Of a stretch of DNA of 64,000 nt, positions 1 through 64,000 are shown one piece after another. Origin of the DNA: Bacillota bacterium. Lineage in GTDB: Bacteria > Bacillota > Clostridia > Ch29. The stretch is from assembly GCA_013540605.1 (NCBI GenBank), contig JABVCK010000001.1:124001-188000 (forward strand), read 5' to 3'. Made by a program: the position numbers and the translations under genes. The notes beneath the pieces were generated by a model. The model ran no database searches. It was not told the DNA's origin and was given only the letters and a program-made list of their open reading frames with translations. Position 1 is the first letter of the stretch. The number at the start of each line of letters is the position of its first letter.

Positions 1-318
1 AATGATTGGACTTTTGAAGAAAGTATTGCCAGAATCTATTCTGCCGTAACCGGCATGAAAATGTCCCCGGATGAAGCTTTACTGGCTGGTGAAAGGATTG
101 TACAGTTGGAAAGGTTGTTTAATTTACGGGAAGGATTAAAGGTAGAAGATGATACTCTTCCGCCCCGGATTATTAATGAGCCTTTGATTAATGGGCCTGC
201 AGCTGGAGAAGTGTGTGACCCGACATTTATGTTGAAAGAGTATTACGGCATAAGAGATTGGGATATGAATGACGGATATCCGTCTAATGCACGTTTGCAA
301 AAGCTAGGTTTGGCTTAA
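1..318 (+). CDS. aor: Aldehyde:ferredoxin oxidoreductase, C-terminal fragment (5' end outside window)
   Basis: The reading frame is open from base 1, so this is the last 105 residues of a gene that starts before the window. The segment ERLFNLREG, then DDTLPPR and EPL..GPA, then a final YYGIRDWD block, matches the conserved C-terminal domain of tungsten/molybdopterin aldehyde:ferredoxin oxidoreductases. These enzymes oxidise aldehydes to acids with ferredoxin as acceptor, or reduce acids, in the cytoplasm of anaerobes. The cofactor and [4Fe-4S] domains are not visible here. A small ferredoxin gene follows 26 bases downstream, probably its redox partner. Family call is firm; substrate is unknown. 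Confidence 0.88.
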   Translation, partial: NDWTFEESIARIYSAVTGMKMSPDEALLAGERIVQLERLFNLREGLKVEDDTLPPRIINEPLINGPAAGEVCDPTFMLKEYYGIRDWDMNDGYPSNARLQKLGLA

Positions 319-344
319 GATAAAAAGAAAGGACTGTATAATTC

Positions 345-653
345 ATGAAAGCGTTAAATTTCTTTGTTAAGAAGGATGCTTGTGGAGGATGCCGCCTTTG
401 TGAAGTTGCCTGTTCATTTTATAAGACAAATAGCTGTAAACCTTCAGCTTCAGCAATCAGTATCCTTAACAATCCTGTCAGAGGCATACCGACACCTGCA
501 TTTACACCGGACTGTGATTGCAAGGATGGGGAAGAGGAATGCATTAAATTCTGTCCTAAGAAAGTAATTCAATATGTTCCTGATGATAAAATTGCAGAAT
601 ACATGTGTTCACCTGATTGGACCAGTTGTATCATTTTGCCATCACAAAAATAA
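345..653 (+). CDS. Small 4Fe-4S ferredoxin-like protein, AOR-associated
   Basis: A 102-residue protein with a classic C-x2-C-x2-C-x3-C set at Cys13/16/19/23. A second, less regular set lies at Cys57, Cys59, Cys66 and Cys70 (ending CIKFCP), so two iron-sulfur clusters are likely. Extra cysteines at 31, 88 and 95 are unassigned. It directly follows the aldehyde oxidoreductase gene, where polyferredoxin-like electron-transfer subunits are common. The inferred role is electron acceptor or small subunit for that enzyme. The start is the ATG at 345; an AAAGGA-type site (about 327-332) lies upstream. Confidence 0.75.
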   Translation: MKALNFFVKKDACGGCRLCEVACSFYKTNSCKPSASAISILNNPVRGIPTPAFTPDCDCKDGEEECIKFCPKKVIQYVPDDKIAEYMCSPDWTSCIILPSQK

Positions 654-678
654 CTTTAAAGAAAGGATACATGAATCA

Positions 679-1650
679 ATGAACAGTAGGTTTAAAGTAG
701 TAATAACGGATCATAGATTTCCGAATATTGATTCTGAGCGCCAGGTACTTTCAGAGGTAGGCGCTGAAGTGATAGTAAGCGAAGCTAAGAATGATGAAGA
801 ATTGATAGAGCTTGTTAAAGATGCGGATGGGATATTGAATGCCCGTTTAAAAATAAATCCAAAAGTAATCGAATCAATGGAACGCTGCAAAGTGATGGTC
901 CGTTATGGAATTGGCGTTGACACAATAGACATTGAAAGTGCAACGAAGAAAGGTATAATGGTATGCAATGTTCCTGATTATTGTATAGATGAAGTTGCTA
1001 ATCATGCACTTGCGTTAATTCTCTGTCTGGGACGCAAGATAATGCTGTCTTCACGCCAGGTCTTGGCAGGTGAATGGAGCATTGCCAGCCTGAAACCGTT
1101 GAAGAGATTTACTGAACAAACAATAGGGATTGTTGGTTTTGGCCGAATCGGGAGAAATCTGGCGAATAAAGCAAAACATCTCGGCTTTAAGATAATTGCT
1201 TTTGATCCATATGTCGGCGAAAACATATTGGTAGATGATGTTCAAATGGTTTCATTGGAAAAATTAATAAGGGAATCAGATTATATTTCATTACATGCTC
1301 CTTTGGTTTCCGAGAATAAAGGTATGATTGGCAAAAAGCAGCTGGATATTATGAAGAAAGATGCATATTTAATAAACGTCAGCCGTGGCCCTCTTATTGA
1401 TGAGTTAGCTTTAATCGAGGCTTTAGAGAATAAAAAGATAGCAGGCGCCGGACTTGATGTTCTGGTTGACGAACCTCCTCATCGGGACAATCCGCTGCTT
1501 AAGCTTGACAATGTATTAATCACACCTCATTCTGCCTGGTATTCGGATGAAGCGATAGCAGAGCTGCAGCTAAAGGCTGCGAAAACTGTTGCTGCAGTTT
1601 TATCCGGTGATATACCGAATTCTGTTTTGAACAAAGAAGTAATTAAATAA
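679..1650 (+). CDS. D-isomer-specific 2-hydroxyacid dehydrogenase
   Basis: NAD(P)-dependent D-2-hydroxyacid dehydrogenase of the phosphoglycerate-dehydrogenase/CtBP family, 323 residues. The Rossmann motif GFGRIG is at about 153-158, and the catalytic triad reads Arg236 (in VSRGP), Glu265 (in VDEPP) and His284 (in TPHSA). It would interconvert a 2-oxo acid and a D-2-hydroxy acid. The frame is open further upstream, but homology begins at the ATG at 679, behind GAAAGGA, and the upstream part overlaps the ferredoxin gene. There is no C-terminal ACT domain, which argues against a serine-biosynthetic SerA. Substrate is unresolved; the neighbours suggest a catabolic role. Confidence 0.85.
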   Translation: MNSRFKVVITDHRFPNIDSERQVLSEVGAEVIVSEAKNDEELIELVKDADGILNARLKINPKVIESMERCKVMVRYGIGVDTIDIESATKKGIMVCNVPDYCIDEVANHALALILCLGRKIMLSSRQVLAGEWSIASLKPLKRFTEQTIGIVGFGRIGRNLANKAKHLGFKIIAFDPYVGENILVDDVQMVSLEKLIRESDYISLHAPLVSENKGMIGKKQLDIMKKDAYLINVSRGPLIDELALIEALENKKIAGAGLDVLVDEPPHRDNPLLKLDNVLITPHSAWYSDEAIAELQLKAAKTVAAVLSGDIPNSVLNKEVIK

Positions 1651-1704
1651 ATAAAAGATTTAGCAATGGAATAGAAAAAATCAATAATGATTGGAGTGAA
1701 GAAT

Positions 1705-2928
1705 TTGAAGGAGCCTTGGTTTAATGATAACTGGTATGTAAGCAAGGCAAATTATTGGGATGAGGTGGTAGAGAAATTCCAACTGCCTGAAAAAGTTATT
1801 TTTCATGACGCTACACTGCGTGACGGAGAGCAGATGCCCGGTGTCGTTTTTCTTCCGGAAGACAAGGTAAGAATAGCAAAAATGCTGGATAAGCTGGGAG
1901 TTCAGCGTATAGAAGCAGGTATGCCCGCTGTGAGCAGTCAGGATTTCCAGGCAGTGAAGGATATTGTTAATTTGAAGCTCAATTCAAAAATAATGGCTTT
2001 TTCACGTACCATGGAATCAGATATTGAAAAGGCAATAGACTGCGGAGTCTGGGGTACTGTAATAGAAATTACCTGTGGAGAGTTTAGACTCAAATATCAA
2101 CATCCCCAATGGACAATAGATGATGTTGTGAAAAAAAGTGTAGACACCATCAACTATGCAAAAAAGCAGGGCCTTTATGTAGTATATTTTCCTTATGATA
2201 CAACCAGATCTGATCCTGCTTTCTTGAAGGAACTATTAAAACAAGTTACAGAAAAATCAGATCCGGATGCAGTCGCAGTAGTTGATACAACCGGAACTAT
2301 TATTCCTCCGGCAATGAAGCAATTGATTTTGAATGTAAAAGAGGCAACAGGAGGCAGACCGGTGGAGGTTCATACACATAACGACCTTAATCTGGGTGTG
2401 GCAAATGCATTGGCGGCAATGGAAGCAGGTGCAGAGGTAATACACGGATGCATAAACGGTCTTGGTGAACGCTGCGGAAATATTGCTATTGAAGAGATTG
2501 CTGTTGCAGTTTCAGCATTATACGGAATTGAAACCGGCATCAAAACTGAATATATTATGGAAGCTTGCAAGCTGGTAGAGGAGCTTTCCGGAGTCAAACT
2601 TGCCTTTAATAAATCCTTGGTTGGGCAGGCGGCTTATATGAAAGAAAGCGGTGTTGGCATCGAAGTTGCTAAAAATTATCCTTTCGTGACTTTCCCGATT
2701 TCTCCTGCTTATGTGGGTGCAAAGCAATTACTTGTTGTAGGTAAGAAGAGCGGCAAGAACTCAATCAAAGTCAAACTGGAGGATTTAGGGCTGGAATTGT
2801 CAGATGATATCATTGAAAAATTGTTGGACATTGTAAAAGCAAAATCGATAGAAATGCGTCGGTATCTGACAGATGATGAGTTTAAAGGGATAGTTGAGCG
2901 AGTTCTGGAAAAGGAGGGTAAGAAATGA
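1705..2928 (+). CDS. Homocitrate/isopropylmalate synthase-type (DRE-TIM) enzyme
   Basis: A TIM-barrel enzyme of the HMGL-like family, about 407 residues. The signature RDGEQ is at about 39-43, the metal-binding HTHND begins at about His223, a GLGERCGN loop follows, and GKKSG lies near the C terminus. Relatives condense acetyl-CoA with a 2-oxo acid (homocitrate, Re-citrate, citramalate synthases) or run the reverse cleavage. It is too short for the LeuA regulatory domain, so leucine synthesis is unlikely. I prefer the TTG at 1705 because GGAGTG lies 8 bases before it; an in-frame ATG at 1687 has no good ribosome site. Its stop overlaps the next start by four bases, showing tight coupling. Substrate unknown. 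Confidence 0.8.
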   Translation: MKEPWFNDNWYVSKANYWDEVVEKFQLPEKVIFHDATLRDGEQMPGVVFLPEDKVRIAKMLDKLGVQRIEAGMPAVSSQDFQAVKDIVNLKLNSKIMAFSRTMESDIEKAIDCGVWGTVIEITCGEFRLKYQHPQWTIDDVVKKSVDTINYAKKQGLYVVYFPYDTTRSDPAFLKELLKQVTEKSDPDAVAVVDTTGTIIPPAMKQLILNVKEATGGRPVEVHTHNDLNLGVANALAAMEAGAEVIHGCINGLGERCGNIAIEEIAVAVSALYGIETGIKTEYIMEACKLVEELSGVKLAFNKSLVGQAAYMKESGVGIEVAKNYPFVTFPISPAYVGAKQLLVVGKKSGKNSIKVKLEDLGLELSDDIIEKLLDIVKAKSIEMRRYLTDDEFKGIVERVLEKEGKK

Positions 2929-3941
2929 GGGCCGCGGTTCTTAATAAACCATGTGAAATAAACATTGAAGATGTACCGAGACCGGATATCAGTGAGGGCG
3001 AGGCTTTAGTCAGAGTAAAAAGCGTCGGAATATGCGGTACAGATGTTTTGGTTTATAAAGGACTCTATAAAAACAAATTTCCAATTATCCCAGGTCATGA
3101 ATTTTCAGGTATAGTTGAAGAAATCAGAGGCGGTACCAGAGGTCTTAAAGCAGGAGACAGGGTTTATTCAAGGGGAAGCTGGGGATGCGGCAAATGCGAG
3201 TTCTGTCTTTCGGGGAGACAAGCACTATGCAAAGACCGTATAATGCTGGGTGTATCAACGAATGGTTGTATGGCTGAATATGTTAAGGTAAAAAGCAGCG
3301 TATTGTATCCTCTTTCTGATGAAGTTAGTTTTGACGATTCTCAGTCGATAGTTTCCATAGCCTGTGCCATTAATCTAACCACCAAATTGAAATATAAACT
3401 GGGGATGAATGCGGTTGTTTTGGGTCCCGGACATAATGGCTTGATAATTATGCAGGTATTGAGACATATTGGAGCAGATCATATAGTGATGATCGGAGGC
3501 AGCCGGGAATCAAGGATACAATTAGCTTCAGATTTAGGTGCGGATTTGGCGCTATCCCGTAAGGACCCTGAACTTATGGAAAAAATAAGAAGGCTGATGC
3601 CCGAAGGCCCTGATGTGGTTATAGAATCCTCCGGTTCTGCAGAATCAATAAATCAAGCAATCAGTATGGTAAAAACCGGAGGAACAGTAATGGCCTTCAG
3701 TATCTATTCAAGACCTTTAGACAATTTCCAGATCAATGAATTATACAATAAAGATATCTCAATAGTTGGTGTAAAAGGCGCAGGAAGTTATTATGAGGAT
3801 GCCGAAAGGCTGCTTCAGAAGAAAGCGATACAGATCAAGCCCATAATAAGTCACAATTTGTCACTGGATGATACTTTAAAGGGATTCGAATTGATGTTGG
3901 ATAAAACCTCTAATGCACTAAGGGTCGTTATAAATCCATAA
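2925..3941 (+). CDS. Zinc-dependent medium-chain alcohol/polyol dehydrogenase
   Basis: A 338-residue MDR-family NAD(P) dehydrogenase related to threonine and sorbitol dehydrogenases. Visible catalytic zinc ligands are Cys37 (in GICGTD) and His58-Glu59 (in PGHE). The structural zinc site is Cys88/91/94/102. The nucleotide-binding region reads VLGPGHNG rather than the usual GxGxxG, a mild variant. It starts at the ATGA overlap with the preceding synthase-like gene, so the two are probably translated together. It could oxidise a secondary hydroxy group made or consumed by that enzyme. Exact substrate cannot be read from sequence. Confidence 0.85.
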   Translation: MRAAVLNKPCEINIEDVPRPDISEGEALVRVKSVGICGTDVLVYKGLYKNKFPIIPGHEFSGIVEEIRGGTRGLKAGDRVYSRGSWGCGKCEFCLSGRQALCKDRIMLGVSTNGCMAEYVKVKSSVLYPLSDEVSFDDSQSIVSIACAINLTTKLKYKLGMNAVVLGPGHNGLIIMQVLRHIGADHIVMIGGSRESRIQLASDLGADLALSRKDPELMEKIRRLMPEGPDVVIESSGSAESINQAISMVKTGGTVMAFSIYSRPLDNFQINELYNKDISIVGVKGAGSYYEDAERLLQKKAIQIKPIISHNLSLDDTLKGFELMLDKTSNALRVVINP

Positions 3942-4057
3942 AACCTGGTTAGTCATGGTTCGAAAAAACATAAGTAAATGCTACTCTATACATCTTGAAT
4001 GTATTTAATATAGATCAAGTTGTTAAGAGTAGAAAAATATTAATAGGAGGGTTAGAG

Positions 4058-5080
4058 ATGAAATTAATGAAAAAACGCTCAGTCACTTTGCTATTGGTTA
4101 CCTTAATGCTTATGACCGCTTTCTTGCAAGGCTGCAGCAGTAGTCCTGAAGACAGCGCCGGCGAACAGAAACCAGAAGCTACCGAACCTGTTATGCTTAG
4201 GGCGGTATCAGGTGCAAGCGGAGGTCTGTGGCAGATTTACGGTACTACCTGGGGCAAAATAGTTGAAGATTACACCGATAATATACAAATACAGGTAGAG
4301 GCCGTAGGCGGCGGATATGCAAACATAGCATCTGTAAATGAAGATCCCAATTGCCTTGGTATGACTCAAAATGCGGCGGCATATGAAGGGGCACGCGGAT
4401 TGAATTGGGCTCAGGGTAAAAAATACGAAAATATTCGTGGCTTATTCCCTGTTTATCCAAGCAGCTTGCATTTTTGGGCTTCAGAAAAATCAGGTATAAA
4501 GACCATTGAAGATTTTGAAGGAAAAGTAGTAAGCGTAGGACCTGCAGGCGGTACAGATACTAATGTAAAGCAACTTTTTGAGCTTCTTGGAGTTAAACCG
4601 AAAGAGTTTGTAAACCAGAACTTTGCTGACATGGTACAGGCTATGAAAGACGGCTTGATTGACGGTGTTTGCGTTTCTACAGGTCATCCTCACTCTACAA
4701 TTTCTGAACTGGAGCAATCCATGAATATTAACCATATCGCACCGACTCCGGAACAAATCAAATTAGTAACAGAAAGAGAACCATATTACAGTGTGATTAA
4801 GCTTCCGGCCAACACCTATAAAAATCAGCCGAATGACATTAATATGCTGGCATTTTACAGTTTTGCAATTTGCCACAAGGACCTCGACGAAGAAGTTGCA
4901 TACCAGATCACTAAAGCTGTACTGGAGCATAATGACGAATTAGTGGCCGCTGTTAAAGCCGCTAAAGATTCAGTTGCAGAGAATGTTGTTGAAATCAAGC
5001 ACCCCCTGCATCCAGGTGCGTACAGATACTACCAGGAAATTGGAATTGAAGTGCCGGATATGGCTAAACCAATAGATTAG
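4058..5080 (+). CDS. TAXI-family TRAP transporter substrate-binding lipoprotein
   Basis: A 340-residue extracytoplasmic binding protein of the TAXI class of tripartite ATP-independent periplasmic transporters. Residues 1-26 form a lipoprotein signal with lipobox FLQGC, so Cys26 should anchor it to the outer face of the membrane. The mature part has the family's SGASGGLWQIYG start and a GPAGGTDTN segment. AGGAGG at 4045-4050 fixes the ATG at 4058, and an upstream in-frame start is rejected. The fused permease follows after a 119-base gap with a stem-loop. Ligands of this class are usually small organic acids; this one is unknown. Confidence 0.9.
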   Translation: MKLMKKRSVTLLLVTLMLMTAFLQGCSSSPEDSAGEQKPEATEPVMLRAVSGASGGLWQIYGTTWGKIVEDYTDNIQIQVEAVGGGYANIASVNEDPNCLGMTQNAAAYEGARGLNWAQGKKYENIRGLFPVYPSSLHFWASEKSGIKTIEDFEGKVVSVGPAGGTDTNVKQLFELLGVKPKEFVNQNFADMVQAMKDGLIDGVCVSTGHPHSTISELEQSMNINHIAPTPEQIKLVTEREPYYSVIKLPANTYKNQPNDINMLAFYSFAICHKDLDEEVAYQITKAVLEHNDELVAAVKAAKDSVAENVVEIKHPLHPGAYRYYQEIGIEVPDMAKPID

Positions 5081-5111
5081 GATAAATCATAAAGGCTGCT
5101 AGTATTTAGAG

Positions 5112-5158
5112 CAGATGGTCGGTATAAAGTTTTCTTTATATTTGTACCAGACCATCTG
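5112..5158 (+). promoter_or_regulatory. Stem-loop between TRAP binding protein and permease
   Basis: CAGATGGTC (5112-5120) pairs with GACCATCTG (5150-5158). Nested inside, TATAAAG (5123-5129) pairs with CTTTATA (5134-5140) around a TTTT loop. No long T-run follows, so it is not a standard terminator. A structure at this position commonly protects the binding-protein message or lowers permease expression; that role is inference. Confidence 0.55.
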
Positions 5159-5199
5159 TTCAAATATTATGTTTTCATACTCAAAGGAGTGATTTCCAG

Positions 5200-7107
5200 A
5201 TGGATTTACAAAATAACGAGCATCTGTCTCCGCTAATTAAACTGGCAAAAATTGTTTCAGTGATCGGTATAATATATCATTTTTATGTGTTGGTTGTAAG
5301 GCCAACAGCACCGGGTATATTGAGACCCATACACATATTATTCATAGTTTTAATGGCTGTATTGACTTCGTCAGGCTCAGAATATAAGAGAGGCGGAAAA
5401 TTCTTTAAAGCAATAGAATATCTGTTGGCAGCAGGAGTTATGATTTCCACGATTTATATAATTGTTGACCAAGAGGCCTATATTATCCGCTGCGGATTAG
5501 GTCCCAACACAATGGATTTAATTTTCTCAATCATATCTATTGCAGCTATTCTATTATTGACAAAAAGAAATTTCGGATGGCCAATGGTTGTATTGACGGG
5601 TATATTCTTTGCATATGCGCTTTTTGGGAATTATGCCCCGGGATTGTTTAAGATAAGGCCAATGAGTTTTTCGAGAATAATCGGACAGCTGTACAGTGTG
5701 GAAAACGGTATATTTGGTATGATGACCGGAGTTTCTGCCGCGTATGTTTTGCCCTTCTTATTTTTAGGAGCCATGATGCAAGTCACGGGAACAGGGGAGC
5801 TTTTTATAGACCTGGCCAACTCGATTGCAGGGAAAAAGAGGGGAGGTCCTGCTAAGGTAGCAGTAATATCCAGCGCTTTATTCGGAACCATGTCCGGGGC
5901 CGGCAGCGCTAATGTTGTTGCAACAGGGGCATTTACAATACCAATGATGATAAAAACAGGATATCCCGGTGTTTTTGCCGGAGCAGTTGAGGCAGTTGCA
6001 TCCACAGGCGGACAGATTATGCCTCCAATTATGGCATCGGCAGCTTTTCTGGCGGCGGAAATTACAGGTATACCTTACGGGAAACTTGCTTTAGCTGCAG
6101 TAGTACCGGCACTGGTATACTATTTGGCCATTTATCTTGCAGTAGATTTAAAAGCAGGACAATTGAAACTCAGGATCTATAAAGAAGGTGAGACAAAGCC
6201 TGTCTTAGCTTTGCTGCTGAAAAAAGGGTTTTTACTGATACCTCTTCTTATAATTATCTTCATGATGATGATACTCAACAGCAGCCCCCTTCGCGCCGCT
6301 ACATTTGCCATACTTTCTTCTGTTGTCATTGCATTGCTTAACAAGGAAGACAGAATTACATTGGGTAAGCTAGTAGATGCCATGTATGAAACTGCAAGGG
6401 GGCTGGCTCCTGTTGCATTGGCCTTTGCAGCTGCAGGCATTACGGTCGGATTGTTAAATCTCTCAGGATTCGGTATAAGAATGAGTTCACTATTGATGGA
6501 TTTATCAGAGGGAAATATTGTTTTTGCTCTGGTTTTGACGGCAATAATTACAATTATTCTTGGGATGGGACTACCGGTAGCCGCTTCTTACGTTATAACT
6601 GCCAGCGTTTGTGCACCTGCATTGGTAAAAATGGGCATACCGCTGCTTCCAGCTCATTTGTTTGTACTTCATTATGCCAGCCTTTCATCAATCACACCGC
6701 CTGTCGCTTTAGCGGCATATGCTGCAGCAGGGGTGGCAAAGGAAAATCCATTATCAGTAGGCGTTAAGAGTGTGAAACTTGGCCTCGCATCATTTGTTCT
6801 GCCCTTCCTGTTCGTATTAGGGCCGGAGATGCTAATCACTCCGGATATGAATATTACAGCGGTACCCGCAATAATATTTGCAATTATGGGTACTGTCACC
6901 ATAACCTTAGGTGTTATAGGCTGGTGGAACGAGAATTTTGCAGCGTTGAGCAGGGTCATGCTTGTATTAGGTGGGATGCTCATGCTGGATACCGGTTCAA
7001 AATCCGATATTTTAGGCCTTGTACTGGCAGGTATAGCATTATTTATTCATTATTCAAAGCATAAAGGATCCTTTAAAAAATCAAAGGATAAAGGATCCAG
7101 TGAATAA
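5200..7107 (+). CDS. TRAP transporter fused permease (TAXI type, DctQM fusion)
   Basis: A 635-residue integral membrane protein combining the small and large TRAP permease subunits in one chain, as is usual for TAXI systems. The N-terminal part (to about 120) holds the DctQ-like helices. The large DctM part follows, with conserved glycine-rich stretches such as SGAGSANVVATGAF, STGGQIMPP and GMGLPVAASY. About 15 or more hydrophobic segments are apparent. It should drive solute uptake with a sodium or proton gradient together with the lipoprotein encoded just upstream. AAAGGAG precedes the ATG at 5200. The C terminus is lysine-rich and cytoplasmic in character. Confidence 0.9.
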   Translation: MDLQNNEHLSPLIKLAKIVSVIGIIYHFYVLVVRPTAPGILRPIHILFIVLMAVLTSSGSEYKRGGKFFKAIEYLLAAGVMISTIYIIVDQEAYIIRCGLGPNTMDLIFSIISIAAILLLTKRNFGWPMVVLTGIFFAYALFGNYAPGLFKIRPMSFSRIIGQLYSVENGIFGMMTGVSAAYVLPFLFLGAMMQVTGTGELFIDLANSIAGKKRGGPAKVAVISSALFGTMSGAGSANVVATGAFTIPMMIKTGYPGVFAGAVEAVASTGGQIMPPIMASAAFLAAEITGIPYGKLALAAVVPALVYYLAIYLAVDLKAGQLKLRIYKEGETKPVLALLLKKGFLLIPLLIIIFMMMILNSSPLRAATFAILSSVVIALLNKEDRITLGKLVDAMYETARGLAPVALAFAAAGITVGLLNLSGFGIRMSSLLMDLSEGNIVFALVLTAIITIILGMGLPVAASYVITASVCAPALVKMGIPLLPAHLFVLHYASLSSITPPVALAAYAAAGVAKENPLSVGVKSVKLGLASFVLPFLFVLGPEMLITPDMNITAVPAIIFAIMGTVTITLGVIGWWNENFAALSRVMLVLGGMLMLDTGSKSDILGLVLAGIALFIHYSKHKGSFKKSKDKGSSE

Positions 7108-7176
7108 TTGACCCGTAACTTTAAATCATTTAGTTTCGCAGGATGTCGAATGCTGAAAGCTAGCAGGGGGGTAAAT

Positions 7177-9123
7177 ATGAAACTTTTTGGGACTGGCAAA
7201 ATAGGAAAATTGGAAATAAAAAATCGGATAATTGTGGCTGTAAACGGTATTAGAGGAGAAGCTGATCCAGACGGCAGCCTGTCATTGAGGGCAATCGACA
7301 GGTATGTGTCTTACGCAAAGGGTGGGGCCGGGCTAATTACAATAGGGCATATCCATGTTGAAAACGATGTTGAAAATCACCTTGACGGAGCATGGAGCAA
7401 TACGCCGCGGATTGATAGCGCTGTATATATCAAGAGATGGTCAATATTAGCAGACGCAGTGCATGATTATGGGGCAAAGCTTTCGGTTCAATTGTCCGCC
7501 GGATTTGGGCGGATGATGTATCCTGATGTATTAAAGAAAAACAAATCGCCAATCGCTCCCTCTTCGCAGCCTTGCTACTGGGACCCAAAAATAACAGCCA
7601 GAGAACTGACAATCGAAGAGATTAATAAATTGGTTAAAGCCATGGGTGAGGCTGCAGCACGGCTAAAAGCCGCCGGAGTGGATGCCATAGAGCTTCATGG
7701 GGGAGCAGGGCATCTAATAGACCAGTTTTTGAGCGGAATCTGGAACAAAAGAAAGGATGAATACGGCGGAGATATAAAAGGACGTATGAGGTTCGCTTTA
7801 GAGATAATTGACAGCATTAAAGCAGCCGCTGGGGATGACTTTCCCGTAATTATCAGACACAGCCTTAAGAATTATAGGGAAGGCGGCCGCGATTTTGAGG
7901 AGTCCCTGGAGATGGCGAGGTGTTTTGAAGAGGCAGGCATAGATGCCATTCATGCAACCGCCGGATGCTATGAGTACCGGCGCTATGCCAACCCGTCGAC
8001 ATATCAGCCGGCCGGAAGCGTAGTGCGTATGGCGGAATTGGTAAAGGGAGCGGTTTCCATTCCTGTTATCACTTTTGGAAAGCTTGGAAACCCGGAACTG
8101 GCTGAAAAGGTTTTGTGCGAGGGGAAGGCGGATTTTATCGCCCTGGCAAGGCCGTTTCTTGCTGACCCGGAATGGCCGAATAAGACGAGGGATGGTAAAT
8201 GGGACGATATCCGGCCTTGCATTGGGTGCCACGACGGATGCCTTCAGCGAAGCTTAGAAAACAAATATGTAAGCTGCGCCGTTAACCCTGCTGCAGGAAT
8301 GGAGAAGAAGCTTGCCCTGAAGCCTGCAGAGAAATGCAAGTCAGTACTGGTGGTGGGAGGCGGTCCTGGCGGCATGGAAGCAGCAATAGTAGCCGCATAT
8401 AGAGGGCATAAGGTTACTTTATTGGAGAAGAATGCCAAACTGGGAGGCAATTTGATACCGGCCTCAGCCCCTGAATTCAAAAAAGACCTGAGGGATTTGA
8501 TAAACTATCTGTCAACTCAAGTAGCAAAGCTCGGGGTGAATGTGAAATTTGGTGTTGAAGCTAATCCGGAGCTAGTCGAAAAGATGGCACCGGATGCAGT
8601 AATTGTCGCAACAGGGGCTGACCCTATTGTCCCCCGAATACCGGGAAATGATAAGAGCAAAGTGATATGCGCTGTTGACCTTCTCAATTCAGGGAAAGAC
8701 ATAGGACAGACTGCCGTTATAGTAGGCGGCGGTGTAGTGGGATGCGAGGCAGCCGCTTTTCTGGCTGGAAAAGGCGTTCAAGTGACCATTGTAGAAATGG
8801 CCGCTGAGCTTGCTTCAGACCTGAACGTAATGAATAGAAACGAACTTATGGAAATGCTGGCAGAAAACAATATCAGAATACTTACAAATACTACTGTGTC
8901 AGAAATATCTGAAGATGGTGTCATTGTAATTAAAAAAACCGGAGAGAAAAAAGAGCTTAAAGCTGACGGTGTGGTCACGGCAGTGGGATTGAGGCCTAGG
9001 GATGGTCTTCAGAAAGCATTGACGGGCAAAGTAGCTGAGCTTTATGCTGTGGGAGATTGTGTTCGACCGCGTAAAATTATGGCGGCTATGTGGGAAGGAT
9101 ACCGCCTCGCCCGGCTTATATAA
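7177..9123 (+). CDS. Old Yellow Enzyme/2,4-dienoyl-CoA-reductase-like Fe-S flavoenzyme
   Basis: A 648-residue NADH:flavin oxidoreductase. The order is an FMN-binding TIM barrel (about 1-340), a [4Fe-4S] motif C-x2-C-x3-C-x11-C beginning CIGCHDGC, an FAD fold (VGGGPGGMEAA) and an NADH fold (VGGGVVGCEAA). This matches FadH, enoate and trimethylamine dehydrogenase relatives, which reduce activated C=C bonds or demethylate amines. By hand alignment the FadH proton-donor tyrosine (Tyr166) corresponds to His179, and the FadH His252 position is Tyr265, so substrate chemistry may differ. AGGGGG before the ATG at 7177 sets the start; the 23 codons upstream are rejected. Confidence 0.85.
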   Translation: MKLFGTGKIGKLEIKNRIIVAVNGIRGEADPDGSLSLRAIDRYVSYAKGGAGLITIGHIHVENDVENHLDGAWSNTPRIDSAVYIKRWSILADAVHDYGAKLSVQLSAGFGRMMYPDVLKKNKSPIAPSSQPCYWDPKITARELTIEEINKLVKAMGEAAARLKAAGVDAIELHGGAGHLIDQFLSGIWNKRKDEYGGDIKGRMRFALEIIDSIKAAAGDDFPVIIRHSLKNYREGGRDFEESLEMARCFEEAGIDAIHATAGCYEYRRYANPSTYQPAGSVVRMAELVKGAVSIPVITFGKLGNPELAEKVLCEGKADFIALARPFLADPEWPNKTRDGKWDDIRPCIGCHDGCLQRSLENKYVSCAVNPAAGMEKKLALKPAEKCKSVLVVGGGPGGMEAAIVAAYRGHKVTLLEKNAKLGGNLIPASAPEFKKDLRDLINYLSTQVAKLGVNVKFGVEANPELVEKMAPDAVIVATGADPIVPRIPGNDKSKVICAVDLLNSGKDIGQTAVIVGGGVVGCEAAAFLAGKGVQVTIVEMAAELASDLNVMNRNELMEMLAENNIRILTNTTVSEISEDGVIVIKKTGEKKELKADGVVTAVGLRPRDGLQKALTGKVAELYAVGDCVRPRKIMAAMWEGYRLARLI

Positions 9124-9208
9124 TCCGGTTCTGCTGAAAAGAGGCTTGTGGACCAGGCAATAAAACGGAAGTGGCACAAAATTCTGCGTAAATCTATGGA
9201 GGCGGAAA

Positions 9209-10563
9209 TTGAAGAAGCTATACATCTATTTATACGGTTTGATAATTATTTTGTATACAACATCATTGTTTTTACAATCTAATATAATCGATTACATATT
9301 GCTATTTATGGTTTTATGCTTATTGGCGCTAAGTGTGTCCTGCCTTAAGAGTCTGGTAAAATATATAGCTATGCTGGTAATATGTGTTTCAATGTATATC
9401 ATTTTTACTTCTGATACAGATATAGTTTTTTTTTCTTAGAGCTAAAGAGCATAGTAAATATACTCTGTCTTCTGGCAATAATTCAGCTTATCGGAATACC
9501 GCTATTAATGATAGATCTGGAACCGTTATTATTTGCAGTCCTTAGTAATATTAAAAAACCAATAATATTTTCATTTGTTTTATCCTTAACAGTTATGTTT
9601 CTCGGCTCATTCATACATGTTGCAGCAGTACCGATTATTTATAATGTTGCACATACCGCATTATGCAATATGAATTTTGATTATAAAAGATATATTGGAG
9701 TTACTTTGAAGCAGGGTTTTGCAATGATGCTGGTATGGGCGCCCTTTAGCATTAATATGGGAATCATTTTGAAATATATTCCGGTAAACTGGAGCGACAT
9801 CGCACTGCCTGCATTTATATTTGCTTTACTAGGAATTTGCATATCGTGTCTTTGCGAATATTTTACTCATATGAGAAAAGAAAAATATTCCTTTGCAGTA
9901 TCAATCAGCGTAAACAAGAATAAAGTCGCTGAGACAACCAAGAAGCTTGTTGAATATATTTCCTGCGTTCTGGCTTTCGTTGTTCTGATGGATAGGTTTA
10001 CAGAACATGCAGCAATAGACATACTGATTTTGTGTTCATTGACCATACCTATGATTTGGGCAGTAATGAACAAGAAGCATAAAAGCTATATTGATACGGT
10101 AAAGGAACATTTTAATGTTAAAGTGCCTCAATTAAAGAATTTATACATTATTATTACTACAGCCGGTTTTTTGATGCTGGCATTGAGAAGTGTCGGTTTT
10201 GATGAGTTTCTTAATAACATTTTTTTAACCGCCATGGGTAATTTCGGGGTTATCAGCACAATGTTGATTATAATTTTTATAATGATGCTGTCATCATGGA
10301 TCGGCCTTCATCCATTTATTGCCATAGCAATCATTTGCCAAAATCTAAATTTTGCAAACCAGATCGTTAGTACTGAGATTTACACATACAGCCTATTAGT
10401 GGCATGTTCTCTTTCTAATCTGGTCTCTCCTACTACAATATCAACTGCTGTTATTTCCAGCCTGGTTGACAGAAATGTATTTGAAGTGGGAGTTAAATGG
10501 CATATTCTATTCATTGCAGCCATTTTACTGTTATTTATAGGATTTCTTATGATTTTAATGTAA
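9209..10563 (+). pseudogene. Polytopic membrane permease interrupted by a T9 frameshift
   Basis: Two reading frames make one protein. The first runs from the TTG at 9209 (GGAGG at 9198-9202) to a stop just after nine T residues at 9426-9434. The other frame is open across that same tract and carries on to 10563; the longest ATG-initiated part, from 9508, is 351 residues. Adding one T would join them into about 451 residues with some 12 hydrophobic segments, a normal transporter length. I do not recognise the family. Placement between the flavoenzyme and the CoA ligase suggests a second carrier for the pathway. It may be truly broken, a sequencing error, or rescued by slippage on the T run. 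Confidence 0.6.
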
Positions 10564-10668
10564 GCCGGTATCAGGAATATTGCTGATTAATCCATCAAGT
10601 ATTTTAATCACTGCAGGTATCAAAATTCACATTATTAATTGTTCAAATTATGAGAAGGGAGCGAGTAT

Positions 10669-11811
10669 ATGAGAATATTAGAATATGAAGGCAAAGAATT
10701 ACTAAGAAAATACGGAATAACAGTACCAAAAGGTTTCACAGCTAAAAGTGAGGAAGAGGTTAAAAGAGCAACGGAAATACTAAATAAAGAAGTTGTAGTA
10801 AAGGCAATGATTCCTGTAGGCGGAAGAGGTAAAGCCGGTTTGGTCAAAATAGCGTCAAATCCAGAGATGGCAGGTGAAATGTCTGGTCAAATATTGGGTA
10901 GAAAACATGGCGGCTATGTGGTGGATACGCTGATAGTTGAAGAAGCTGTTCGTATTGAACATGAATATTATATTTCTGTAATTCTTGATGATAATTTGCA
11001 TATTCCTGTTTTGATTTTCTCTCCCGAAGGCGGGATGGATATAGAACAGGTTTCAAAAGACAATCCCGAGCTGTTGATAAAATTTCCCGTATGTCCGGAT
11101 GATGGATTTATCCCATATTCAATTTCTGATTCATTAATTAATTTTGGCATAAACTTTTCTCTGGCAATAGAATTGGAAAAAATAGGACGTAAATTGGCCA
11201 GGATTTTCAGCAAGGAAGATCTTCTCCTAGCCGAAATCAATCCGTTGGTATTGGATGTTTCAGGAAATCTGATTGCTGCCGATTGCAAATTGGAAATAGA
11301 TGATTCTGCTCTGCTAAATCATCCTGAATACATCAATGAATCGGATTCTTTACTGCCATTGGAAAGAGAAGTAAAAGCAAAAGGCGGCACTCTTGTGTCT
11401 CTTGAAGGCGGGGATATAGGAATCATATGCAATGGAGCCGGTATGGGAATGGCTATGACGGATATGCTGATAAATGCAGGTCTTAAACCCGCTAATTTTC
11501 TGGATACCGGTGGAGGTACCACACGTAAGAAGATAAAAGATATTTGTCAGATCATGTTTAAGCAAAACGGATTAAAAGGTATCATAATCAACTTTTGGGG
11601 AAGCATTGCCGTACTTGATGAAATAGCCAAAGGAATAATTGACGTATGTGAAGAAAACAAACCGTCCTTTCCTTTAGTAGTAAGGCTTTTCGGCAATAAT
11701 CAGGACAGGGCCATGGACTTATTGGATGAAGCAAATATTCAGACAGCCAGGGTTGTCTGTACGGAAGAGGCGATTTCAATACTTGCAGATGCTATTAAAG
11801 GGAGGTCATAA
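10669..11811 (+). CDS. SucC-like ATP-grasp subunit (beta) of an ADP-forming acyl-CoA ligase
   Basis: A 380-residue protein resembling the beta subunit of succinyl-CoA synthetase and malate-CoA ligase. It starts with RILEYEGKELL and contains the ATP-grasp segment KAMIPVGGRGKAG, AEINPLVL with the metal-binding acidic residue, and a C-terminal ligase domain with NFLDTGGGTT. With the adjacent alpha subunit it would couple acyl-CoA and ADP plus phosphate to acid and ATP, or the reverse. No TCA-cycle genes are near, so I read it as part of this cluster's own pathway. GAAGGGAG precedes the ATG. Its acid substrate is unknown. Confidence 0.85.
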   Translation: MRILEYEGKELLRKYGITVPKGFTAKSEEEVKRATEILNKEVVVKAMIPVGGRGKAGLVKIASNPEMAGEMSGQILGRKHGGYVVDTLIVEEAVRIEHEYYISVILDDNLHIPVLIFSPEGGMDIEQVSKDNPELLIKFPVCPDDGFIPYSISDSLINFGINFSLAIELEKIGRKLARIFSKEDLLLAEINPLVLDVSGNLIAADCKLEIDDSALLNHPEYINESDSLLPLEREVKAKGGTLVSLEGGDIGIICNGAGMGMAMTDMLINAGLKPANFLDTGGGTTRKKIKDICQIMFKQNGLKGIIINFWGSIAVLDEIAKGIIDVCEENKPSFPLVVRLFGNNQDRAMDLLDEANIQTARVVCTEEAISILADAIKGRS

Positions 11812-11812
11812 T

Positions 11813-12682
11813 ATGTCAATATATTTAAGAAAAGATATGCGGATCGCAGTACTTGGAATTACGGGAACAGTAGGGATGATTCAAACCAAACTCGCTCTCG
11901 ACTATGGCAGCAACATAGTTGCCGGAGTTTCACCCGGCAAAGGAGGGCAACAGGTTCATGGCATTCCTGTATTTGACAATATTGTCGAAGCGATTAATAA
12001 ACAAGGCGTCAACGCAGCCGTACTATATGTGCCTGCGGCAAAAGCTCCGGATGCAGCTCATGAGGTCATTGACTCGGGTATAGAGCTTGTAGTTATTATT
12101 ACTGAACATATTCCTACCAAAGAGAACATACTGATCAAACTTCATGCAAGAGAAAAAGGAACAATTGTAATCGGACCTAATTGCGCGGGAATATTGACCC
12201 CGGGAATAGGTAAGTTAGGAATAATACCAGCTAATGTAGCAACTCCCGGCAGAGTCGGTGTTGTTTCCCGCAGCGGGTCATTATCTTTCGAAATCACATA
12301 TGAATTAAGCAATGTAGGCATAGGACAGTCTACAATTGTTGGAATCGGCGGAGATTCTGAACCCTGCACAAGCTTTACTGATGTCCTTTCATCCTTCGAA
12401 AATGATGCGGACACAGATGCTGTAGTATTGATCGGAGAGGTCGGAGGCTCGTCTGAAGAGAAGGCCGCACAATACATAAAAAAGTGCATGAAAAAGCCTG
12501 TTTTTGCTTATATAGCAGGCCGTTCAGCGCCTCCGGGCAAGAAAATGGGACATGCCGGAGCAATTGTCAGGGGAACTTATGGAACCGTCCGATCTAAGGT
12601 CGAGGCTTTAGAAGCAGCAGGAGCTTATGTAGCTAATAGCCCTATGGATATATCAAAAATGATTCTTGATAAATTCAGATAA
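11813..12682 (+). CDS. SucD-like CoA-binding subunit (alpha) of an ADP-forming acyl-CoA ligase
   Basis: A 289-residue partner of the preceding gene, starting one base after its stop with GGAGG at 11801-11805. The N-terminal CoA-binding Rossmann domain contains GITGTVG and GVSPGKGG. GPNCAGIL and SRSGSLSFE follow. The phosphorylated active-site histidine lies in MGHAGAI, as in SucD. The usual GGKGTA that follows is replaced by RGTYGTVRSK. The reaction passes phosphate through the histidine between acyl phosphate and ADP. The coupling to the beta subunit is clear; specificity is not. Confidence 0.85.
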   Translation: MSIYLRKDMRIAVLGITGTVGMIQTKLALDYGSNIVAGVSPGKGGQQVHGIPVFDNIVEAINKQGVNAAVLYVPAAKAPDAAHEVIDSGIELVVIITEHIPTKENILIKLHAREKGTIVIGPNCAGILTPGIGKLGIIPANVATPGRVGVVSRSGSLSFEITYELSNVGIGQSTIVGIGGDSEPCTSFTDVLSSFENDADTDAVVLIGEVGGSSEEKAAQYIKKCMKKPVFAYIAGRSAPPGKKMGHAGAIVRGTYGTVRSKVEALEAAGAYVANSPMDISKMILDKFR

Positions 12683-12728
12683 CAGTAATGCATAACAGAT
12701 TATTATATTTGACAAAGAGGTAATTGAT

Positions 12729-14318
12729 ATGAAAAATAGTCTCATAAGACCCATGAGCAACGAGTTTTTTGAATACTTGCGAGATGAGTCTCGTACCATC
12801 GGGAATGCAGAAAGTATTTCCTTTCCCAAAAGCGAAGCGGATGTTATTGATATCCTAAGAGATATATATCCAAAAGGAATTCCAATTACCATACAGGGAG
12901 GACGCACCGGTTTGGCTGCCGGAGCTGTTCCTAATGGCGGACATATCATGAATTTGTCCAGAATGAATAGTATAACGGCAATGCGTTGTGATGAGAAGGG
13001 CGATTTCTTTATTGCTCTGCAGCCTGGAGTAGCCTTGTCGCAGCTTAGAAAGCAAATTGAAAGCAGGAAATTCGATACTTCTCAATGGAGCGAGGAATCA
13101 AAAGAAGCCTTTTTGGAATTTTGTAAAGCACCTGAACATTTTTTCAGTCCTGATCCGACAGAAACCTCTGCCACCATTGGAGGTATGGTCTCTTGCAATG
13201 CTTCCGGAGCACGGAGTTATTATTATGGACCTACCAGAAAGCATATTACGGCTTTAAGAATTGTCTTATGTGACGGACAAACCCTGGCAATTCGGCGGGG
13301 TGAATTATTTGCTGACGGGCGGATATTGAATCTTTCCACTGAGCAGGGAGCTTCCATTAAAGTAGAGTTACCTACATACAAGATGCCAAAAACAAAAAAT
13401 GCATCCGGATACTATATTGAGGACAATATGGATGCTATTGACCTTTTCATAGGCTCGGACGGTACCCTTGGTATCATAACGGAAATAGAAGTGAAGCTTT
13501 TGCCATTGCCCCAGGTTATCTGGGGAGTCAGCTGCTTTTTTGAGAGGGAAAGGGATGCTATCGAGTTTGTTGTTGCTGTACGTAAGCAATTAAAGTGCGT
13601 TGCCGTAATCGAATTCTTTGATGGTGACGCCTTAACCATATTACGATGTCAAAAGGCGCAAAATAAAGCATTTTCTCAATTACCTGCAGTAGAGGAAAGA
13701 ATGAATGCCGCTATATATATTGAGATCCATTGTGAAGATGAGAAAACAGCTGTTGAGACCATTATGAAAATCGGCTCTATAATGAAAGAATCTGGCGGGT
13801 GCGAGGAAAATACCTGGGTTGCGCGAAATGATTCTGATCGCAATCAGCTATTGTTCTTTAGACATGCTATACCGGAAAGCGTCAATATGCTTATTGATCA
13901 ACGCAAGAAACTAGATCCTATCATTACTAAGCTCGGTACGGATATGTCAGTACCCGACAAACATCTTCGCTATATAATGAACATGTACCATAGCACGCTT
14001 CAAGAAATGGGGCTGCAATCAGCAATTTGGGGGCATATTGGAGACAATCATCTGCATGTCAATATCCTGCCACGCAGCAAAGAGGATTATAATTTAGGGA
14101 AAAAGCTTTATGAACAATGGGCAATAGAAGTGACAAAGTTGGGTGGTGCAGTTTCTGCAGAACATGGCACTGGTAAGCTCAAAGCAAACTTCTTAACTGT
14201 AATGTATGGTCAAAATCATATTGATGAAATGGCTTCACTGAAAGCAGCTTTCGATCCAAAGACACTCTTAGGCGCAGGCAATATGTTTATTCTGAGGAAG
14301 GAAGGTGAATGCAAATGA
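12729..14318 (+). CDS. GlcD-type FAD-linked 2-hydroxyacid dehydrogenase
   Basis: A 529-residue flavoprotein of the glycolate oxidase GlcD/D-lactate dehydrogenase family. The FAD-binding PCMH domain is visible as TIQGGRTGLAAG near the N terminus and SATIGGMVSCNASG further on. The C-terminal cap has the metal-site pattern GHIGDNHLHVN and SAEHGTGKLK. It should oxidise a 2-hydroxy acid to a 2-oxo acid. EtfB and a ferredoxin-fused EtfA follow immediately, the arrangement of the confurcating lactate dehydrogenase described in Acetobacterium woodii. That mechanism would let NAD+ be reduced at the expense of reduced ferredoxin. AAGAGGTAATTGAT precedes the ATG. Confidence 0.87.
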   Translation: MKNSLIRPMSNEFFEYLRDESRTIGNAESISFPKSEADVIDILRDIYPKGIPITIQGGRTGLAAGAVPNGGHIMNLSRMNSITAMRCDEKGDFFIALQPGVALSQLRKQIESRKFDTSQWSEESKEAFLEFCKAPEHFFSPDPTETSATIGGMVSCNASGARSYYYGPTRKHITALRIVLCDGQTLAIRRGELFADGRILNLSTEQGASIKVELPTYKMPKTKNASGYYIEDNMDAIDLFIGSDGTLGIITEIEVKLLPLPQVIWGVSCFFERERDAIEFVVAVRKQLKCVAVIEFFDGDALTILRCQKAQNKAFSQLPAVEERMNAAIYIEIHCEDEKTAVETIMKIGSIMKESGGCEENTWVARNDSDRNQLLFFRHAIPESVNMLIDQRKKLDPIITKLGTDMSVPDKHLRYIMNMYHSTLQEMGLQSAIWGHIGDNHLHVNILPRSKEDYNLGKKLYEQWAIEVTKLGGAVSAEHGTGKLKANFLTVMYGQNHIDEMASLKAAFDPKTLLGAGNMFILRKEGECK

Positions 14319-15094
14319 AAATTGTCGTATGCATAAAACAAGTTCCATCTTCTAATGAAGTCCGCCTTGATCCGGTTACCAATACAATATTGAGAGATGG
14401 TCGTCAATCAGTTACAAATCCCTTTGATACCTATGCGATTGAGCAGGCAGTGCAGATTAAGGAACAGCATGGGGGAGAGGTAATTGCACTTAGCATGGGA
14501 ATTCCTGCCACTGAGAAATTGCTGCGGGATGCTGAAAGCCGGGGAGTTGATCGTGCAATGCTTTTATCTGATCGTAATTTTGCCGGTGCTGATACATTGG
14601 CAACAGCTTATACGCTATCTCTCGGAATAAAACAGCTAGGAGGATTTGATCTTATTCTCTGCGGGAAAATGGCAGTGGATGGTGATACTGCTCAGATTGG
14701 ACCTGAACTTGCTGAAAATCTTGGTATTCCGCATATTACCGATATCTGCGAGTTTATCAGTATCACTCCGAAAGATATCGTCTGTAAAAAAATAACCGAT
14801 AAGGGTTATCAGGTATTACGCGTTAAACTGCCTGCACTTCTAACAGTTGTCAAGAATATCAATATGCCGCGTTTGCCGTCTATACCCGGAGTACTTTTCG
14901 GGCTGTCAGCACCCTTGGAGATAAAAAATGCCGTAGACATAAATGCAGATTCAAAGCTAATTGGACTTTCAGGTTCACCGACACAAGTAGTGAAAACTTA
15001 CATGCCGGAGCGTCAGAGTAAAGCGAATTCTATCGAGGGAGATATTGCCTCTCAAGCAGCTAGAATTTCACAATTGATTAAGGAGTTTATATAA
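14315..15094 (+). CDS. etfB: Electron transfer flavoprotein beta subunit
   Basis: A 259-residue EtfB starting MKIVVCIKQVP, typical of the family. DGDTAQIGPELAE and the C-terminal VKTYMPERQ are also characteristic. It forms a heterodimer with the EtfA encoded next and takes electrons from the adjacent FAD dehydrogenase. I choose the ATG at 14315, which overlaps the previous stop as ATGA with AAGGAAGG ten bases before it; an in-frame ATG two codons earlier is possible. The bifurcating-type NADH/FAD site cannot be proved by eye, but the gene order supports it. Confidence 0.88.
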   Translation: MKIVVCIKQVPSSNEVRLDPVTNTILRDGRQSVTNPFDTYAIEQAVQIKEQHGGEVIALSMGIPATEKLLRDAESRGVDRAMLLSDRNFAGADTLATAYTLSLGIKQLGGFDLILCGKMAVDGDTAQIGPELAENLGIPHITDICEFISITPKDIVCKKITDKGYQVLRVKLPALLTVVKNINMPRLPSIPGVLFGLSAPLEIKNAVDINADSKLIGLSGSPTQVVKTYMPERQSKANSIEGDIASQAARISQLIKEFI

Positions 15095-15095
15095 T

Positions 15096-16283
15096 ATGCC
15101 AGGATTAAAAATAAATCAAGAAAAATGTATAGGATGTGGGCTCTGCGTTAAGTGCTGCGCGCTAAATGCACTGCGCATTGAAAACAAAACAGCTTTAGTT
15201 AATGACAATTGCATTCTCTGTGGAATTTGTGTGGATAATTGTCCATCTCAGGCACTTTCCATTGAGAAGGAGGATTCAGAGCAGACAGATCTTTCAAAGT
15301 ACAGCGGTATCTGGGTATTTGCCGAACAATACAAAGGTGAGGTTTTACCGGTAGCATATGAGCTGTTAGGAAAAGGCAGAGAACTTGCCCATCAAAAGGG
15401 ATGTGAGCTTACTGCTTTGTTGTTTGGAAAAGACGTATCGGCAGAAGCGCAGAAGCTGATTGCTTACGGAGCGGATAAGGTTTTACTATGTGAAGATGAT
15501 GATTTGGCTGATAATCTGGATGAGAACTATATTGAATTGTTCAATTTATTAATCAACAAGTATAATCCGGAAATTCTGCTGTTTGGGGCAACAGGATTTG
15601 GGCGGTCAATTGCTCCGAGGGTTGCAGCCCGTGTGCGCACTGGCTTGACCGCAGACTGTACTCAATTGGAAATAGATCATGAAACAGGCTTATTGCATCA
15701 GACTCGTCCAGCCTTTGGCGGGAATTTAATGGCAATCATTGTATGTCCTAATCATAGGCCGCAGATGGCCACTGTTCGTCCGGGCATAATGTCGGCTCAG
15801 CAGTTTGACAATTCTCGCAGCGGCAAGGTTATCCCTGTTTCTATGCCTAAACCGGTAGCAAAAAATATAGAATTGCTGGAAGAAGTGCTAAGTTCTGAAA
15901 TTGACTCTATTGCTGATGCACAAATAATTGTATCTGCAGGACGTGGTATCGGAGCACAGAAAAATTTGGCTTTAGTCCATCAATTAGCAGGACTGATTGG
16001 GGGTAAGGTTGGTGTCAGCCGGCCATTGGTGGATATTGGATGGAGCGAGTATAAGCATCAAGTCGGACAGACCGGCTCTACCGTAGCACCTAAGCTGCTT
16101 ATCGCCTGCGGTATCTCTGGCGCTATACAACATCTTGCAGGTATAAGTGGAGCCAAGACTATTATTGCAATTAACACTGATCCGGATGCACCTATATTTT
16201 CAATAGCACACTACAAGGTAGTTGCAGATTGTGTCGAAGTTCTCAAGCAGCTTATTTCTATTTTTGAAAAATCTGAATATTAA
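15096..16283 (+). CDS. etfA: Electron transfer flavoprotein alpha subunit with N-terminal ferredoxin domain
   Basis: A 395-residue EtfA carrying an extra N-terminal 2x[4Fe-4S] domain: Cys11/14/17/21 and Cys39/42/45/49. The EtfA part follows, with the C-terminal FAD-binding region visible as SAGRGIGAQ, then VGQTGSTVAP and GISGAIQH, ending in AINTDPDAPIF. Ferredoxin-fused EtfA subunits occur in clostridial confurcating complexes (lactate and caffeyl-CoA types), where the clusters receive electrons from ferredoxin. The first cluster's fourth cysteine lacks the usual following proline. The start lies one base after the etfB stop. It probably forms a complex with EtfB and the GlcD-like enzyme. Confidence 0.88.
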   Translation: MPGLKINQEKCIGCGLCVKCCALNALRIENKTALVNDNCILCGICVDNCPSQALSIEKEDSEQTDLSKYSGIWVFAEQYKGEVLPVAYELLGKGRELAHQKGCELTALLFGKDVSAEAQKLIAYGADKVLLCEDDDLADNLDENYIELFNLLINKYNPEILLFGATGFGRSIAPRVAARVRTGLTADCTQLEIDHETGLLHQTRPAFGGNLMAIIVCPNHRPQMATVRPGIMSAQQFDNSRSGKVIPVSMPKPVAKNIELLEEVLSSEIDSIADAQIIVSAGRGIGAQKNLALVHQLAGLIGGKVGVSRPLVDIGWSEYKHQVGQTGSTVAPKLLIACGISGAIQHLAGISGAKTIIAINTDPDAPIFSIAHYKVVADCVEVLKQLISIFEKSEY

Positions 16284-16473
16284 AAACTATATGTAGACTT
16301 ATATGAACGCATATATAGTCCTCATAAACCGAAGAAGGGCATATCCAAATTGTATGACTTTACTAACTGTGCTAAAATAAAAACATCCACATGCAATAAT
16401 TAACCACCACATTGGGCAATATTGGTATAATTCATGATTAGCACTACATAAATCGGTAGGGGGATGTGCAATT

Positions 16474-17418
16474 ATGGATACAAGCAATTACTATTTCTTA
16501 ATAGTTGCTGAAGAACTAAATATTAGCAGAGCAGCGAAACGCCTTTTTATTTCTCAACAGTGCTTAAGCAATCATATTAAGAGGTTAGAGCAACAATACG
16601 GGGTTTTGTTGCTGAACCGAAAACCTAGGATTAGTCTTACGCCTGCTGGTAAGGCATTGGTTGCCAGTTTTCAACAAATGCAAAGGCTGGAGAGCAACCT
16701 TAAAGAACAACTCAAGGAGTTGGAATCGGTAGATAACGGTGTCATCAACATGGGTATTCACATGTCACGAGCACAAATCCTGGTACCTCTCATCATTCCG
16801 CCATATAGAATTCAGTATCCCAATGTTAGCGTCAGCATTATGGACGGATTAACTAGCGAGTTTGAAAAGCACATAATAAGCGGTAAGCTAGACCTCTTTA
16901 TAGGCCTGAACCCCAGCAATCATCCGTTATTTACCTCTTACACTTTACTGCAGGAGGACGTATATTTGGTCATCTCTGACCAGATGCTACAAACTTACTT
17001 TCCTTCCGAATACCCATTTGTAATAGATCGGTTTCGTCAGGGGATTGATCTACATGAATTCATTGATATACCCTTTACCTTCTACCATGAGGATAGCAAT
17101 CTCAACTCCTCAATTTCAACCAACTTGGCAAGCTCAGGGGTTAGTTTGCGCACAGTACTGAAGGTCAATGGCAATGGTATGCATATTGAGCTAAGCGCCA
17201 TGAATTTGGCTGCTTGTTTTGCCCCACAAATGTTTTTGCCCTTCATTGCCCGCATTAATCGGTTGGATGAGGGGGGATCCCGGTTGTATACATTTCCAAT
17301 CAAAAATTTTACCCAACCAAACAGGCTTTGCTTAGTGCATCATAAGGATTTGTATATTTCACGCTATCTTCAGAAATTCATTACTTCAATCATTGAATTA
17401 TTCGAGCGTCTTTACTAA
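16474..17418 (+). CDS. LysR-family transcriptional regulator
   Basis: A 314-residue LysR-type regulator. The N-terminal winged helix-turn-helix covers about residues 1-60 (NYYFLIVAEELNISRAAKRL..SQQCLSNHIKRLE, then LLNRKPRISLTPAG). A periplasmic-binding-protein-like effector domain follows. It sits at the 3' end of the catabolic cluster and in the same direction, so it may sense the cluster's substrate. This is inferred from position only. A 190-base gap precedes it and contains a TATAAT at 16426-16431 without a clear -35 box. AGGGGGATG precedes the ATG. Confidence 0.87.
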   Translation: MDTSNYYFLIVAEELNISRAAKRLFISQQCLSNHIKRLEQQYGVLLLNRKPRISLTPAGKALVASFQQMQRLESNLKEQLKELESVDNGVINMGIHMSRAQILVPLIIPPYRIQYPNVSVSIMDGLTSEFEKHIISGKLDLFIGLNPSNHPLFTSYTLLQEDVYLVISDQMLQTYFPSEYPFVIDRFRQGIDLHEFIDIPFTFYHEDSNLNSSISTNLASSGVSLRTVLKVNGNGMHIELSAMNLAACFAPQMFLPFIARINRLDEGGSRLYTFPIKNFTQPNRLCLVHHKDLYISRYLQKFITSIIELFERLY

Positions 17419-17445
17419 GAACCATAGTCCTGTCCATCAAACACC

Positions 17446-17790
17446 TTATTTTCCTAAAGAGCCGATTGTGTCTACCGGGCTGTAACGTGCGCGCTTTTTC
17501 TTGAGGTCCGGTTGGAAAAGGCGAGCATAATTTTTGACCATTTCCACACTTGAATGGCCAAGCATCTCCTGTAGGGAGAGGATGTCCCTTTCCGCCATAA
17601 TCCACATTTTGGCAAAGGTATGGCGGAAGGTGTGAGGGCTGACACGTACGTTCTCAATGCCTGCCGTATGGCCGTAATTTTTAATCCGGTCCTGAATGTT
17701 GCGTTTTTTCAATCTTCCGCAATCCACGTTGGGGAAGAGATGTGGAAGGATATGCGCGGCGGCGGTTTTAATATTTGCGAAATTATGAAA
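17446..17790 (-). pseudogene. Tyrosine recombinase (phage-type integrase) C-terminal remnant
   Basis: The minus strand encodes the catalytic C-terminal part of a tyrosine recombinase. The H-x2-R block reads SPHTFRHTFAK, then LQEMLGHSS, then the probable nucleophile tyrosine in MVKNYARLF, and a tail ending SPVD. The N-terminal DNA-binding half and the first catalytic arginine are missing. The frame runs out at about 17814, inside the 3' end of the next minus-strand gene. It is therefore a decayed fragment. It marks past insertion of a mobile element at the edge of the accessory patch; no tRNA or attachment repeat was found beside it. Confidence 0.8.
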
Positions 17791-18718
17791 AATCGCGTTT
17801 TTCCATACGTCCATATGCGTCCAGCTTTCTCAGTATGTTTAAGGTCAGGACTCCCTTCCATTCGTTATAGGCCGGTTTCAGGCTTCCAAGGTAATAGCCT
17901 TCGCCCCAGGGTGGATTTACTACTCCATTATTCTCAACCAGCTCTACATAGAAATCGAGGTTTTCTTCAATTTTGGACTCCCCAACCCCAAATCTGCATT
18001 TATCGGGACCCGGAACAAAATCTAACGGCATTGGCACATACCCGGTCCATTTTTCCCTGTCATATTCAATGACCTGGGATATGCCGACAGCGATTCTTTT
18101 CATTAATCTCTTTTTCAGTTCATCGGGTAATACCTCGAATAATTTTATGTAGCAGAACAGCTCATTTTCGGATTCAAACCTTTCTTTAGCCTCAATATAT
18201 TTCAAAGCGTATTCCACCAGATAGTCAATATCTAATTTGCTTACATACTCCTTATATTTATATAAATGCGACAGTATTTCAGCGGAGGGGTTTCCCCAGT
18301 TTCTGTCTATTATAGTCATACCGTTTTCTTCATCATAATGCCACCAGGGTGCGTGGGGATAATCATTCACATCTTTCGTTACGGCAAACCACCCGTTCCG
18401 GGTTTCATTAAATGCCGATTCATAATAACCTATAGCTGATTTTATCATCTCTTCCGCGTCTTTATTACCATCTATTTGCGACAAGAGCCTGACACCGATA
18501 GAGGTAGCCATAGGTGACGAAAACGGCTGCCGGAAATCCGACTCCAGGCCGTTTCCGAAACCACCGTCATTATTCTGGTATTTTTTTAATGCTTCTATTA
18601 TCTTTGCGCCGTTTCCTCCCTGAAAATAGTATTCGAATAAGTACTTCTCAAGATCCCTCGCCTGGTCTTTGAAAAACTGATTAATCGAGCTAAAGGGTTT
18701 ACCGGTTAGCTTTAACAC
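17783..18718 (-). CDS. Hypothetical protein with prenyltransferase/squalene-cyclase-like repeats
   Basis: A 311-residue soluble protein with no signal peptide. The pattern QNNDGGFGNGLE and later PPWGEGYYLGS resemble the repeats of the alpha/alpha-toroid fold found in prenyltransferase and squalene-cyclase relatives. The catalytic DxDD or zinc residues of those enzymes are not evident, so it may only share the fold. GGAGTGAGGATG sits before the ATG at 18718 on the minus strand. The last few residues overlap the integrase remnant, so the original C terminus may have been altered. No function is assigned. Confidence 0.6.
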   Translation of the reverse strand: MLKLTGKPFSSINQFFKDQARDLEKYLFEYYFQGGNGAKIIEALKKYQNNDGGFGNGLESDFRQPFSSPMATSIGVRLLSQIDGNKDAEEMIKSAIGYYESAFNETRNGWFAVTKDVNDYPHAPWWHYDEENGMTIIDRNWGNPSAEILSHLYKYKEYVSKLDIDYLVEYALKYIEAKERFESENELFCYIKLFEVLPDELKKRLMKRIAVGISQVIEYDREKWTGYVPMPLDFVPGPDKCRFGVGESKIEENLDFYVELVENNGVVNPPWGEGYYLGSLKPAYNEWKGVLTLNILRKLDAYGRMEKRDFS

Positions 18719-19136
18719 ATCCTCACTCCTTTGATTTGGGTTAGCAGTTGGTTAACATCCCAGAAACCAAATATTTGATATGCAAATAGTCTCTAATAAC
18801 CCGGCATGAAAATTATACCAAAGTTGGTCATAAGGCGTAAAGGTATTATGTAATATTACGGGAAGAAAGAGCTAAAAGAGACAAATATGTCGAGGAATCG
18901 CAGAATATGTTGGTCAGTTCAGATATAAATCTGGTTCAACCTCAAACTTTGTGCTAAGTGATAATGTTCCAGTGTCAACTGGTAAATCCAAGAAATAAGA
19001 TCATCGATTTTACCAGCGACTTGGAAACTTGCAAATGTAAAACTGACTATATTTTATATAGTTTGGGTTAGGGAAACTCAATACGATAATTTTTCCAATA
19101 CAACTGGTTACACCTACCCTATATACCTTGAAAAAC
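18719..19136. other. Gene-free stretch left of the insertion sequence
   Basis: This 418-base AT-rich stretch holds the upstream region of the minus-strand toroid-like gene and unassigned sequence up to the left end of the insertion sequence. A 38-codon open stretch at about 18841-18957 (plus strand) looks charged and helical (REERAKRDKY) and could be a decayed coding remnant, but I cannot name it. No RNA gene or clear terminator was seen. Confidence 0.4.
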
Positions 19137-19160
19137 GCACCTTGAAAACCTATAGAAAGA

Positions 19161-20363
19161 CTATGCACATTCAAGCTTAACCCGGATTTCGAAGTTTTTG
19201 TCATTTCGATATCCATAGGCCCTGCGCTTTATATTCTTAATCTTGTGATTAAACCCTTCTGTGGGTCCGTTGCTGATTTTGCAATCATAATAATTAAGAA
19301 TGTATTCCCGCCAGTGGTCAAGGGTTCGATTGAAGGCCTGAAGTTCAGGTATCTGGCTTTCCTCAACAAGTTCCTTGAAGTAGTCAATAAAGGCTGCGGC
19401 ATTTTCCTTGGTATTAATCTTGAAGAACTTGCGGAATTCTTCCTTTAAGGCAAAACATTCACCAAGCTTTGGGTATTCATCACATACTTTAAAAAGCCGG
19501 TTCATATCATCCGCCTCAAGGTCTTCGAAGTTTTTAAGCAATGCCCAACGAATGCCGAATACTTTTTGTTTATCGTCTTCTTCCTTCCTGACTTTATTTT
19601 GAATGTGCTTTCGTGCATCATCTACCTGGTCATGAAGCGACTGTGATAGATGAAACCTGTCGATAACCGGTTTAGCATTGGGAAGAGTTTCAAGAACCCC
19701 GTTACAATAGCCCCTGCTCATATCCATGGCAACAGCTTCGATATTATTCCTGAACTCTTCGCTCAGGGATTGGAAAAAGGTTATCACATCTTCCTTGGTT
19801 CTTCCCCTGAACATGGCTATTACCGAATGGGTTTCCAGGTCATATACCGTGGTGTTATAATTGTGACCCTTCCGCCTTGCCAGATCGTCTATGCCTATGA
19901 ACCTTACTTTTTTAGATGGCCTTGAATTAATTTCTTCCTGGGCATAGTAGTTGAAAATCCTTTGGCATTTGCCATGACTGATACCTTCAAGCAGACATAC
20001 ATTTTCTATCGTGTTTTGTTTGCAAAGGTTATAAATGTATATTTCATAAGGTATCGTCTGGCGCTGGTATTCCCTTATAAAGTTGTATCTTAAATCAAAT
20101 GGATGGTCAGGGTCGCATTTACATTCCAATCGGAATATCGGCAACACCAAGACGGTTTTTGTGCCCCATATTGGTAGATGCATATAGTCCTGAACCCTTA
20201 CATCATGTACTGTTTCCGTTGTGCTGCCACATTTCGGGCAAATCCCTGAAATGGTCGATGGTATAGCGCAAACAGTAAATATGCCATTATTTACATAGGT
20301 ATGAATAACCTTTAAGCCTTGAACTCCAAGCATTTGTGCTGTAAAATCAATTACGTTATTCAT
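19161..20363 (-). CDS. ISL3-family transposase
   Basis: A 400-residue DDE transposase. An N-terminal zinc-ribbon contains CPKCG and a C-x-C pair. The catalytic core shows IGIDDLARRKGHNY, AVAMDMSRGY, PVIDRFHLSQ and, near the end, GPTEGFNHKIKNIKRRAYGYRN. These are hallmarks of the ISL3 family. The frame is intact and full length, so it may be active. The ribosome site AAGGGGG lies within a long hairpin just upstream of the ATG at 20363 (see the hairpin entry), a likely brake on translation from read-through messages. Confidence 0.9.
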   Translation of the reverse strand: MNNVIDFTAQMLGVQGLKVIHTYVNNGIFTVCAIPSTISGICPKCGSTTETVHDVRVQDYMHLPIWGTKTVLVLPIFRLECKCDPDHPFDLRYNFIREYQRQTIPYEIYIYNLCKQNTIENVCLLEGISHGKCQRIFNYYAQEEINSRPSKKVRFIGIDDLARRKGHNYNTTVYDLETHSVIAMFRGRTKEDVITFFQSLSEEFRNNIEAVAMDMSRGYCNGVLETLPNAKPVIDRFHLSQSLHDQVDDARKHIQNKVRKEEDDKQKVFGIRWALLKNFEDLEADDMNRLFKVCDEYPKLGECFALKEEFRKFFKINTKENAAAFIDYFKELVEESQIPELQAFNRTLDHWREYILNYYDCKISNGPTEGFNHKIKNIKRRAYGYRNDKNFEIRVKLECA

Positions 20364-20428
20364 ATCCGATACACCCCCTTTTTAGTTTTTGTTGGCGTAA
20401 AAATTGTAAGGGGGTTATCGGATTTTTT
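20364..20428. promoter_or_regulatory. Fold-back hairpin over the transposase ribosome-binding site; plus-strand terminator
   Basis: Bases 20364-20380 and 20408-20423 form a stem of about 16 pairs with one bulge and a 27-base loop. On the minus (transposase) strand the stem buries the AAGGGGG ribosome site just before the ATG at 20363. On the plus strand the stem is followed by TTTTTT and would act as an intrinsic terminator. The structure is seen in the sequence; the regulatory roles are inferred. Confidence 0.7.
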
Positions 20429-20552
20429 CTACCTTTTTTCCAGCACTTTGCCAAGGTACTTTATGGAATTTTCAAGGTGCCACAAAATTTATTGTTGAAC
20501 CATAAATCTTGACTTAAAAATAGATATTGGAATATAATACCAAAGTTTGCTT

Positions 20553-20845
20553 TTATGTATAATTGTCATAAGCTCCATCCCAACTATCGGCTATTTTCAA
20601 GAAATCGGCATAGCCATTAGCTCTAACATATTCAATAGCTTGCCTATACTTTTTATATTTATAGCCATTCTTGCCGTGAAATTCATTTATCAACATGCAT
20701 GTAGAAAGGTCCGGACATTCTGAACAGGAATTGTAGTTTCTTTTTATACAGCATACTTTCATTTTACACTTGGCCTTGTCTATGTCTCTTTGACCATCTA
20801 GATAGCCCAATTTAAAACCTTAACAAATGCTTGGCATGTTCCGCA
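20553..20845 (-). pseudogene. DUF3795 protein, frameshifted and 5'-truncated
   Basis: The minus strand holds the cysteine-rich DUF3795 pattern in two frames. The beginning, YCGTCQAFVK (about 20815-20845), is in one frame and reaches a stop. The rest, with KVCC..CSECPDLSTC and a conserved aromatic C-terminal stretch, continues in another frame from about 20810 for 85 residues from a TTG. Upstream of YCGTC the sequence runs into a repeat at 20858-20880, so the native start is lost. It is a broken gene next to the insertion sequence. The 85-residue piece could still be translated but lacks a convincing ribosome site. Confidence 0.55.
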
Positions 20846-20857
20846 ATACGTATCATA

Positions 20858-20880
20858 GAACAAAGAACCGTCCCCTGTTC
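20858..20880. repeat. Dispersed GGGGAC-type short repeat
   Basis: On the minus strand this reads GAACAGGGGACGGTTC followed by TTTGTTC. It is a self-complementary-edged motif resembling other GGGGAC/GGGACA repeats in this window (44760-44812, 46293-46380, 63486-63600). It marks the point where the DUF3795 gene is cut off. Confidence 0.5.
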
Positions 20881-21055
20881 TCCCCTGCGGTTTCACGACC
20901 CCTCTGAGCCGGACCTCCGAAGCCCTTCTCCTTTGGCGGTGCTTGCACCCGCGAAGAGATGTGACGCACAAGCTACGGCCTCGCCCAATATCCTACCCCC
21001 GCTGAACCCGCTTGCCGCGCCCGTTGCGTGAAGCCATGGCTATGCGAAGTTGGGT
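20881..21055. other. GC-rich non-coding block beside the AbiTii gene
   Basis: About 175 bases clearly richer in G+C than the surroundings, lying at the 3' end of the AbiTii gene. A short plus-strand open frame across it has no ribosome site and no recognisable protein pattern. I see no tRNA or rRNA signature. Its composition suggests a different origin from its neighbours. Confidence 0.4.
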
Positions 21056-21059
21056 ATTA

Positions 21060-21974
21060 TTATATCCCTAAATAATTACATATTAATCTGGGAAGTATCT
21101 GGCAAACTGTATTAGCTGATATATGGAGTGCTCCTTTTGCAGCCTTATCAAGCATATTGGATAACCATTTTGCAGTACTACGACCAATCTCTTTTGCATT
21201 TTGCTCTTTATCTTCTAAGATGGCCTCTTCCAATAAAGAAATATCTCTTTCTTCTACTCCTAAGTTTTTAAGCTCTTGTTTTAAACCAATAAGGTCCCCC
21301 CGAATATCAAAATTAATGCTCTGATAAGAGTTTTGATTACCCGAAGAGAAACTGCCAACATTACCATAAATATGAGTATGAAAAATCTGGCTAACACTCC
21401 TCTGCGGAATTGGTTCCGAATTGGGCGGTGCCTCCCCTGCCTCCGGGTTTACCTTCTCTATCTCTATAACAAACGATAACACTCGGTTGCGCACGCTATC
21501 AATAAGCCCGACGATTGAACCACGGCTGATAACCTTCCACGCTTGCATACAGTTCATATTTTCATAAATTTGCTCTCCATAAAGCGCCACCAAGTCTGCG
21601 GGCCATGGAATTTGAAAAGTCCCTTCATTTCTTGATGATAGTAAATGTTCGTATGTACTAATACCCTGAGATAAATACTCAGTGGAAATGAATTCCCTTA
21701 TCTGTTTATCTTCTATACAGGAAGGAGGAATCAACGCATTTCTTAAACCACTTCCAAAAGGTCCGCCAAAATGACCTTTAGATTCTACACGTTCTAATAC
21801 TCGATAATCTGGTAATTGATCCTTTGATTGATATCCGTTAAGCTCGTTTTCAACCCATTCCTCAAACTCTTTATTCCCTAGTCTGGCTGCTAAGATTTTG
21901 CACTTTCGAAGTATATCTGCAATCTTGTTGTCAGAGGAAACAGCAGCATTTTGGATTTCTCTTAGTAGACTCAA
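21060..21974 (-). CDS. AbiTii-domain abortive-infection-type protein
   Basis: A 304-residue protein of the AbiTii family, named after a lactococcal abortive-infection (anti-phage) factor. Family hallmarks are the start SLLREIQNAA, KILAARLGN, ELNGY, GPFGSGLRNA and NCMQAWKVI, plus a C-terminal IYGNVGS region and a final hydrophobic helix. I choose the TTG at 21974, with GGGAGGG just upstream, where family homology begins; the frame is open to 22118 but that extension is unlike the family. It has its own minus-strand promoter and no partner gene. A phage-defence role is inferred from family name and from its place among mobile remnants. Confidence 0.75.
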   Translation of the reverse strand: MSLLREIQNAAVSSDNKIADILRKCKILAARLGNKEFEEWVENELNGYQSKDQLPDYRVLERVESKGHFGGPFGSGLRNALIPPSCIEDKQIREFISTEYLSQGISTYEHLLSSRNEGTFQIPWPADLVALYGEQIYENMNCMQAWKVISRGSIVGLIDSVRNRVLSFVIEIEKVNPEAGEAPPNSEPIPQRSVSQIFHTHIYGNVGSFSSGNQNSYQSINFDIRGDLIGLKQELKNLGVEERDISLLEEAILEDKEQNAKEIGRSTAKWLSNMLDKAAKGALHISANTVCQILPRLICNYLGI

Positions 21975-22183
21975 AGTAATTCCCTCCCGCTTATGGGTTA
22001 CCCAATTTCGCATAACTCCTGTAACCCCGAAATATTTGATTCGGGAACATCGCTCTATCCGCACAAACCCCAACAAAAAACAATAGCCCACCTCATAGCT
22101 GTATATTTCTACAATCAAAGCTATAGCATGGGCTTGTATGAATAATAACCATATCTATATATATAAGATTGTTTTACATGAAG

Positions 22184-22213
22184 ATTATACCAAACTTAGA
22201 TATAATGTGTAAA
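22184..22213 (-). promoter_or_regulatory. Likely sigma-A promoter of the AbiTii gene
   Basis: Read on the minus strand: TTTACA (22213-22208), an 18-base spacer, then TATAAT (22189-22184). This lies about 200 bases before the chosen start codon and leaves a long leader. Confidence 0.6.
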
Positions 22214-22330
22214 GAGTTTACAAAATTCCAGAATAAATTACATTTCCACGGAAATCAACTACAGGGTAGTTAAACGTTAATTTATTAACGAGCAGAGGAA
22301 AAGAGTTGTCGAATCGGGCGTATTTGAGTG

Positions 22331-22359
22331 TTCCAATATGGCGCAAACGATGGTATAAT
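22331..22359 (+). promoter_or_regulatory. Possible promoter of the sigma-54 regulator gene
   Basis: TATAAT at 22354-22359 has a weak -35 TTCCAA 17 bases upstream (22331-22336). An inverted GTATAAT..ATTATAC pair overlaps and follows the -10 box and could be an operator. The rest of 22214-22330 shows nothing recognisable. Confidence 0.4.
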
Positions 22360-22409
22360 ACAATTATCTAAGTATAATTATACAACATATCGACAGAGAA
22401 AGGGATGCG

Positions 22410-24401
22410 GTGACCATGGGCGGACGAAGTTTCTTGATGAAGGAGTCGGAAATATATGAAAACTGGAGGAAATTCATCCGGACGGGACAGTACAGTTCAG
22501 ACGTTATACGCCCTGTGATTGCAGAGTCATGGAACATAAGCAAAGCAGCAGGTATTGACCCTTTCAAACCTATAGAATCCAACAGGTTATCCAACAGAGA
22601 ACTGAAAAAAAGGCAGGAAAACTCCTCGCAGGTTGTCGCGGTCTCACTGCCCTTTATGGAAAGTATATATAAGATTGTTGCAAAATCTGAATTTGCGGTC
22701 AGGCTGACCGACAGGGACGGCTATATACTTGTTGCCCTCGGGGAAGAGGATACCCTTGGGAAAATGACCGCACTGAACATAAACCCGGGGGAATGCTGCA
22801 AAGAAGAGTATATCGGGACAAATGCAATCGGTATAGCGCTGAGGACCGGGGAACCGGTTCAGGTGTTTGCCGCGGAGCACTACAACTATAACTACCACAG
22901 CTGGACAACATCTTCATGTCCAATTAAAGATAAAAACGGGGAAATTGTTGCGGTTCTCGGCATGACCGGTTCTTTCCAAAAAGTGCACTCCCACACCCTT
23001 GGCATGGTCATAGCGGCCGCAGAAGCCATAGAAAGCCAGATCCGGCTGGAAGAAAGCAACAGAAAGCTCGCCATCGCAAATCAACATTTCATGGCTATCA
23101 TGGAGTCAATCTCCGAAGGGCTGATCTGCATAGATAATAACCTTATAGTGACGGATATAAACCAGAACGCAAGAAAGATGCTGAACTTACAGAGCAAAGA
23201 CCCGGTAGGGGAGTCCCTTGCGAAGCTTTTCGGCGGTTACAGCAAAAGGATCAAAGACGTTCTCAGAAAGGGCAAGGGCTATAACGAGGAAGAAGTTATA
23301 ATTGACCTTCCTAAGGGTACTCTGAGGTGCGTCATACTGACGACGCCGATAAAAAGAGATAATTCCAGCGTTGACGGTGCGGTGATCACCCTGAGGGAAG
23401 GGAAATCCGTTCATAAACTCGTAAATAAAATAGTAGGCGCGGAAGCAAGGTTTGTGTTCGATGATATTATAGGTAAAAGCCCGGAGATAATTGAAGCCAA
23501 GAAACAGGCTATGTTCGCTTCGCTGAACTCAAACACGGTGCTGCTGACCGGCGAGAGCGGAACGGGCAAGGAGCTGTTTGCCCAGGCGATTCATAATGCG
23601 AGCGAACGCAAGGATGGCCCCTTCGTATTCATTAACTGCGGGGCTATTCCAAGGGAACTGATTGCCAGCGAATTGTTTGGCTATGTTGAGGGCGCTTTTA
23701 CCGGCGCGAGAAGGGGAGGGCACCCGGGGAAATTCGAGTTGGCCGACGGCGGTACGATATTCCTGGACGAAATCGGGGACATGCCCCTTGATACGCAGGC
23801 GAACCTCCTCAGGGTTCTGGAGACAAAAGAGGTGGTAAGGATTGGGAGCCACAAGATAATCCCTGTGGATGTCAGAGTAGTGGCTGCGACGCACAAGCAC
23901 CTGGAGGAAGAGGTTGAACGGGGAAATTTCAGGCAGGACCTGTTCTTCCGGTTGAACGTAATCCGCATCCGGATTCCTCCCCTCAGGGAAAGGGAGGAGG
24001 ATATAAGGATTTTTATAGACAAACTGATAGATAGATACTCTGAACAATTGGGAAAGCCCGTCAGGAATGTGAGCAACTCCTACTATAACATATTGGAAGG
24101 CTATGCATGGCCGGGCAATGTGAGGGAGATGCAGAATATAATCAACCAGTCCATAATGATGATGGAGGGCAGCGAACTGACCGCAAAAAATATCCCGGAT
24201 AATATAAAAAAGAAAGCGGTGCCGTACCGCGAAAAAGCACATGCGGGTGTGAGGACGCTTTCAGAGATTGAAGAGAGGGCGATACTGGAAACGCTTGAGT
24301 TCAATAACGGGAACATTACCAGCGCGGCAAAATCCCTGGGTATAGGCAGAAACACCCTTTACCGGAAGATGAAAAAGTACGATATCGCTTATACTCCGTA
24401 A
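22410..24401 (+). CDS. Sigma-54-dependent enhancer-binding regulator (AcoR-like)
   Basis: A 663-residue activator of sigma-54 RNA polymerase. A GAF-type sensor region covers about 60-210 and a PAS-like domain about 220-330. The AAA+ core follows, with Walker A GESGTGKE, the sigma-54-contact loop GAFTGA and the arginine-finger region. It ends in a Fis-type helix-turn-helix ([23 protein letters not shown]). A GTG at 22410 and an ATG at 22416 are both possible. A terminator and then a near-consensus -24/-12 promoter follow, directly before the antiporter operon. Control of that operon is therefore a strong inference; the signal sensed is unknown. Confidence 0.9.
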
Positions 24402-24443
24402 TAAGGGGCTGTACCATAATGGAACATACGAAGAAGGCCATAG

Positions 24444-24486
24444 CCGGAATATTGTTCTTTATTGGAACGTTATTCCGGTTTTTTTT
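24444..24486 (+). terminator. Rho-independent terminator of the sigma-54 regulator gene
   Basis: CCGGAATA (24444-24451) pairs with TATTCCGG (24471-24478), with an inner GTTC/GAAC stem, followed by eight T residues (24479-24486). It separates the regulator transcript from the antiporter operon. Confidence 0.85.
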
Positions 24487-24564
24487 CAAACGCATATGCA
24501 ATATAATTTTATTGAAGCTGCAGTATTCAACGGAAAATGGGACAGTCACAGGAAGCTTGGAAAG

Positions 24565-24581
24565 TTGGCTTGAGTTTTGCA
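24565..24581 (+). promoter_or_regulatory. Sigma-54 (-24/-12) promoter for the antiporter operon
   Basis: TTGGCTTGAGTTTTGCA has the invariant GG at 24567-24568 and GC at 24579-24580 with exactly ten bases between, and matches TGGC..TTGC well. It lies between the regulator's terminator and the first antiporter gene, predicting a start near 24592. A small hairpin (24619-24632) lies in the leader. Confidence 0.75.
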
Positions 24582-24698
24582 ATATATAACTCTTTGTGAA
24601 ATTTTTTTGAGTTGCGTCCCCGGAAAACCGGGATAGGAGAATTCTGAAAATAGCATAGATATTTTATTAACAATAAAATTGTGCGGAGTTGTTTTTGT

Positions 24699-25208
24699 AT
24701 GGGTAAATACAGCAAAGGTCGAATTGCATTCTGGAGTATAGCCCTTCTGATATTCTGGGTTGCAGTGTCGGGCAAAATCAAGATCCATGATATTATGCTG
24801 GCGGTTCTGATTATAGGTTTCACTTTATATATGGCAAGCAGAATGAACCCGGAGACTTTCCGGCTGCGAGGAGCGGGGCCCCCGCCGGTGAAAAGGATGT
24901 TTTATGCGTTGCTATACGTGATCTGCATAACCATAGAGATCATAAAGGCAAACGTGCACGTTGCCTCGGTAATCCTATCGCCCAGACTGAAGATCAGCCC
25001 GGGTTTGGTCAGGTACAGGCACGGATTCAGCAGCAGATTTAGTTCTTTCCTATACGCCAATTCGATTACGCTGACGCCGGGTACGCTTACGGTAGGTCTG
25101 GATGAGGAAGATGTAACCGTTCACGTGCTCGAAGAAAGCAACAAAGATGCCTTGGCGGACTGGAAAGTAGAGAGGGTGCTCAAGAAAATGGAGGTAAAGG
25201 AAAAATGA
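24699..25208 (+). CDS. mrpE: Mrp/Mbh-type antiporter subunit E
   Basis: A 169-residue MrpE/MnhE/MbhA-family protein, first gene of the operon. Two or three N-terminal hydrophobic helices are followed by a soluble tail with the family's SITLTPGTLTV and VHVLEES stretch. It is an accessory subunit of multi-subunit cation/proton antiporters (CPA3) in the cytoplasmic membrane. GCGGAG lies about ten bases before the ATG at 24699. The stop overlaps the next start by four bases. Confidence 0.85.
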   Translation: MGKYSKGRIAFWSIALLIFWVAVSGKIKIHDIMLAVLIIGFTLYMASRMNPETFRLRGAGPPPVKRMFYALLYVICITIEIIKANVHVASVILSPRLKISPGLVRYRHGFSSRFSSFLYANSITLTPGTLTVGLDEEDVTVHVLEESNKDALADWKVERVLKKMEVKEK

Positions 25209-25471
25209 CAACGATACTGGTAGGTGCATGTCTTTACTTAAGTATAACTATTTTCCTCTGCCTTTACAGGGGGGTAAAGGGTCCCACCCTCGCGGACAGG
25301 ATTGTTGCGATCAATGTGATAGGCACCAAGACCGTTGTTGTGATCGCCATAGTCTCGTACGCGATTAACGAGAGGTACTTTCTGGACGTTGCCCTTGTAT
25401 ACGCGCTGATCAGTTTCCTGGCAACGGTTTATATATCGAAGTCCAGCGGTATTATGCAGGGAGGGAGATAG
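25205..25471 (+). CDS. mrpF: Mrp/Mbh-type antiporter subunit F
   Basis: An 88-residue three-helix membrane protein of the MrpF/MnhF/MbhB family. The typical motif GPTLADRIVAINVIGTK is present, followed by VALVYALISFLAT. It starts at an ATGA overlap with mrpE and ends one base before mrpG, so the three are translated as a block. It is a structural subunit of the complex. Confidence 0.9.
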   Translation: MTTILVGACLYLSITIFLCLYRGVKGPTLADRIVAINVIGTKTVVVIAIVSYAINERYFLDVALVYALISFLATVYISKSSGIMQGGR

Positions 25472-25472
25472 G

Positions 25473-25802
25473 ATGAGCGTTCTGGTGGCAGTATTCATGG
25501 CAGCAGGTTTATTCTTTTTTACGGCAGGGACCATCGGCCTTCTGAGGCTTCCCGATGTATACACCCGGACCCACGGGGCTACAAAATGTGATACCCTGGG
25601 GGCGCTGCTCTGCATAATCGCCCTGATGATTTATAACGGCTTGTCGCTGGGTATTGTGAAACTGCTGCTACTGATGGTGTTTTTATGGATAGCCAACCCC
25701 ACCGCCGCGCACCTGATCACAAAAGCGGCAATGGCATCGGGAGTCAGGGTGTGCGGGAGCGGAACGGGTGACGAGGAGGAGCAAAATGAGCGTATTGTTT
25801 GA
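25473..25802 (+). CDS. mrpG: Mrp/Mbh-type antiporter subunit G
   Basis: A 109-residue MrpG/MnhG/MbhC-family protein with three hydrophobic helices. Family-typical features are GTIGLLRLPDVYTRTHGATKCDTLG near the N terminus (read here in two parts: GLLRLPDVYTR and HGATKCDTLG) and NPTAAHLITKAA. The C-terminal tail overlaps the next gene by 17 bases. A structural subunit of the antiporter. Confidence 0.88.
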   Translation: MSVLVAVFMAAGLFFFTAGTIGLLRLPDVYTRTHGATKCDTLGALLCIIALMIYNGLSLGIVKLLLLMVFLWIANPTAAHLITKAAMASGVRVCGSGTGDEEEQNERIV

Positions 25803-26028
25803 GGTCTCGCTTCTTACCTTTCTTATAGTGTGTGCCATAATGGTAGCCTTTATTAAGGATATGATGGCTGCTATCGTCATATTTGCTTCCTACAGCCTGG
25901 TCATGGCTATGCTGTGGCAAATGCTTGACGCTCCGGATATTGCGATCACAGAGGCCGCAGTCGGAGCGGGATTGACCACAATTTTGTTTATCGGAGCGAT
26001 TAAAAAAACAGGGAGAGCAAAAAAATGA
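25786..26028 (+). CDS. MbhD-like (DUF4040) antiporter subunit, MrpA C-terminal part
   Basis: An 80-residue, three-helix protein with the DUF4040 pattern DAPDIAITEAAVGAGLTT. In ordinary Mrp antiporters this segment is part of the large MrpA subunit; in Mbh hydrogenases and Mbh-like complexes it is a separate MbhD. GAGGAG precedes the ATG at 25786, and an in-frame start six codons earlier is rejected. The separate gene points to the Mbh-type layout. Confidence 0.85.
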   Translation: MSVLFEVSLLTFLIVCAIMVAFIKDMMAAIVIFASYSLVMAMLWQMLDAPDIAITEAAVGAGLTTILFIGAIKKTGRAKK

Positions 26029-26309
26029 AACGCATCACAGTGGGCTTATTGCTGGGGGCGATGCTCGTCGTACTGTTATCTACAGTTTCGGAGATGCCGC
26101 AGTTCGGCAGCCCTTCAAATCCAACCCATAACTATGTAAGCAGCAGGTATGTCGGCAAATCAGCGCTGGAAACCGGTGCAGTTAACGTTGTAACGGGCAT
26201 CATACTGGACTACAGGGCCTTTGATACCTTTGGGGAGGCCACGGTCATATTCGTTGCGGCGCTGGCCGTTGTTTCGGTACTGGCGAGGGGAGGGCTAAGC
26301 GGTGATTGA
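26025..26309 (+). CDS. MbhE-like antiporter subunit, MrpA C-terminal part
   Basis: A 94-residue membrane protein equivalent to MbhE and to the far C terminus of MrpA. The pattern YVGKSALETGAVNVVTGIILDYRAFDT (seen here as ETGAVNVVTGI and DYRAFDTFGE) and VLARGG are characteristic. It starts at an ATGA overlap with the DUF4040 gene and overlaps the next by eight bases. It completes the split MrpA C-terminal module. Confidence 0.82.
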   Translation: MKRITVGLLLGAMLVVLLSTVSEMPQFGSPSNPTHNYVSSRYVGKSALETGAVNVVTGIILDYRAFDTFGEATVIFVAALAVVSVLARGGLSGD

Positions 26310-26715
26310 AGACAATGATATTATACTTAAGCAGGCTGCAAGAGTGCTGACCCCCTTCATACTGATCTACGGAATATATATAACCTTTCATGGCCATCTT
26401 ACCCCTGGAGGAGGATTTTCCGGAGGTACTGTGATAGCCTCGTCCCTGATACTGAACAGGATATCCAGCGGAAACCGCGGATCCGGCCCGGAAATCGACC
26501 GGATGATGGGGATAGCCAGTATTGCGCTGGTGTGTTACGGATTGATTAAAGCCATGGGGACTTTCTTCCCCGACTTTACGCATAGGGTGCTGCCGAGGGG
26601 AATTCCCGGAGATCTGTTAAGCGGGGGCGCTATACTGCCGCTGAATATTGCCGTCGGCTTCGTAGTGGCATGCGTTATGTATATATTCTTTTGCCTGATA
26701 GGGGAGGAAGCATAG
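26302..26715 (+). CDS. mrpB: Mrp/Mbh-type antiporter subunit B
   Basis: A 137-residue MrpB/MnhB/MbhF-family protein with about four helices. The motif GHLTPGGGFSGGTVIASS is diagnostic. It begins with a GTG at 26302 inside the end of the preceding gene, behind GGAGGG. It is a membrane subunit adjoining the proton/cation channel parts. Confidence 0.9.
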   Translation: MIEDNDIILKQAARVLTPFILIYGIYITFHGHLTPGGGFSGGTVIASSLILNRISSGNRGSGPEIDRMMGIASIALVCYGLIKAMGTFFPDFTHRVLPRGIPGDLLSGGAILPLNIAVGFVVACVMYIFFCLIGEEA

Positions 26716-27105
26716 ATGAGCAGTGTAGTTCACCTGGCGAACAATTATATATATATTGCTTCTTTCACGCTGTTTCTCATAGGCTTTTCCATCCTGCTGC
26801 TGAACAGCAATTTGATAAAAAAGATCATCGGCATGAATATTATGGACACTTCGGTTTTCCTGCTGTTTATATCCCAGGGCTATATCAAGGGCAGGAAAGC
26901 CCCGATACTGGAAGGAGGGGGAAGCGTCAACCCCGCGGAGTATGTCAACCCCGTGCCTTCTGCCCTGATCCTTACGGGAATAGTGGTTGCAGTCAGCGTC
27001 ACTGCCTTTTTGCTGGCTTTGACCGTAAAGCTGTACAATCTGTACGGTACCGTTGATATGGACGAGATAATCGAGATAAGGAGAAGCGTTGATGGAAACA
27101 GTTAG
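26716..27105 (+). CDS. mrpC: Mrp/Mbh-type antiporter subunit C (NuoK-like)
   Basis: A 129-residue, three-helix protein homologous to MrpC/MbhG and to complex I NuoK. GMNIMDTSVFLLFISQGY and VNPVPSALILTGIVV are typical; the NVNP-like region ALILTGIVV is conserved across NuoK relatives. It starts directly after the mrpB stop (GGGGAGGAAGCATAG before the ATG) and overlaps mrpD by 14 bases. Confidence 0.9.
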   Translation: MSSVVHLANNYIYIASFTLFLIGFSILLLNSNLIKKIIGMNIMDTSVFLLFISQGYIKGRKAPILEGGGSVNPAEYVNPVPSALILTGIVVAVSVTAFLLALTVKLYNLYGTVDMDEIIEIRRSVDGNS

Positions 27106-28570
27106 GAATTTCCCTGTTCTTATAATATATATTTTTTTTATAGGGTCTTTCATACAGCCGCTAGTCAGAAACGTGAGGATATCTCTTTTGCTGACCGTGG
27201 CTATCTCGGCCGTTTCATCCGCCGCATCCGCTGCGGTAGTGTATTATGTACGGACTAACGGAGATTTTTTGTTCGACGTGGCGCCATGGAGCGCGCCCTG
27301 GGGGATCGAACTGAGCATAGGTACCCTTGAAGCGTTTGTTATTGCGGTCATCTGCAGCGTCGGTACCTTGATTTCCATATACGGCATAGGAATGGTCGAA
27401 AAGGAAATACCGGCCAGAAACATAAAAATATACAACGCGCTGTTCCTGGCGCTGTTGGGCTCGATGACCGGTATCGCTGCAACAGGGGACATATTCAACA
27501 TGTATGTGTTTATTGAAATAACGTCGATTACGGCGTGCGGGATAATATCGGTGAAGGATGACAAAAAAAGCATCGAAGCAACGGTAAAATATCTGGTCTA
27601 TAGTTCCCTGGCATCCGGATGCATACTTTTGGCAATAGCGCTGCTTTACGGGATCACAGGGAATCTGAATATCAGGTATATTCACCACCATTTAACCGAG
27701 GTTATGTACCTGTACCCCAGGAATGTGCTGCTGGCATCCTGCCTGATAATAGTGGGCTTTGGCCTGAAAGCGGCAATGTTCCCGCTGCATTTCTGGCTGC
27801 CTGATGCCCATTCGTCAGCGCCCACTACCTCCAGCGCCGTACTGTCCGCCCTGGTATTGAAGGCATATTCGGTAGGATTGATCAAAATACTGACGGGAGT
27901 GTTTGGCATCGTGGTAATGTCACTGCTTCCGCTGAAGACAATCCTTATGTATCTCGGTTCAGGGGCTGTGCTGATAGGGTCGCTGCTTGCCATGACCCAG
28001 TCCAGAATAAAGAGGATGCTTGCATACTCCAGTGTTGTGCAGATGGGTTACATCTTTCTGGCGCTTTCGCTGTTCAACAGGACGGGTTTTACGGGGGCGC
28101 TGTTCCAGATATTGAACCACGCATTGACAAAAACATTATTATTTCTTTCAGCAGGGAATATAAAGTACTATACGGGTAAAGAGAGTATTGAACAACTGAA
28201 GGGAATTGGCTATAGAATGCCCGTTACAATGGCAGTGTTTTCGGTTGGAGCCCTGTCCATGGTCGGCCTGCCGATGACCAGCGGGTTTAACAGCAAGTGG
28301 TATATCGGCTATGGGGCTATAGAGGCGGGCAAGATAGGAGTACTCATCGTGATAGTGATCAGTTCGCTGCTGAATGCGGCGTACTATCTTCCTGTGGTAG
28401 TGTCTGCGTTTTTCAGACGGCCGTCGCCGGGGGACGAAATCCAGCAGCCGGTGAATCTGCCCTGGTTCACGTCGGTTCCCATGATTGTAATGGCTGTTTT
28501 GATCATAGTATTGGGGTTGTATCCGGACCCGGTGATCAATTTCATCTCCGGTGCGGCAAAAATCTTTTAA
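27092..28570 (+). CDS. mrpD: MrpD/MbhH-type antiporter-like subunit (first of four)
   Basis: A 492-residue, about 14-helix protein of the NuoL/M/N-MrpA/D family. Ion-pathway residues are present: Glu142 in FIEITS, Lys226 in GLKAAMFP, and Lys402 in GFNSKWY. The WLPDAHSSAPT and NHALTKTLLF segments are conserved. It should carry proton or sodium translocation. The start is the ATG at 27092; an in-frame TTG one codon before also exists. Three further paralogues follow, which is more than a normal Mrp operon has. Confidence 0.88.
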   Translation: METVRNFPVLIIYIFFIGSFIQPLVRNVRISLLLTVAISAVSSAASAAVVYYVRTNGDFLFDVAPWSAPWGIELSIGTLEAFVIAVICSVGTLISIYGIGMVEKEIPARNIKIYNALFLALLGSMTGIAATGDIFNMYVFIEITSITACGIISVKDDKKSIEATVKYLVYSSLASGCILLAIALLYGITGNLNIRYIHHHLTEVMYLYPRNVLLASCLIIVGFGLKAAMFPLHFWLPDAHSSAPTTSSAVLSALVLKAYSVGLIKILTGVFGIVVMSLLPLKTILMYLGSGAVLIGSLLAMTQSRIKRMLAYSSVVQMGYIFLALSLFNRTGFTGALFQILNHALTKTLLFLSAGNIKYYTGKESIEQLKGIGYRMPVTMAVFSVGALSMVGLPMTSGFNSKWYIGYGAIEAGKIGVLIVIVISSLLNAAYYLPVVVSAFFRRPSPGDEIQQPVNLPWFTSVPMIVMAVLIIVLGLYPDPVINFISGAAKIF

Positions 28571-28582
28571 GGCGGGGGTCCT

Positions 28583-30049
28583 ATGGAAAAAACTATGTGG
28601 CTGATCTATCTACCTGTTCTGCTGCCTGTATTGGGGCTTGTTCTCATGATTAGGGCCAGCAAGAAGTATATTTTGATGGAGAGGGTTTTCAGCATAACTA
28701 GCGCTGTCCTTGTCTTTATAATAAACGTGGGCGTAATTTACTGGGTATCAAAGGGGTACACCGTTTCGGTACCTCCGCTAAAGGTCAACAACTTTCTTCA
28801 GATACATTTCCAGGTAGACCGTTTGGGAGCCCTGTTTGCCTTTCTTGCCTCGCTGATGTGGATATTTGTAACCGTATACTCCTTTGGGTACATGCGGGGC
28901 CATGCAAAGCAGTTAAGGTATTTCGCCTTTTTCACCGTCTGCTTGGGGATTACCATGGGCATTGCCTACTCAGCCAATTTGTTTACGCTGTACATTTTCT
29001 ACGAACTGCTTACCGTGGCCACATATCCCCTTGTGGTGCATAAGGAGGATAAAAAAGCCCTTGACGCCGGTAAAAAGTATCTCATATATTCCTTCTCAGG
29101 AGCAGCCCTTATACTTATCGGGATGATTCTGGTTTATGCTTTAACCGGGACCCTGGATTTTGTACCGGGTGGAGGAACTGCTTTCAGAGGCGCCTTGCCT
29201 ATGGGAGTGCCGGTGGCCGCATATTTCGTTCTGTTCTTCGTGGGGTTTGGAGTAAAATCGGCCCTGGTGCCGCTGCATTCCTGGCTCCCGGCGGCTATGG
29301 TCGCCCCAACGCCCGTCAGCGCTTTGCTTCACGCCGTGGCCGTTGTCAAGGCGGGCGTGTTCTCGATGACGAGGGCTGTCTATTATGTATTCGGACCCGA
29401 AGCAATAAAAGGATTTAATGCTTACTTTGTCTATATCGTGGCCTTTTCCATACTCTTCGGTTCGGTCCTTGCCATAGGGCAGACCAACCTGAAAAGGCGT
29501 CTGGCCTATTCGACAATAAGCCAGCTCGGTTATGTGCTGCTCGGGGTACTGCTGGTCAACAGCCGCGGCTATACGGGAGGCGTCCTTCACATAGTGAACC
29601 ATGGATTGATAAAGATCGTGCTGTTCTTATGCGCAGGCGCCATAATAACCCGGACCGGTAAGACTGAGATCAACCAGCTGAAGGGGATAGGAAAGCAGAT
29701 GCCTGTAACAATGGGGATTTTTGCCCTCGCTTCGGTATGCCTCGTAGGGATACCGCCGACAAACGGTTTTGTGAGCAAATGGTACCTATCGTTGGGAAGC
29801 CTGGATGCGGGACAGCCGCTCCTTGTCGCCGTACTTCTGTTAAGCGCGCTGCTGACCGCAGCATACCTTTTTCCGATTGTGGGAATTGCCTTTTTTACAA
29901 AGGGAGACAGGGAAATACAGGGGGTTGAGGAAGCACCCAGGAGCATGCTGTATCCGCTGGTGGCGCTTGCTTTCCTTATGCTTGCATCCGGCGCTTTTGC
30001 CGACAGGATAATAGATTTCCTGGCCGGCGGACTGGAAGAAGCGTTTTAA
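28583..30049 (+). CDS. NuoL/M/N-type antiporter-like subunit (second of four)
   Basis: A 488-residue polytopic protein of the same family, starting 12 bases after the first with GGCGGGGG. It keeps the key acidic residue (IFYELLT), the TM7 lysine (GVKSALVPLH), WLPAAMVAPTPVSALLHA (here split WLPAAM and APTPVSALLHA), NHGLIKIVLF and the late lysine in GFVSKWY. All expected translocation residues are present, so it is probably a working channel. Most similar by eye to MrpD/NuoM types. Confidence 0.87.
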   Translation: MEKTMWLIYLPVLLPVLGLVLMIRASKKYILMERVFSITSAVLVFIINVGVIYWVSKGYTVSVPPLKVNNFLQIHFQVDRLGALFAFLASLMWIFVTVYSFGYMRGHAKQLRYFAFFTVCLGITMGIAYSANLFTLYIFYELLTVATYPLVVHKEDKKALDAGKKYLIYSFSGAALILIGMILVYALTGTLDFVPGGGTAFRGALPMGVPVAAYFVLFFVGFGVKSALVPLHSWLPAAMVAPTPVSALLHAVAVVKAGVFSMTRAVYYVFGPEAIKGFNAYFVYIVAFSILFGSVLAIGQTNLKRRLAYSTISQLGYVLLGVLLVNSRGYTGGVLHIVNHGLIKIVLFLCAGAIITRTGKTEINQLKGIGKQMPVTMGIFALASVCLVGIPPTNGFVSKWYLSLGSLDAGQPLLVAVLLLSALLTAAYLFPIVGIAFFTKGDREIQGVEEAPRSMLYPLVALAFLMLASGAFADRIIDFLAGGLEEAF

Positions 30050-30058
30050 AAGGGGGGA

Positions 30059-31507
30059 ATGGCTTTGGAGAATATGCTGCCCTTGGCAATAATAGTTGTG
30101 CCTTTCATTGCCGCACTGCTATCCTTTGCAGCCGGAAAAATAGACAAGAGGATGAGGGACGGCCTTGTTTTTGCCGCTTCAGCCGGGGCGTTCGTAGGCG
30201 TTATAAGCCTTATCCGGATGGTGCTGCAGGGAAGTATATACACATTCAAGACATACGGTCTGCTGTTCAGGGTTGATGAAATGTCGGTTATTCTGGCATT
30301 TGTTACGTCTACGCTATGGCTTATGTCTATCGTGTATTCGACAAAGTACATGGAGGGAAAGAACAACCCGGACAGGTATTATGCATCATTGCTGTTAACA
30401 CTGGCCGGATGCCTTGGCGTCGCCTTTAGCGGCGGGGTTATGGAGCTGTTTATTTTCTTTGAGATGGCCTCGCTTGTACCCTATGTGCTTATACTCCACA
30501 GCCACAGTTCGCAGGCCCATAAAGCTGCTTCCAAATACCTGTACATGAGTATAGTAGGCGGTTTTCTTATGTTTTACGGTGTTGTTGTGACTTATTGGGT
30601 CAAGGAGACCGGGGATTTCTCGGTTATCGGCAGTGGAGAGGCCTTGCCTGTTACCGCACTGGTTGCCTTTCTTATAAGTTTCGGGATTAAGGGCGGGATA
30701 GTGCCTCTGCATTCCTGGCTGCCGGATGCCCATTCGGTATCCCCGTCTTCGGTCAGCTGTCTGCTTTCAGGGATAACAGTCAAAGTGGGCATGTTCGGGT
30801 TTATCAAACTGGTGTACTATATAAGTCCCGCATATTTTTCGGAGAATTCGGTTTGGGTGGATGTTCTGCTGTGGATGGCCGTCATCTCAATAATGTTGGG
30901 GTCAATAGTCGCCATAGGGCAAAAAAGAATCAAAAGAATGCTTGCCTATTCCACCATTAGCCAGATGGGCTATATACTGTTGGGAATTGCATTGATGACG
31001 CACCGGGGGCTGGTTGGAGCCCTGTACCATTTTTTCGCCCACTCCCTTATGAAGGGAAGCCTCTTCATGATAGCCGGTGCGGTTAAACACAAAAAGGATA
31101 TTGTGTACCTGGAGGATTTCAGGGGATTAGGGCGGGAAATGCCGATAACTATGATGTGCTACACCGTAGCTGCCCTATCGATGGTCGGCATTCCTCTGTT
31201 CAGCGGCTTTACAAGCAAATGGTATTTAGGACTGGGGAGCCTTGATGCCGGTAAGCCGTTTTACCTTGGCGTGCTTCTGTTGAGCAGCCTTTTAAACGTA
31301 ATCTATTTTTTCCCGCCGGCAATAAATGCCTTTTTCCCAAAGGATACGGTGCACAATAAAAAGGGAGCATTGAGGATGGATGAACTGCACCCGCTGATGC
31401 TGGTGCCTATCATGGCACTGATAGCCGGAGTAATATACGGGGGTATATTTGATAATTTTATGCTTGAACTGGCATCGAAGGCGACCGCTCGGATAATGAT
31501 CCGGTAG
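30059..31507 (+). CDS. NuoL/M/N-type antiporter-like subunit (third of four)
   Basis: A 482-residue paralogue with about 14 helices. It retains the acidic residue (IFFEMAS), the TM7 lysine (GIKGGIVPLH), WLPDAHSVSPSSVS, a variant AHSLMKGSLF in place of NHALxK, and the late lysine in GFTSKWY. AGGGGGG lies immediately before the ATG at 30059. It belongs to the same operon and presumably the same membrane complex. Confidence 0.87.
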   Translation: MALENMLPLAIIVVPFIAALLSFAAGKIDKRMRDGLVFAASAGAFVGVISLIRMVLQGSIYTFKTYGLLFRVDEMSVILAFVTSTLWLMSIVYSTKYMEGKNNPDRYYASLLLTLAGCLGVAFSGGVMELFIFFEMASLVPYVLILHSHSSQAHKAASKYLYMSIVGGFLMFYGVVVTYWVKETGDFSVIGSGEALPVTALVAFLISFGIKGGIVPLHSWLPDAHSVSPSSVSCLLSGITVKVGMFGFIKLVYYISPAYFSENSVWVDVLLWMAVISIMLGSIVAIGQKRIKRMLAYSTISQMGYILLGIALMTHRGLVGALYHFFAHSLMKGSLFMIAGAVKHKKDIVYLEDFRGLGREMPITMMCYTVAALSMVGIPLFSGFTSKWYLGLGSLDAGKPFYLGVLLLSSLLNVIYFFPPAINAFFPKDTVHNKKGALRMDELHPLMLVPIMALIAGVIYGGIFDNFMLELASKATARIMIR

Positions 31508-31534
31508 CTGTTTGCAGAAAAGGGGGTTAAGACC

Positions 31535-33772
31535 ATGTCAATGGGGATGTTTCTGGTTATATCGCTTGTGGCGCCGTGGCTAAGCGGCTTGACTATGTGG
31601 GGTCTGTTCAGGAATAATCCGAAAAAATCAGGGATTCTTTCTACGCTGGTCAGCTCCGGTATACTGTTGTCGGCTTTATCGTTATTCCAACGGGTCTACA
31701 GCGGAAATGCATCATATGAGGTCCACGGTTTTTTTACCGGGAGTATTCTTTTAAGCGTTACGCCTGTAGGCTATGCGTTCATAATTCTGACATCATTGGT
31801 CTGGCTGGCAGCTTCCGTTTTTTCAATAGTCTATATGCAGAAGAGCCATTATCAGGGACGGTTTTACCTGTTCTTCATGATAACCCTCGGTTCAACCCTT
31901 GGCGTTTTTGTTTCGGGAGATATGATAGCCTTCTTCACATTTTTCGAGATAATGTCCCTTGCGTCCTTCATGCTTGTGATACATGAACAGGACAGAGATG
32001 CTTTGGAAGCGGGGAAGCTGTATATTTTCATGTCGATATTCGGGAGCCTGATGGCGTTGATGGGGCTGTTCATGATCTACCACCATACGGGGACTCTCAG
32101 AATCGATGAATTGCATGGTGTTCTAAAGACCATGGGCGTTTCGGGATACGTGGCGTATTTCCTCATAACCCTTGGACTGGGTGTCAAAGCGGGGATTGTT
32201 CCCTTCCACGTTTGGCTTCCGAAAGCTCACCCGGTGGCGCCGTCTCCTGCAAGCGCGGTACTTTCCGGGATACTTTTGAAAACCGGCATATACGGAATAT
32301 TCCTGGCATCATATGTGCTGCTGGGTGTGGATGCTTCAATAGGAAAAGTTGTTGCGGTGCTGGGTGCGGTGACCATGATTATGGGTGCGGGATGCGCGGT
32401 AAAAAGCCGCAACTTTAAAGTACTGCTCGCATACAGTAGCATGAGCCAGATGGGCTACGTAGTCCTTGCCCTAGGCACTGCGGCTGCCCTGGAGGATGCA
32501 GGATTGCTGGGCTACACCGGCGGTATCTACCAGGCCATCAACCACGGGCTTTATGAGGCGATGCTGTTTCTTATTGCGGGCTACGTGTATCTCATCCGGG
32601 GCACGATAGATTTTAACGGTCTCAGCGGAATTATAAGGAAAGACAGGATAGCAGGCGTCTTCCTGCTGACAGGCCTTGCGGCAATATCGGGACTACCGGG
32701 CCTCAACGGTTTTATCGGAAAAACCCTTATACATGATGCGCTGCTCGAGGCATACCATAATAGTCACCATCTGTTATTCTGGGGCCTTGAAAAGGCGTTC
32801 ATCCTCGGGAGTTCTTTAACCTCAGCTTACTGCTTCCGTATAGCAGACGCGATGCGCGGCGGAGAGGAGAATAAGGAACAGGACCTGCCCGGTATAACCG
32901 GAGCCAGGACCTTGGTGTATGCATCCTTTGCCCTGCTGACGGGAGGTATTGTGTATACAGGACTTTTTTCCGACAGTGTGGTCAGCCTGCTAAAACCCGG
33001 ACTGCAGTCCCTTCACGGACATATGCCCGATATCTACAGCGCTTCGGCTCTACTGAGTCCCATTAAGGCATATATAATAGGCTTCGTCCTGTATATGATC
33101 GCAAGGTCGGGTTTGGAAGGAAAGATCGAGCGCCGGAGCAAGGAAGTCGATATTTTTGAAAGAATATCGCAGACGGTGCTTCATATGACGGGAAAGAAAC
33201 TGTTTGACGAAAAGTCGGTGAAAAAACCGTATGTTCTCTTCATGCACAGAATAAGGAGTTCCACGAGTATAATACACAGGTTATATGATTTAATAAAGGT
33301 AGCGATGATGACCGTTGTTAGAATAATTGGCGCCTTTTTTGTTGTTATGGACAGGGGCTTCAGCTTTGAAAGCAATATATACAACCCCGTTATAAAAGGT
33401 GTATACCGGTTCCTGAGCCGCCTGTTCGGCTGTGTGGATAAAGGCGTTGACTTTTTCTATACTTTCTTCACAAGTTTCCTGACCGGGATTTACCATAGAG
33501 ATGAAGAGGAAAACGAGGATGAGAACAAAGAAACGTTAATCATAAGGGAAAGGGCGGTCTTGTATAAAAAGTACAGGATTATAGTCCGTGAGATTGCCCA
33601 CGGCCACTTCCTGGAGGCCGGCAGAATGGTGAGAGGTTATTTCAGGGAAAAAGAGTACAGTATGAGCAACCTCAATGTAGGAGTTATTATATTTGCAGCA
33701 ATGGTGGTAGTATTCATGCTTATTTTCGTAATGTATGTTCCAATGCTTTCCAATGGTGCGGCGGTTTTTTAG
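31535..33772 (+). CDS. Large NuoL/MrpA-like antiporter subunit with long C-terminal extension (fourth of four)
   Basis: A 745-residue protein. Residues 1 to about 480 form the antiporter-like domain with FFEIMS, GVKAGIVPFH, WLPKAHPVAPSPASA and a variant GFIGKTL late lysine. The usual NHALxK segment reads NHGLYEA, so a conserved lysine is replaced by Glu. Residues from about 500 form an amphipathic, charged extension with one helix near 510, a charged stretch rich in Glu/Asp, and a final hydrophobic helix. This tail may act like the lateral helix of NuoL. It could stand in for the missing N-terminal part of MrpA. AAAGGGGG precedes the ATG. Confidence 0.83.
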   Translation: MSMGMFLVISLVAPWLSGLTMWGLFRNNPKKSGILSTLVSSGILLSALSLFQRVYSGNASYEVHGFFTGSILLSVTPVGYAFIILTSLVWLAASVFSIVYMQKSHYQGRFYLFFMITLGSTLGVFVSGDMIAFFTFFEIMSLASFMLVIHEQDRDALEAGKLYIFMSIFGSLMALMGLFMIYHHTGTLRIDELHGVLKTMGVSGYVAYFLITLGLGVKAGIVPFHVWLPKAHPVAPSPASAVLSGILLKTGIYGIFLASYVLLGVDASIGKVVAVLGAVTMIMGAGCAVKSRNFKVLLAYSSMSQMGYVVLALGTAAALEDAGLLGYTGGIYQAINHGLYEAMLFLIAGYVYLIRGTIDFNGLSGIIRKDRIAGVFLLTGLAAISGLPGLNGFIGKTLIHDALLEAYHNSHHLLFWGLEKAFILGSSLTSAYCFRIADAMRGGEENKEQDLPGITGARTLVYASFALLTGGIVYTGLFSDSVVSLLKPGLQSLHGHMPDIYSASALLSPIKAYIIGFVLYMIARSGLEGKIERRSKEVDIFERISQTVLHMTGKKLFDEKSVKKPYVLFMHRIRSSTSIIHRLYDLIKVAMMTVVRIIGAFFVVMDRGFSFESNIYNPVIKGVYRFLSRLFGCVDKGVDFFYTFFTSFLTGIYHRDEEENEDENKETLIIRERAVLYKKYRIIVREIAHGHFLEAGRMVRGYFREKEYSMSNLNVGVIIFAAMVVVFMLIFVMYVPMLSNGAAVF

Positions 33773-34047
33773 GCTACAGATCGCAGTCGGCAGATCGCAG
33801 ATCGCAGGTACTAGGTGCTAGTTGGCAGATGTTAGATCACAGATCACAGTTCCCAAGGCTATGTCCTTGGGTCTTTTAATGCGCTTTAGCATTACCTTAT
33901 ACTCTGTCATCTGATAACTGGCAACTGGCTACTGATGATGGTGTGTCCCATTATTTTGCACACAATGTCCTCTTTAATAAAACTGAGAAGGATATTGGGC
34001 TTATTCGAAGAATTATATAATGAAATCGTGTGCTGGAAGGTGACATC
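33773..34047. repeat. Intergenic stretch with AGATCGCAG-type short repeats
   Basis: Between the antiporter operon and the division cluster. At 33775-33850 degenerate copies of CAGATCGCAG and AGATCACAG occur in tandem, followed by a terminator hairpin and then CTGGCAACTGGCTACT-like low-complexity sequence. Similar words reappear at 40290-40335. No gene is evident. Confidence 0.5.
33852..33876 (+). terminator. Terminator of the antiporter operon
   Basis: CCCAAGG (33852-33858), a six-base loop, CCTTGGG (33865-33871), then TCTTTT. A short but stable GC-rich hairpin about 80 bases after the last antiporter gene. Confidence 0.6.
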
Positions 34048-35259
34048 ATGAAAAATGCTAGACCGGCTAAGAAGGGAAAAGGCTATATCAGGATAGCGAT
34101 AATCGCAATCATGCTCGTTCTGACAGTAAAAGCATTGTTGGGTGTCAGGAGCAATGCCATTGAGACCGTACTTCTCGAATACGGTGAAGTGAAGATAATG
34201 GAACAGGCAAAGGGTGTTGTTGTCAGGATGGAGAAAACCGTGAAAGCGCCTATCTCCGGTAGAATTGCCTATATTGTTCCCGAAAATGTTAAGGTTCCTG
34301 TAGGCACAAAGGTTCTGGAGATTAAGAGGGACAGGATTGATGATGAAACCCTCGCCAGATATAATGAGATCAATAAAAGGATACAGGCTTTGGGGGATTT
34401 GGACAGTGAGGCTGCCCCGGACAATAGCACGGGTAATGTCATGAAGTATCTTGCCAACATAAGCCGTTTAATACATGAAGGCAGCTTGCTGGCAGTGTAT
34501 TACGAAAAGGAGCACCTGGTGAGAGAATTGAACCGGAGTACTGCCTTAGCTTCTTCCGCAAACGAGTTGAAATTGCTGTTACAGGAAAAAGACAAAATCG
34601 AAAAGGAGATGGATGGTGGAGTTAAGGCAGAGTATACGCAGTTTCCAGCGGTTCCCGTGTATGCCCTGGATGGATACGAAGAAGTGCTGACGGTAGAGAG
34701 CATTAAAGAAATAAATCCGGCGGAGTTAAGCCCGCCTGCTGTTTTGCGGATAGATCTGAATAAAGGAGTAGAAGCAGGGGAAACTGTTCTAAAACTGGTA
34801 GACAACCGCAAGTGGTATATTGTATCCCAGCTCAGCAGCGGTTTTGGAGAAGATATAAAGGAGAACAAGAATGTAAGTATTGAGTTCCCGGGAGATGATA
34901 CTGTAACGGTAAAAGGCCGGGTAATCGGTTCCAAAACAACAGACCAGGGAACTGTTGTGTATATTGAAATAAAAGATTATGTACCGGGCATTTTTGAGCA
35001 AAGATTTGTTGATATAATATTAATTAAAGAAAGGTACAGCGGGTTTGTTGTTCCGCAGAAAGCGATAATTGAGAAGGGCAATGAGACTGAGGTCCTGGTA
35101 CTGCAGGAGGGAAAGGTGCGAAGCAAGAAGGTTGCAGTTAAGGCAAGCGATGGGATCAATGCTGTGGTAGAAAGCGTACAGAATGGTCCGGCGCTGAAAC
35201 TGTATGACCAGGTTATAATCAACTGGGAAAGGTTCGGAGGTAATGAAGGTGAGTATTAG
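34048..35259 (+). CDS. HlyD-like membrane fusion-type protein of the division cluster
   Basis: A 403-residue protein with one N-terminal membrane helix (about 14-34). A lipoyl/biotinyl-like region follows (VVVRMEKTVKAPISGRIAYI), then a coiled-coil-like helical part (about 105-195) and beta-rich domains including VDIILIKERYSGFVVPQKAI. This is the HlyD-like arrangement, but no export ATPase or permease is nearby. It lies immediately upstream of ylmE-sepF-ylmG-divIVA, so an envelope or division-related role is possible. GGAAGG precedes the ATG at 34048. Function not established. Confidence 0.7.
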   Translation: MKNARPAKKGKGYIRIAIIAIMLVLTVKALLGVRSNAIETVLLEYGEVKIMEQAKGVVVRMEKTVKAPISGRIAYIVPENVKVPVGTKVLEIKRDRIDDETLARYNEINKRIQALGDLDSEAAPDNSTGNVMKYLANISRLIHEGSLLAVYYEKEHLVRELNRSTALASSANELKLLLQEKDKIEKEMDGGVKAEYTQFPAVPVYALDGYEEVLTVESIKEINPAELSPPAVLRIDLNKGVEAGETVLKLVDNRKWYIVSQLSSGFGEDIKENKNVSIEFPGDDTVTVKGRVIGSKTTDQGTVVYIEIKDYVPGIFEQRFVDIILIKERYSGFVVPQKAIIEKGNETEVLVLQEGKVRSKKVAVKASDGINAVVESVQNGPALKLYDQVIINWERFGGNEGEY

Positions 35260-35941
35260 GAGCAACATACAGGAGATCGAATATAGAATAGCAAAAGCCG
35301 CTTCGATGGCGGGCAGGAGCAGGGACGAAATAAAGCTGGTAGGGGTAACGAAAACCGTTGGCATCGAAACAATCAAAGAAGCAATAGAGGCAGGTATTAA
35401 TGTTATAGGAGAAAACAGAGTGCAGGAAATGGAAGAAAAGTACGGAAAACTCCTTGACTATCCGCTGGAATGGCATCTGATAGGACACCTGCAGAGCAAT
35501 AAGGTAAAATATATCGTTGACAAGGTTGACCTGATCCATTCAATAGACAGGATGTCGGTTGTCGAAGAGATAGAAAAACGGGCGGCCGGTATTGACAGAA
35601 GGGTGGATGTTCTGCTCCAGGTGAATGTATCAGGGGAAGAGACCAAATTCGGCATTCCACCTGAAAAATTGATGGGATTTATCGACAGGGCAAGGCAGTG
35701 TAAATTCATGAACATAAAAGGTCTAATGACCATTGCTCCGTATACCGAGGATCCGGAAACGGTAAGGCCTGTGTTCAGAAAATTGCATGAAATCTTTATG
35801 GAACTGAAGGAAAAGAAGCTGGATGGAGTAAGTATGGAATACCTTTCCATGGGTATGACGGGAGATTTCGAAGTTGCGATTGAAGAGGGGGCAAACATAG
35901 TAAGGATAGGATCGGGAATATTCGGAGAGAGAAAGCTGTAA
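35249..35941 (+). CDS. ylmE: YggS/YlmE-family pyridoxal-phosphate homeostasis protein
   Basis: A 230-residue PLP-binding TIM-barrel protein of the YggS/YlmE/PROSC family. The PLP-lysine region VGVTKTV, then GENRVQE, WHLIGHLQSNK and MSMGMTGDFEVAI are all present. It is thought to buffer free PLP. I prefer the GTG at 35249 because GGAGG ends eight bases before it; the ATG at 35243 has a two-base spacing. It overlaps the end of the HlyD-like gene and precedes sepF. Confidence 0.9.
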   Translation: MSIRSNIQEIEYRIAKAASMAGRSRDEIKLVGVTKTVGIETIKEAIEAGINVIGENRVQEMEEKYGKLLDYPLEWHLIGHLQSNKVKYIVDKVDLIHSIDRMSVVEEIEKRAAGIDRRVDVLLQVNVSGEETKFGIPPEKLMGFIDRARQCKFMNIKGLMTIAPYTEDPETVRPVFRKLHEIFMELKEKKLDGVSMEYLSMGMTGDFEVAIEEGANIVRIGSGIFGERKL

Positions 35942-35954
35942 AGGAGAGATGACT

Positions 35955-36383
35955 GTGAAAGGAAACCTCTGGGATAGGATTTTGGACTATTTTGGGCTTA
36001 ATAACGACGGGGAACAGAAAGAGGAGGACCAAACGGTTTATGAGCAACCCTATCCCCTTTCGAAAAAAAGGGGCAAAGTCCTCGACATACATACTGCCTC
36101 CCAGGTGAAAATGGTAATCTATCAGCCTTCAAGCTTTGACCATACTTCAGAAATATGCGATAATTTAAAACAAAGGAAGCCTATCATAGTGAATCTGGAG
36201 AACGTTGAAGGGGAGGTTGCCCGGCGTATACTGGATTTTCTGAGCGGAGCGGTTTACGCACTGGATGGGAATCTGCACAAAATATCAGGAGGAATTTTCC
36301 TTGCGGCGCCCAGCAACGTTGAAATCTCCGACAATCTTAAGCAAGAATTGAAGGATAAATTTATTTTTAAATGGCAAAAATAG
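35955..36383 (+). CDS. sepF: Cell division protein SepF
   Basis: A 142-residue SepF. The N-terminal amphipathic helix (GNLWDRILDYFGL) would bind the membrane, a linker follows, and the C-terminal globular domain contains VVN-type IVNLENVEGEVARRILDFLSG and the conserved FLAAPSNVE. SepF tethers FtsZ to the membrane and organises the septum. The GTG at 35955 is eight bases after AAGGAG and is preferred over the ATG at 35949. Confidence 0.92.
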   Translation: MKGNLWDRILDYFGLNNDGEQKEEDQTVYEQPYPLSKKRGKVLDIHTASQVKMVIYQPSSFDHTSEICDNLKQRKPIIVNLENVEGEVARRILDFLSGAVYALDGNLHKISGGIFLAAPSNVEISDNLKQELKDKFIFKWQK

Positions 36384-36405
36384 GTTTGAGATAAGGAGGT
36401 AAGCC

Positions 36406-36702
36406 ATGGTAAGACTGAATTGGGTTCTGAACATGTCATTGCGTTATTTTTTTAATACTATAGAACTGCTGGTACTGGCGCGGATTATTCTTTCCTGGGT
36501 AAGCCCCGGGTATAATAACCCAATATCACGTTTTATATATAACATAACTGAGCCAATACTGGCGCCCTTTCGCAGGCTTTTGGAGCGCAGCCCGTTCGGT
36601 GGCGGAATGATTGATTTTTCTCCCATTTTGGCGATTCTATTCATAAGAATTGTGGTTCAACCGCTGATGTTCTATTTGGTAAGGATTATTACAGCCTTTT
36701 AA
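36406..36702 (+). CDS. ylmG: YggT/YlmG family membrane protein
   Basis: A 98-residue protein with two membrane helices flanking the family motif SWVSPGYNNPISRFIYNITEPILAPFRR (visible as NPISRFIYNITEP and APFRRLL). YlmG relatives occur beside sepF and divIVA in Gram-positive bacteria and are linked to division or envelope organisation. AAGGAGG precedes the ATG. Confidence 0.9.
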   Translation: MVRLNWVLNMSLRYFFNTIELLVLARIILSWVSPGYNNPISRFIYNITEPILAPFRRLLERSPFGGGMIDFSPILAILFIRIVVQPLMFYLVRIITAF

Positions 36703-36724
36703 AATCAGAATTGGAGGTGCCGGC

Positions 36725-37180
36725 ATGATAACTCCGCTGGAGATTCAAAACAAACAGTTTGCAAAAAAGATTAGGGGATATGACGAGGGCCAGGTTGACG
36801 ATTTCCTGGACAGGCTTACCGAAGATTATGAAAATCTGTACCGCGAAAACGCGAATCTAAAGGATAGGCTGCGGGTTCTAGAGGATAAACTCCAGCACTA
36901 CTCTGACATGGAGGCATCACTCCAGAATGCATTGATCATGGCGCAGAATACTGCCGAAGAAGCCACCAAAACTGCGCATGATAAGGGGAGACTCATTATT
37001 GAGCAAGCTGAGGAAGAAGCAAAGAGAATAATTGAAAGATCATATAAAAAGGTGGAAGATATAGAAAACCAGTACCAGGAAATGAAGCGCCAGGTGTACA
37101 TATTCAGAACCAGGTTCAAAACGCTGCTGGAGGCCCAGCTTGAAACGGTGGTTACCCTTTGCGAGCAGTTCGATGAATAG
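36725..37180 (+). CDS. divIVA: DivIVA-domain protein
   Basis: A 151-residue DivIVA relative. The N-terminal membrane-curvature-sensing domain reads ITPLEIQNKQFAKKIRGYDEGQVDDFLD, quoted here as ITPLEIQNKQF and GYDEGQVDDFLD. A long coiled coil (about 35-135) follows. DivIVA recruits division or polarity factors to curved membrane at septa and poles. GGAGGTG lies before the ATG at 36725. It closes the division cluster; a sigma-A promoter and T-box follow. Confidence 0.93.
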   Translation: MITPLEIQNKQFAKKIRGYDEGQVDDFLDRLTEDYENLYRENANLKDRLRVLEDKLQHYSDMEASLQNALIMAQNTAEEATKTAHDKGRLIIEQAEEEAKRIIERSYKKVEDIENQYQEMKRQVYIFRTRFKTLLEAQLETVVTLCEQFDE

Positions 37181-37186
37181 TATTTA

Positions 37187-37215
37187 TTGACTAAGGTGAA
37201 GCTTTATAATATAAT
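37187..37215 (+). promoter_or_regulatory. Sigma-A promoter of the ileS T-box transcript
   Basis: TTGACT (37187-37192), a 17-base spacer, TATAAT (37210-37215). A second TATAAT at 37205 is too close to the -35 box. Transcription should start near 37222, giving a leader of about 265 bases. Confidence 0.8.
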
Positions 37216-37224
37216 TCTACTATG

Positions 37225-37457
37225 TACCTATATAGGAACAAATGCGATGAAAGGGACGAGTAATCGTTAGTCTAGCTTTAAGAGAGCCGGGGGCCGGTGC
37301 GACCCGGCAGCTGGAAACGGTGAAAATCACCCTTGAGCAGCAGGCTGAAATCAAGTAAGCCCGGCCGGGTTACCCGTTAAAGATGATATAAGTGGGTTGT
37401 ATTGCCAACCAGGGTGGTACCGCGGGTTTTCTCGTCCCTTATTCAGGGACTTTTTTA
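37225..37457 (+). ncRNA. Isoleucine T-box leader of ileS
   Basis: A tRNA-sensing T-box riboswitch. The conserved T-box AGGGTGGTACCGCG is at 37411-37424. Stem I closes with AAAGGG (about 37250) against CCCTT (37330-37334). Its specifier loop has the AGTA S-turn on the 5' side and ATC (Ile) at 37326-37328 on the 3' side. The terminator pairs GTCCCT (37434-37439) with AGGGAC (37445-37450), then seven T residues. Uncharged tRNA-Ile would favour the antiterminator and ileS expression. Confidence 0.93.
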
Positions 37458-37486
37458 TTTTCCTTAAATCAAATGGAGGTGCATTT

Positions 37487-40285
37487 ATGGACTACAGTAA
37501 AACTTTGAACCTGCCGAAAACAGATTTTTCTATGAGAGCAAACCTGCCGAGCAAAGAACCGGAAACTATAGATTTCTGGGAAAAGAACAGCATCTATAGG
37601 AGGAACCTGGAGAAATTTTCGGATAGGCCAAAATTCATACTGCACGACGGGCCGCCCTACGCAAACGGCGATATCCATCTTGGGCATACTCTCAATAAGA
37701 TTCTCAAAGACATAATAGTCAAGTTCAAATCGATGGATGGATACTATTCTCCTTATATTCCCGGCTGGGATACCCATGGTCTCCCGATAGAAACACAGGC
37801 AATCAAAGCGCTGGGTATAAACAGGCACGAAAAATCCGCCGTTGAGTTCAGGCACCTGTGCAGGGATTTCGCGCTGAAGTATATGGACCTGCAAAGGAAG
37901 CAGTTTATAAGGTTAGGGGTAAGGGGCGACTGGGAGAACCCTTACCTTACGCTGAAGCCCAGGTTTGAGGCGAAACAGATTGAGGTTTTCGGCGAGATGG
38001 CGAAGAAAGGATATATTTATAAGGGCCTCAAACCGGTATACTGGTGCCCTGACTGCGAAACAGCCTTGGCGGAAGCGGAAATTGAATACGCTGACCACAG
38101 GACCCATTCCATATATGTCAGTTTTCCGGTCCGGGATGATGGCGGGGTGCTGAGCAGGGTTACGGGAACCCTGGACAACGTATATTTCATGATATGGACC
38201 ACGACGCCGTGGACCCTTCCGGCAAACCTGGCTATTGCCCTGAACGCGGACTTAGCCTATATACTGGTGGAATTCGGCGGCAAAGCCTTTGTCATTGCAA
38301 AGCAGAAGCTGGAAGAGGTCATGAGTGTCGGAGGGGTTGAAGAATACAAAGTGCTTGCCGAATTCACGGGTAAGGACCTGGAAGGAATTAAATGCGGGCA
38401 CCCGTTTATTGACAGGGAATCCCTTGTAATCCTCGGCGAGCATGTCACATTGGAGCAGGGCACCGGCTGCGTCCATACGGCGCCCGGCCACGGTGAGGAA
38501 GACTTCGAGGTTGGAAGGGAATATGGCCTTGAGGTGTTAAACCCGGTGGATGACAGGGGATACTTCACTGAGGCTGCGGGGAAATACAAGGGCATGTACT
38601 ACGAGAAGGCAAACGAAGCGATAGTCAGGGACCTGAAGGAATCAGGGGCGCTGTTTGCCAGTTCAGCCATAATGCATTCATATCCGCACTGCTGGAGATG
38701 CAAAGGCCCGGTAATATTCAGGGCCACTGAGCAATGGTTCGCTTCGGTGGAGGGCTTCAGGGAAGAAGCCTTGAGGGCGATTAAGGAAGTGAAATGGATA
38801 CCGGCCTGGGGAGAAGAGAGGATAGCCAATATGGTCAGGGACAGGGCCGATTGGTGCATCTCCCGCCAGAGGGTCTGGGGAGTGCCTATACCGATTTTTT
38901 ACTGTCAGGACTGTGGGAAACACATGATAAACGATGATACGATAAAAGCGGTTAAGGAACTCTTCGCTGCGGAAGGCTCGGACGCGTGGTTTGAAAAGAG
39001 TGCGGAAGAAATTTTACCGCAAGAGATAAAATGTGATAAGTGCGGAAGCGGCAGCTTCCGTAAGGAAACGGATATTATGGATGTCTGGTTTGATTCGGGC
39101 TCAAGCCACGCGGCCGTTTTGGAGACCACTCCCGGCCTTGAATGGCCTTCAACCATGTACCTGGAGGGCAGCGACCAGCACAGGGGGTGGTTCCAGTCGT
39201 CCCTGCTTACCGCTGTTGCTACCAGAGGAAGGGCCCCCTATGAAGAGGTCCTAACCCACGGTTTTGTCGTTGACGGCGAAGGGCGCAAGATGTCAAAATC
39301 CCTGGGCAACGGGATGGACCCCATGGAGATAATTGAAGAGTATGGTGCCGATATCCTCCGGCTGTGGGTTGCATCCGCTGACTATAAGACCGATGTAAGA
39401 ATATCGCCGAAGATTATAAAACAGCTGTCCGAGGTATACAGGAAAATCAGGAACACAGCAAGGTTCATGCTGGGCAACCTTTATGACTTCAATCCGGAAG
39501 AAGACAGTATCAGTTTTGAGCACATGCCGGAGCTTGACCGGTGGGCCGCGCACAGGGGACAGAAGCTGCTCGAAAGGGTTCTAAAGGCATACAGGGATTA
39601 CGAATTCCATGTCCTTTTCCATGCGATCCATAATTTCTGCGTTGTGGATATGAGCAATTTCTATCTGGACGTAATAAAAGACAGGCTGTATACGTCGAGG
39701 CCCGGATCAGCGGAGAGAAGGGCAGCCCAAACGGTAATGTATCAATTGCTGTTGATACTGGTTAAACTCATTGCGCCGGTGCTGACGTTTACAGCGGAGG
39801 AAATCTGGCAGTATCTGCCGGGGGATAAGACAAAGAGGGAAATAAGCGTTCAGCTTGAGGAAATGCCCCAGGTTAACGAAAATTACATCGACGATGCCCT
39901 CGATGAAAAATACAGGAAGATTCTTGAAGTAAGATACGAGGTAGCCCGGGCTCTGGAGAAGGCCAGAAATGAAAAGGCCATAGGACATTCCCTGGATGCA
40001 AGGGTTGACATATATCCGGATGAAAAGCTCTATGACTTCCTGAAATCGGAGGAGAGGGAACTGGCAAAACTATTTATTGTTTCAGAGGTTCAAATCCATA
40101 AACCGGAAGATAATCCACCGGATGATGCCCTTGAAGGGGAAGACCTGAAGAACTTCAGCGCCGCCGTTTCCCAAGCCGCAGGAAAGAAATGCGAAAGATG
40201 CTGGAATTACAGCACCACAACCGGTACGAACGAGGATTATCCTGATATTTGTGCCAGGTGCGTGGAGAATGTTACTAGTTCGTAG
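37487..40285 (+). CDS. ileS: Isoleucyl-tRNA synthetase
   Basis: A 932-residue class I synthetase that charges tRNA-Ile in the cytoplasm. The HIGH motif appears as PYANGDIHLGH and KMSKS as GRKMSKSLG. WDTHGLPIE and the editing-domain TTTPWTLPAN are present. The C-terminal zinc-binding finger CERCWNY..CARC is intact, the bacterial IleS1 type. GGAGGTG precedes the ATG at 37487; the open frame upstream lies inside the T-box. It is controlled by the Ile T-box. The sequence is full length. Confidence 0.96.
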   Translation: MDYSKTLNLPKTDFSMRANLPSKEPETIDFWEKNSIYRRNLEKFSDRPKFILHDGPPYANGDIHLGHTLNKILKDIIVKFKSMDGYYSPYIPGWDTHGLPIETQAIKALGINRHEKSAVEFRHLCRDFALKYMDLQRKQFIRLGVRGDWENPYLTLKPRFEAKQIEVFGEMAKKGYIYKGLKPVYWCPDCETALAEAEIEYADHRTHSIYVSFPVRDDGGVLSRVTGTLDNVYFMIWTTTPWTLPANLAIALNADLAYILVEFGGKAFVIAKQKLEEVMSVGGVEEYKVLAEFTGKDLEGIKCGHPFIDRESLVILGEHVTLEQGTGCVHTAPGHGEEDFEVGREYGLEVLNPVDDRGYFTEAAGKYKGMYYEKANEAIVRDLKESGALFASSAIMHSYPHCWRCKGPVIFRATEQWFASVEGFREEALRAIKEVKWIPAWGEERIANMVRDRADWCISRQRVWGVPIPIFYCQDCGKHMINDDTIKAVKELFAAEGSDAWFEKSAEEILPQEIKCDKCGSGSFRKETDIMDVWFDSGSSHAAVLETTPGLEWPSTMYLEGSDQHRGWFQSSLLTAVATRGRAPYEEVLTHGFVVDGEGRKMSKSLGNGMDPMEIIEEYGADILRLWVASADYKTDVRISPKIIKQLSEVYRKIRNTARFMLGNLYDFNPEEDSISFEHMPELDRWAAHRGQKLLERVLKAYRDYEFHVLFHAIHNFCVVDMSNFYLDVIKDRLYTSRPGSAERRAAQTVMYQLLLILVKLIAPVLTFTAEEIWQYLPGDKTKREISVQLEEMPQVNENYIDDALDEKYRKILEVRYEVARALEKARNEKAIGHSLDARVDIYPDEKLYDFLKSEERELAKLFIVSEVQIHKPEDNPPDDALEGEDLKNFSAAVSQAAGKKCERCWNYSTTTGTNEDYPDICARCVENVTSS

Positions 40286-40336
40286 TTGTCAGAATATAGA
40301 TCGCAGGGAAATCTGACAGCTGGTGACTAGCAGACT

Positions 40337-40366
40337 AAAAAAAGTGCAGGTTTCTGCACTTTTTTT
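40337..40366. terminator. Bidirectional terminator after ileS
   Basis: AAAAAAAGTGCAG (40337-40349), a GTTT loop, CTGCACTTTTTTT (40354-40366). Works on either strand by sequence. It is preceded by AGATCGCAG-like repeat words at 40300-40335. Confidence 0.88.
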
Positions 40367-40434
40367 AGTTCGCCCAGCATAAAAATGTATTAGATAAACA
40401 GCGGGAGGGAAAATTACTGTAGGGAGGAGCTAGA

Positions 40435-40725
40435 ATGGATGGAGAATCTGAGACCTTGAGAAAGCTGAACGAGAAACTGGACCGCCTTTCCTATAGTATC
40501 GAGAAGGCAAAAATTGCCGAGTATGCAAACCTGATGCAGGACCCGAAACGTTTGCTATATCTTAATTTTGTCGGAGGCCTGGCAAGGGGTTTGGGCATAG
40601 CTGTCGGATTTTCACTCCTGGGGGCTCTTGCCATATACTTTTTAAGGAGACTGGTTATGCTGAACCTTCCCCTTATAGGCGATTTTATTGCGGAGATTAT
40701 TAAGCTGGTCAACAGGAGCATGTAA
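40435..40725 (+). CDS. DUF5665-domain membrane protein
   Basis: A 96-residue protein matching the DUF5665 pattern: an N-terminal coiled stretch (LRKLNEKLDRLSYSIEKAKI), AEYANLMQDPKRLLYLNF and one membrane segment (GLGIAVGFSLLGALAIYFL). Known as an uncharacterised family in Firmicutes. AGGGAGGAG precedes the ATG. It lies just before a DksA-like gene and after the ileS terminator. Confidence 0.75.
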   Translation: MDGESETLRKLNEKLDRLSYSIEKAKIAEYANLMQDPKRLLYLNFVGGLARGLGIAVGFSLLGALAIYFLRRLVMLNLPLIGDFIAEIIKLVNRSM

Positions 40726-40753
40726 ATTGGAGAAATAAACAGGGAGGACAGCC

Positions 40754-41392
40754 ATGGATAAGCAAAAATTAGCTGAATTCAGGAGCAAGCTGGAAAAGGA
40801 AAGAAACTATACATTGGATACGCTGCATAAGATTGAAGACAATGAGTTTAACGATTCGCTGCAAGAGTACACCAAAGAGATTTCCCTTTACGATAACCAC
40901 CCGGCAGATATAGGGACAGAGACCTCAGAGATGGAAAAGACCTATGCCCTTGAGGGCAATGAACTTCATAGGCTTGAAGAGATAGATGCGGCGCTGGAAA
41001 GGCTGGATAAGGGGACTTACGGGAAATGCACGATCTGTGGCGCGGAGATCGGACTGGACCGTCTGGAAGCGTATCCGGAAGCCGACACCTGTATGAACTG
41101 TTCCAGGAACGAGAGGCTTTCCAGCCGCCGGGTCAGAGAGGGGAGGCCAGTTGAAGAGGAGGTTGTCAGCTACCCCTATAACAGTGAATCCTCCCTTGAG
41201 GAAAACAGTACAGGGTTTGACGGAGAGGACAGCTGGCAGTCGGTAGAACGGTTCAACAGGAGGGAAGACGACCCAAGCAACCAAACTGCGGACCAACAGG
41301 GCTTGTGGGATGAGGAAACGCCGGGCACGCAACTCAGGGTTGAGGAGATCAGCAACGAGTACTACAAAAAGCAGCTGCCGGACGAAGAATAA
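40754..41392 (+). CDS. yteA: TraR/DksA-type zinc-finger protein, YteA-like
   Basis: A 212-residue protein with an N-terminal coiled coil and a C4 zinc finger in YGKCTICGAEIGLDRLEAYPEADTCMNC (cysteines in CTIC and CMNC). The C-terminal 80 residues are acidic and look disordered. It resembles the YteA family linked to sporulation in Firmicutes and the DksA/TraR fold that binds RNA polymerase. The exact role is unknown. AGGGAGGAC precedes the ATG. Confidence 0.8.
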   Translation: MDKQKLAEFRSKLEKERNYTLDTLHKIEDNEFNDSLQEYTKEISLYDNHPADIGTETSEMEKTYALEGNELHRLEEIDAALERLDKGTYGKCTICGAEIGLDRLEAYPEADTCMNCSRNERLSSRRVREGRPVEEEVVSYPYNSESSLEENSTGFDGEDSWQSVERFNRREDDPSNQTADQQGLWDEETPGTQLRVEEISNEYYKKQLPDEE

Positions 41393-41469
41393 GTTGAATT
41401 CGGAGTTTATTACGGAGTTCATATATGGTAAAATCGTTTTGTGAATAATTTCAAATCCGGGGGTATTAT

Positions 41470-41913
41470 ATGGTTTGGCTTATAACAATGTCTGTATTTG
41501 CTGCGGACCGGCTTACCAAGTATGTTGCCAAGGGTTATCTCAGACCCCGGGGTTCATTGCCGGTTATTAACGGAATATTCCACCTGACCTATGTGGAAAA
41601 CAGGGGTGTCGCCTTCGGGATGCTTCAGAACAAGGGTTGGGTGTTTATCCCGGTCACACTGGGCATTATCCTGGGGATTGTATACTTGCTAAGCAAGGCG
41701 AAAAAGGGGAGCCGTATGCTCAGGCTGCCCATGGCTATGATACTTGGAGGAGCCATAGGGAATCTTTACGACCGGATATTTCTCGGTTACGTTGTGGATT
41801 TCCTTGACTTCCGGATATGGCCTGTGTTTAACCTGGCGGACAGTTCAATCGTGATCGGCGCAGTTTTGCTGGGCTATTTTATAGCGTTTAAGGGTGAAGC
41901 TCTTGGGAACTGA
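41470..41913 (+). CDS. lspA: Lipoprotein signal peptidase (signal peptidase II)
   Basis: A 147-residue, four-helix aspartic protease that removes lipoprotein signal peptides in the cytoplasmic membrane. The two catalytic aspartates lie in GNLYDR and FNLADSS, and VENRGVAFG is the family signature. GGGGG lies just before the ATG. It overlaps the pseudouridine synthase gene by 20 bases. It would process the TAXI and L,D-transpeptidase lipoproteins seen in this window. Confidence 0.95.
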   Translation: MVWLITMSVFAADRLTKYVAKGYLRPRGSLPVINGIFHLTYVENRGVAFGMLQNKGWVFIPVTLGIILGIVYLLSKAKKGSRMLRLPMAMILGGAIGNLYDRIFLGYVVDFLDFRIWPVFNLADSSIVIGAVLLGYFIAFKGEALGN

Positions 41914-42814
41914 AAGTATTAAACTGATAGTAGAAGAAGAAAACAAAAAGGAAAGGCTGGACGCCTACCTTGCAGCCAGGATGGAAGGGCTTTCCCGGTC
42001 ATATATTCAAAGGATTATTGATGAAGACAGCGCGCTTGTAAACGGAAAGCCTGCAAAGAGGAATTACAGGGTGGCGGCCGGTGACGAGATTGTTATTGCA
42101 ATACCGGCGGCACAGCCCCTGAATGTGGAACCGGAGGATATTCCCCTGGATATCGTATATGAGGATGACGACCTTTTAATAGTAAACAAACCCGCAGGCA
42201 TGGTTGTCCATCCTGCACCTGGCAATTATAGCGGAACACTGGTAAATGCCCTTCTTGCGCACTGTGAACGCCTTTCGGGTATAAACGGTGCATACAGGCC
42301 GGGCATTGTACACAGGATAGACAAGGATACTACAGGGCTGCTCGCAGTGGCAAAGAATGAAAGGGTCCACAGGGAATTGGCGCGGCAGCTCAAGGATCAT
42401 CACATATCCAGGAAGTATATTGCCCTGGTCAGCGGTATCATAGCGGAGGATGCGGGGATAGTGGATGCGCCCATAGGCAGGCATCCCGTAAACCGCAAGA
42501 AGATGGCTGTAGTCACGAAAAATTCCAGGAAAGCGGTTACGCATTTTTCGGTAATAAAAAGATACTCCCGATTCACTCTCCTGGAACTGAGGCTGGAGAC
42601 GGGCAGGACCCATCAGATAAGGGTTCATATGGCGTATATCGGACATCCGGTTGTGGGAGACCCCGTATACGGTAAAGAGGGAGAACTCGGGTCAGGGGGG
42701 CAGCTGCTCCACGCAGCGGAATTGGGGTTTATTCACCCTGTTAAGGGCGTCTATATGAAATTTGAAGCCCCTATTCCTAAAGAATTTCAACGGATTTTAA
42801 ACGAACTGGAATAG
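41894..42814 (+). CDS. rluD: RluD-family ribosomal pseudouridine synthase
   Basis: A 306-residue RluA/RluD-family enzyme. An N-terminal S4 RNA-binding domain covers about residues 10-80. The catalytic aspartate is in HRIDKDTTGL, and VNKPAGMVVHP and RTHQIRVHMAYIGHP are the family motifs. It converts uridines in 23S rRNA to pseudouridine. The GTG at 41894 lies within lspA; a TTG at 41903 is another option. A terminator hairpin overlaps its stop codon. Confidence 0.92.
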   Translation: MKLLGTESIKLIVEEENKKERLDAYLAARMEGLSRSYIQRIIDEDSALVNGKPAKRNYRVAAGDEIVIAIPAAQPLNVEPEDIPLDIVYEDDDLLIVNKPAGMVVHPAPGNYSGTLVNALLAHCERLSGINGAYRPGIVHRIDKDTTGLLAVAKNERVHRELARQLKDHHISRKYIALVSGIIAEDAGIVDAPIGRHPVNRKKMAVVTKNSRKAVTHFSVIKRYSRFTLLELRLETGRTHQIRVHMAYIGHPVVGDPVYGKEGELGSGGQLLHAAELGFIHPVKGVYMKFEAPIPKEFQRILNELE

Positions 42815-42845
42815 ATGGTTATTCATCCGTTCCAGTTCTTTTTTT
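42803..42845 (+). terminator. Terminator overlapping the rluD-like stop codon
   Basis: GAACTGGAA (42803-42811) pairs with TTCCAGTTC (42830-42838), with an inner GATG/CATC stem, followed by seven T residues. It ends the lspA-rluD unit before the convergent RqcH gene. Confidence 0.85.
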
Positions 42846-42886
42846 ATTGAAAATATCATAATTGACTTTATCATATTTGACAAACC

Positions 42887-44635
42887 CTATTCAACCCTTT
42901 TTATAGCATTGACCAATTCCTCATCCGGGGTGACGAAAAGGGTCCTGTTGTTTCGATAAACAACCATACCCGGTTTGGCTCCGCTCGGCTTGTTCACGTT
43001 TTTTACTTCTGTATAATCGACGGGTACATTGCTGGAGTGCCTGCCCTTACTGAAAAATGCTGCCAGCATGGCACCCTGGTGAAGAGTACTGACCGGAACT
43101 TCAGAGTTCCCGGCCTTGATAACAACATGGGAACCCGGGATATCCTTGGTGTGAAGCCAGAGGTCGTCCCTGGCGGCAAGTTTCAGTGTCAGATAATCAT
43201 TCTGGTAGTTGTTTTTGCCGACAAAGATGTCTAATCCGTCACAGGATATGAAACGTAAAGGTTTGGAACGCTCAGGCGTCTTTTCTCCGGATTTGGCATC
43301 CCGGTCCTTGATCAAGCCCTCCCGTAAAAGTTCAGAGCGGATCTCTGCAAGCATTTCCATATCGGTACTTTTTTCTATATTGAAGAGCAAGCTTTCCAGG
43401 TACTGGATTTCATTCTTTGTGTTCTCAATGTGGGAAGAAAGGTTTTCTACCGTGCGTTTCTTCCTGCCGTATTCCCGGAAGAACCTTTGGGCGTTCTCAC
43501 TGGGAGTAAGGTTTGGGTTTAGCGGGATTTCTATTTCTTTGGCATCCGCATCGTAAAAGTTTTGGACTATAGCGCGGTCTGCCTTCTCTTTAAGGCGGAA
43601 AAGGTTCGCCGTCAGCAGCTCGCCATAGAGCCTGTATACCCCGTAGTCCTGGGCGTTATCGTACTCCTCCTGCTGGTTTGCCATCTTTTTCATATTCTTT
43701 TCAAGGAAACCCCTGACAAGTCTTTCAAGGCCGTCCTTGGCCTGGGTTAGCTGTTCCCGCCGGAGTTTTTCGGAAAAAAAACTGTCAACCATCCTATTTA
43801 CATTATCATGCTTTACACTATCAAGATTAAGGTGTGTCAGCAGTACTGCGCTAAAGTACTGCGGCCTGCCGGATTTATAATATATAACCGGTGAATAGTC
43901 CGATTGGAATATTACAGCCCGGAACGTTTCGGTGGTGTCAAGCAGGCGGCATATATTATTGGAATCCAGCCAGGCATCCGGTTCTATTCCGCTTCTGTAA
44001 CAAATCTCCGTTGCCAGTAGTTTACCTATGCCTTCCAGTGAATTGAGGATGGCTTTTTCAGCACTTAACCCGTTGCACTCTAATAGTTTCTGTTTTAGAG
44101 CTTCGCTGCTATTTGTAAGCATGTTCAGTTTGTGCTGCCCCGGAGGGGATTTGTACAAAATGCCGGGGTGAAGCTGCCTGTAAGAGCTCATTTCCGGAGA
44201 TACTCTTTTAGCAGCATCAATGATAATACGGTTATTATCCAGCAGGATAATGTTGCTGTGTCTTCCCATGATTTCAACTACAATATGCTTTGTGGCAGTA
44301 GTACCGAGTTCGTCGGTGGCTCTGACGGAAATTATGACAACCCGGTCCAGACCCTCCTGGCTGATTGAAGCGATTATTCCGTTTTGAAAGTGCTTTCGCA
44401 TAAGCATGCAAAACATAGGCGGGTGCCCGGCACTGAACTGGTAGTCCTCGGTGAGATGCATCCTGGGGTTGGAAGGGTTTGCCGAAATAAGCAGCCGGTC
44501 CTTGCCCCGTTTTGTGCGCAGGTTTATAACCAACAGGTCATTCGCAGGCTGATAGATTTTTTCTATGCGGCTGCCTGACAGTTCGGTGTTCAATTCATCG
44601 ATGAGGCATCTTAGGGTGTAGCCATCAAAAGACAT
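42887..44635 (-). CDS. rqcH: RqcH/NFACT-family ribosome quality control protein
   Basis: A 582-residue NFACT protein (bacterial Rqc2 homologue, also annotated fibronectin-binding FbpA). Order: NFACT-N (DGYTLRCLIDEL start, MGRHSNIILLD), a helix-hairpin-helix region, a coiled-coil middle and the NFACT-R domain (ARDDLWLHTKDIPGSHVVI). RqcH binds stalled 50S-peptidyl-tRNA complexes and adds alanine tails that mark the chain for degradation. It is the only minus-strand gene in the housekeeping half. Start is the ATG at 44635, preceded by GAAGGTG. Confidence 0.92.
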   Translation of the reverse strand: MSFDGYTLRCLIDELNTELSGSRIEKIYQPANDLLVINLRTKRGKDRLLISANPSNPRMHLTEDYQFSAGHPPMFCMLMRKHFQNGIIASISQEGLDRVVIISVRATDELGTTATKHIVVEIMGRHSNIILLDNNRIIIDAAKRVSPEMSSYRQLHPGILYKSPPGQHKLNMLTNSSEALKQKLLECNGLSAEKAILNSLEGIGKLLATEICYRSGIEPDAWLDSNNICRLLDTTETFRAVIFQSDYSPVIYYKSGRPQYFSAVLLTHLNLDSVKHDNVNRMVDSFFSEKLRREQLTQAKDGLERLVRGFLEKNMKKMANQQEEYDNAQDYGVYRLYGELLTANLFRLKEKADRAIVQNFYDADAKEIEIPLNPNLTPSENAQRFFREYGRKKRTVENLSSHIENTKNEIQYLESLLFNIEKSTDMEMLAEIRSELLREGLIKDRDAKSGEKTPERSKPLRFISCDGLDIFVGKNNYQNDYLTLKLAARDDLWLHTKDIPGSHVVIKAGNSEVPVSTLHQGAMLAAFFSKGRHSSNVPVDYTEVKNVNKPSGAKPGMVVYRNNRTLFVTPDEELVNAIKRVE

Positions 44636-44759
44636 AGTATCACCTTCGGTTTTTAATTTAGTATGGCATCTATTATCTATAGTAACACAAAATACAGTAA
44701 TATTATTGTGACAACCAATTTTCTTGAAGCAAAAATTTAGTTAGAAAATTAACACTATG

Positions 44760-44812
44760 AAGCACAGGGACAGGTACATTGCTTATGAAGCAGTATACCT
44801 GTCTCTATGCTT
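44760..44812. repeat. GGGACAGGTA palindromic repeat, copy 1
   Basis: Left arm 44760-44776 and right arm 44796-44812 are complementary at 15 of 17 positions, with a 19-base loop. About 21 bases of core (GGGACAGGTACATTGC and onward) recur in copy 2 after the L,D-transpeptidase gene. Confidence 0.75.
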
Positions 44813-44898
44813 CTAATTATGAGATACATAATAGCGGAACTATTTGAGAAAGATATATATTAAATAAGTGATGAAAAAACGTTAGATTGGGGATGCAT

Positions 44899-46281
44899 AT
44901 GTACAGGAAAATCAACCTAATATTAATGGTTATAATAATAGTTGCAGTGTCAAGCTGTGTATATCGCAGAACCGTGCCCCCTGGTGAGACACCCGCTCCA
45001 AGGCAGCAGACGGACCTGCCCAGGGAGGACAGACTGGCCAAATCTGACCGGGAAGCTGTGGAGGAGAATATAAACGGTTTCAGCATTGAAGATGATCTTA
45101 AGCTTACCCAAACCACCCGGCGGGAGGAAAAAAACAGAATATCGTGTCTTAGCCAGCAGCAGAAAACACAGGTATTGAAAAATATCGGATCCAAAAAGAT
45201 GAATACTGTACTCCATGAATATAACACTACCCTACCTCAAGGAATCAATGATGCAGTACAGTATACTCAATATAACTTCTCCTTTGATTATTTCCTTGTG
45301 ACAGCGGAGAATGGCGCTGATATCCGCGAAAATCCGGCGCCAGATGCAACCGTTGTCGCACGTGTAGAGAACCTAGACAAGGTGTCGCTGCTCCAGAGGG
45401 TTGAAGGTGAAGAGATGGAGGGTTCAACCCTATGGTACAGGGTAGCATTCGGAAATGGCAATAAAACAAACGAGGGGTATCTTCACTCAACAGCAGGTAC
45501 TCCCAGGAATTTTCGCTTTGACAGAATGCAGGACGCAGTAAACCAGCTAAGGCAGCAGGTGGCCCAGGGAGGTCTGCACTTTATCAGCAACTATAAGAAT
45601 CAAAACGGTGCGCCCCCTCAAAAGGGAGATGCCGCAGTAGACGAGTATGGATATAGGTTTTATCACAGTGCTCCTGCATATGAACAGGCAGATACAGATA
45701 GCGACTTCCGGTATATACCGGATGGGATGCTGGTACGAATACTTGATGAGACTGATGAGCTTTATCATGTCAACGTTCCTACTTTTGGTGGAGATTACTA
45801 CATACCTAAAAAGTACATTGATCCGGATGTCACATTAAGCCAGTTGAACCATGTGGTTGTAGTAGACAGAAATCAGCAAAACCAGGCCTCCTTTGAACTT
45901 GGTGAAAACGGCCTCAACCTTGTCTCATATACCCTGTCCACTACTGGATTTCCAGGAGATTTCTCCTTTGAGACCACCCTTGGCAGTTACAAGGCCATTG
46001 AAAAAAAAGATCGCTTTGAGTATCTGAAAAACGACACGCAGGAGATTGCAGGTTATGCGCCGTTTGCCGTACGATTTACCGGCGGAGCCTACATCCACGG
46101 CGTTCCGGTGGCATATGAGAAACAGGATGGCGAGAGGGTGGATCCCGGACCGATAGAATACCTTCATACCATCGGTACATTTCCCCGCTCCAATATGTGT
46201 GTCCGCAATTATACAAGTCATGCAGAATTCCTCTATAACTGGATGGATAGCCAAAACGGTGCTGTTATAGTCATAGAATGA
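44899..46281 (+). CDS. L,D-transpeptidase (YkuD-like) lipoprotein with SH3-like domains
   Basis: About 460 residues. An N-terminal hydrophobic signal ends in the lipobox-like VSSC, so the protein is probably membrane-anchored outside the cell. Two SH3-like regions follow (about 140-190 and 245-290). The C-terminal YkuD domain has IHGVP and the catalytic pattern S-x2-C-V-R in RSNMCVRNY, with Cys as nucleophile. Such enzymes make 3-3 peptidoglycan cross-links or attach proteins. The usual glycine before the catalytic Cys is Met here. TTGGGG lies before the ATG at 44899. Palindromic repeats flank the gene. Confidence 0.78.
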   Translation: MYRKINLILMVIIIVAVSSCVYRRTVPPGETPAPRQQTDLPREDRLAKSDREAVEENINGFSIEDDLKLTQTTRREEKNRISCLSQQQKTQVLKNIGSKKMNTVLHEYNTTLPQGINDAVQYTQYNFSFDYFLVTAENGADIRENPAPDATVVARVENLDKVSLLQRVEGEEMEGSTLWYRVAFGNGNKTNEGYLHSTAGTPRNFRFDRMQDAVNQLRQQVAQGGLHFISNYKNQNGAPPQKGDAAVDEYGYRFYHSAPAYEQADTDSDFRYIPDGMLVRILDETDELYHVNVPTFGGDYYIPKKYIDPDVTLSQLNHVVVVDRNQQNQASFELGENGLNLVSYTLSTTGFPGDFSFETTLGSYKAIEKKDRFEYLKNDTQEIAGYAPFAVRFTGGAYIHGVPVAYEKQDGERVDPGPIEYLHTIGTFPRSNMCVRNYTSHAEFLYNWMDSQNGAVIVIE

Positions 46282-46292
46282 AATCAATGAGA

Positions 46293-46405
46293 CACAGGGA
46301 TAGGGGACAGGTACATTGCTTATGGTTCAGGCAATGGCATAATATGGAGGCTATGAAGCAGTGTACCTGTCCCTGTGCTTTCCTGTGCTTTTCCCTGTCC
46401 CTGTG
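46293..46405. repeat. GGGACAGGTA palindromic repeat, copy 2
   Basis: Core arm GGGGACAGGTAC (46303-46314) pairs with 46363-46374 at 11 of 12 positions. TCCCTGTGCTTTTC-like words repeat to about 46405. The core is shared with copy 1 at 44760-44812. Confidence 0.7.
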
Positions 46406-46462
46406 CTTTTCTGGTTCTGAATATCGGTCACTGAAGTATTCACTATTTAACTAGGAGGTATT

Positions 46463-46501
46463 ATGAAGTATAATATTGTAAAGCATAAAAACGGAAGGTG
46501 A
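46463..46501 (+). CDS. Possible 12-residue leader peptide before dapF
   Basis: AGGAGG (46453-46458) is followed four bases later by an ATG that opens MKYNIVKHKNGR and a stop. The stop lies five bases before the dapF GTG. The very strong ribosome site suggests the short frame is translated and delivers ribosomes to dapF. It could instead be a chance remnant. No family match can be made for a peptide this short. Confidence 0.35.
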   Translation: MKYNIVKHKNGR

Positions 46502-46505
46502 TTGA

Positions 46506-47345
46506 GTGGAATTCAAAAAACTGCACGGATTGGGCAATGACTTCATTGTGGTGGACTGCCGGGAGAAACCAATACAGGATCCGGCCGCCGTTAGCACAAA
46601 GATTTGCGACCGCCATACCGGCGTGGGGGCAGACGGCCTGATAATGGTTACTCAGTCGGAAAAAGCGGATTTGGGTATGAGGATCTTCAATTCGGATGGA
46701 AGCGAAGCGGAAATGTGCGGAAACGGTATCCGATGTTATGCAAAATACGTGTTTGAGGAAGGCATTACTAACAGAACGGAATTCACTGTGGACACCCTTG
46801 CGGGTATAATGCAGCCCAGATTAATACTTTCCGGAGATGGCTGCGTGGAAGCGGTAGTTGTGGATATGGGACAGCCTTCAATAAATCCCGGAGATATCCC
46901 TGTTAACACGGACAGAGAGAGCTTTCTGGAAGAGAGACTGAGCATAGACGGCCGGGAGATAACCGCTTCTACCATAGGAATGGGAGTGCCCCACACCGTA
47001 TTGTATGTGGATGCTTTTGATGGGGAGGATTACATAAGGAGAATAGGGAAGGCGGTCGAAAACCACCCTGTTTTTCCGTGCAAGACAAATGTGAACTTTG
47101 TAAGGATAATAGACAGAAGGAACATCGAAGTGCGGACATGGGAGAGGGGAGCGGGGAGGACGCTGGCCTGCGGTACAGGATGCTGCTCGGCTGTTGTGGT
47201 ATCATCTTTGCTGAATAAAACGGATAGGGTTGTTGATGTTACCCTTGCTCTGGGGAGACTTAAGGTAGAATGGAAGGATGATGGAAGGGTTTTCATGACA
47301 GGACCGGCAGAAAACGTATGCAGGGGAATATGGTTAAAAAGTTAA
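46506..47345 (+). CDS. dapF: Diaminopimelate epimerase
   Basis: A 279-residue cofactor-independent epimerase converting LL- to meso-diaminopimelate for lysine and peptidoglycan synthesis. Both catalytic cysteines are present: in MCGNGIRC and in LACGTGCC. KLHGLGNDFIVVD at the N terminus and GAGRTLACGTG are typical. It begins with a GTG at 46506 behind GGAAGG. Full length for the family. A hairpin terminator follows. Confidence 0.95.
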   Translation: MEFKKLHGLGNDFIVVDCREKPIQDPAAVSTKICDRHTGVGADGLIMVTQSEKADLGMRIFNSDGSEAEMCGNGIRCYAKYVFEEGITNRTEFTVDTLAGIMQPRLILSGDGCVEAVVVDMGQPSINPGDIPVNTDRESFLEERLSIDGREITASTIGMGVPHTVLYVDAFDGEDYIRRIGKAVENHPVFPCKTNVNFVRIIDRRNIEVRTWERGAGRTLACGTGCCSAVVVSSLLNKTDRVVDVTLALGRLKVEWKDDGRVFMTGPAENVCRGIWLKS

Positions 47346-47388
47346 AAAATCCTTTGCAAACATAGAAAAATGTGTTAAATTAAAATAA

Positions 47389-47425
47389 AGCGAGAGAGCC
47401 AGCTCTCGCTTGATATTTGTTTATA
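47389..47425 (+). terminator. Likely terminator after dapF
   Basis: AGCGAGAG (47389-47396), a six-base loop, CTCTCGCT (47403-47410), then a T-rich TGATATTTGTTTATA. The T-run is interrupted, so strength is uncertain. Confidence 0.65.
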
Positions 47426-47516
47426 TTCTCGGTTTTTGGCTAAAATATAAAAACATCGGGTAGTATTTACGAAAGTTATATCGGCAAAATTAATATTGGA
47501 AGGATGAAATCTGGAA

Positions 47517-48395
47517 ATGATATGCAGCATGACGGGTTTTGGGAGGGGCGAATTTAAGTCTAGCGAAGCCGAGGTGTCTGTGGAAATAAGGTCGGTGAAC
47601 CACAGGTACAGCGATATATCGGTGAAAATTCCGAAATATTTATCGTTTCTGGAAGAACGGATTAGGGAATACATACAAAACAACATATCCAGGGGCAGGA
47701 TCGATGTATACGTGTCCTATGATCAGCTGGAGCGTAAGGATTCTGAGATCAGGGTTAACCTTGAACTTGCCGGAAACTACTTTAATGCCCTCGAGCAATT
47801 GAAGGCGCAGACCGGTATTAAGGACAGCATCCCCCTGTCTTTGATCGCTGCTTTTCCTGACGTGATTGTAGCCAGGCAAAGCGAAATGGATGAGGAGAAA
47901 ATTTGGTCACAGCTTTCAGAAGCACTTGAGCAGGCGGTAAAGGTGCTGCTGCAGATGCGGCGCAAGGAGGGTGAGAATCTTAAGCTGGATATACTGGAAA
48001 AGCTTGAAACTATAGAAACAGGTGTATTGGAGATTAAAAATAGAGCACAATACGTAGTGCAGGAATACCAGCAAAGGCTGGAAAAAAGAATTGAGGAACT
48101 AACAAAGGGTTTGGATATAGACAAGGACAGGTTATACCAGGAAGTAGTCGTCTTTGCCGACAGAAGCAACATTGATGAAGAGCTGGTAAGGCTAAAAAGC
48201 CATATTTCACAGATGGAAAATACCCTAAAAAGCGGTGGGGCGGTAGGTAGAAAACTGGATTTTCTCGTTCAGGAGATGTACAGGGAGATAAACACGATTG
48301 GGTCTAAGGGGAATGACCTTGAAATATCAAAAAGGGTGATAGATGCAAAAACCGAACTGGAAAAAATTAGAGAGCAAATACAAAACATTGAGTAA
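47517..48395 (+). CDS. yicC: YicC/YloC family endoribonuclease-like protein
   Basis: A 292-residue YicC-family protein. The start [11 protein letters not shown], the block [13 protein letters not shown] and the C-terminal [21 protein letters not shown] (seen as [12 protein letters not shown]) are diagnostic. Family members are reported to have endoribonuclease activity. It heads the conserved yicC-remA-gmk-rpoZ-coaBC-priA run. GGAAGGA lies upstream of the ATG. Confidence 0.93.
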
Positions 48396-48406
48396 GGAGG
48401 TTAAGT

Positions 48407-48679
48407 ATGGATATGAAATTGATTAATATCGGGTTTGGCAACATTGTTTCGGCAAACAGGCTGGTTGCAATAGTAAGTCCTGAATCGGCTCCTATTAAAA
48501 GGATAATACAGGATGCCAGGGACAGGGGAATGTTGATAGACGCAACCTACGGCAGAAGAACCAGGGCGGTTATAATTACCGACAGCGACCATATAATATT
48601 ATCGGCGGTTCAACCGGAAACCGTAGCGCATAGGTTGTATTCAAAGGAAACGGTTGAAAGCTCAATGGGTAGTGAATGA
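48407..48679 (+). CDS. remA: RemA/DUF370 family DNA-binding regulator
   Basis: A 90-residue RemA-family protein. [29 protein letters not shown] and [12 protein letters not shown] are all conserved (shown here in parts). In Bacillus subtilis RemA binds DNA and activates biofilm-matrix and osmoprotection genes. AAGGAGG before the ATG is strong. It overlaps the gmk start by four bases. Confidence 0.92.
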
Positions 48680-49281
48680 AAATGGCAGGGAAAGGGCTGT
48701 TGGTTGTGGTTTCAGGGCCTTCCGGTGCGGGCAAGGGTACTATATGCAAGAACCTGCTGGATATAAACAAGGATATAGTAGCCTCCGTATCCGCTACGAC
48801 TAGGATGCCCAGGGAAGGTGAACTGAACGGAAAGAATTATTTTTTTGTTTCGAGAGATAAGTTTGAACAGATGATTGCGGACGATGATTTTATCGAGTAC
48901 GCTGTAGTATACGATAATTACTACGGTACTCCTAGGAGGTTTGTCGAGGAAAACCTTGAAAATGGGAAGGATGTGCTTTTGGAAATCGATATACAGGGCG
49001 CTCTCCAGGTGAAGGATAGATACCGGGAAGGGGTATTTGTGTTCATACTCCCCCCCTCAATGGAAGAGTTGAAAAACAGAATCATAAAAAGAGGAACCGA
49101 AAGCGAGAGGGAAATATTGAAACGGTTTGAGGCTGCATACAAGGAAATCAATTTTGTGTCGCGTTATAACTACTTTATTATAAACGATAAGGTGGACGAA
49201 GCAACTGAAAAGCTCAGATCAATAATAATTGCGGAGAAATGTAGGGTTGACAGGTTTAAGATGCAGTTTATCGGTGAGTAA
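48676..49281 (+). CDS. gmk: Guanylate kinase
   Basis: A 201-residue enzyme that phosphorylates GMP to GDP with ATP. The P-loop [20 protein letters not shown] for GMP binding, and the later [13 protein letters not shown] are present. It starts at the ATGA overlap with remA; a second ATG two codons on is possible. Part of the purine pathway and placed in its usual position before rpoZ. Confidence 0.95.
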
Positions 49282-49293
49282 GGAGGTAAAATA

Positions 49294-49500
49294 ATGTTAT
49301 ATCCATCAATGAAATCTTTACTAAAAAAAGTAGATAGCAGGTACACGCTGGTAGTATTGGCCGCAAAAAGGGCCCGGCAGCTGACCGAGAATAGTGACCG
49401 CTTCGATGAAATGGAGAATAAGAAGCCGGTTACGAGAGCCATTGAGGAGATTTCTGAAGGCAAGGTTAAATACGTCCGTACAAGGGACGGCATAAAATAA
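49294..49500 (+). CDS. rpoZ: RNA polymerase omega subunit
   Basis: A 68-residue omega subunit. The pattern YTLVVLAAKRARQL and the C-terminal KPVTRAIEEISEGKV are diagnostic. It helps assemble RNA polymerase by binding the beta-prime subunit. AAGGAGG precedes the ATG. It follows gmk by 12 bases. Confidence 0.94.
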   Translation: MLYPSMKSLLKKVDSRYTLVVLAAKRARQLTENSDRFDEMENKKPVTRAIEEISEGKVKYVRTRDGIK

Positions 49501-49514
49501 CGGGGGGAAAGGCT

Positions 49515-50708
49515 TTGTTATCGGATAAAAAAATCGTGTTGGGTGTGTGCGGAGGGATTGCTGCATATAAATGCGCGGATTTAGTGAGCCGATTAGTAAA
49601 AGAAGGAGCAAAGGTAAAAGTGGTCATGACAAAATCTGCACAGGAATTCATTACGCCCCTTACATTCCAGACATTGTCAAATAACAGGGTGATAACGGAT
49701 TTGTTTGCGGAACCGCAAAACTGGGAGGTGGAGCATATTTCCTTAGCCCAGTGGGCGGATTGCCTGGTCATAGCTCCCGCCACGGCAAACGTGATCGGGA
49801 AGCTGGCCGCAGGGATAGCGGATGACATGCTTACAACAGTAGTTGCCGCAACAAAGGCAAAGGTAATAATTGCGCCTGCAATGAACACGAATATGTATAA
49901 CAACAGAATAGTCAGAAAGAACATAGACTACCTCATAGATATGGGGTATTTGTTTATAAGCCCGGCTGAGGGAAGGCTTGCCTGTGGAGATGAAGGGCTG
50001 GGAAGGTTAGAAGAGCCAGGGAACATAGTTGAGTTTATTAAAAGAGTTTTTGATAAAGGGGAGGACCTGAAGGGAAAAACGGTTTTGGTTACGGCCGGAC
50101 CGACCAGGGAGATTATTGACCCTGTCAGGTTTATCACAAACGGCTCCTCCGGGAAAATGGGGTATGCTGTTGCCGAAGCTGCTGTGGAACAGGGGGCAAA
50201 GGTGATTCTCGTCAGCGGTCCTACCACCCTTACTCCGCCGCAGGGTGTTGAATTAGTAAAGGTGACCAGCGCCCGGGAGATGTATGAAAAGGTGATGGAA
50301 TACTTTCCTCTGTGCGATATAGTAATAAAGGCTGCAGCGGTTTCGGACTACCGACCCGTAAACGTTTCCAGTCAAAAAATAAAGAAAACGCACGATAACC
50401 TGGAGATAAAACTAGAAAGAAACCCTGACATTCTGTATGAGCTTGGAAAACTGAAAACAAAACAGATATTGGTCGGTTTCGCAGCTGAGAGTACGAATAT
50501 TTTTGAATATGCGAAGGAAAAGCTCGAAAAGAAAAACCTTGATCTTATTGTAGCCAACGATATTACCAGGGATGAAACGGGCTTCAGCAGCGATACGAAT
50601 GCAGGATTCATTATGGATAGAGATTTTAGTATGGAGAATATTCCAAAGATGAGTAAACATCAAATGGCAGATGTAATACTGGAAAAAGTCAAGCAGTTGA
50701 TCAAATAA
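49515..50708 (+). CDS. coaBC: Bifunctional phosphopantothenoylcysteine decarboxylase/ligase
   Basis: A 397-residue coenzyme A biosynthesis enzyme. The N-terminal CoaC flavoprotein half has GGIAAYK, WADCLVIAPATANVIGKLA (in parts) and APAMNTNMY. The C-terminal CoaB half has TAGPTREIIDPVRFITN and KAAAVSDYRP. It joins cysteine to phosphopantothenate and decarboxylates the product. The start is a TTG at 49515 behind GGGGGGAAAGG. Confidence 0.94.
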   Translation: MLSDKKIVLGVCGGIAAYKCADLVSRLVKEGAKVKVVMTKSAQEFITPLTFQTLSNNRVITDLFAEPQNWEVEHISLAQWADCLVIAPATANVIGKLAAGIADDMLTTVVAATKAKVIIAPAMNTNMYNNRIVRKNIDYLIDMGYLFISPAEGRLACGDEGLGRLEEPGNIVEFIKRVFDKGEDLKGKTVLVTAGPTREIIDPVRFITNGSSGKMGYAVAEAAVEQGAKVILVSGPTTLTPPQGVELVKVTSAREMYEKVMEYFPLCDIVIKAAAVSDYRPVNVSSQKIKKTHDNLEIKLERNPDILYELGKLKTKQILVGFAAESTNIFEYAKEKLEKKNLDLIVANDITRDETGFSSDTNAGFIMDRDFSMENIPKMSKHQMADVILEKVKQLIK

Positions 50709-50712
50709 GGAT

Positions 50713-53154
50713 GTGTTGGGGTTGTATGCGCAGGTCATAGTTAGCAATACCAGCCATAGTGTAGATAGACCATTTCACTATATCATACCTCCTTCCATGT
50801 TGGACAGCGTTAAAATCGGGGTCAGGGTAGCCGTGACCTTCGGCCAGGGTGACAGGCTGGTGGAGGGTTATGTGGTGGAAGTATCCGATGAGTGCCCGAA
50901 GGAAGTAGGAAGGCTTAAGGAAATAATCAGGGTGATAGATAGCATACCCATGTTCTCCGAAGAACTCATCCGGCTTGGAAGCTGGATGAGGAAGGAGTAC
51001 CTATGCACGTGGGCTGAAGCGCTTCACTGCATCATGCCCGCCCAGGCAAGAAAAAAAGGAGTAAAATATGTAATATTGAAATGCAAACCCCCGGAAACTC
51101 ATCCCGGTAAAAGTATATGCGAATGGATAGCGGAATCCGGCGGAAGGCTGGAGTACGAACAGGCAAAAGATATGGCAAGGTCAATGCATATGGGAACCGA
51201 ATTGGACGACTTGATTGAAAAGGGATATCTGGAGCTCTCATATTCATTGGAGTCCAAGGTGTCTGAAAAACATGAGAAATGGGCCGGAATTATTCCGGGA
51301 AACGGAGATATTGTGCTGCCAAAGAATGCTTTTCGTATGAAGGCGGTGGTTGACTGCCTGCTGGCGGTACCGGAAAAGAAACTGCCATGCGGACATATTA
51401 TGCGGATGACAGGCTGTGGCGCGGGCACGCTGGCGGCCCTGGAGAGAAAAGGGATAATCACATTGTTTGACCGCAGATCAGAAAGAACACCGGAACTGCA
51501 GGTAGGCCTGATCGAAGACAGGGTAGAGCAGCTGTCGCACCAGCAGAAAGCGGCGTTAAAGCAGATAAGAAGCCTATACGGCAGCGGAGTAAAGGAAGTT
51601 CTGCTTCATGGGGTCACGGGGAGCGGTAAAACAGAAGTTTATATGAACTTGATAGGCGATACGATGCAGAAGGGGAAAAAGGCGATCGTCCTTGTCCCGG
51701 AAATATCGCTAACACCCCAGATGGTGGAGTGGTACGCAAAAAGGTTTGGAAACAGGGCAGCCGTGTTCCACAGCAAGCTTTCGCCAGGAGAAAGATATGA
51801 CCAATGGGAAGGGATACGCAGGGGAGAGTATGATGTGGCAATCGGTGCAAGGTCTGCGGTGTTTGCGCCCTTCGAGGATATTGGCCTTATAATACTGGAC
51901 GAAGAGCACGAGCATACGTATAAATCCGAAAGCTCACCGAGGTATGTTGCCAGGGATGTGGCCAGGCAGAGGGTGTTCTATTACGGGGGACTGCTGGTAT
52001 TAGGTTCCGCCACTCCATCAGTGGAGACCTATTACAGGGCGGCTGAGGGCAGCATAGGGCTTGTGGAACTGACCGAGAGGGTTGGTGGGAGTACCCTGCC
52101 GGTTGTTGAAACAGTAGACATGCGGACGGAACTCAAGGAAGGCAACAGGTCGATCTTCAGCAGGAAACTGAAGGAAGAGATAGAAAATGCGTTGAGCGGC
52201 AAGCACCAGATTATCCTACTGCTGAACAGGCGTGGCTATTTTACCTATGTAAGCTGCCGGGATTGCGGAAACGTGGTGAAGTGTCGGAACTGTGATATAA
52301 GCCTTACATATCACAAAAACAAAAACGTATTGTTATGTCACTACTGCGGTTTTACCGGGGCATTACCCGATATCTGCCCGAGTTGCGGCAGCAAGAGGAT
52401 AAAATATATGGGATCTGGGACCGAAAAGCTGGAGGCGGAGGTAGTTGAGAATTTTCCCGATGCCAGAGTGCTCCGAATGGATGTAGACAGCACCCGCAGG
52501 AAAGGTTCCCATTATAATATACTTAAGGCGTTCAAGAACAAGGAAGGGGATATTCTGCTCGGAACGCAGATGATTGCAAAGGGGTTGGACTTTCCCGGTG
52601 TATCGCTGGTAGGGGTTATACTTGCTGATTTTACCTTGAATCTTCCGGACTTCAGGTCGGCGGAAAGGGCATTTCAAATACTGACGCAGGTGTCCGGGAG
52701 GGCGGGAAGGAGTACTGTCCCCGGCAAAGTCATTGTTCAGACGTATTCGCCGGAACACTACAGTATTATCACTTCCAGCCGGCATGATTTTAAAGAGTTT
52801 TACCGGAATGAGATAGAAATCAGAAGGCGTTTCGGGTATCCTCCCTTTTCCCGGCTTCTCAATATAGTTGTTACCGGTGCAAAGCAAAGGGATGTTGCTG
52901 AAAGCTGCAAGTATTTTTATAATGACCTGACCGGCAGGCTGGAAAACATAAAAGACAGCTCCTTTGAGGTTTTCGGCCCGGGGCCGGCGCTTCATTCAAG
53001 GATACAGGGAAAGTACCGCTGGCAGATAATCATTAAGAGCAGCGAAATGGAAATAATAAAGGAAAAGGTTAAGGAAAGCTGGTTGGATGCTGCGCATTCA
53101 ATAAAAAAAGATGTTAACATTATAATTGATGTGGACCCATACAGTCTAATGTAA
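50713..53154 (+). CDS. priA: Primosomal protein N' (replication restart helicase PriA)
   Basis: An 813-residue helicase that reloads the replisome at stalled forks. The N-terminal DNA-binding domain (YAQVIV..), Walker A GVTGSGKTE, DEEH box, the zinc-binding region with repeated C-x2-C (CRDCGNVVKCRNCD, CHYCG, CPSCG) and helicase C motif VSGRAGRS are present. The start is uncertain: GTG at 50713 or TTG at 50722, the latter at better spacing from AAGGA and nearer the usual family start. Confidence 0.94.
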   Translation: MLGLYAQVIVSNTSHSVDRPFHYIIPPSMLDSVKIGVRVAVTFGQGDRLVEGYVVEVSDECPKEVGRLKEIIRVIDSIPMFSEELIRLGSWMRKEYLCTWAEALHCIMPAQARKKGVKYVILKCKPPETHPGKSICEWIAESGGRLEYEQAKDMARSMHMGTELDDLIEKGYLELSYSLESKVSEKHEKWAGIIPGNGDIVLPKNAFRMKAVVDCLLAVPEKKLPCGHIMRMTGCGAGTLAALERKGIITLFDRRSERTPELQVGLIEDRVEQLSHQQKAALKQIRSLYGSGVKEVLLHGVTGSGKTEVYMNLIGDTMQKGKKAIVLVPEISLTPQMVEWYAKRFGNRAAVFHSKLSPGERYDQWEGIRRGEYDVAIGARSAVFAPFEDIGLIILDEEHEHTYKSESSPRYVARDVARQRVFYYGGLLVLGSATPSVETYYRAAEGSIGLVELTERVGGSTLPVVETVDMRTELKEGNRSIFSRKLKEEIENALSGKHQIILLLNRRGYFTYVSCRDCGNVVKCRNCDISLTYHKNKNVLLCHYCGFTGALPDICPSCGSKRIKYMGSGTEKLEAEVVENFPDARVLRMDVDSTRRKGSHYNILKAFKNKEGDILLGTQMIAKGLDFPGVSLVGVILADFTLNLPDFRSAERAFQILTQVSGRAGRSTVPGKVIVQTYSPEHYSIITSSRHDFKEFYRNEIEIRRRFGYPPFSRLLNIVVTGAKQRDVAESCKYFYNDLTGRLENIKDSSFEVFGPGPALHSRIQGKYRWQIIIKSSEMEIIKEKVKESWLDAAHSIKKDVNIIIDVDPYSLM

Positions 53155-53175
53155 CGGGCAAGGAGGAGACAGGTC

Positions 53176-53628
53176 ATGGCAGTCAGAAACATAAGGAAAG
53201 AGGGAGACCCTGTTCTAAGGAAAAAATCAAGGGCCGTGGAAAGAATTGATGACAGGATCGGGATGCTATTGGACGATATGAATGAAACTATGAAACTGGC
53301 TGAAGGGGTGGGGCTGGCGGCGCCCCAGGTGGGCGTGCTGAAAAGGGTTATAATAGTTGACATCGGAGAAGGACCCATTGAACTTATAAATCCGCAAATA
53401 ATGGATACTGAAGGCAGCAAGGTGGAAGAAGAAGGGTGTTTGAGCATTCCCGGAAAATCCGGTAAGGTGAGAAGGCCGTACAGGGTAAAGGTAAGGGGTT
53501 TGGACAGGACAGGTAAAGACATTGAGGTGGAGGGAGAAGGGCTGCTTGCCCGTGCCCTTTGCCACGAAATAGACCATCTTGACGGAATTCTGTTCGTGGA
53601 CAGGGTCATTGAAGATGAAGGCAGGTGA
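53176..53628 (+). CDS. def: Peptide deformylase
   Basis: A 150-residue metalloprotease that removes the N-formyl group from new proteins. All three family motifs are visible: [19 protein letters not shown] and the metal site [19 protein letters not shown] precedes the ATG. It is followed by fmt with a short gap, as in most bacteria. Confidence 0.96.
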
Positions 53629-53632
53629 AAAC

Positions 53633-54565
53633 ATGAGAGTGGTTTTTATGGGGACCCCGGAGTTTGCAGCAGTGAGTCTCAAAAAACTGATTTCTACCGG
53701 ATACAATGTTGAAGCTGTGGTAACCCAACCGGACAGGCCAAAGGGCAGAGGGAAAAAAATCCAGCCTCCGCCGGTAAAGCAGGTTGCCTGCTCGGCGGGT
53801 ATTGAAGTGCTTCAGCCGGAACGTGTCAGGGACAAGGACTTTGTATCGGAGTTAAAAAAGATCTCCCCGGATGTTATTGTGGTGGTTGCCTTTGGACAGA
53901 TACTGCAGGAAGAGATTCTTAACATCCCTCCCCTGGGGTGTATCAACGTGCATGCGTCGCTGCTGCCCAAATATAGGGGAGCTGCGCCGATCAACTGGTG
54001 TATTATAAACGGTGAAGTGTCCACAGGCATTACAACGATGTATATGGATAAGGGAATGGATACCGGGGATATGATATACCGGGAAGAAATCGCTATAGAA
54101 AATGATGAAAGCGCAGGACACTTGCATGACCGCCTGGCCGGTCTGGGTGCCGACGTTCTGGTCAAGACCCTCGGCGATGTCAGCGCAGGGGTAGCTCCGA
54201 GAACGCCTCAGGACCACGGGCAGGCAAGCTATGCACCGCCGCTGGATAGAGAGGACGGAAAGGTAGACTGGCAGAAACCGGCGGGTGTTATTTGCAATCT
54301 GATCAGGGGGACAGACCCATGGCCCGGGAGCTATACGCACTACGAGGGTTTGCGTATCAAGCTGTGGAAGGCAACAGCAGTGGAAGGAAGCAGCGGTGAA
54401 CGCCCCGGGACGGTTTTGGAAGTCAGTTCAAGAGGAATACGAGTTCAGGCCGGCGACGGACAGGTGCTGATTCAGGAAATACAACTGCCGTCTTCCCGCC
54501 GTATGACTGTGGACGAATATATCCGGGGTAACACGCTGGTCCCCGGAAAAGCCTTGGGTGATTAA
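53633..54565 (+). CDS. fmt: Methionyl-tRNA formyltransferase
   Basis: A 310-residue enzyme that formylates initiator Met-tRNA using 10-formyl-tetrahydrofolate. MRVVFMGTPEFA at the start, the catalytic region NVHASLLPKYRGAAPINW (in parts) and the C-terminal RNA-binding domain are present. GGTGAAAAC precedes the ATG at 53633; the longer upstream frame lies inside def and is rejected. Confidence 0.96.
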   Translation: MRVVFMGTPEFAAVSLKKLISTGYNVEAVVTQPDRPKGRGKKIQPPPVKQVACSAGIEVLQPERVRDKDFVSELKKISPDVIVVVAFGQILQEEILNIPPLGCINVHASLLPKYRGAAPINWCIINGEVSTGITTMYMDKGMDTGDMIYREEIAIENDESAGHLHDRLAGLGADVLVKTLGDVSAGVAPRTPQDHGQASYAPPLDREDGKVDWQKPAGVICNLIRGTDPWPGSYTHYEGLRIKLWKATAVEGSSGERPGTVLEVSSRGIRVQAGDGQVLIQEIQLPSSRRMTVDEYIRGNTLVPGKALGD

Positions 54566-55345
54566 ATGATAGGGGAAAATGATGCGAGCAGTACATGGAA
54601 GAACAAATTGATCCTGCTTTTGCTGACAATAACGTGGGTTTTCCTGCTGGCAGGAATTCTATTGTACGTTATCCTGGTCAGGCAGTACCGCGTTTTTTAT
54701 AGGATGGCTACCATTGCTGCGCTTGCCGGAGTATATGCCGCAGCGTTGTTTATGGGTATTACGGTTATCTGTGTATTCCTCGTCAATTCAGGCAAAGGGG
54801 AGGTTTTAGGAGCAGGCAGGCTGCTCCGGAAAATATTGGATTTAACGATTTTTCCGGCTATGGCAGCAGGGCGAATGTTTGGAATTGACAGGGAAACCGT
54901 TCAAAGGGCCTATGCCCAGATCAACAACAGGATTGTATACTCCAGCGGTTTGGGGTTCAGGCCCCAGGAAGTACTGCTTCTGCTCCCGCACTGCATCCAG
55001 GACAGCGAATGCAAGCATAAGATCACCGGCAATGTGTATAATTGTGCAAAATGCGGCAAATGTCCTGTGAGCGAAATAATTGATCTCTGCGGGAAGTATA
55101 ATATAAATATGGTGGTGGTACCCGGGGGGACGCTGGCAAGAAAAGCGATAAAAGAGCATAAACCCAAGGCTGTTATTGCGGTGGCGTGTGAAGAGGACCT
55201 GTGCAGCGGGATACACGATGCACGTCTGATTCCCGTTGTGGGTATACTGAATGAAAGGCCGATGGGTCCGTGCTTTAATACCCAGGTGAATATAGGAAGG
55301 ATCGAAAGCGCAGTAAACCAATTATGTAATAGGAGGGATGTCTGA
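54566..55345 (+). CDS. DUF116-domain membrane protein
   Basis: A 259-residue protein beginning directly after the fmt stop. Two N-terminal membrane helices (about 10-35 and 45-75) precede the cysteine-rich DUF116 domain: CAKCGKCPVSEII, VVVPGGTLARKAI and CEEDLCSGIHDA. The clustered cysteines could bind metal. Function is unknown; the family is often found beside fmt and yugP in Clostridia. Confidence 0.82.
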   Translation: MIGENDASSTWKNKLILLLLTITWVFLLAGILLYVILVRQYRVFYRMATIAALAGVYAAALFMGITVICVFLVNSGKGEVLGAGRLLRKILDLTIFPAMAAGRMFGIDRETVQRAYAQINNRIVYSSGLGFRPQEVLLLLPHCIQDSECKHKITGNVYNCAKCGKCPVSEIIDLCGKYNINMVVVPGGTLARKAIKEHKPKAVIAVACEEDLCSGIHDARLIPVVGILNERPMGPCFNTQVNIGRIESAVNQLCNRRDV

Positions 55346-56022
55346 TGTTTTTTGATTCAACATTTGTAATTCTTATTCCGGCAATATTGTTTACTCTATA
55401 CGCGCAGTCAAAGATAAACGGGACATTCAGCAGGTATTCAAGAGTAGCGAGCAGACAGGGATTCACTGCAATGGAGACAGCAAGGAGAATACTCGATATG
55501 AACGGGCTGCACGATGTCAGGATAGAGAGGATAAGGGGAAGCCTAACAGATCATTATGACCCCAGGACAAGGGTGTTAAGGCTTTCGGATACTGTGTACA
55601 ACAGCACTTCCATTGCCGCATTGGGAGTCGCCGCCCATGAGGCAGGGCATGCGGTACAGCACTCCAACGGTTATGTCCCGCTAATATTAAGAAACACCAT
55701 TGCCCCGGTTGCCAGCTTCAGCTCAAATCTCTCCTGGCTGCTGATATTCGGCGGGTTTATACTTCGATGGTATGAACTGATACAGATAGGCATAATATTT
55801 TTCCTCGCGGTTGTAGCCTTTCAATTGGTTACGCTTCCCGTCGAATTCAACGCAAGCAGCAGGGCTATCGCAATGCTGAGCGAAAGCGGTGTGATTACGG
55901 GGGATGAACTGGGACCGGCCCGCAAAGTCCTAAGCGCGGCTGCCCTCACCTATGTGGCAGCGGCAATAACAGCGATAGCTCAGCTGCTGCGGTTTATTCT
56001 GATTGCAAACAGGCGAAGGTAG
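55345..56022 (+). CDS. yugP: Zinc metallopeptidase, YugP family
   Basis: A 225-residue membrane protease with the zinc-binding HEAGH motif (AAHEAGHAVQH) and about four hydrophobic helices. LSDTVYNSTSIAALGVAAHE precedes the site (seen in parts), and EFNASSRAIAML follows. Substrate is unknown. It starts on the last base of the DUF116 gene stop, so the pair is translationally coupled. Confidence 0.9.
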   Translation: MFFDSTFVILIPAILFTLYAQSKINGTFSRYSRVASRQGFTAMETARRILDMNGLHDVRIERIRGSLTDHYDPRTRVLRLSDTVYNSTSIAALGVAAHEAGHAVQHSNGYVPLILRNTIAPVASFSSNLSWLLIFGGFILRWYELIQIGIIFFLAVVAFQLVTLPVEFNASSRAIAMLSESGVITGDELGPARKVLSAAALTYVAAAITAIAQLLRFILIANRRR

Positions 56023-56032
56023 GAGAGCCACT

Positions 56033-57385
56033 GTGAAGAGGAAAGGAGCAAGGGAGACGGCACTGGCAATAATTCATAAGACCCTGGAAGAGGAAGGCTA
56101 CTCAAACATCCTGCTGGATAACCACGTTTCATCGGGTGAATTTTCCGATGAGGATAAAGCGCTTATTACCCGGCTGGTTTATGGTGTGCTGGAAAACAGA
56201 CTCTACCTTGACTGGGTAATTAAGAGATTCTCACGCATACCGGAAAGCAGGATTGACCCCTGGGTGCAGAATATTATAAGATTATCCTTGTTTCAAATAA
56301 AGTTTCTGGACCGGGTTCCAGGGTTCGCAGCAGTCAACGAAGGAGTTAACCTTGCAAAGAAATACGGCGGCAAAAGGGCCGCCGGTTTTGTGAACGGTAT
56401 ATTGAGGAACGTAATGCGATGCCCGGAGAAAACCCAGATACCGCCTAGGATGAGTAATCCAAAGGAATATATAAGTCTGAAGTATTCCCATCCCGCATGG
56501 ATGGTTGAAGACTGGATAGCCATATTCGGAGTGGATTTTACCGAGGAATTATGCAAAGCCAATAACAAAAAACCCGAACTGGTTCTGAGAGCAAATACAT
56601 TGAAGACGAGCAGGGATGAACTGATCAGCCTTTTAAGAGATGAGGGGTCTGACGCCGGACCGGGATTGTACAGTAAAAATTCTGTCGTTGTAAAAAACGG
56701 TTTTTTCCCAGGGGAAAGCAAGGCTTTCAAGGATGGTCTGTTCTATGTCCAGGATGAGAGTTCAATGCTGGCGGTGGAGGTGCTTGCGCCGGAACCGGGG
56801 CAGCTGCTTATCGATGTGTGCAGCGCACCGGGAGGCAAGTGTACTTATGCAGCGCAGATGATGGGGAATAGGGGCAGGGTGATTGCAAGGGACATAAATG
56901 AAAAAAAACTTGCAATGGTACAAGAAAACTGCGCAAGGCTGGGACTATCCATTGTAAAAACGGAATTGTTCGATGCGAAGAAACCTGACACAGAACTTGC
57001 GGAAAAGGCGGACAGGGTCATCGTTGATGCCCCCTGCTCCGGTTTAGGTGTTATCAGGAGAAAGCCTGACATCAGGTGGAAAAAGGAAAGGGAACATTAC
57101 AAGACCTTACAGGATATACAGGGGGGCATCCTTGAAGCGGCAGCGCAGTATTTGAAACCGGGGGGAGAACTGGTATACAGCACGTGTACGGTTATGCCGG
57201 ATGAGAACATTGGGGTTGTAGAGAAATTCATTGGCAGCGCTTCAAATTTCGAATTTGTTGATATTTCCCCATGCCTGCCCGATGGGCTGCGTACAGAAAC
57301 CGCGGAGAAAGGACATATTCAACTGTTTCCCCACATCCATGGGACAGATGGTTTTTTCATAAGCAAGATACGGAGGACAAAGTGA
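56033..57385 (+). CDS. rsmB: 16S rRNA m5C967 methyltransferase RsmB (Sun)
   Basis: A 450-residue enzyme with an N-terminal NusB-like RNA-binding domain (about 1-130) and a C-terminal SAM methyltransferase. Motifs are DVCSAPGGKCTYAAQMM (in parts), DAPCSGLGVIRRKPD and the catalytic STCTVMPDEN. It methylates C967 of 16S rRNA. Start is a GTG at 56033 behind AGGAGAG. A hairpin (GTGATGC/GCATCAC) overlaps its stop but has no T-run. Confidence 0.93.
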   Translation: MKRKGARETALAIIHKTLEEEGYSNILLDNHVSSGEFSDEDKALITRLVYGVLENRLYLDWVIKRFSRIPESRIDPWVQNIIRLSLFQIKFLDRVPGFAAVNEGVNLAKKYGGKRAAGFVNGILRNVMRCPEKTQIPPRMSNPKEYISLKYSHPAWMVEDWIAIFGVDFTEELCKANNKKPELVLRANTLKTSRDELISLLRDEGSDAGPGLYSKNSVVVKNGFFPGESKAFKDGLFYVQDESSMLAVEVLAPEPGQLLIDVCSAPGGKCTYAAQMMGNRGRVIARDINEKKLAMVQENCARLGLSIVKTELFDAKKPDTELAEKADRVIVDAPCSGLGVIRRKPDIRWKKEREHYKTLQDIQGGILEAAAQYLKPGGELVYSTCTVMPDENIGVVEKFIGSASNFEFVDISPCLPDGLRTETAEKGHIQLFPHIHGTDGFFISKIRRTK

Positions 57386-57511
57386 TGCGGTTAAGGCATC
57401 ACTTTGTGTTGCCTATAGTATTTTCAAGTTTTTTCTGTGTTATAATTACCTTAAATGAATGGAAGAATAGTTCTGATGGCACATTTTGGCAGGAAAGGTT
57501 GATTGCATTGC

Positions 57512-58558
57512 ATGGCCAAGAAGAATATACTGGATTACAATAGTGAGGAACTCAATGAACTGCTCAAGGCCCATGGTTATCCGTCGTACCGGTCCAAGCA
57601 GGTTTTCAAATGGGTGCAAAGGGGAGTGGACAGCTTTGAAGAAATGACCAATGTTCCCAAAGACTTAAGGGCATTCATAGATATGCACTATCACAGCGGC
57701 ATGCCAAAAAAGGTCAGGATTCGAGAATCGAAGCTTGATGCAACAAAGAAGTACCTTTTTGAACTCAGTGACGGCGCAGTTATTGAAACCGTGCTGCTGG
57801 TTTATAGTTATGGGAATACGGTATGCATCTCCAGCCAGGTAGGCTGCAGGATGGGCTGCCGCTTCTGCGCTTCGGCGCAGGGGGGGCTTGTGAGGGATCT
57901 CAGCCCGGGTGAAATGCTGGGGCAGGTCGTGGCCGTACAGAGGGATATCGGTGAGAGGATTTCCAATATCGTAATTATGGGGAGCGGAGAGCCCCTGGAT
58001 AATTACCGGAACCTGATCACGTTTTTGCACCTGGTGAACAGCAAGGAAGGTTTAAATATAGGGCTGAGGCATGTAACCGTATCTACCTGCGGGCTTGTGC
58101 GAGAAATTGAGAAGCTGGCTGAGGAGGGGCTGCCGGTAACCCTGTCCGTTTCACTTCATGCCGGTGATGACGAAACCAGGAAAAACTTGATGCCGGTGGC
58201 AAGAAAATATAAAATAAAAGAGGTAATCGCTGCATGCAAAAAATATGCGGAAAAGACGGGTAGAAGGATTACCTTCGAGTATTCATTAATAGACGGAGTA
58301 AACGACAGCGATAGGGACGCCGGGAAGGTTGCAGAGCTTCTGGCCGGTGTTCCGTGCCATGTAAACCTTATTCCTCTTAATCCAATTGCAGAATACGGAT
58401 ACAGCCAGTCAAACCGGGATAGAATCATGCGGTTTAAGGGTATAGTTGAAAAACATGGTATACCGGTTACCGTAAGAAGGGAACTGGGAAGGGACTTGAA
58501 TGGCGCTTGCGGTCAATTAAGAGCGAGTTATATAAGTGAAAAGAGACCAAAGCAATGA
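57512..58558 (+). CDS. rlmN: Dual-specificity 23S rRNA/tRNA m2A methyltransferase RlmN
   Basis: A 348-residue radical-SAM enzyme. The cluster motif C-x3-C-x2-C is in GCRMGCRFCAS, GSGEPLDN binds SAM, and the catalytic C-terminal cysteine is in GACGQLRAS. It makes 2-methyladenosine in 23S rRNA and some tRNAs. An ATG at 57512 matches the family start; a TTG at 57503 is closer to AGGAAAGG. It is followed by the PrpC phosphatase gene with a short overlap. Confidence 0.94.
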   Translation: MAKKNILDYNSEELNELLKAHGYPSYRSKQVFKWVQRGVDSFEEMTNVPKDLRAFIDMHYHSGMPKKVRIRESKLDATKKYLFELSDGAVIETVLLVYSYGNTVCISSQVGCRMGCRFCASAQGGLVRDLSPGEMLGQVVAVQRDIGERISNIVIMGSGEPLDNYRNLITFLHLVNSKEGLNIGLRHVTVSTCGLVREIEKLAEEGLPVTLSVSLHAGDDETRKNLMPVARKYKIKEVIAACKKYAEKTGRRITFEYSLIDGVNDSDRDAGKVAELLAGVPCHVNLIPLNPIAEYGYSQSNRDRIMRFKGIVEKHGIPVTVRRELGRDLNGACGQLRASYISEKRPKQ

Positions 58559-58572
58559 ATGGGGGGATTTCC

Positions 58573-59313
58573 ATGATAGCAGGAGCCGCTACAGACCCTG
58601 GAAAGGTCAGAAGCACGAATCAGGATTATTACCTGGTGGAGAATGGCAGCAAGTACGGTTTGTATATTGTTGCCGATGGGATGGGAGGGCATAATGGAGG
58701 AGAGGTTGCCAGCAGGGCATCGGTTTTGTTCGTCAAGGATTTTATAGAGCAGGCATGGGATAAAGACGAGTATGCGGCAGACAGGCCGGGGCTTGTAAAG
58801 GACGCATTAGCGGCTGCCAATAGGGCGGTGTTCAACCTTGCGGCCAAAGACGAGCAGCTCCGGGGAATGGGTACTACCCTTTCAATGGCGTTTATAGTTG
58901 ACAGGATGCTCTATACAGGGCATATAGGCGACAGCAGGATTTACCTGTTAAGAGACAGCCAGCTTATAAAGCTCACAGAGGACCATTCGCTGGTTGCTGA
59001 GTTAATAAAAAACGGCAGTATAACCCCGGAAGAAGGAGACAACCACCCCCAAAAGAATATAATAACCAGGGCGCTGGGAACCGGTATTGATATTGAGTCG
59101 GATCTATCCGAACGGGAGATGCAAGACGGAGACACAATACTGCTTTGTACCGATGGGCTTACCAATATGCTAAGCTGTGCGGACATACTGGACCTCTGTC
59201 TGAATATCGGCGAGCCGCAGCTTTTATGCAGCAGGCTTGTTGCAGAGGCAAACAACAGGGGAGGTAAGGATAATATAACGGTAATAGCGGTTAAGGTGAG
59301 GTGGAATAAATGA
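58573..59313 (+). CDS. prpC: PP2C-type serine/threonine phosphatase PrpC/Stp
   Basis: A 246-residue PPM phosphatase. The metal-binding motifs are VADGMGGHNGGEVAS, GDSRIYL, CTDGLTNML and GGKDNITVI. It reverses phosphorylation by the adjacent kinase PrkC. GGGGGGA sits seven bases before the ATG at 58573; the six codons upstream are rejected. The stop overlaps the kinase start by four bases. Confidence 0.95.
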   Translation: MIAGAATDPGKVRSTNQDYYLVENGSKYGLYIVADGMGGHNGGEVASRASVLFVKDFIEQAWDKDEYAADRPGLVKDALAAANRAVFNLAAKDEQLRGMGTTLSMAFIVDRMLYTGHIGDSRIYLLRDSQLIKLTEDHSLVAELIKNGSITPEEGDNHPQKNIITRALGTGIDIESDLSEREMQDGDTILLCTDGLTNMLSCADILDLCLNIGEPQLLCSRLVAEANNRGGKDNITVIAVKVRWNK

Positions 59314-61229
59314 TAGGAAAAGTGCTGGGCAACAGGTATGAAATAGTTGAGAAAATCGGCAGCGGTGGTATGTCGCATGTATATAAGGCAAAATGCGGTT
59401 TGCTTAACCGTTATGTTGCCGTTAAGGTGCTCAGGCCGGAATTTACCAGCGATGAAGACTTTGTCCGGAAGTTCAGGAGAGAATCCCAGGCAGCGGCAAG
59501 CCTATCTCACCAGAATATTGTCAGCATATACGATGTGGGTGTGGATGGAGATATCCATTATATAGTAATGGAATATATTGAGGGCAGAACACTGAAAGAA
59601 CTGATACGGGAAAGGAAAAGGCTTAGCCCCGTACAGGCGGCGGAAATTGCGCAGCAGATATGCAAGGCATTGTTGCACGCCCATAAGAACCACATCATTC
59701 ACAGGGATATAAAACCCCATAACATACTTATGACTAAAGACGGCATCGCAAAGGTAACGGATTTTGGTATTGCCAGGGCCGTAACGGGTTCTACCGTAAC
59801 CAACACCGGGAGCGTCATTGGCTCGGTACACTATTTCTCGCCTGAGCAGGCCAGAGGTGGATATATCGATGAGAAATCCGACCTTTATTCGCTGGGAATC
59901 GTGATGTATGAGATGGTTACGGGAAAGGTTCCCTTTGAGGGAGAGAGCCCGATATCAATTGCCTTGAAACACCTGCAGGAGCAGGTCACTCCACCGGGGA
60001 AAATCATTGACGATTTTCCTAAGGGCCTGGAGCAGATAATAATGAAGGCAATTGAAAAAGAAGCGGCAAAAAGGTATAACACAGCGGAAGAACTGCTGCT
60101 AGACCTCAAGAGTTTTTGTAAAGACAAGGATGTGGTTTTTGACTTTTTTAGCGAGGATAAGGGTGAAAGCCCTACAATAGTTATGCCGGCGGTCAGGGAG
60201 GGTACGGTGAATGACGGCAAGAAAAAAGAAAAAGGTTCTGACCCCGCCGGAAAGGGTAAAAAAAGAAAGAAAAAATCGATAATAGTATTGGCCGTAGTTC
60301 TGCTCGCGCTGCTCGGGCTGGGCTTCGGTGCAAGCTATTTTTTAAGCGATCTGCTGAGCGTCAAGGTTGTGAAAGTCCCGGATATAGTCGGAAAAACTGA
60401 AGAAGAAGCAAGGAGCGCCTTAAAAGAATGGGGTCTGAAGATGGAAATACGGGAAAGGCAGAATAACCCGAATTTTGAGGCAGGCACTGTGATTTCACAA
60501 TACCCGAAGGAAGGTACTGAGAATAAAGTAACAAATCCTGTGTTGGTGGTGCTAAGCCTGGGACCGGAAAAGACCGAAGTGCCTTATTTGATCAATTTCA
60601 GCTCGGCGGAGGCGGAACTCAAGCTGCAGCTCGCAGGTCTTGAGGTAGGAGAAGTGACGCCAAAGTACAGTGAAACGGTAACGGTGGGCGTTGTGATGGA
60701 CCAGAACCCGCAGCCTGGGATTATGGTTGACCAGGGGACAACCGTTGATCTGGTGGTAAGCGCCGGACCCGAGCTTGAGCAGATTAGTGTGCCTCCGGTC
60801 GTAGGGCTGGACCTCCAGACCGCAAAGACGAGGGTGCAGAACGCAGGAATGATCCTGGCCGATATTTTCTATCAGGAAAGCGACGTTCCGGAGGGATACG
60901 TGTTAAGCCAGAGCGTGGCGCCGAACACCCTCGTTGAGGAGGGCGCGTCCATTGTCCTTGGTGTGAGCAGCGGTAAAAAGAAAGTTGAGCCCGTCGTTGA
61001 GGGTACCTATATACTGACCGTAACCCTTCCCCAGGGAGAGAAGAATGTGAAGGTGACCGTGAAAAAATACCAGGATGGTGTTGAGGAAACTGAATACCAG
61101 AGAAGGCATGATGCGGACGAAGGGCCGCTGAAAATTGAGATTAAGGGCAAAGGAAAGGTTAGGGTAGTGGTGCTGTTCAATGATGTGACCTATCGCGATG
61201 AGATTATCGATTTCAGCAAGGAGGAATAG
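59310..61229 (+). CDS. prkC: PASTA-domain serine/threonine kinase PrkC
   Basis: A 639-residue membrane kinase. The N-terminal Hanks kinase domain (about 10-270) has GSGGMSHVYKA, the AVKVL lysine, HRDIKPHN and DFGIARA. A basic linker and a single membrane helix (about 326-348) follow. Three PASTA repeats (about 352-420, 421-490 and 491-560) would bind peptidoglycan fragments outside the cell. A further C-terminal beta-rich domain of about 75 residues has no name I can give. It regulates growth and germination in Gram-positive bacteria. Confidence 0.95.
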   Translation: MIGKVLGNRYEIVEKIGSGGMSHVYKAKCGLLNRYVAVKVLRPEFTSDEDFVRKFRRESQAAASLSHQNIVSIYDVGVDGDIHYIVMEYIEGRTLKELIRERKRLSPVQAAEIAQQICKALLHAHKNHIIHRDIKPHNILMTKDGIAKVTDFGIARAVTGSTVTNTGSVIGSVHYFSPEQARGGYIDEKSDLYSLGIVMYEMVTGKVPFEGESPISIALKHLQEQVTPPGKIIDDFPKGLEQIIMKAIEKEAAKRYNTAEELLLDLKSFCKDKDVVFDFFSEDKGESPTIVMPAVREGTVNDGKKKEKGSDPAGKGKKRKKKSIIVLAVVLLALLGLGFGASYFLSDLLSVKVVKVPDIVGKTEEEARSALKEWGLKMEIRERQNNPNFEAGTVISQYPKEGTENKVTNPVLVVLSLGPEKTEVPYLINFSSAEAELKLQLAGLEVGEVTPKYSETVTVGVVMDQNPQPGIMVDQGTTVDLVVSAGPELEQISVPPVVGLDLQTAKTRVQNAGMILADIFYQESDVPEGYVLSQSVAPNTLVEEGASIVLGVSSGKKKVEPVVEGTYILTVTLPQGEKNVKVTVKKYQDGVEETEYQRRHDADEGPLKIEIKGKGKVRVVVLFNDVTYRDEIIDFSKEE

Positions 61230-61230
61230 A

Positions 61231-62133
61231 ATGCTTCAGGGCAGAGTAGTTAAAGGTATCGGCGGTTTCTATTATGTCAGGACCGAGCTGGGACTGATAG
61301 AATGCAAACCGCGGGGGATATTCAGAAAGGAAAAGATATCCCCGCTGGTCGGTGACCGCGTCAAAATCTCTCTGATTAAGAGTACCGGTGAACAGGGGGT
61401 TATTGAGGAGATTCTGCCCAGAGAGAATGTTTTAATAAGACCATCGGTGGCGAATGTAGACCACTGCGTAATAGTTATGTCGCTGGATAATCCGAAGCCG
61501 GACCTTCTATTGTTGGACAGGCTGCTGGTCATGGCCGGTGTCAGCAATCTGAACAGCATCATTTGTATCAATAAGATGGATCTGGAAAGCAGCGGCTGCA
61601 GCACAGAATTTGCTGAAACTTATGTCAGTGCGGGATACAGGGTGGTGAGAACCAGCACAAAAACCGGCCAGGGTTTGGATGATTTGAAGGATGCCCTGAA
61701 GGATAGAACCAGTGTGTTTGCAGGCTTGTCCGGGGTAGGAAAGAGCAGCCTTTTAAACAGTATCCAGCCCCAACTGCAGCTGAGAACCGGTGAAATCAGC
61801 GATAGGCTTAAGAGAGGCAGGCATACTACAAGGCACGCCGAACTATTGGAGCTTTCCTTCGGCGGTATGGTGGTCGATACACCGGGATTTAGCTCCCTGA
61901 AGCTTTCGGCTCTGAAGTATGAGGATATTGTAAATATGGATTTAGCAGCGTACTTCCCGGAATTTAAAGTATATTCCGGCAGGTGCAGGTTTGCAGGATG
62001 CAGGCACCTTAAGGAACCTGGCTGTTCAGTGAAAAGTGCGGTTGAAAAGGGAAGGATTGCTTCATGGAGATATGAGAATTACACAGAGATAATGGGTGAG
62101 ATTGAAGAGAGCAGGAGGAGAAGATATGATTAA
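61231..62133 (+). CDS. rsgA: Ribosome small-subunit GTPase RsgA (YloQ)
   Basis: A 300-residue circularly permuted GTPase that helps mature the 30S subunit. An OB fold at the N terminus is followed by the permuted G motifs (NKMD before GLSGVGKSSLLN, then DTPGFS). The zinc-binding C-x..C-x-H..C pattern is CRFAGCRHLKEPGC. AAGGAGGAA lies before the ATG at 61231. It overlaps rpe by eight bases. Confidence 0.95.
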   Translation: MLQGRVVKGIGGFYYVRTELGLIECKPRGIFRKEKISPLVGDRVKISLIKSTGEQGVIEEILPRENVLIRPSVANVDHCVIVMSLDNPKPDLLLLDRLLVMAGVSNLNSIICINKMDLESSGCSTEFAETYVSAGYRVVRTSTKTGQGLDDLKDALKDRTSVFAGLSGVGKSSLLNSIQPQLQLRTGEISDRLKRGRHTTRHAELLELSFGGMVVDTPGFSSLKLSALKYEDIVNMDLAAYFPEFKVYSGRCRFAGCRHLKEPGCSVKSAVEKGRIASWRYENYTEIMGEIEESRRRRYD

Positions 62134-62794
62134 ACTTGCCCCCTCCATACTGTCGGCGAATTTTGCGGACCTGGGCGGAGAGATAAAAAGAGCCGAAAGG
62201 GGTGGAGCAGACCTCATTCACATAGACGTGATGGACGGGCATTTTGTGCCTAACATAACAATAGGCCCTCCGGTGATAAAGAGCATAAGGGGAGTTACAA
62301 AGCTGCCCTTTGACGTTCATTTGATGATAGACAGAGCAGATTGCTATATTGAAGATTTTGCGAAGGCAGGGGCGGATATAATTACGGTTCACTGGGAGGC
62401 TTCAACACACCTTAACAGGACATTGCAGCGCATCAAAGAAGCGGGGCTAAGGGCCGGAGTCTCAATTAACCCGGCGACTCCGGTTTCGGTTCTGCAGCAC
62501 GTGTTGGAAGATGTTGACCTTGTCCTGGTGATGAGTGTTAACCCCGGTTTCGGCGGGCAAAAGTTTATAAAAGGGGCTTTGGAAAAAATCAGGGAACTGG
62601 ATGCGCTGAAAAGGGATGCCTGCTATGGATACGAAATAGAGGTTGATGGGGGAGTCAACCTTGAAAACGCAGCAGCCATAATAGAAGCTGGAGCGACCAT
62701 ACTGGTGGCGGGCTCCTCGGTTTACGGCGCGGAGCATGTTGAAGAAAGAGTCAAGGAGTTTAAGAGAATCTGTTATGGACTGAGGGAATGCTGA
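62126..62794 (+). CDS. rpe: Ribulose-phosphate 3-epimerase
   Basis: A 222-residue TIM-barrel enzyme interconverting ribulose 5-phosphate and xylulose 5-phosphate in the pentose phosphate pathway. LAPSILSANFADLG, HIDVMDGHFVPN, the phosphate-binding VNPGFGGQKFI and VDGGVN are typical. GGAGGAG precedes the ATG at 62126. The start lies inside the rsgA end. Confidence 0.96.
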   Translation: MIKLAPSILSANFADLGGEIKRAERGGADLIHIDVMDGHFVPNITIGPPVIKSIRGVTKLPFDVHLMIDRADCYIEDFAKAGADIITVHWEASTHLNRTLQRIKEAGLRAGVSINPATPVSVLQHVLEDVDLVLVMSVNPGFGGQKFIKGALEKIRELDALKRDACYGYEIEVDGGVNLENAAAIIEAGATILVAGSSVYGAEHVEERVKEFKRICYGLREC

Positions 62795-63420
62795 TGGCAG
62801 CAGTAATAATATCCCATGGAACTATCCGCGATTATGAATTTCATAAAGGGATAATAAAGCAGGATGATTTAGTTATATGCGCTGATGGAGGCGCTGCGCA
62901 TGCAAGGAAGATGGGTATTGAACCCGATGTAATTCTTGGGGATTTTGATTCTTTGAGGGAATGCGATCTTGACAGTTTCAAAGAAGCTGAGATTTTGACC
63001 TTTCCCCGGAACAAGGACAAAACAGACACCGAACTCGCAGTGGACTACGCGGTCGCAAAGGGTGAGAAGCGCATTATAATGCTCGGTTCTACAGGGACCA
63101 GGCTGGACCATACGCTGTCAAACATTTTTCTTCTGAAAACCATGCTGGATAAAGGGGTCAGAGGAGAAATCATCAACGAGAATAACAGGATTTTTTTAAT
63201 ATCGGATACGGCAAAGATAAGCGGAAGGGGCACCATTGTTTCCCTGGTTCCGCTTAGCACGAAGGTAACAGGAATAACGCTTCGGGGGTTCAAGTATCCC
63301 CTTGAGAATGAAACCATCGAGATAGGAAGTTCTAGGGGAGTCAGCAACGTATTGGTCGAGGAGACCGGGGAAATCAGTCTAAGCGGCGGCCTGCTGCTTG
63401 TTGTTGAGGCTAAGGATTAA
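62794..63420 (+). CDS. thiN: Thiamine pyrophosphokinase
   Basis: A 208-residue enzyme transferring pyrophosphate from ATP to thiamine. CADGGAAHARKMGIEPD, GDFDSL and DKTDTELAV are conserved, as is GSTGTRLDHTLSN. It completes the prpC-prkC-rsgA-rpe-thiN run typical of Firmicutes. I prefer the ATG at 62794 (seven bases after GAGGGA) over the ATG at 62788. A terminator follows about 25 bases on. Confidence 0.93.
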   Translation: MAAVIISHGTIRDYEFHKGIIKQDDLVICADGGAAHARKMGIEPDVILGDFDSLRECDLDSFKEAEILTFPRNKDKTDTELAVDYAVAKGEKRIIMLGSTGTRLDHTLSNIFLLKTMLDKGVRGEIINENNRIFLISDTAKISGRGTIVSLVPLSTKVTGITLRGFKYPLENETIEIGSSRGVSNVLVEETGEISLSGGLLLVVEAKD

Positions 63421-63443
63421 AATAAATAGTGTCAATGAGTAAG

Positions 63444-63476
63444 CTTCCTGCATACCATAGTATCAGGGAGTTTTTT
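63444..63476 (+). terminator. Terminator after thiN
   Basis: CTTCCTG (63444-63450) pairs with CAGGGAG (63464-63470), with one G-U pair and inner CATAC/GTAT, followed by TTTTTT. Confidence 0.8.
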
Positions 63477-63485
63477 ATTGGTCAA

Positions 63486-63612
63486 AAGGGGACATTCCGC
63501 GGCAAGGAATGTCAATTGGGGACATTCCTCCCACCTTAGATTTGGGCTTCAGAGAGGAGGTGTGTCCCCTGGCCTTAAAAGCAGCGGTGTGTCCCCTTGT
63601 CTTAAAAGGGGG
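63486..63612. repeat. GGGGACATTCC/GTGTCCCC repeat cluster
   Basis: GGGGACATTCC occurs twice (63488-63498 and 63518-63528), with its inverse GGAATGTC between (63506-63513). GTGTCCCC occurs twice further on (63562-63569 and 63588-63595). These form nested hairpins and resemble the GGGGAC-type repeats elsewhere in the window. No gene is evident in 63477-63619. Confidence 0.6.
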
Positions 63613-63619
63613 TATAAGC

Positions 63620-63775
63620 TTGAAAAAGCTTAACATACGTAAAATTGTCGGTTTAGTTATGATTGGGGCCGGAGTATTAATAACTATGTTTTATGTGCCG
63701 TCGTGGGTTTGGTTTCTTGTGCTTGGCGTGCTATGCGTACTGTTTGTCTTTACGCTGATACGTATTTATTTGTAA
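63620..63775 (+). CDS. Small two-helix membrane protein (first of tandem pair)
   Basis: A 51-residue protein starting at a TTG (63620) seven bases after GGGGG. KKLNIRKIVGLVMIGAGVLI then a PSWVWFLVLGVL helix make two membrane segments separated by a Pro-Ser-Trp turn. A longer upstream frame covers the GGGGACA repeats and is rejected. It resembles the next small protein in layout (short, a P/S/W turn, last residues basic then hydrophobic), so the pair may be paralogues. No named family. Confidence 0.6.
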   Translation: MKKLNIRKIVGLVMIGAGVLITMFYVPSWVWFLVLGVLCVLFVFTLIRIYL

Positions 63776-63833
63776 CAATTGGCAAATTCGCTGAATGTAA
63801 TGAAAAGTGCCTTTTTGGCTGGAGGTGTTTGAG

Positions 63834-63986
63834 TTGTCCAGGCATTGGAATGAGACTTTAGGAATCATGCTGCTGGCAGCATTTATTCTGGGAATTGTGC
63901 TGAAGGCTTTATTACCGGTGTGGGGCTGGCTCTTAATAGTGAGTGTTGGGTTAATATATTTCGGTTACAGGATTTTTGTCGACTAA
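63834..63986 (+). CDS. Small two-helix membrane protein (second of tandem pair)
   Basis: A 50-residue protein from a TTG at 63834, with GGAGG at 63821-63825. The first helix (LGIMLLAAFILGIVLKALL) is followed by a PVWGW turn and a second helix ending FGYRIFVD. It is 58 bases after the previous small gene and shares its plan. GGGAGG near the window end suggests another gene begins just outside. Function unknown. Confidence 0.6.
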   Translation: MSRHWNETLGIMLLAAFILGIVLKALLPVWGWLLIVSVGLIYFGYRIFVD

Positions 63987-64000
63987 TTTTCGGGAGGTGC

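Follow-up and report, generated by a model that had tools for sequence, protein, structure and literature searches.

A hairpin hiding the transposase ribosome-binding site of an ISL3-family insertion sequence, and its possible role in an IS10-like control

An insertion sequence of the ISL3 family lies in a 64,000-nt stretch of DNA from a Bacillota bacterium (the window hereafter), and immediately before its transposase gene stands a hairpin in which the ribosome-binding site (RBS) of the transposase is paired. The pairing is kept in other copies through sequence change, and strong stems occupy the same place in distant members of the family. We think it rather probable that this is an IS10-like control, in which one inverted repeat has three uses and guards the element against neighbouring promoters and probably against its own extra copies. 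In IS10/Tn10 an inverted repeat lies at the transposase start; the read-through RNA hides the RBS, and the native RNA starts between the arms. For the present element, an RNA reading through from outside has both arms, and its fold would hide the transposase RBS; here pairing and conservation are observed, and silencing is what they suggest. Transcription of the element's own mRNA would be driven by a -10-like box and begin within the loop, near 20396; this mRNA would have no 5' arm and a free RBS, as conservation and fold energies indicate. On the opposite strand, a promoter in the first codons may give an antisense RNA of about 75 nt that contains the complementary hairpin and ends at a run of six T. 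Its loop, UUGGCG, could base-pair with the GCCAAC... at the 5' end of the element's own mRNA and would then block the RBS. Both promoters, the antisense RNA and all effects on translation are thus predictions made from sequence.

ISL3 insertion sequences are defined by terminal inverted repeats and an 8-bp target duplication. The window element has both, with inverted-repeat arms of 22 nt that are 82% complementary. Its transposase matches PF01610, PF14690, PF13542 and NF033550, all above the cut-offs, and shows the domains of an ISL3 transposase, namely the ISL3 DDE domain (DDE_Tnp_ISL3), a zinc ribbon and an HTH. Its Pfam matches are the three ISL3 models only, and no IS4-type transposase was found. 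With an ISL3 and not an IS4/IS10 transposase, the element is no relative of IS10, although its control would work like that of IS10. There is one full-length copy of it in its own genome, and two decayed relatives are found on other contigs. The features are the following, in positions of the window.

18925-18932, no strand: left copy of the target-site duplication ATAAATCT, an exact 8-bp match with the right copy
18933-20501, minus: complete ISL3-family insertion sequence, 1569 bp, by its terminal inverted repeats and exact 8-bp target duplication
18933-18953, plus: terminal inverted repeat on the transposase 3' side (inverted-repeat search)
18967-19026, minus: second hairpin, in the segment that separates the transposase stop from the other inverted repeat (z -3.2)
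19161-20363, minus: ISL3 transposase, 400 aa (PF01610 at 1.7e-72, PF14690, PF13542; NF033550 at 319 bits)
20319-20347, plus: promoter-like TTGAAC-17-TAAAAT within transposase codons, candidate antisense promoter (promoter scan; codon-shuffle p 0.025)
20354-20430, plus: candidate antisense RNA of about 75 nt, comprising the complement of start codon and RBS, the hairpin and a U6 end (predicted)
20364-20380, minus: hairpin 3' arm, which holds the ribosome-binding site (folds)
20374-20380, minus: Shine-Dalgarno (SD) sequence AAGGGGG, paired inside the hairpin (opening cost by fold energies)
20381-20407, minus: hairpin loop, with a small inner stem UUUUU/AAAAA presenting ACGCCAAC (folds)
20392-20397, minus: loop motif CGCCAA at the predicted transcription start, about 20396 (conserved in distant loops)
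20403-20408, minus: -10-like box TACAAT in the loop, candidate native promoter (conserved position in leaders)
20408-20423, minus: hairpin 5' arm (folds; covarying in relatives)
20423-20428, plus: T6 directly adjoining the base of the plus-strand stem (sequence)
20458-20485, minus: TTGTGG-16-TAAAGT, a box upstream of the hairpin that could serve as a rival sense promoter (spacing conservation)
20481-20501, minus: terminal inverted repeat on the transposase 5' side (inverted-repeat search)
20502-20509, no strand: right copy of the target-site duplication ATAAATCT, an exact 8-bp match with the left copy

The minus-strand stem is formed by A20423-T20408 and A20380-T20364, with 16 bp, one bulged G and a 27-nt loop, and ten bases lie between AAGGGGG (20380-20374) and the ATG at 20363. 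The initial annotation had described a stem of about 16 pairs that buries AAGGGGG before this ATG and placed it correctly. For the 65 nt of 20364-20428 the predicted fold energy is -23.3 kcal/mol, compared with a mean of -9.4 after shuffling (z -5.6), and none of 200 shuffles was as good; in 111 nt of context the hairpin has -27 kcal/mol and z -3.6, again with 0/200 shuffles as good. How strongly is the SD sequence hidden? Opening it would cost 16.5 kcal/mol in read-through RNA, while the cost would be 2.5 kcal/mol if the RNA starts in the loop. By computation, the read-through RNA thus pairs its RBS with an upstream arm, as in fold-back of the IS10 type. The shut-off of translation on outside messages that the initial annotation proposed is supported in this form, as a predicted RBS-hiding hairpin. 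No Rfam family reached the gathering score over the hairpin; matches to mir-7385 and SNORD12 were rejected, their weak scores being far under the cut-offs. The T6 that the annotation had pointed out directly follows the stem on the plus strand, but a loop of 27 nt is more than intrinsic terminators usually have. A scan for intrinsic terminators in 18900-20560 reported none, either at the hairpin or on the sense strand; at the hairpin it is silent because it allows loops of 3-8 nt only.

Is the pairing kept in other copies? Within the class, 14 of 391 genomes contain the leader DNA. Sixteen leaders were used to build a covariance model, which was searched against four orders, where it hit 3/7, 2/3, 4/13 and 6/58 genomes (already known carriers included), and then against the phylum with stricter filters, where it hit 3/398 genomes, one of them (L131) an unrelated terminator. 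An ISL3 transposase match follows the leader in 20 of the 30 hits examined, and the other ten are contig ends, decayed copies, hits with no match at E 1e-3, or L131. This last, a terminator of the ordinary kind among unrelated genes, was left out of the pair counts. The stems keep their pairing while the sequence changes, for example CCGATTCACC with GGTGAATCGG and CCGATATATCTCC with GGAGAGATATCGG; in close relatives the outer ATCCGAT/ATCGGAT hardly varies. In a MAFFT alignment 87.9% of cells are paired and five pairs are changed on both sides, with two of five covariation measures not above shuffles; the covariation is modest there because one-base bulges shift the register. A register-free comparison of each leader's own arms with swapped arms, which left out the decayed or truncated copies L100, L003, L147, L148 and L149, gave -20.7 vs -17.7 kcal/mol for 15 representatives (0/20000 permutations). 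Smaller sets gave 2/20000 for 11 representatives and 37/20000 for six very different ones. The swap removes relatedness only in part, and since related rows are not independent, these counts overstate the significance. The pairing is nevertheless kept in other copies, where a lack of complementarity would have spoken against the initial annotation. One of the leaders, L141 (G780:C49:850-926), is followed by a few codons and then by another terminal-repeat copy, as in a short non-autonomous derivative, which it resembles.

The next question is where the element's own message begins. The loop holds two regularities. One is the motif: CGCCAA or CGACCAA is found in 23 of 43 loops of distant or named ISL3 elements (shuffles mean 0.8, at most 4), and in the window copy CGCCAA sits in an 8-nt apical loop. 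The other is a -10-like box, TANNNT. Of the 27 distant loops that carry CGCCAA/CGACCAA or the variants CGAGCAA and CGAACAA, 18 have it 11-14 nt ahead of this motif (mean of 1.9 and maximum of 7 in shuffles), and 27/27 close leaders have it in the equivalent position. Counting 12 nt on from the first T of TANNNT leads to the motif, which would put the start of the native mRNA of the window copy at about 20396, with GCCAACAAAAAC as its first bases. As the box is inside the loop, this mRNA would lack the 5' arm and have an open RBS. A native start in the loop at about 20396 is thus likely. The IS10-type analogy drawn by the initial annotation gains from this, the conserved box being what fold-back needs, but no -35 consensus for it was found in the leaders examined. 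Three sense promoter candidates were weighed in all. Another, better spaced, is the box TTGTGR-16-TAAANT upstream of the whole hairpin, with 16-nt spacing in 21 of 25 leaders, whose transcript would carry both arms. The third, TTGGCA-17-TAGAAA, was put last because its -10 is without the final T and the L130/L140 group does not keep its spacing.

The plus-strand hairpin was taken by the initial annotation as a terminator for incoming messages. The stem and the T6 are indeed there, but they are better read as the putative body and end of an antisense RNA started in the first transposase codons than as a barrier to incoming messages alone. The candidate RNA (20354-20430) folds at -28.8 kcal/mol with z -6.1, no shuffle out of 200 being as good, and its loop carries UUGGCG. 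A run of at least five A stands at the T6 place on the transposase strand in 29/29 leaders listed. When 21 close relatives are scored for promoter-like sites on the antisense strand, the top site falls on the same codons in 20; among 27 distant elements with strong stems it begins at codon nt 3-16 in 24. This placement follows in part from the protein sequence. Under synonymous codon shuffles the median p is 0.11 in the close relatives, with 2/21 below 0.05, and 0.12 in the distant elements, with 7/27 below 0.05. In the distant elements, A-richness outside the 5' arm is 0.44 vs 0.19.

We then ask how far the layout reaches beyond the close relatives. The distant set comprises 47 non-redundant ISL3 elements from Proteobacteria, Planctomycetota, Lentisphaerota, Desulfobacterota-type bacteria and Clostridia, with transposases mostly 25-35% identical, and was scanned for folds in sliding windows with no start codon chosen. 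At the projected gene start the mean z is -3.58 and 29 of 46 elements are below -3; inside the gene only 0-3 of 47 are, and 120 and 90 nt upstream 8/43 and 9/43. IS256 was meant as a negative control and came out positive: its loci (L173-L193) have a strong RBS-hiding start hairpin with z below -3 in 14 of 16, so the hairpin design is not specific to ISL3. Ordinary window genes (mean z -0.04, 1/44 below -3 at starts) and IS110 (3/19) were used instead. Of 60 distant and named elements, 43 have a long stem with a 3' arm ending at the start (-2 to +17), and 27 of those 43 stems were better than all 10 shuffles. The RBS is in the 3' stem arm in IS1251 and in the copies of Enterococcus faecium, Parageobacillus, Neochlamydia and Pseudodesulfovibrio. 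Such a hairpin is absent at the annotated start of ISPpu12, ISEc53, ISKpn25 and the Gloeothece and Streptomyces copies; the annotated start of the Planococcus copy looks misplaced. The distant stems share a place but not a sequence. The genome of the window element itself has a further intact ISL3 element (L152, contig C33) with a transposase 26% identical and the same layout as the window copy, that is, a long stem, the RBS in the 3' arm and an A-run outside the stem. The layout thus appears to be spread through much of the ISL3 family.

Other explanations for the same hairpin should be weighed. It might be a constant brake on translation: the native mRNA would come from TTGTGG-16-TAAAGT (20485-20458), always carry the hairpin and give a trickle of transposase, and outside and native messages would be treated alike. 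The spacing of 16 nt in 21 of 25 leaders, those of the shorter-leader clade included, speaks for such a promoter, and opening the SD in its RNA would cost the same 16.5 kcal/mol as in read-through RNA, just as a brake of this kind would have it. However, each hexamer of the box matches the consensus at only 4 of 6 positions, and the box may belong to transposase-binding DNA; a constant brake also leaves unexplained why a -10-like box and a motif are conserved in the loop and why a promoter-like site stands on the other strand. We regard it as rather unlikely.

Selection might instead act mainly on the plus-strand hairpin, as an antisense-RNA gene or a terminator, with the hiding of the sense SD a by-product of overlap. 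The antisense fold is in fact as strong or stronger by z (-6.1 vs -5.6), the mean arm duplex is -20.1 on the antisense and -21.0 on the sense strand, and the U-tract side is kept in all 29 leaders. Yet in ISL3 elements that use SD initiation (IS1251 and the E. faecium, Parageobacillus and Neochlamydia copies) it is the SD itself that lies in the 3' arm, and the sense strand has more G-U pairs than the antisense strand (27 vs 13), a difference that partly reflects the fixed G's of the SD and gave no clear answer as to which strand is selected. This makes the explanation improbable in our view. If the repeat were a palindromic DNA site for the transposase or a host protein, with the RNA fold incidental, this would account for the nearly fixed outer ATCCGAT/ATCGGAT of the close relatives. 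But the inner stem sequences co-vary and bulges restore the pairing, while the distant stems are alike in place and not in sequence, their placement being tied to the start codon; we therefore consider a DNA site very improbable.

The preferred reading, an IS10-like control, can be set beside known systems. With IS10/Tn10 (fold-back, RNA-IN/RNA-OUT) the window element shares one inverted repeat and an RBS hidden in read-through RNA, and here a native start between the arms and an antisense RNA would complete the likeness; it differs in its ISL3 transposase and its 27-nt loop with CGCCAA. The antisense RNA of IS10 (RNA-OUT) covers the RBS (PMC7968456). In IS200 a leader stem-loop occludes the transposase RBS (PMC3196728), as the window hairpin does by prediction. 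In IS200 the termination of sense transcripts from outside is the task of another stem-loop, placed first, whereas the window element has one stem and no U-tract on the sense strand; neither a sense-strand terminator within 18900-20560 nor a Y1 transposase was found, so that the leader is not of the IS200 type. ISPpu9, of the IS110 family, likewise combines a 5'UTR structure hiding the RBS with an overlapping antisense RNA, Asr9 (PMC8450116), for which the window element offers a candidate counterpart. Asr9 is reported to raise translation, however, while a blocking role is expected in the window element, and the sampled IS110 starts show no general hairpin (3/19). Antisense control is also in print for IS256, where an antisense RNA over the start sites is reported in E. 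faecalis (PMC10266640). The start hairpin (14/16 loci) and the antisense RNA, a candidate in the window element, are shared with IS256, but the transposase family is unrelated, and the number of IS256 loops with a -10 does not exceed chance (9/16 vs 5.9 expected).

The initial annotation was not aware of a description of fold-back in ISL3 elements. In an open-access collection that covers few subscription journals, ISL3 leader structure or antisense RNA appears in two partial precedents only, and a full description was not found. One of them describes predicted 5' terminators ('mobile attenuators') upstream of Firmicutes ISL3 transposases, read as a guard against outside transcription (PMC2965389). 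The window element also has a 5' hairpin upstream of an ISL3 transposase, but those are sense-strand terminators, while its sense strand is without a U-tract and the RBS is hidden instead. The other precedent reports antisense sRNAs over the 5' ends of transposases of the 'IL3 or IL30 family' in Streptococcus pneumoniae (PMC12323649), a likeness by description. PMC3890552, PMC4046766, PMC3141674 and PMC11092175 hold nothing bearing on ISL3 leaders.

A wider claim may be put forward tentatively, with a little less than even confidence: much of the ISL3 family (in Firmicutes, Proteobacteria, Planctomycetota and Lentisphaerota) would carry one conserved RNA control unit, made up of a hairpin that shuts read-through messages, a native start on the CGCCAA loop and an antisense RNA of about 70-90 nt whose UUGGCG loop meets that 5' end, with copy number limiting transposition in trans. 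The same layout has perhaps arisen separately in IS10, ISL3 and IS256. ISL3 is a large and widespread family of insertion sequences. If the claim is true, it explains why ISL3 elements stay quiet after landing in transcribed genes, it gives a uniform antisense-RNA prediction for them, and it points to convergence of unrelated transposons on one compact RNA switch.

Some further observations concern the surroundings of these elements. By eye, the right ends of relatives have repeats resembling the second hairpin (18967-19026) with the sequence changed. A near-consensus promoter, TTGACT-18-TATAAT (11/12), at 20509-20538 on the plus strand begins at the target duplication and is directed away from the element. 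On the minus strand at 17446-17814, a 122-aa open frame matches XerC/XerD-type recombinases in their C-terminal part only, so it is probably a recombinase remnant. Just past the ISAeme19 transposase on an Aeromonas caviae plasmid (L171, 1779-1847) there is a match to a type II hammerhead ribozyme, at 65.9 bits.

Follow-up and report, generated by a model that had tools for sequence, protein, structure and literature searches.

The operon analysed here, which lies within a 64,000-nucleotide stretch of DNA (the window), is real and conserved, and encodes an antiporter of a known type in an uncommon form with four antiporter-like subunits. We are fairly confident that it specifies a stand-alone group 3 Mrp (CPA3) antiporter, probably exchanging Na+ for H+, with a split MrpA and an arm of four antiporter-like subunits (D1, D2, D3 and L) in which D3 would raise the ion ratio, the whole serving the Rnf/Na+ economy of the cell under a sigma-54 switch. 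For complex I, Mbh and Mrp it has yet to be settled how antiporter-like subunits convert a driving force to ion transport; a redox-free complex that occurs naturally with two, three or four of them allows a direct test of the idea that each contributes one ion equivalent. The variable number of subunits, the adjacency to Rnf and the Rnf-D2-L clusters described below are of greater interest than the operon alone.

Identity of the operon and search for a redox module

All eleven genes scored above the Pfam cut-off (Table 1), L being a protein of 745 aa, and their reading frames are open and intact; the pairs E/F, G/MbhD, MbhD/MbhE, MbhE/B and C/D1 overlap and the remaining gaps are of 27 nt at most. 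This bears out the original prediction of an E-F-G-MbhD-MbhE-B-C series followed by four NuoL/M/N-type genes, whose coordinates agree with ours save for the choice of start codon. The order is not due to chance, because it recurs in dozens of other genomes.

Table 1. Features of the operon and its flanks (positions in the window)
Feature	Position	Strand	Evidence
Sigma-54-dependent activator (GAF-PAS-AAA-HTH_8), probable operon regulator	22428..24401	+	Pfam
Candidate sigma-54 (-24/-12) promoter TGGCTTGAGTTTTGCA	24566..24581	+	10/12 consensus positions
MrpE	24699..25208	+	PF01899 (MNHE), 99.9 bits
MrpF	25205..25471	+	PF04066 (MrpF_PhaF), PDB alignments
MrpG	25473..25802	+	PF03334 (PhaG_MnhG)
MbhD (MrpA C-terminal part)	25768..26028	+	PF13244, PDB alignment
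MbhE (MrpA C-terminal part)	26025..26309	+	PF20501, PDB alignments
MrpB / MbhF	26302..26715	+	PF04039 (MnhB)
MrpC / MbhG / NuoK type	26716..27105	+	PF00420 (Oxidored_q2), PDB alignments
D1, antiporter-like, MrpD/MbhH/NuoN type	27089..28570	+	PF00361 (Proton_antipo_M), own clade
D2, antiporter-like, MrpD/NuoM type, D2a clade	28583..30049	+	PF00361
D3, additional antiporter-like subunit, D2b/D3 clade	30059..31507	+	PF00361
L, MrpA-N/NuoL type, lateral-helix region + TM16	31535..33772	+	PF00361, AlphaFold2 model
Candidate intrinsic terminator	33852..33871	+	7-bp stem, T-rich tail, 80 nt past last stop codon; whole scan at chance level

The AlphaFold2 model of L (mean pLDDT 75.8) retrieved MrpA chains as its three best Foldseek matches, ahead of NuoL, and in alignments to PDB structures MbhE matches the C-terminal part of MrpA and MbhD its counterpart in MBH; therefore, L, MbhD and MbhE together represent a split MrpA. 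Group 3 comprises by definition the Mrp systems that lack mrpA but have mrpD, at times as multiple copies (PMC8415708), and members carrying two mrpD genes are known (PMC5703873). Homologues of MrpB, C, D, E, F and G lie here in a single operon with no full-length mrpA, its parts L, MbhD and MbhE being encoded by separate genes, and by its gene content the operon fits group 3 Mrp/CPA3 rather than an Mbh hydrogenase minus its hydrogenase.

The order E-F-G-MbhD-MbhE-B-C-D is nevertheless the same as in the membrane half of Mbh, and D44 of MrpC corresponds to D37 of MBH in the PDB alignment, both of which would suit an operon for the membrane half of an enzyme related to complex I or to Mbh hydrogenases, the redox half being encoded at another site or recently lost. 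We consider this reading very improbable. Searches of the whole genome (3.35 Mb in 36 contigs, 99.55% complete) with profiles that each recovered their family in control genomes detected no [NiFe] hydrogenase large subunit (PF00374), no NuoD-type 49-kDa subunit (PF00346) and no NuoH-type anchor (PF00146), and a further profile search placed all four PF00361 proteins of the genome in the operon. The NiFe large subunit and the NuoD/MbhL and NuoH/MbhM types that mark an Mbh-type (group 4) hydrogenase are thus missing, as is the combination of NuoH and redox arm that marks a 2M-type complex I. The prediction that no redox module accompanies the operon is thereby extended from the operon to the genome for modules of the Mbh/complex I kind, and the distant NiFe-, NuoD- or NuoH-type module that it had allowed for drops out; a lost or distant hydrogenase or complex I module was rejected on this genome-wide absence. 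Nor does the Mbh-like order signal a lost hydrogenase, because stand-alone group 3 Mrp operons of the phylum have it as their standard arrangement and equivalent redox-free operons are general there; the MrpA-like fold of L also speaks against an Mbh origin.

Among known systems, the closest likeness is to other group 3 Mrp operons, in which full-length mrpA and a redox module are likewise absent and several of which have more than one MrpD-type gene. The examples described are mrpEFGBB'CD of P. furiosus (PMC8415708), which shares with the window the order E-F-G-(MbhD-MbhE)-B-C-D, and the cyanobacterial mrpCD1D2EFGAB and Microbacterium mrpFGBCDDAE operons (PMC5703873); the window differs in its four antiporter-like subunits, including the MrpA-N-like L, against one in P. 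furiosus and about two to three in the cyanobacteria and Microbacterium. The Pyrococcus MBH and MBS complexes (6cfw, 6u8y) resemble it in the small subunits, the separate MbhD and MbhE, the acidic residue of MrpC and the gene order, whereas the window has no hydrogenase or sulfur-reductase module and adds three antiporter-like subunits to the one equivalent to MbhH. The NPL-UPA2 organism 'Unc8' is reported to have MrpEFGBBBCD, in which the core genes stand in the order of the window and three are annotated as MrpB, together with additional D genes (MrpDD), Rnf, a Na+-type ATPase and no hydrogenase (PMC6305446); however, it belongs to another phylum, its ATPase is of the A type and, of its three reported D-type genes, two are listed apart.

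Distribution of the antiporter-like subunits and origin of D3

Related loci were collected by a class-wide and then a phylum-wide search, with HMMs built in this analysis and the regions around the matches read. They share the core E-F-G-MbhD-MbhE-B-C-D1 and vary in the tail behind it, which consists of L alone in three loci and of D2-L in more than 30, frequencies that are biased because the loci were taken as the best matches to L. The ten-gene, three-subunit version is ordinary in the phylum, and versions with two and four subunits also occur. The two-subunit baseline from which the original prediction started thus stands for group 1/2 Mrp but not for the gene order of this phylum, where three is the normal number, and the unusual part of the operon is one extra subunit, D3.

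The tail D1-D2-D3-L was found, besides the window, in a member of the same family (G056), whose D3 is 80% identical to that of the window over the main segment, and in two genomes of another taxonomic order (G556 and G640). The eleven-gene order therefore recurs, and the extra genes are linked and conserved rather than the unlinked duplicates against which the prediction had to be weighed. A second four-subunit line, comprising five loci with MbhE and B fused, originated by a separate duplication of D2, and two loci showed other arrangements (D1-L'-D2-L in L103, and L099).

In the IQ-TREE phylogeny the D3 proteins of the window, G056, G556 and G640 form one clade together with a D2-type gene of a further locus, L108 (SH-aLRT 99.9, UFBoot 100). 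This clade joins the single D2 of four three-subunit loci (L104, L111, L114 and L132) with moderate support (92.5/95), apart from the D2 of the window; since the tree separates the two, D2 and D3 are old paralogues, D3 being common to the window genome and at least three others. A recent local duplication of D2 as the source of D3 was discarded, the trees placing D3 with its namesakes of G556 and G640 and joining it to a separate D2b clade. The family member G022, whose Mrp operon has no D3, is most simply explained by loss of the gene, although D3 may instead have been gained in the other members.

The antiporter arm and its proposed operation

The Glu-TM5/Lys-TM7/Lys-TM8/Lys-TM12 set of the proton path is complete in D1 (E143, K227, K258, K403), D2 (E141, K225, K256, K399), D3 (E135, K211, K242, K387, mapping to MrpD of 6z16) and L (E138, K218, K249, K396), and is nearly invariant among relatives. 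D3 as a degenerated extra subunit was dismissed, its key residues being intact, and the presence of the set in all four proteins is compatible with more protons being moved per cycle. The cation path, too, retains counterparts of all its acidic residues (E706, D792 and E796 of MrpA, whose roles have been described (PMC7419157), and D29 of MrpF): E62 of MbhD, kept in 52/53 sequences, equals E69 of MBH and E706 of MrpA, the conserved D67 and E71 of MbhE equal D792 and E796, and D31 of MrpF equals D29f of the solved Mrp. Two positions depart from the solved Mrp complexes and from MBH. MrpF has N37 in place of the Asp D35f (Asn in 52/54 sequences of the lineage) and MrpC has F48 in place of the His of 6z16 and MBH (Phe in 47/53), so that MrpF D35 and the MrpC His are absent in the window and in nearly all of its relatives. 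These replacements look like lineage-wide signatures not specific to the window genome; the residues that they replace are traits of the solved group 1/2 complexes and do not define the family, MBS also being without the His. Ion specificity or the ion path may nonetheless differ from those of the solved complexes.

Proton passage across the MrpA-N/MrpD arm of Mrp is coupled to the movement of cations at the MrpC/MrpA-C/MrpD junction (PMC7419157). By analogy, the four subunits would most likely be arranged as in the gene order, with D1 beside MrpC and D2, D3 and L following, and protons moving through this arm would power the passage of Na+ through the E/F/G/B/MbhD/MbhE module, or Na+ would power that of protons. 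Since every D and L protein keeps the full set of proton-path residues, D3 most plausibly raises the H+:Na+ ratio, acting as a change of gear. If one proton passed per arm subunit and cycle, more H+ would be traded for each Na+ with four subunits than with two, and the four-subunit exchanger could expel Na+ up a steeper gradient or when the pH difference is less favourable.

On the other hand, structural work suggests that protons may enter Mrp through MrpA alone (PMC7419157), and therefore an added subunit may lengthen the relay without an extra proton. Alternatively, D3 may have a structural or specificity-tuning role, or may replace D2 in another assembly, leaving the ion ratio unchanged. 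We hold this to be possible, if clearly the less probable of the two roles for D3. It would agree with the single D2 of three-subunit lineages being either of the D2a or of the D2b/D3 type, so that the two could be alternatives within one organism, but four genomes encode D2 and D3 in tandem within a single operon.

The brace of L bears on the same choice. MrpA braces its complex with a lateral helix between TM15 and TM16 (PMC7419157), and for complex I with an added NuoM an insert of 26 residues in such a helix has been reported (PMC9040806). Within the family of the window the TM15-TM16 stretch of L is longer with D3 (201 residues in the window, 219 in G056) than without it (152 in G022), a comparison of three sequences which counts against these alternative roles of D3; the predicted brace helices, of low confidence, measure about 95 residues with D3 and 74 without. 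Across loci, however, the stretch does not generally scale with subunit number, as D3 without effect on the ratio would have it: it spans 186-235 residues in two-subunit operons, 55-219 in three-subunit and 99-219 in four-subunit ones, the long stretches of the two-subunit operons being owed partly to 25-residue repeats. Lengthening of the brace with each added subunit was thus abandoned as a rule, holding only in the window's own family (n=3). Internal repeats of 26 residues in L of G556 and of 32 residues in that of G056 each scored above all 200 shuffles, and none did so in the brace region of the window L. The 2M complex I of Nitrospira and Complex_I_3 of Ca. Manganitrophaceae are comparable in having gained an antiporter-like subunit, with a higher ion stoichiometry proposed (PMC9040806), but they combine a full redox module with the 26-residue lateral-helix insert, as opposed to the redox-free operon of the window and its relatives, where lengthening follows no general rule.

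Rnf and the upstream region

The window genome carries an intact rnfCDGEAB operon, unlinked to the mrp genes (contig C11). It encodes seven Complex1_51K-type proteins, one of which is RnfC of this operon. The c-subunit of its F-type ATPase has the Na+-binding motif, with a Gln in the first helix and ETTGIY in the second. The physiological partner of the antiporter would be the Na+ economy of the cell, made up of the complete Rnf and the F-type ATPase, with Rnf as the primary pump and the Mrp exchanger connecting the Na+ and H+ gradients.

Gene order in relatives makes Rnf a concrete candidate for the unlinked redox partner. In 16 related loci from nine families mrpE immediately follows rnfCDGEAB on the same strand, and in eight of them 2-124 nt separate it from the rnfB stop codon; L103 was left out of this count, its Rnf being partial (RnfC and a fused RnfD, with no RnfE, RnfA or RnfB found). 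In two genomes of one genus (G384 and G565) rnfCDGEAB is followed by D2 and L only, and no MrpE was found in either genome. The E/K/K/K residues of these D2 and L proteins are intact and the proteins share 88% and 85% identity, respectively, across the two species; therefore, the D2-L pair seems to be under selection without the Mrp cation module. We found no published description of a contiguous Rnf-Mrp cluster in a search that left most subscription journals outside its reach, and we claim no priority; these clusters and the Rnf-D2-L ones point to a little-explored tie between two major energy-conserving systems of anaerobes.

One may go further and suppose that Rnf and Mrp work physically together, Rnf supplying the redox drive and the Mrp arm pumping the ions as its extension, so that the cell would have a redox-driven pump put together from Rnf and Mrp parts that are encoded apart. 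The close spacing of the adjoining operons, the Rnf-D2-L clusters and the complete Rnf of the window genome would all suit such an assembly. Nevertheless, the window and its class relatives have rnf unlinked to mrp, with a sigma-54 activator in the upstream place, no attachment subunit was found, and adjacency is equally well explained if the two cooperate by way of a common Na+ gradient, a functional pairing reported for Methanosarcina and for syntrophic sulfate reducers (PMC2838876, PMC10553843). Methanosarcina acetivorans is likewise an anaerobe pairing the two systems, although its antiporter belongs to group 1 (mrpABCDEFG) and is encoded in a separate cluster, unlike the contiguous rnf-mrp genes of the related loci described here (PMC2838876). 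A physical partnership is thus unlikely, and we would give slightly less credit still to the idea that in the phylum Rnf and the Mrp arms form one redox-driven multi-barrel pump in which two to four barrels set the ion ratio. Were a single complex to exist, it would be analogous to complex I and Mbh but built on the flavin/iron-sulfur engine of Rnf, with the window supplying a four-barrel arm.

As for the stand-alone antiporter that we favour, the activator encoded upstream probably switches the operon on. Such an activator immediately precedes the Mrp operon in nine loci, which belong to six families and include the window. Matches to the sigma-54 consensus with two mismatches occur at chance level across the whole window, and what points to the candidate site of Table 1 is its position and its conservation. 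A site with at least 9/12 consensus positions precedes mrpE in 8/9 loci with the activator versus 5/45 without it (Fisher p = 1e-5), which suggests that the operon likely stands behind a sigma-54 switch.

rnf genes next to antiporter genes in related loci

Immediately 5' of the Mrp operon and on the same strand, an rnf operon was found in 16 related loci from 9 families (L102, L104, L110-L115, L121-L124, L129, L132, L148 and L149), being scored as complete as far as the examined sequence piece extends; rnfB and mrpE are 2-124 nt apart in half of them (8/16). In two further loci from a single genus, L106 (genome G384) and L147 (genome G565), rnfCDGEAB is immediately followed by the antiporter-like pair D2 and L with no other Mrp genes there, and searches of both genomes revealed no MrpE gene. 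Both D2 and L retain their catalytic residues.

Features of the window and of related or own-genome loci
Feature	Location	Remarks
rnfCDGEAB, then D2 and L	L106:4359-13588
rnfCDGEAB, then D2 and L	L147:2080-11696
Protein of 301 aa with three c-type hairpins	L145:5376-6278	own genome, contig C19
HlyD-like protein, YggS-type PLP protein, SepF, YggT-type protein, DivIVA-type protein, IleS	window 34030-40285	3' of Mrp operon
Transposase-like ORF	window 19161-20363	minus strand; ISL3 type by eye

Subunit residues and repeats

Lineage-wide (53-54 loci compared), MrpF position 37 is Asn and MrpC position 48 is Phe, these being Asp and His, respectively, in the solved Mrp and MBH; the two substitutions possibly mark an altered cation path or specificity. 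The lateral-helix stretch of L between TM15 and TM16 consists of tandem 25-residue repeats, each about seven helical turns, in variable copy number (loci L102, L104-L107, L111-L114); repeat length is 26 residues in L100, from another order, 32 in L035, from the window's own family, and 28 in locus L043.

Operon surroundings and own-genome ATPases

The HlyD-like to IleS block also lies 3' of the Mrp operon in G022 (L036), a same-family genome, and the transposase-like ORF sits 5' of the activator gene. The 301-aa protein, whose third hairpin carries Gln instead of the ion-binding Glu, is encoded beside an ordinary F-type ATPase c-subunit gene, whose 89-aa product has a Na+ motif; a second, A/V-type ATPase (L146) is encoded ~20 kb from there.
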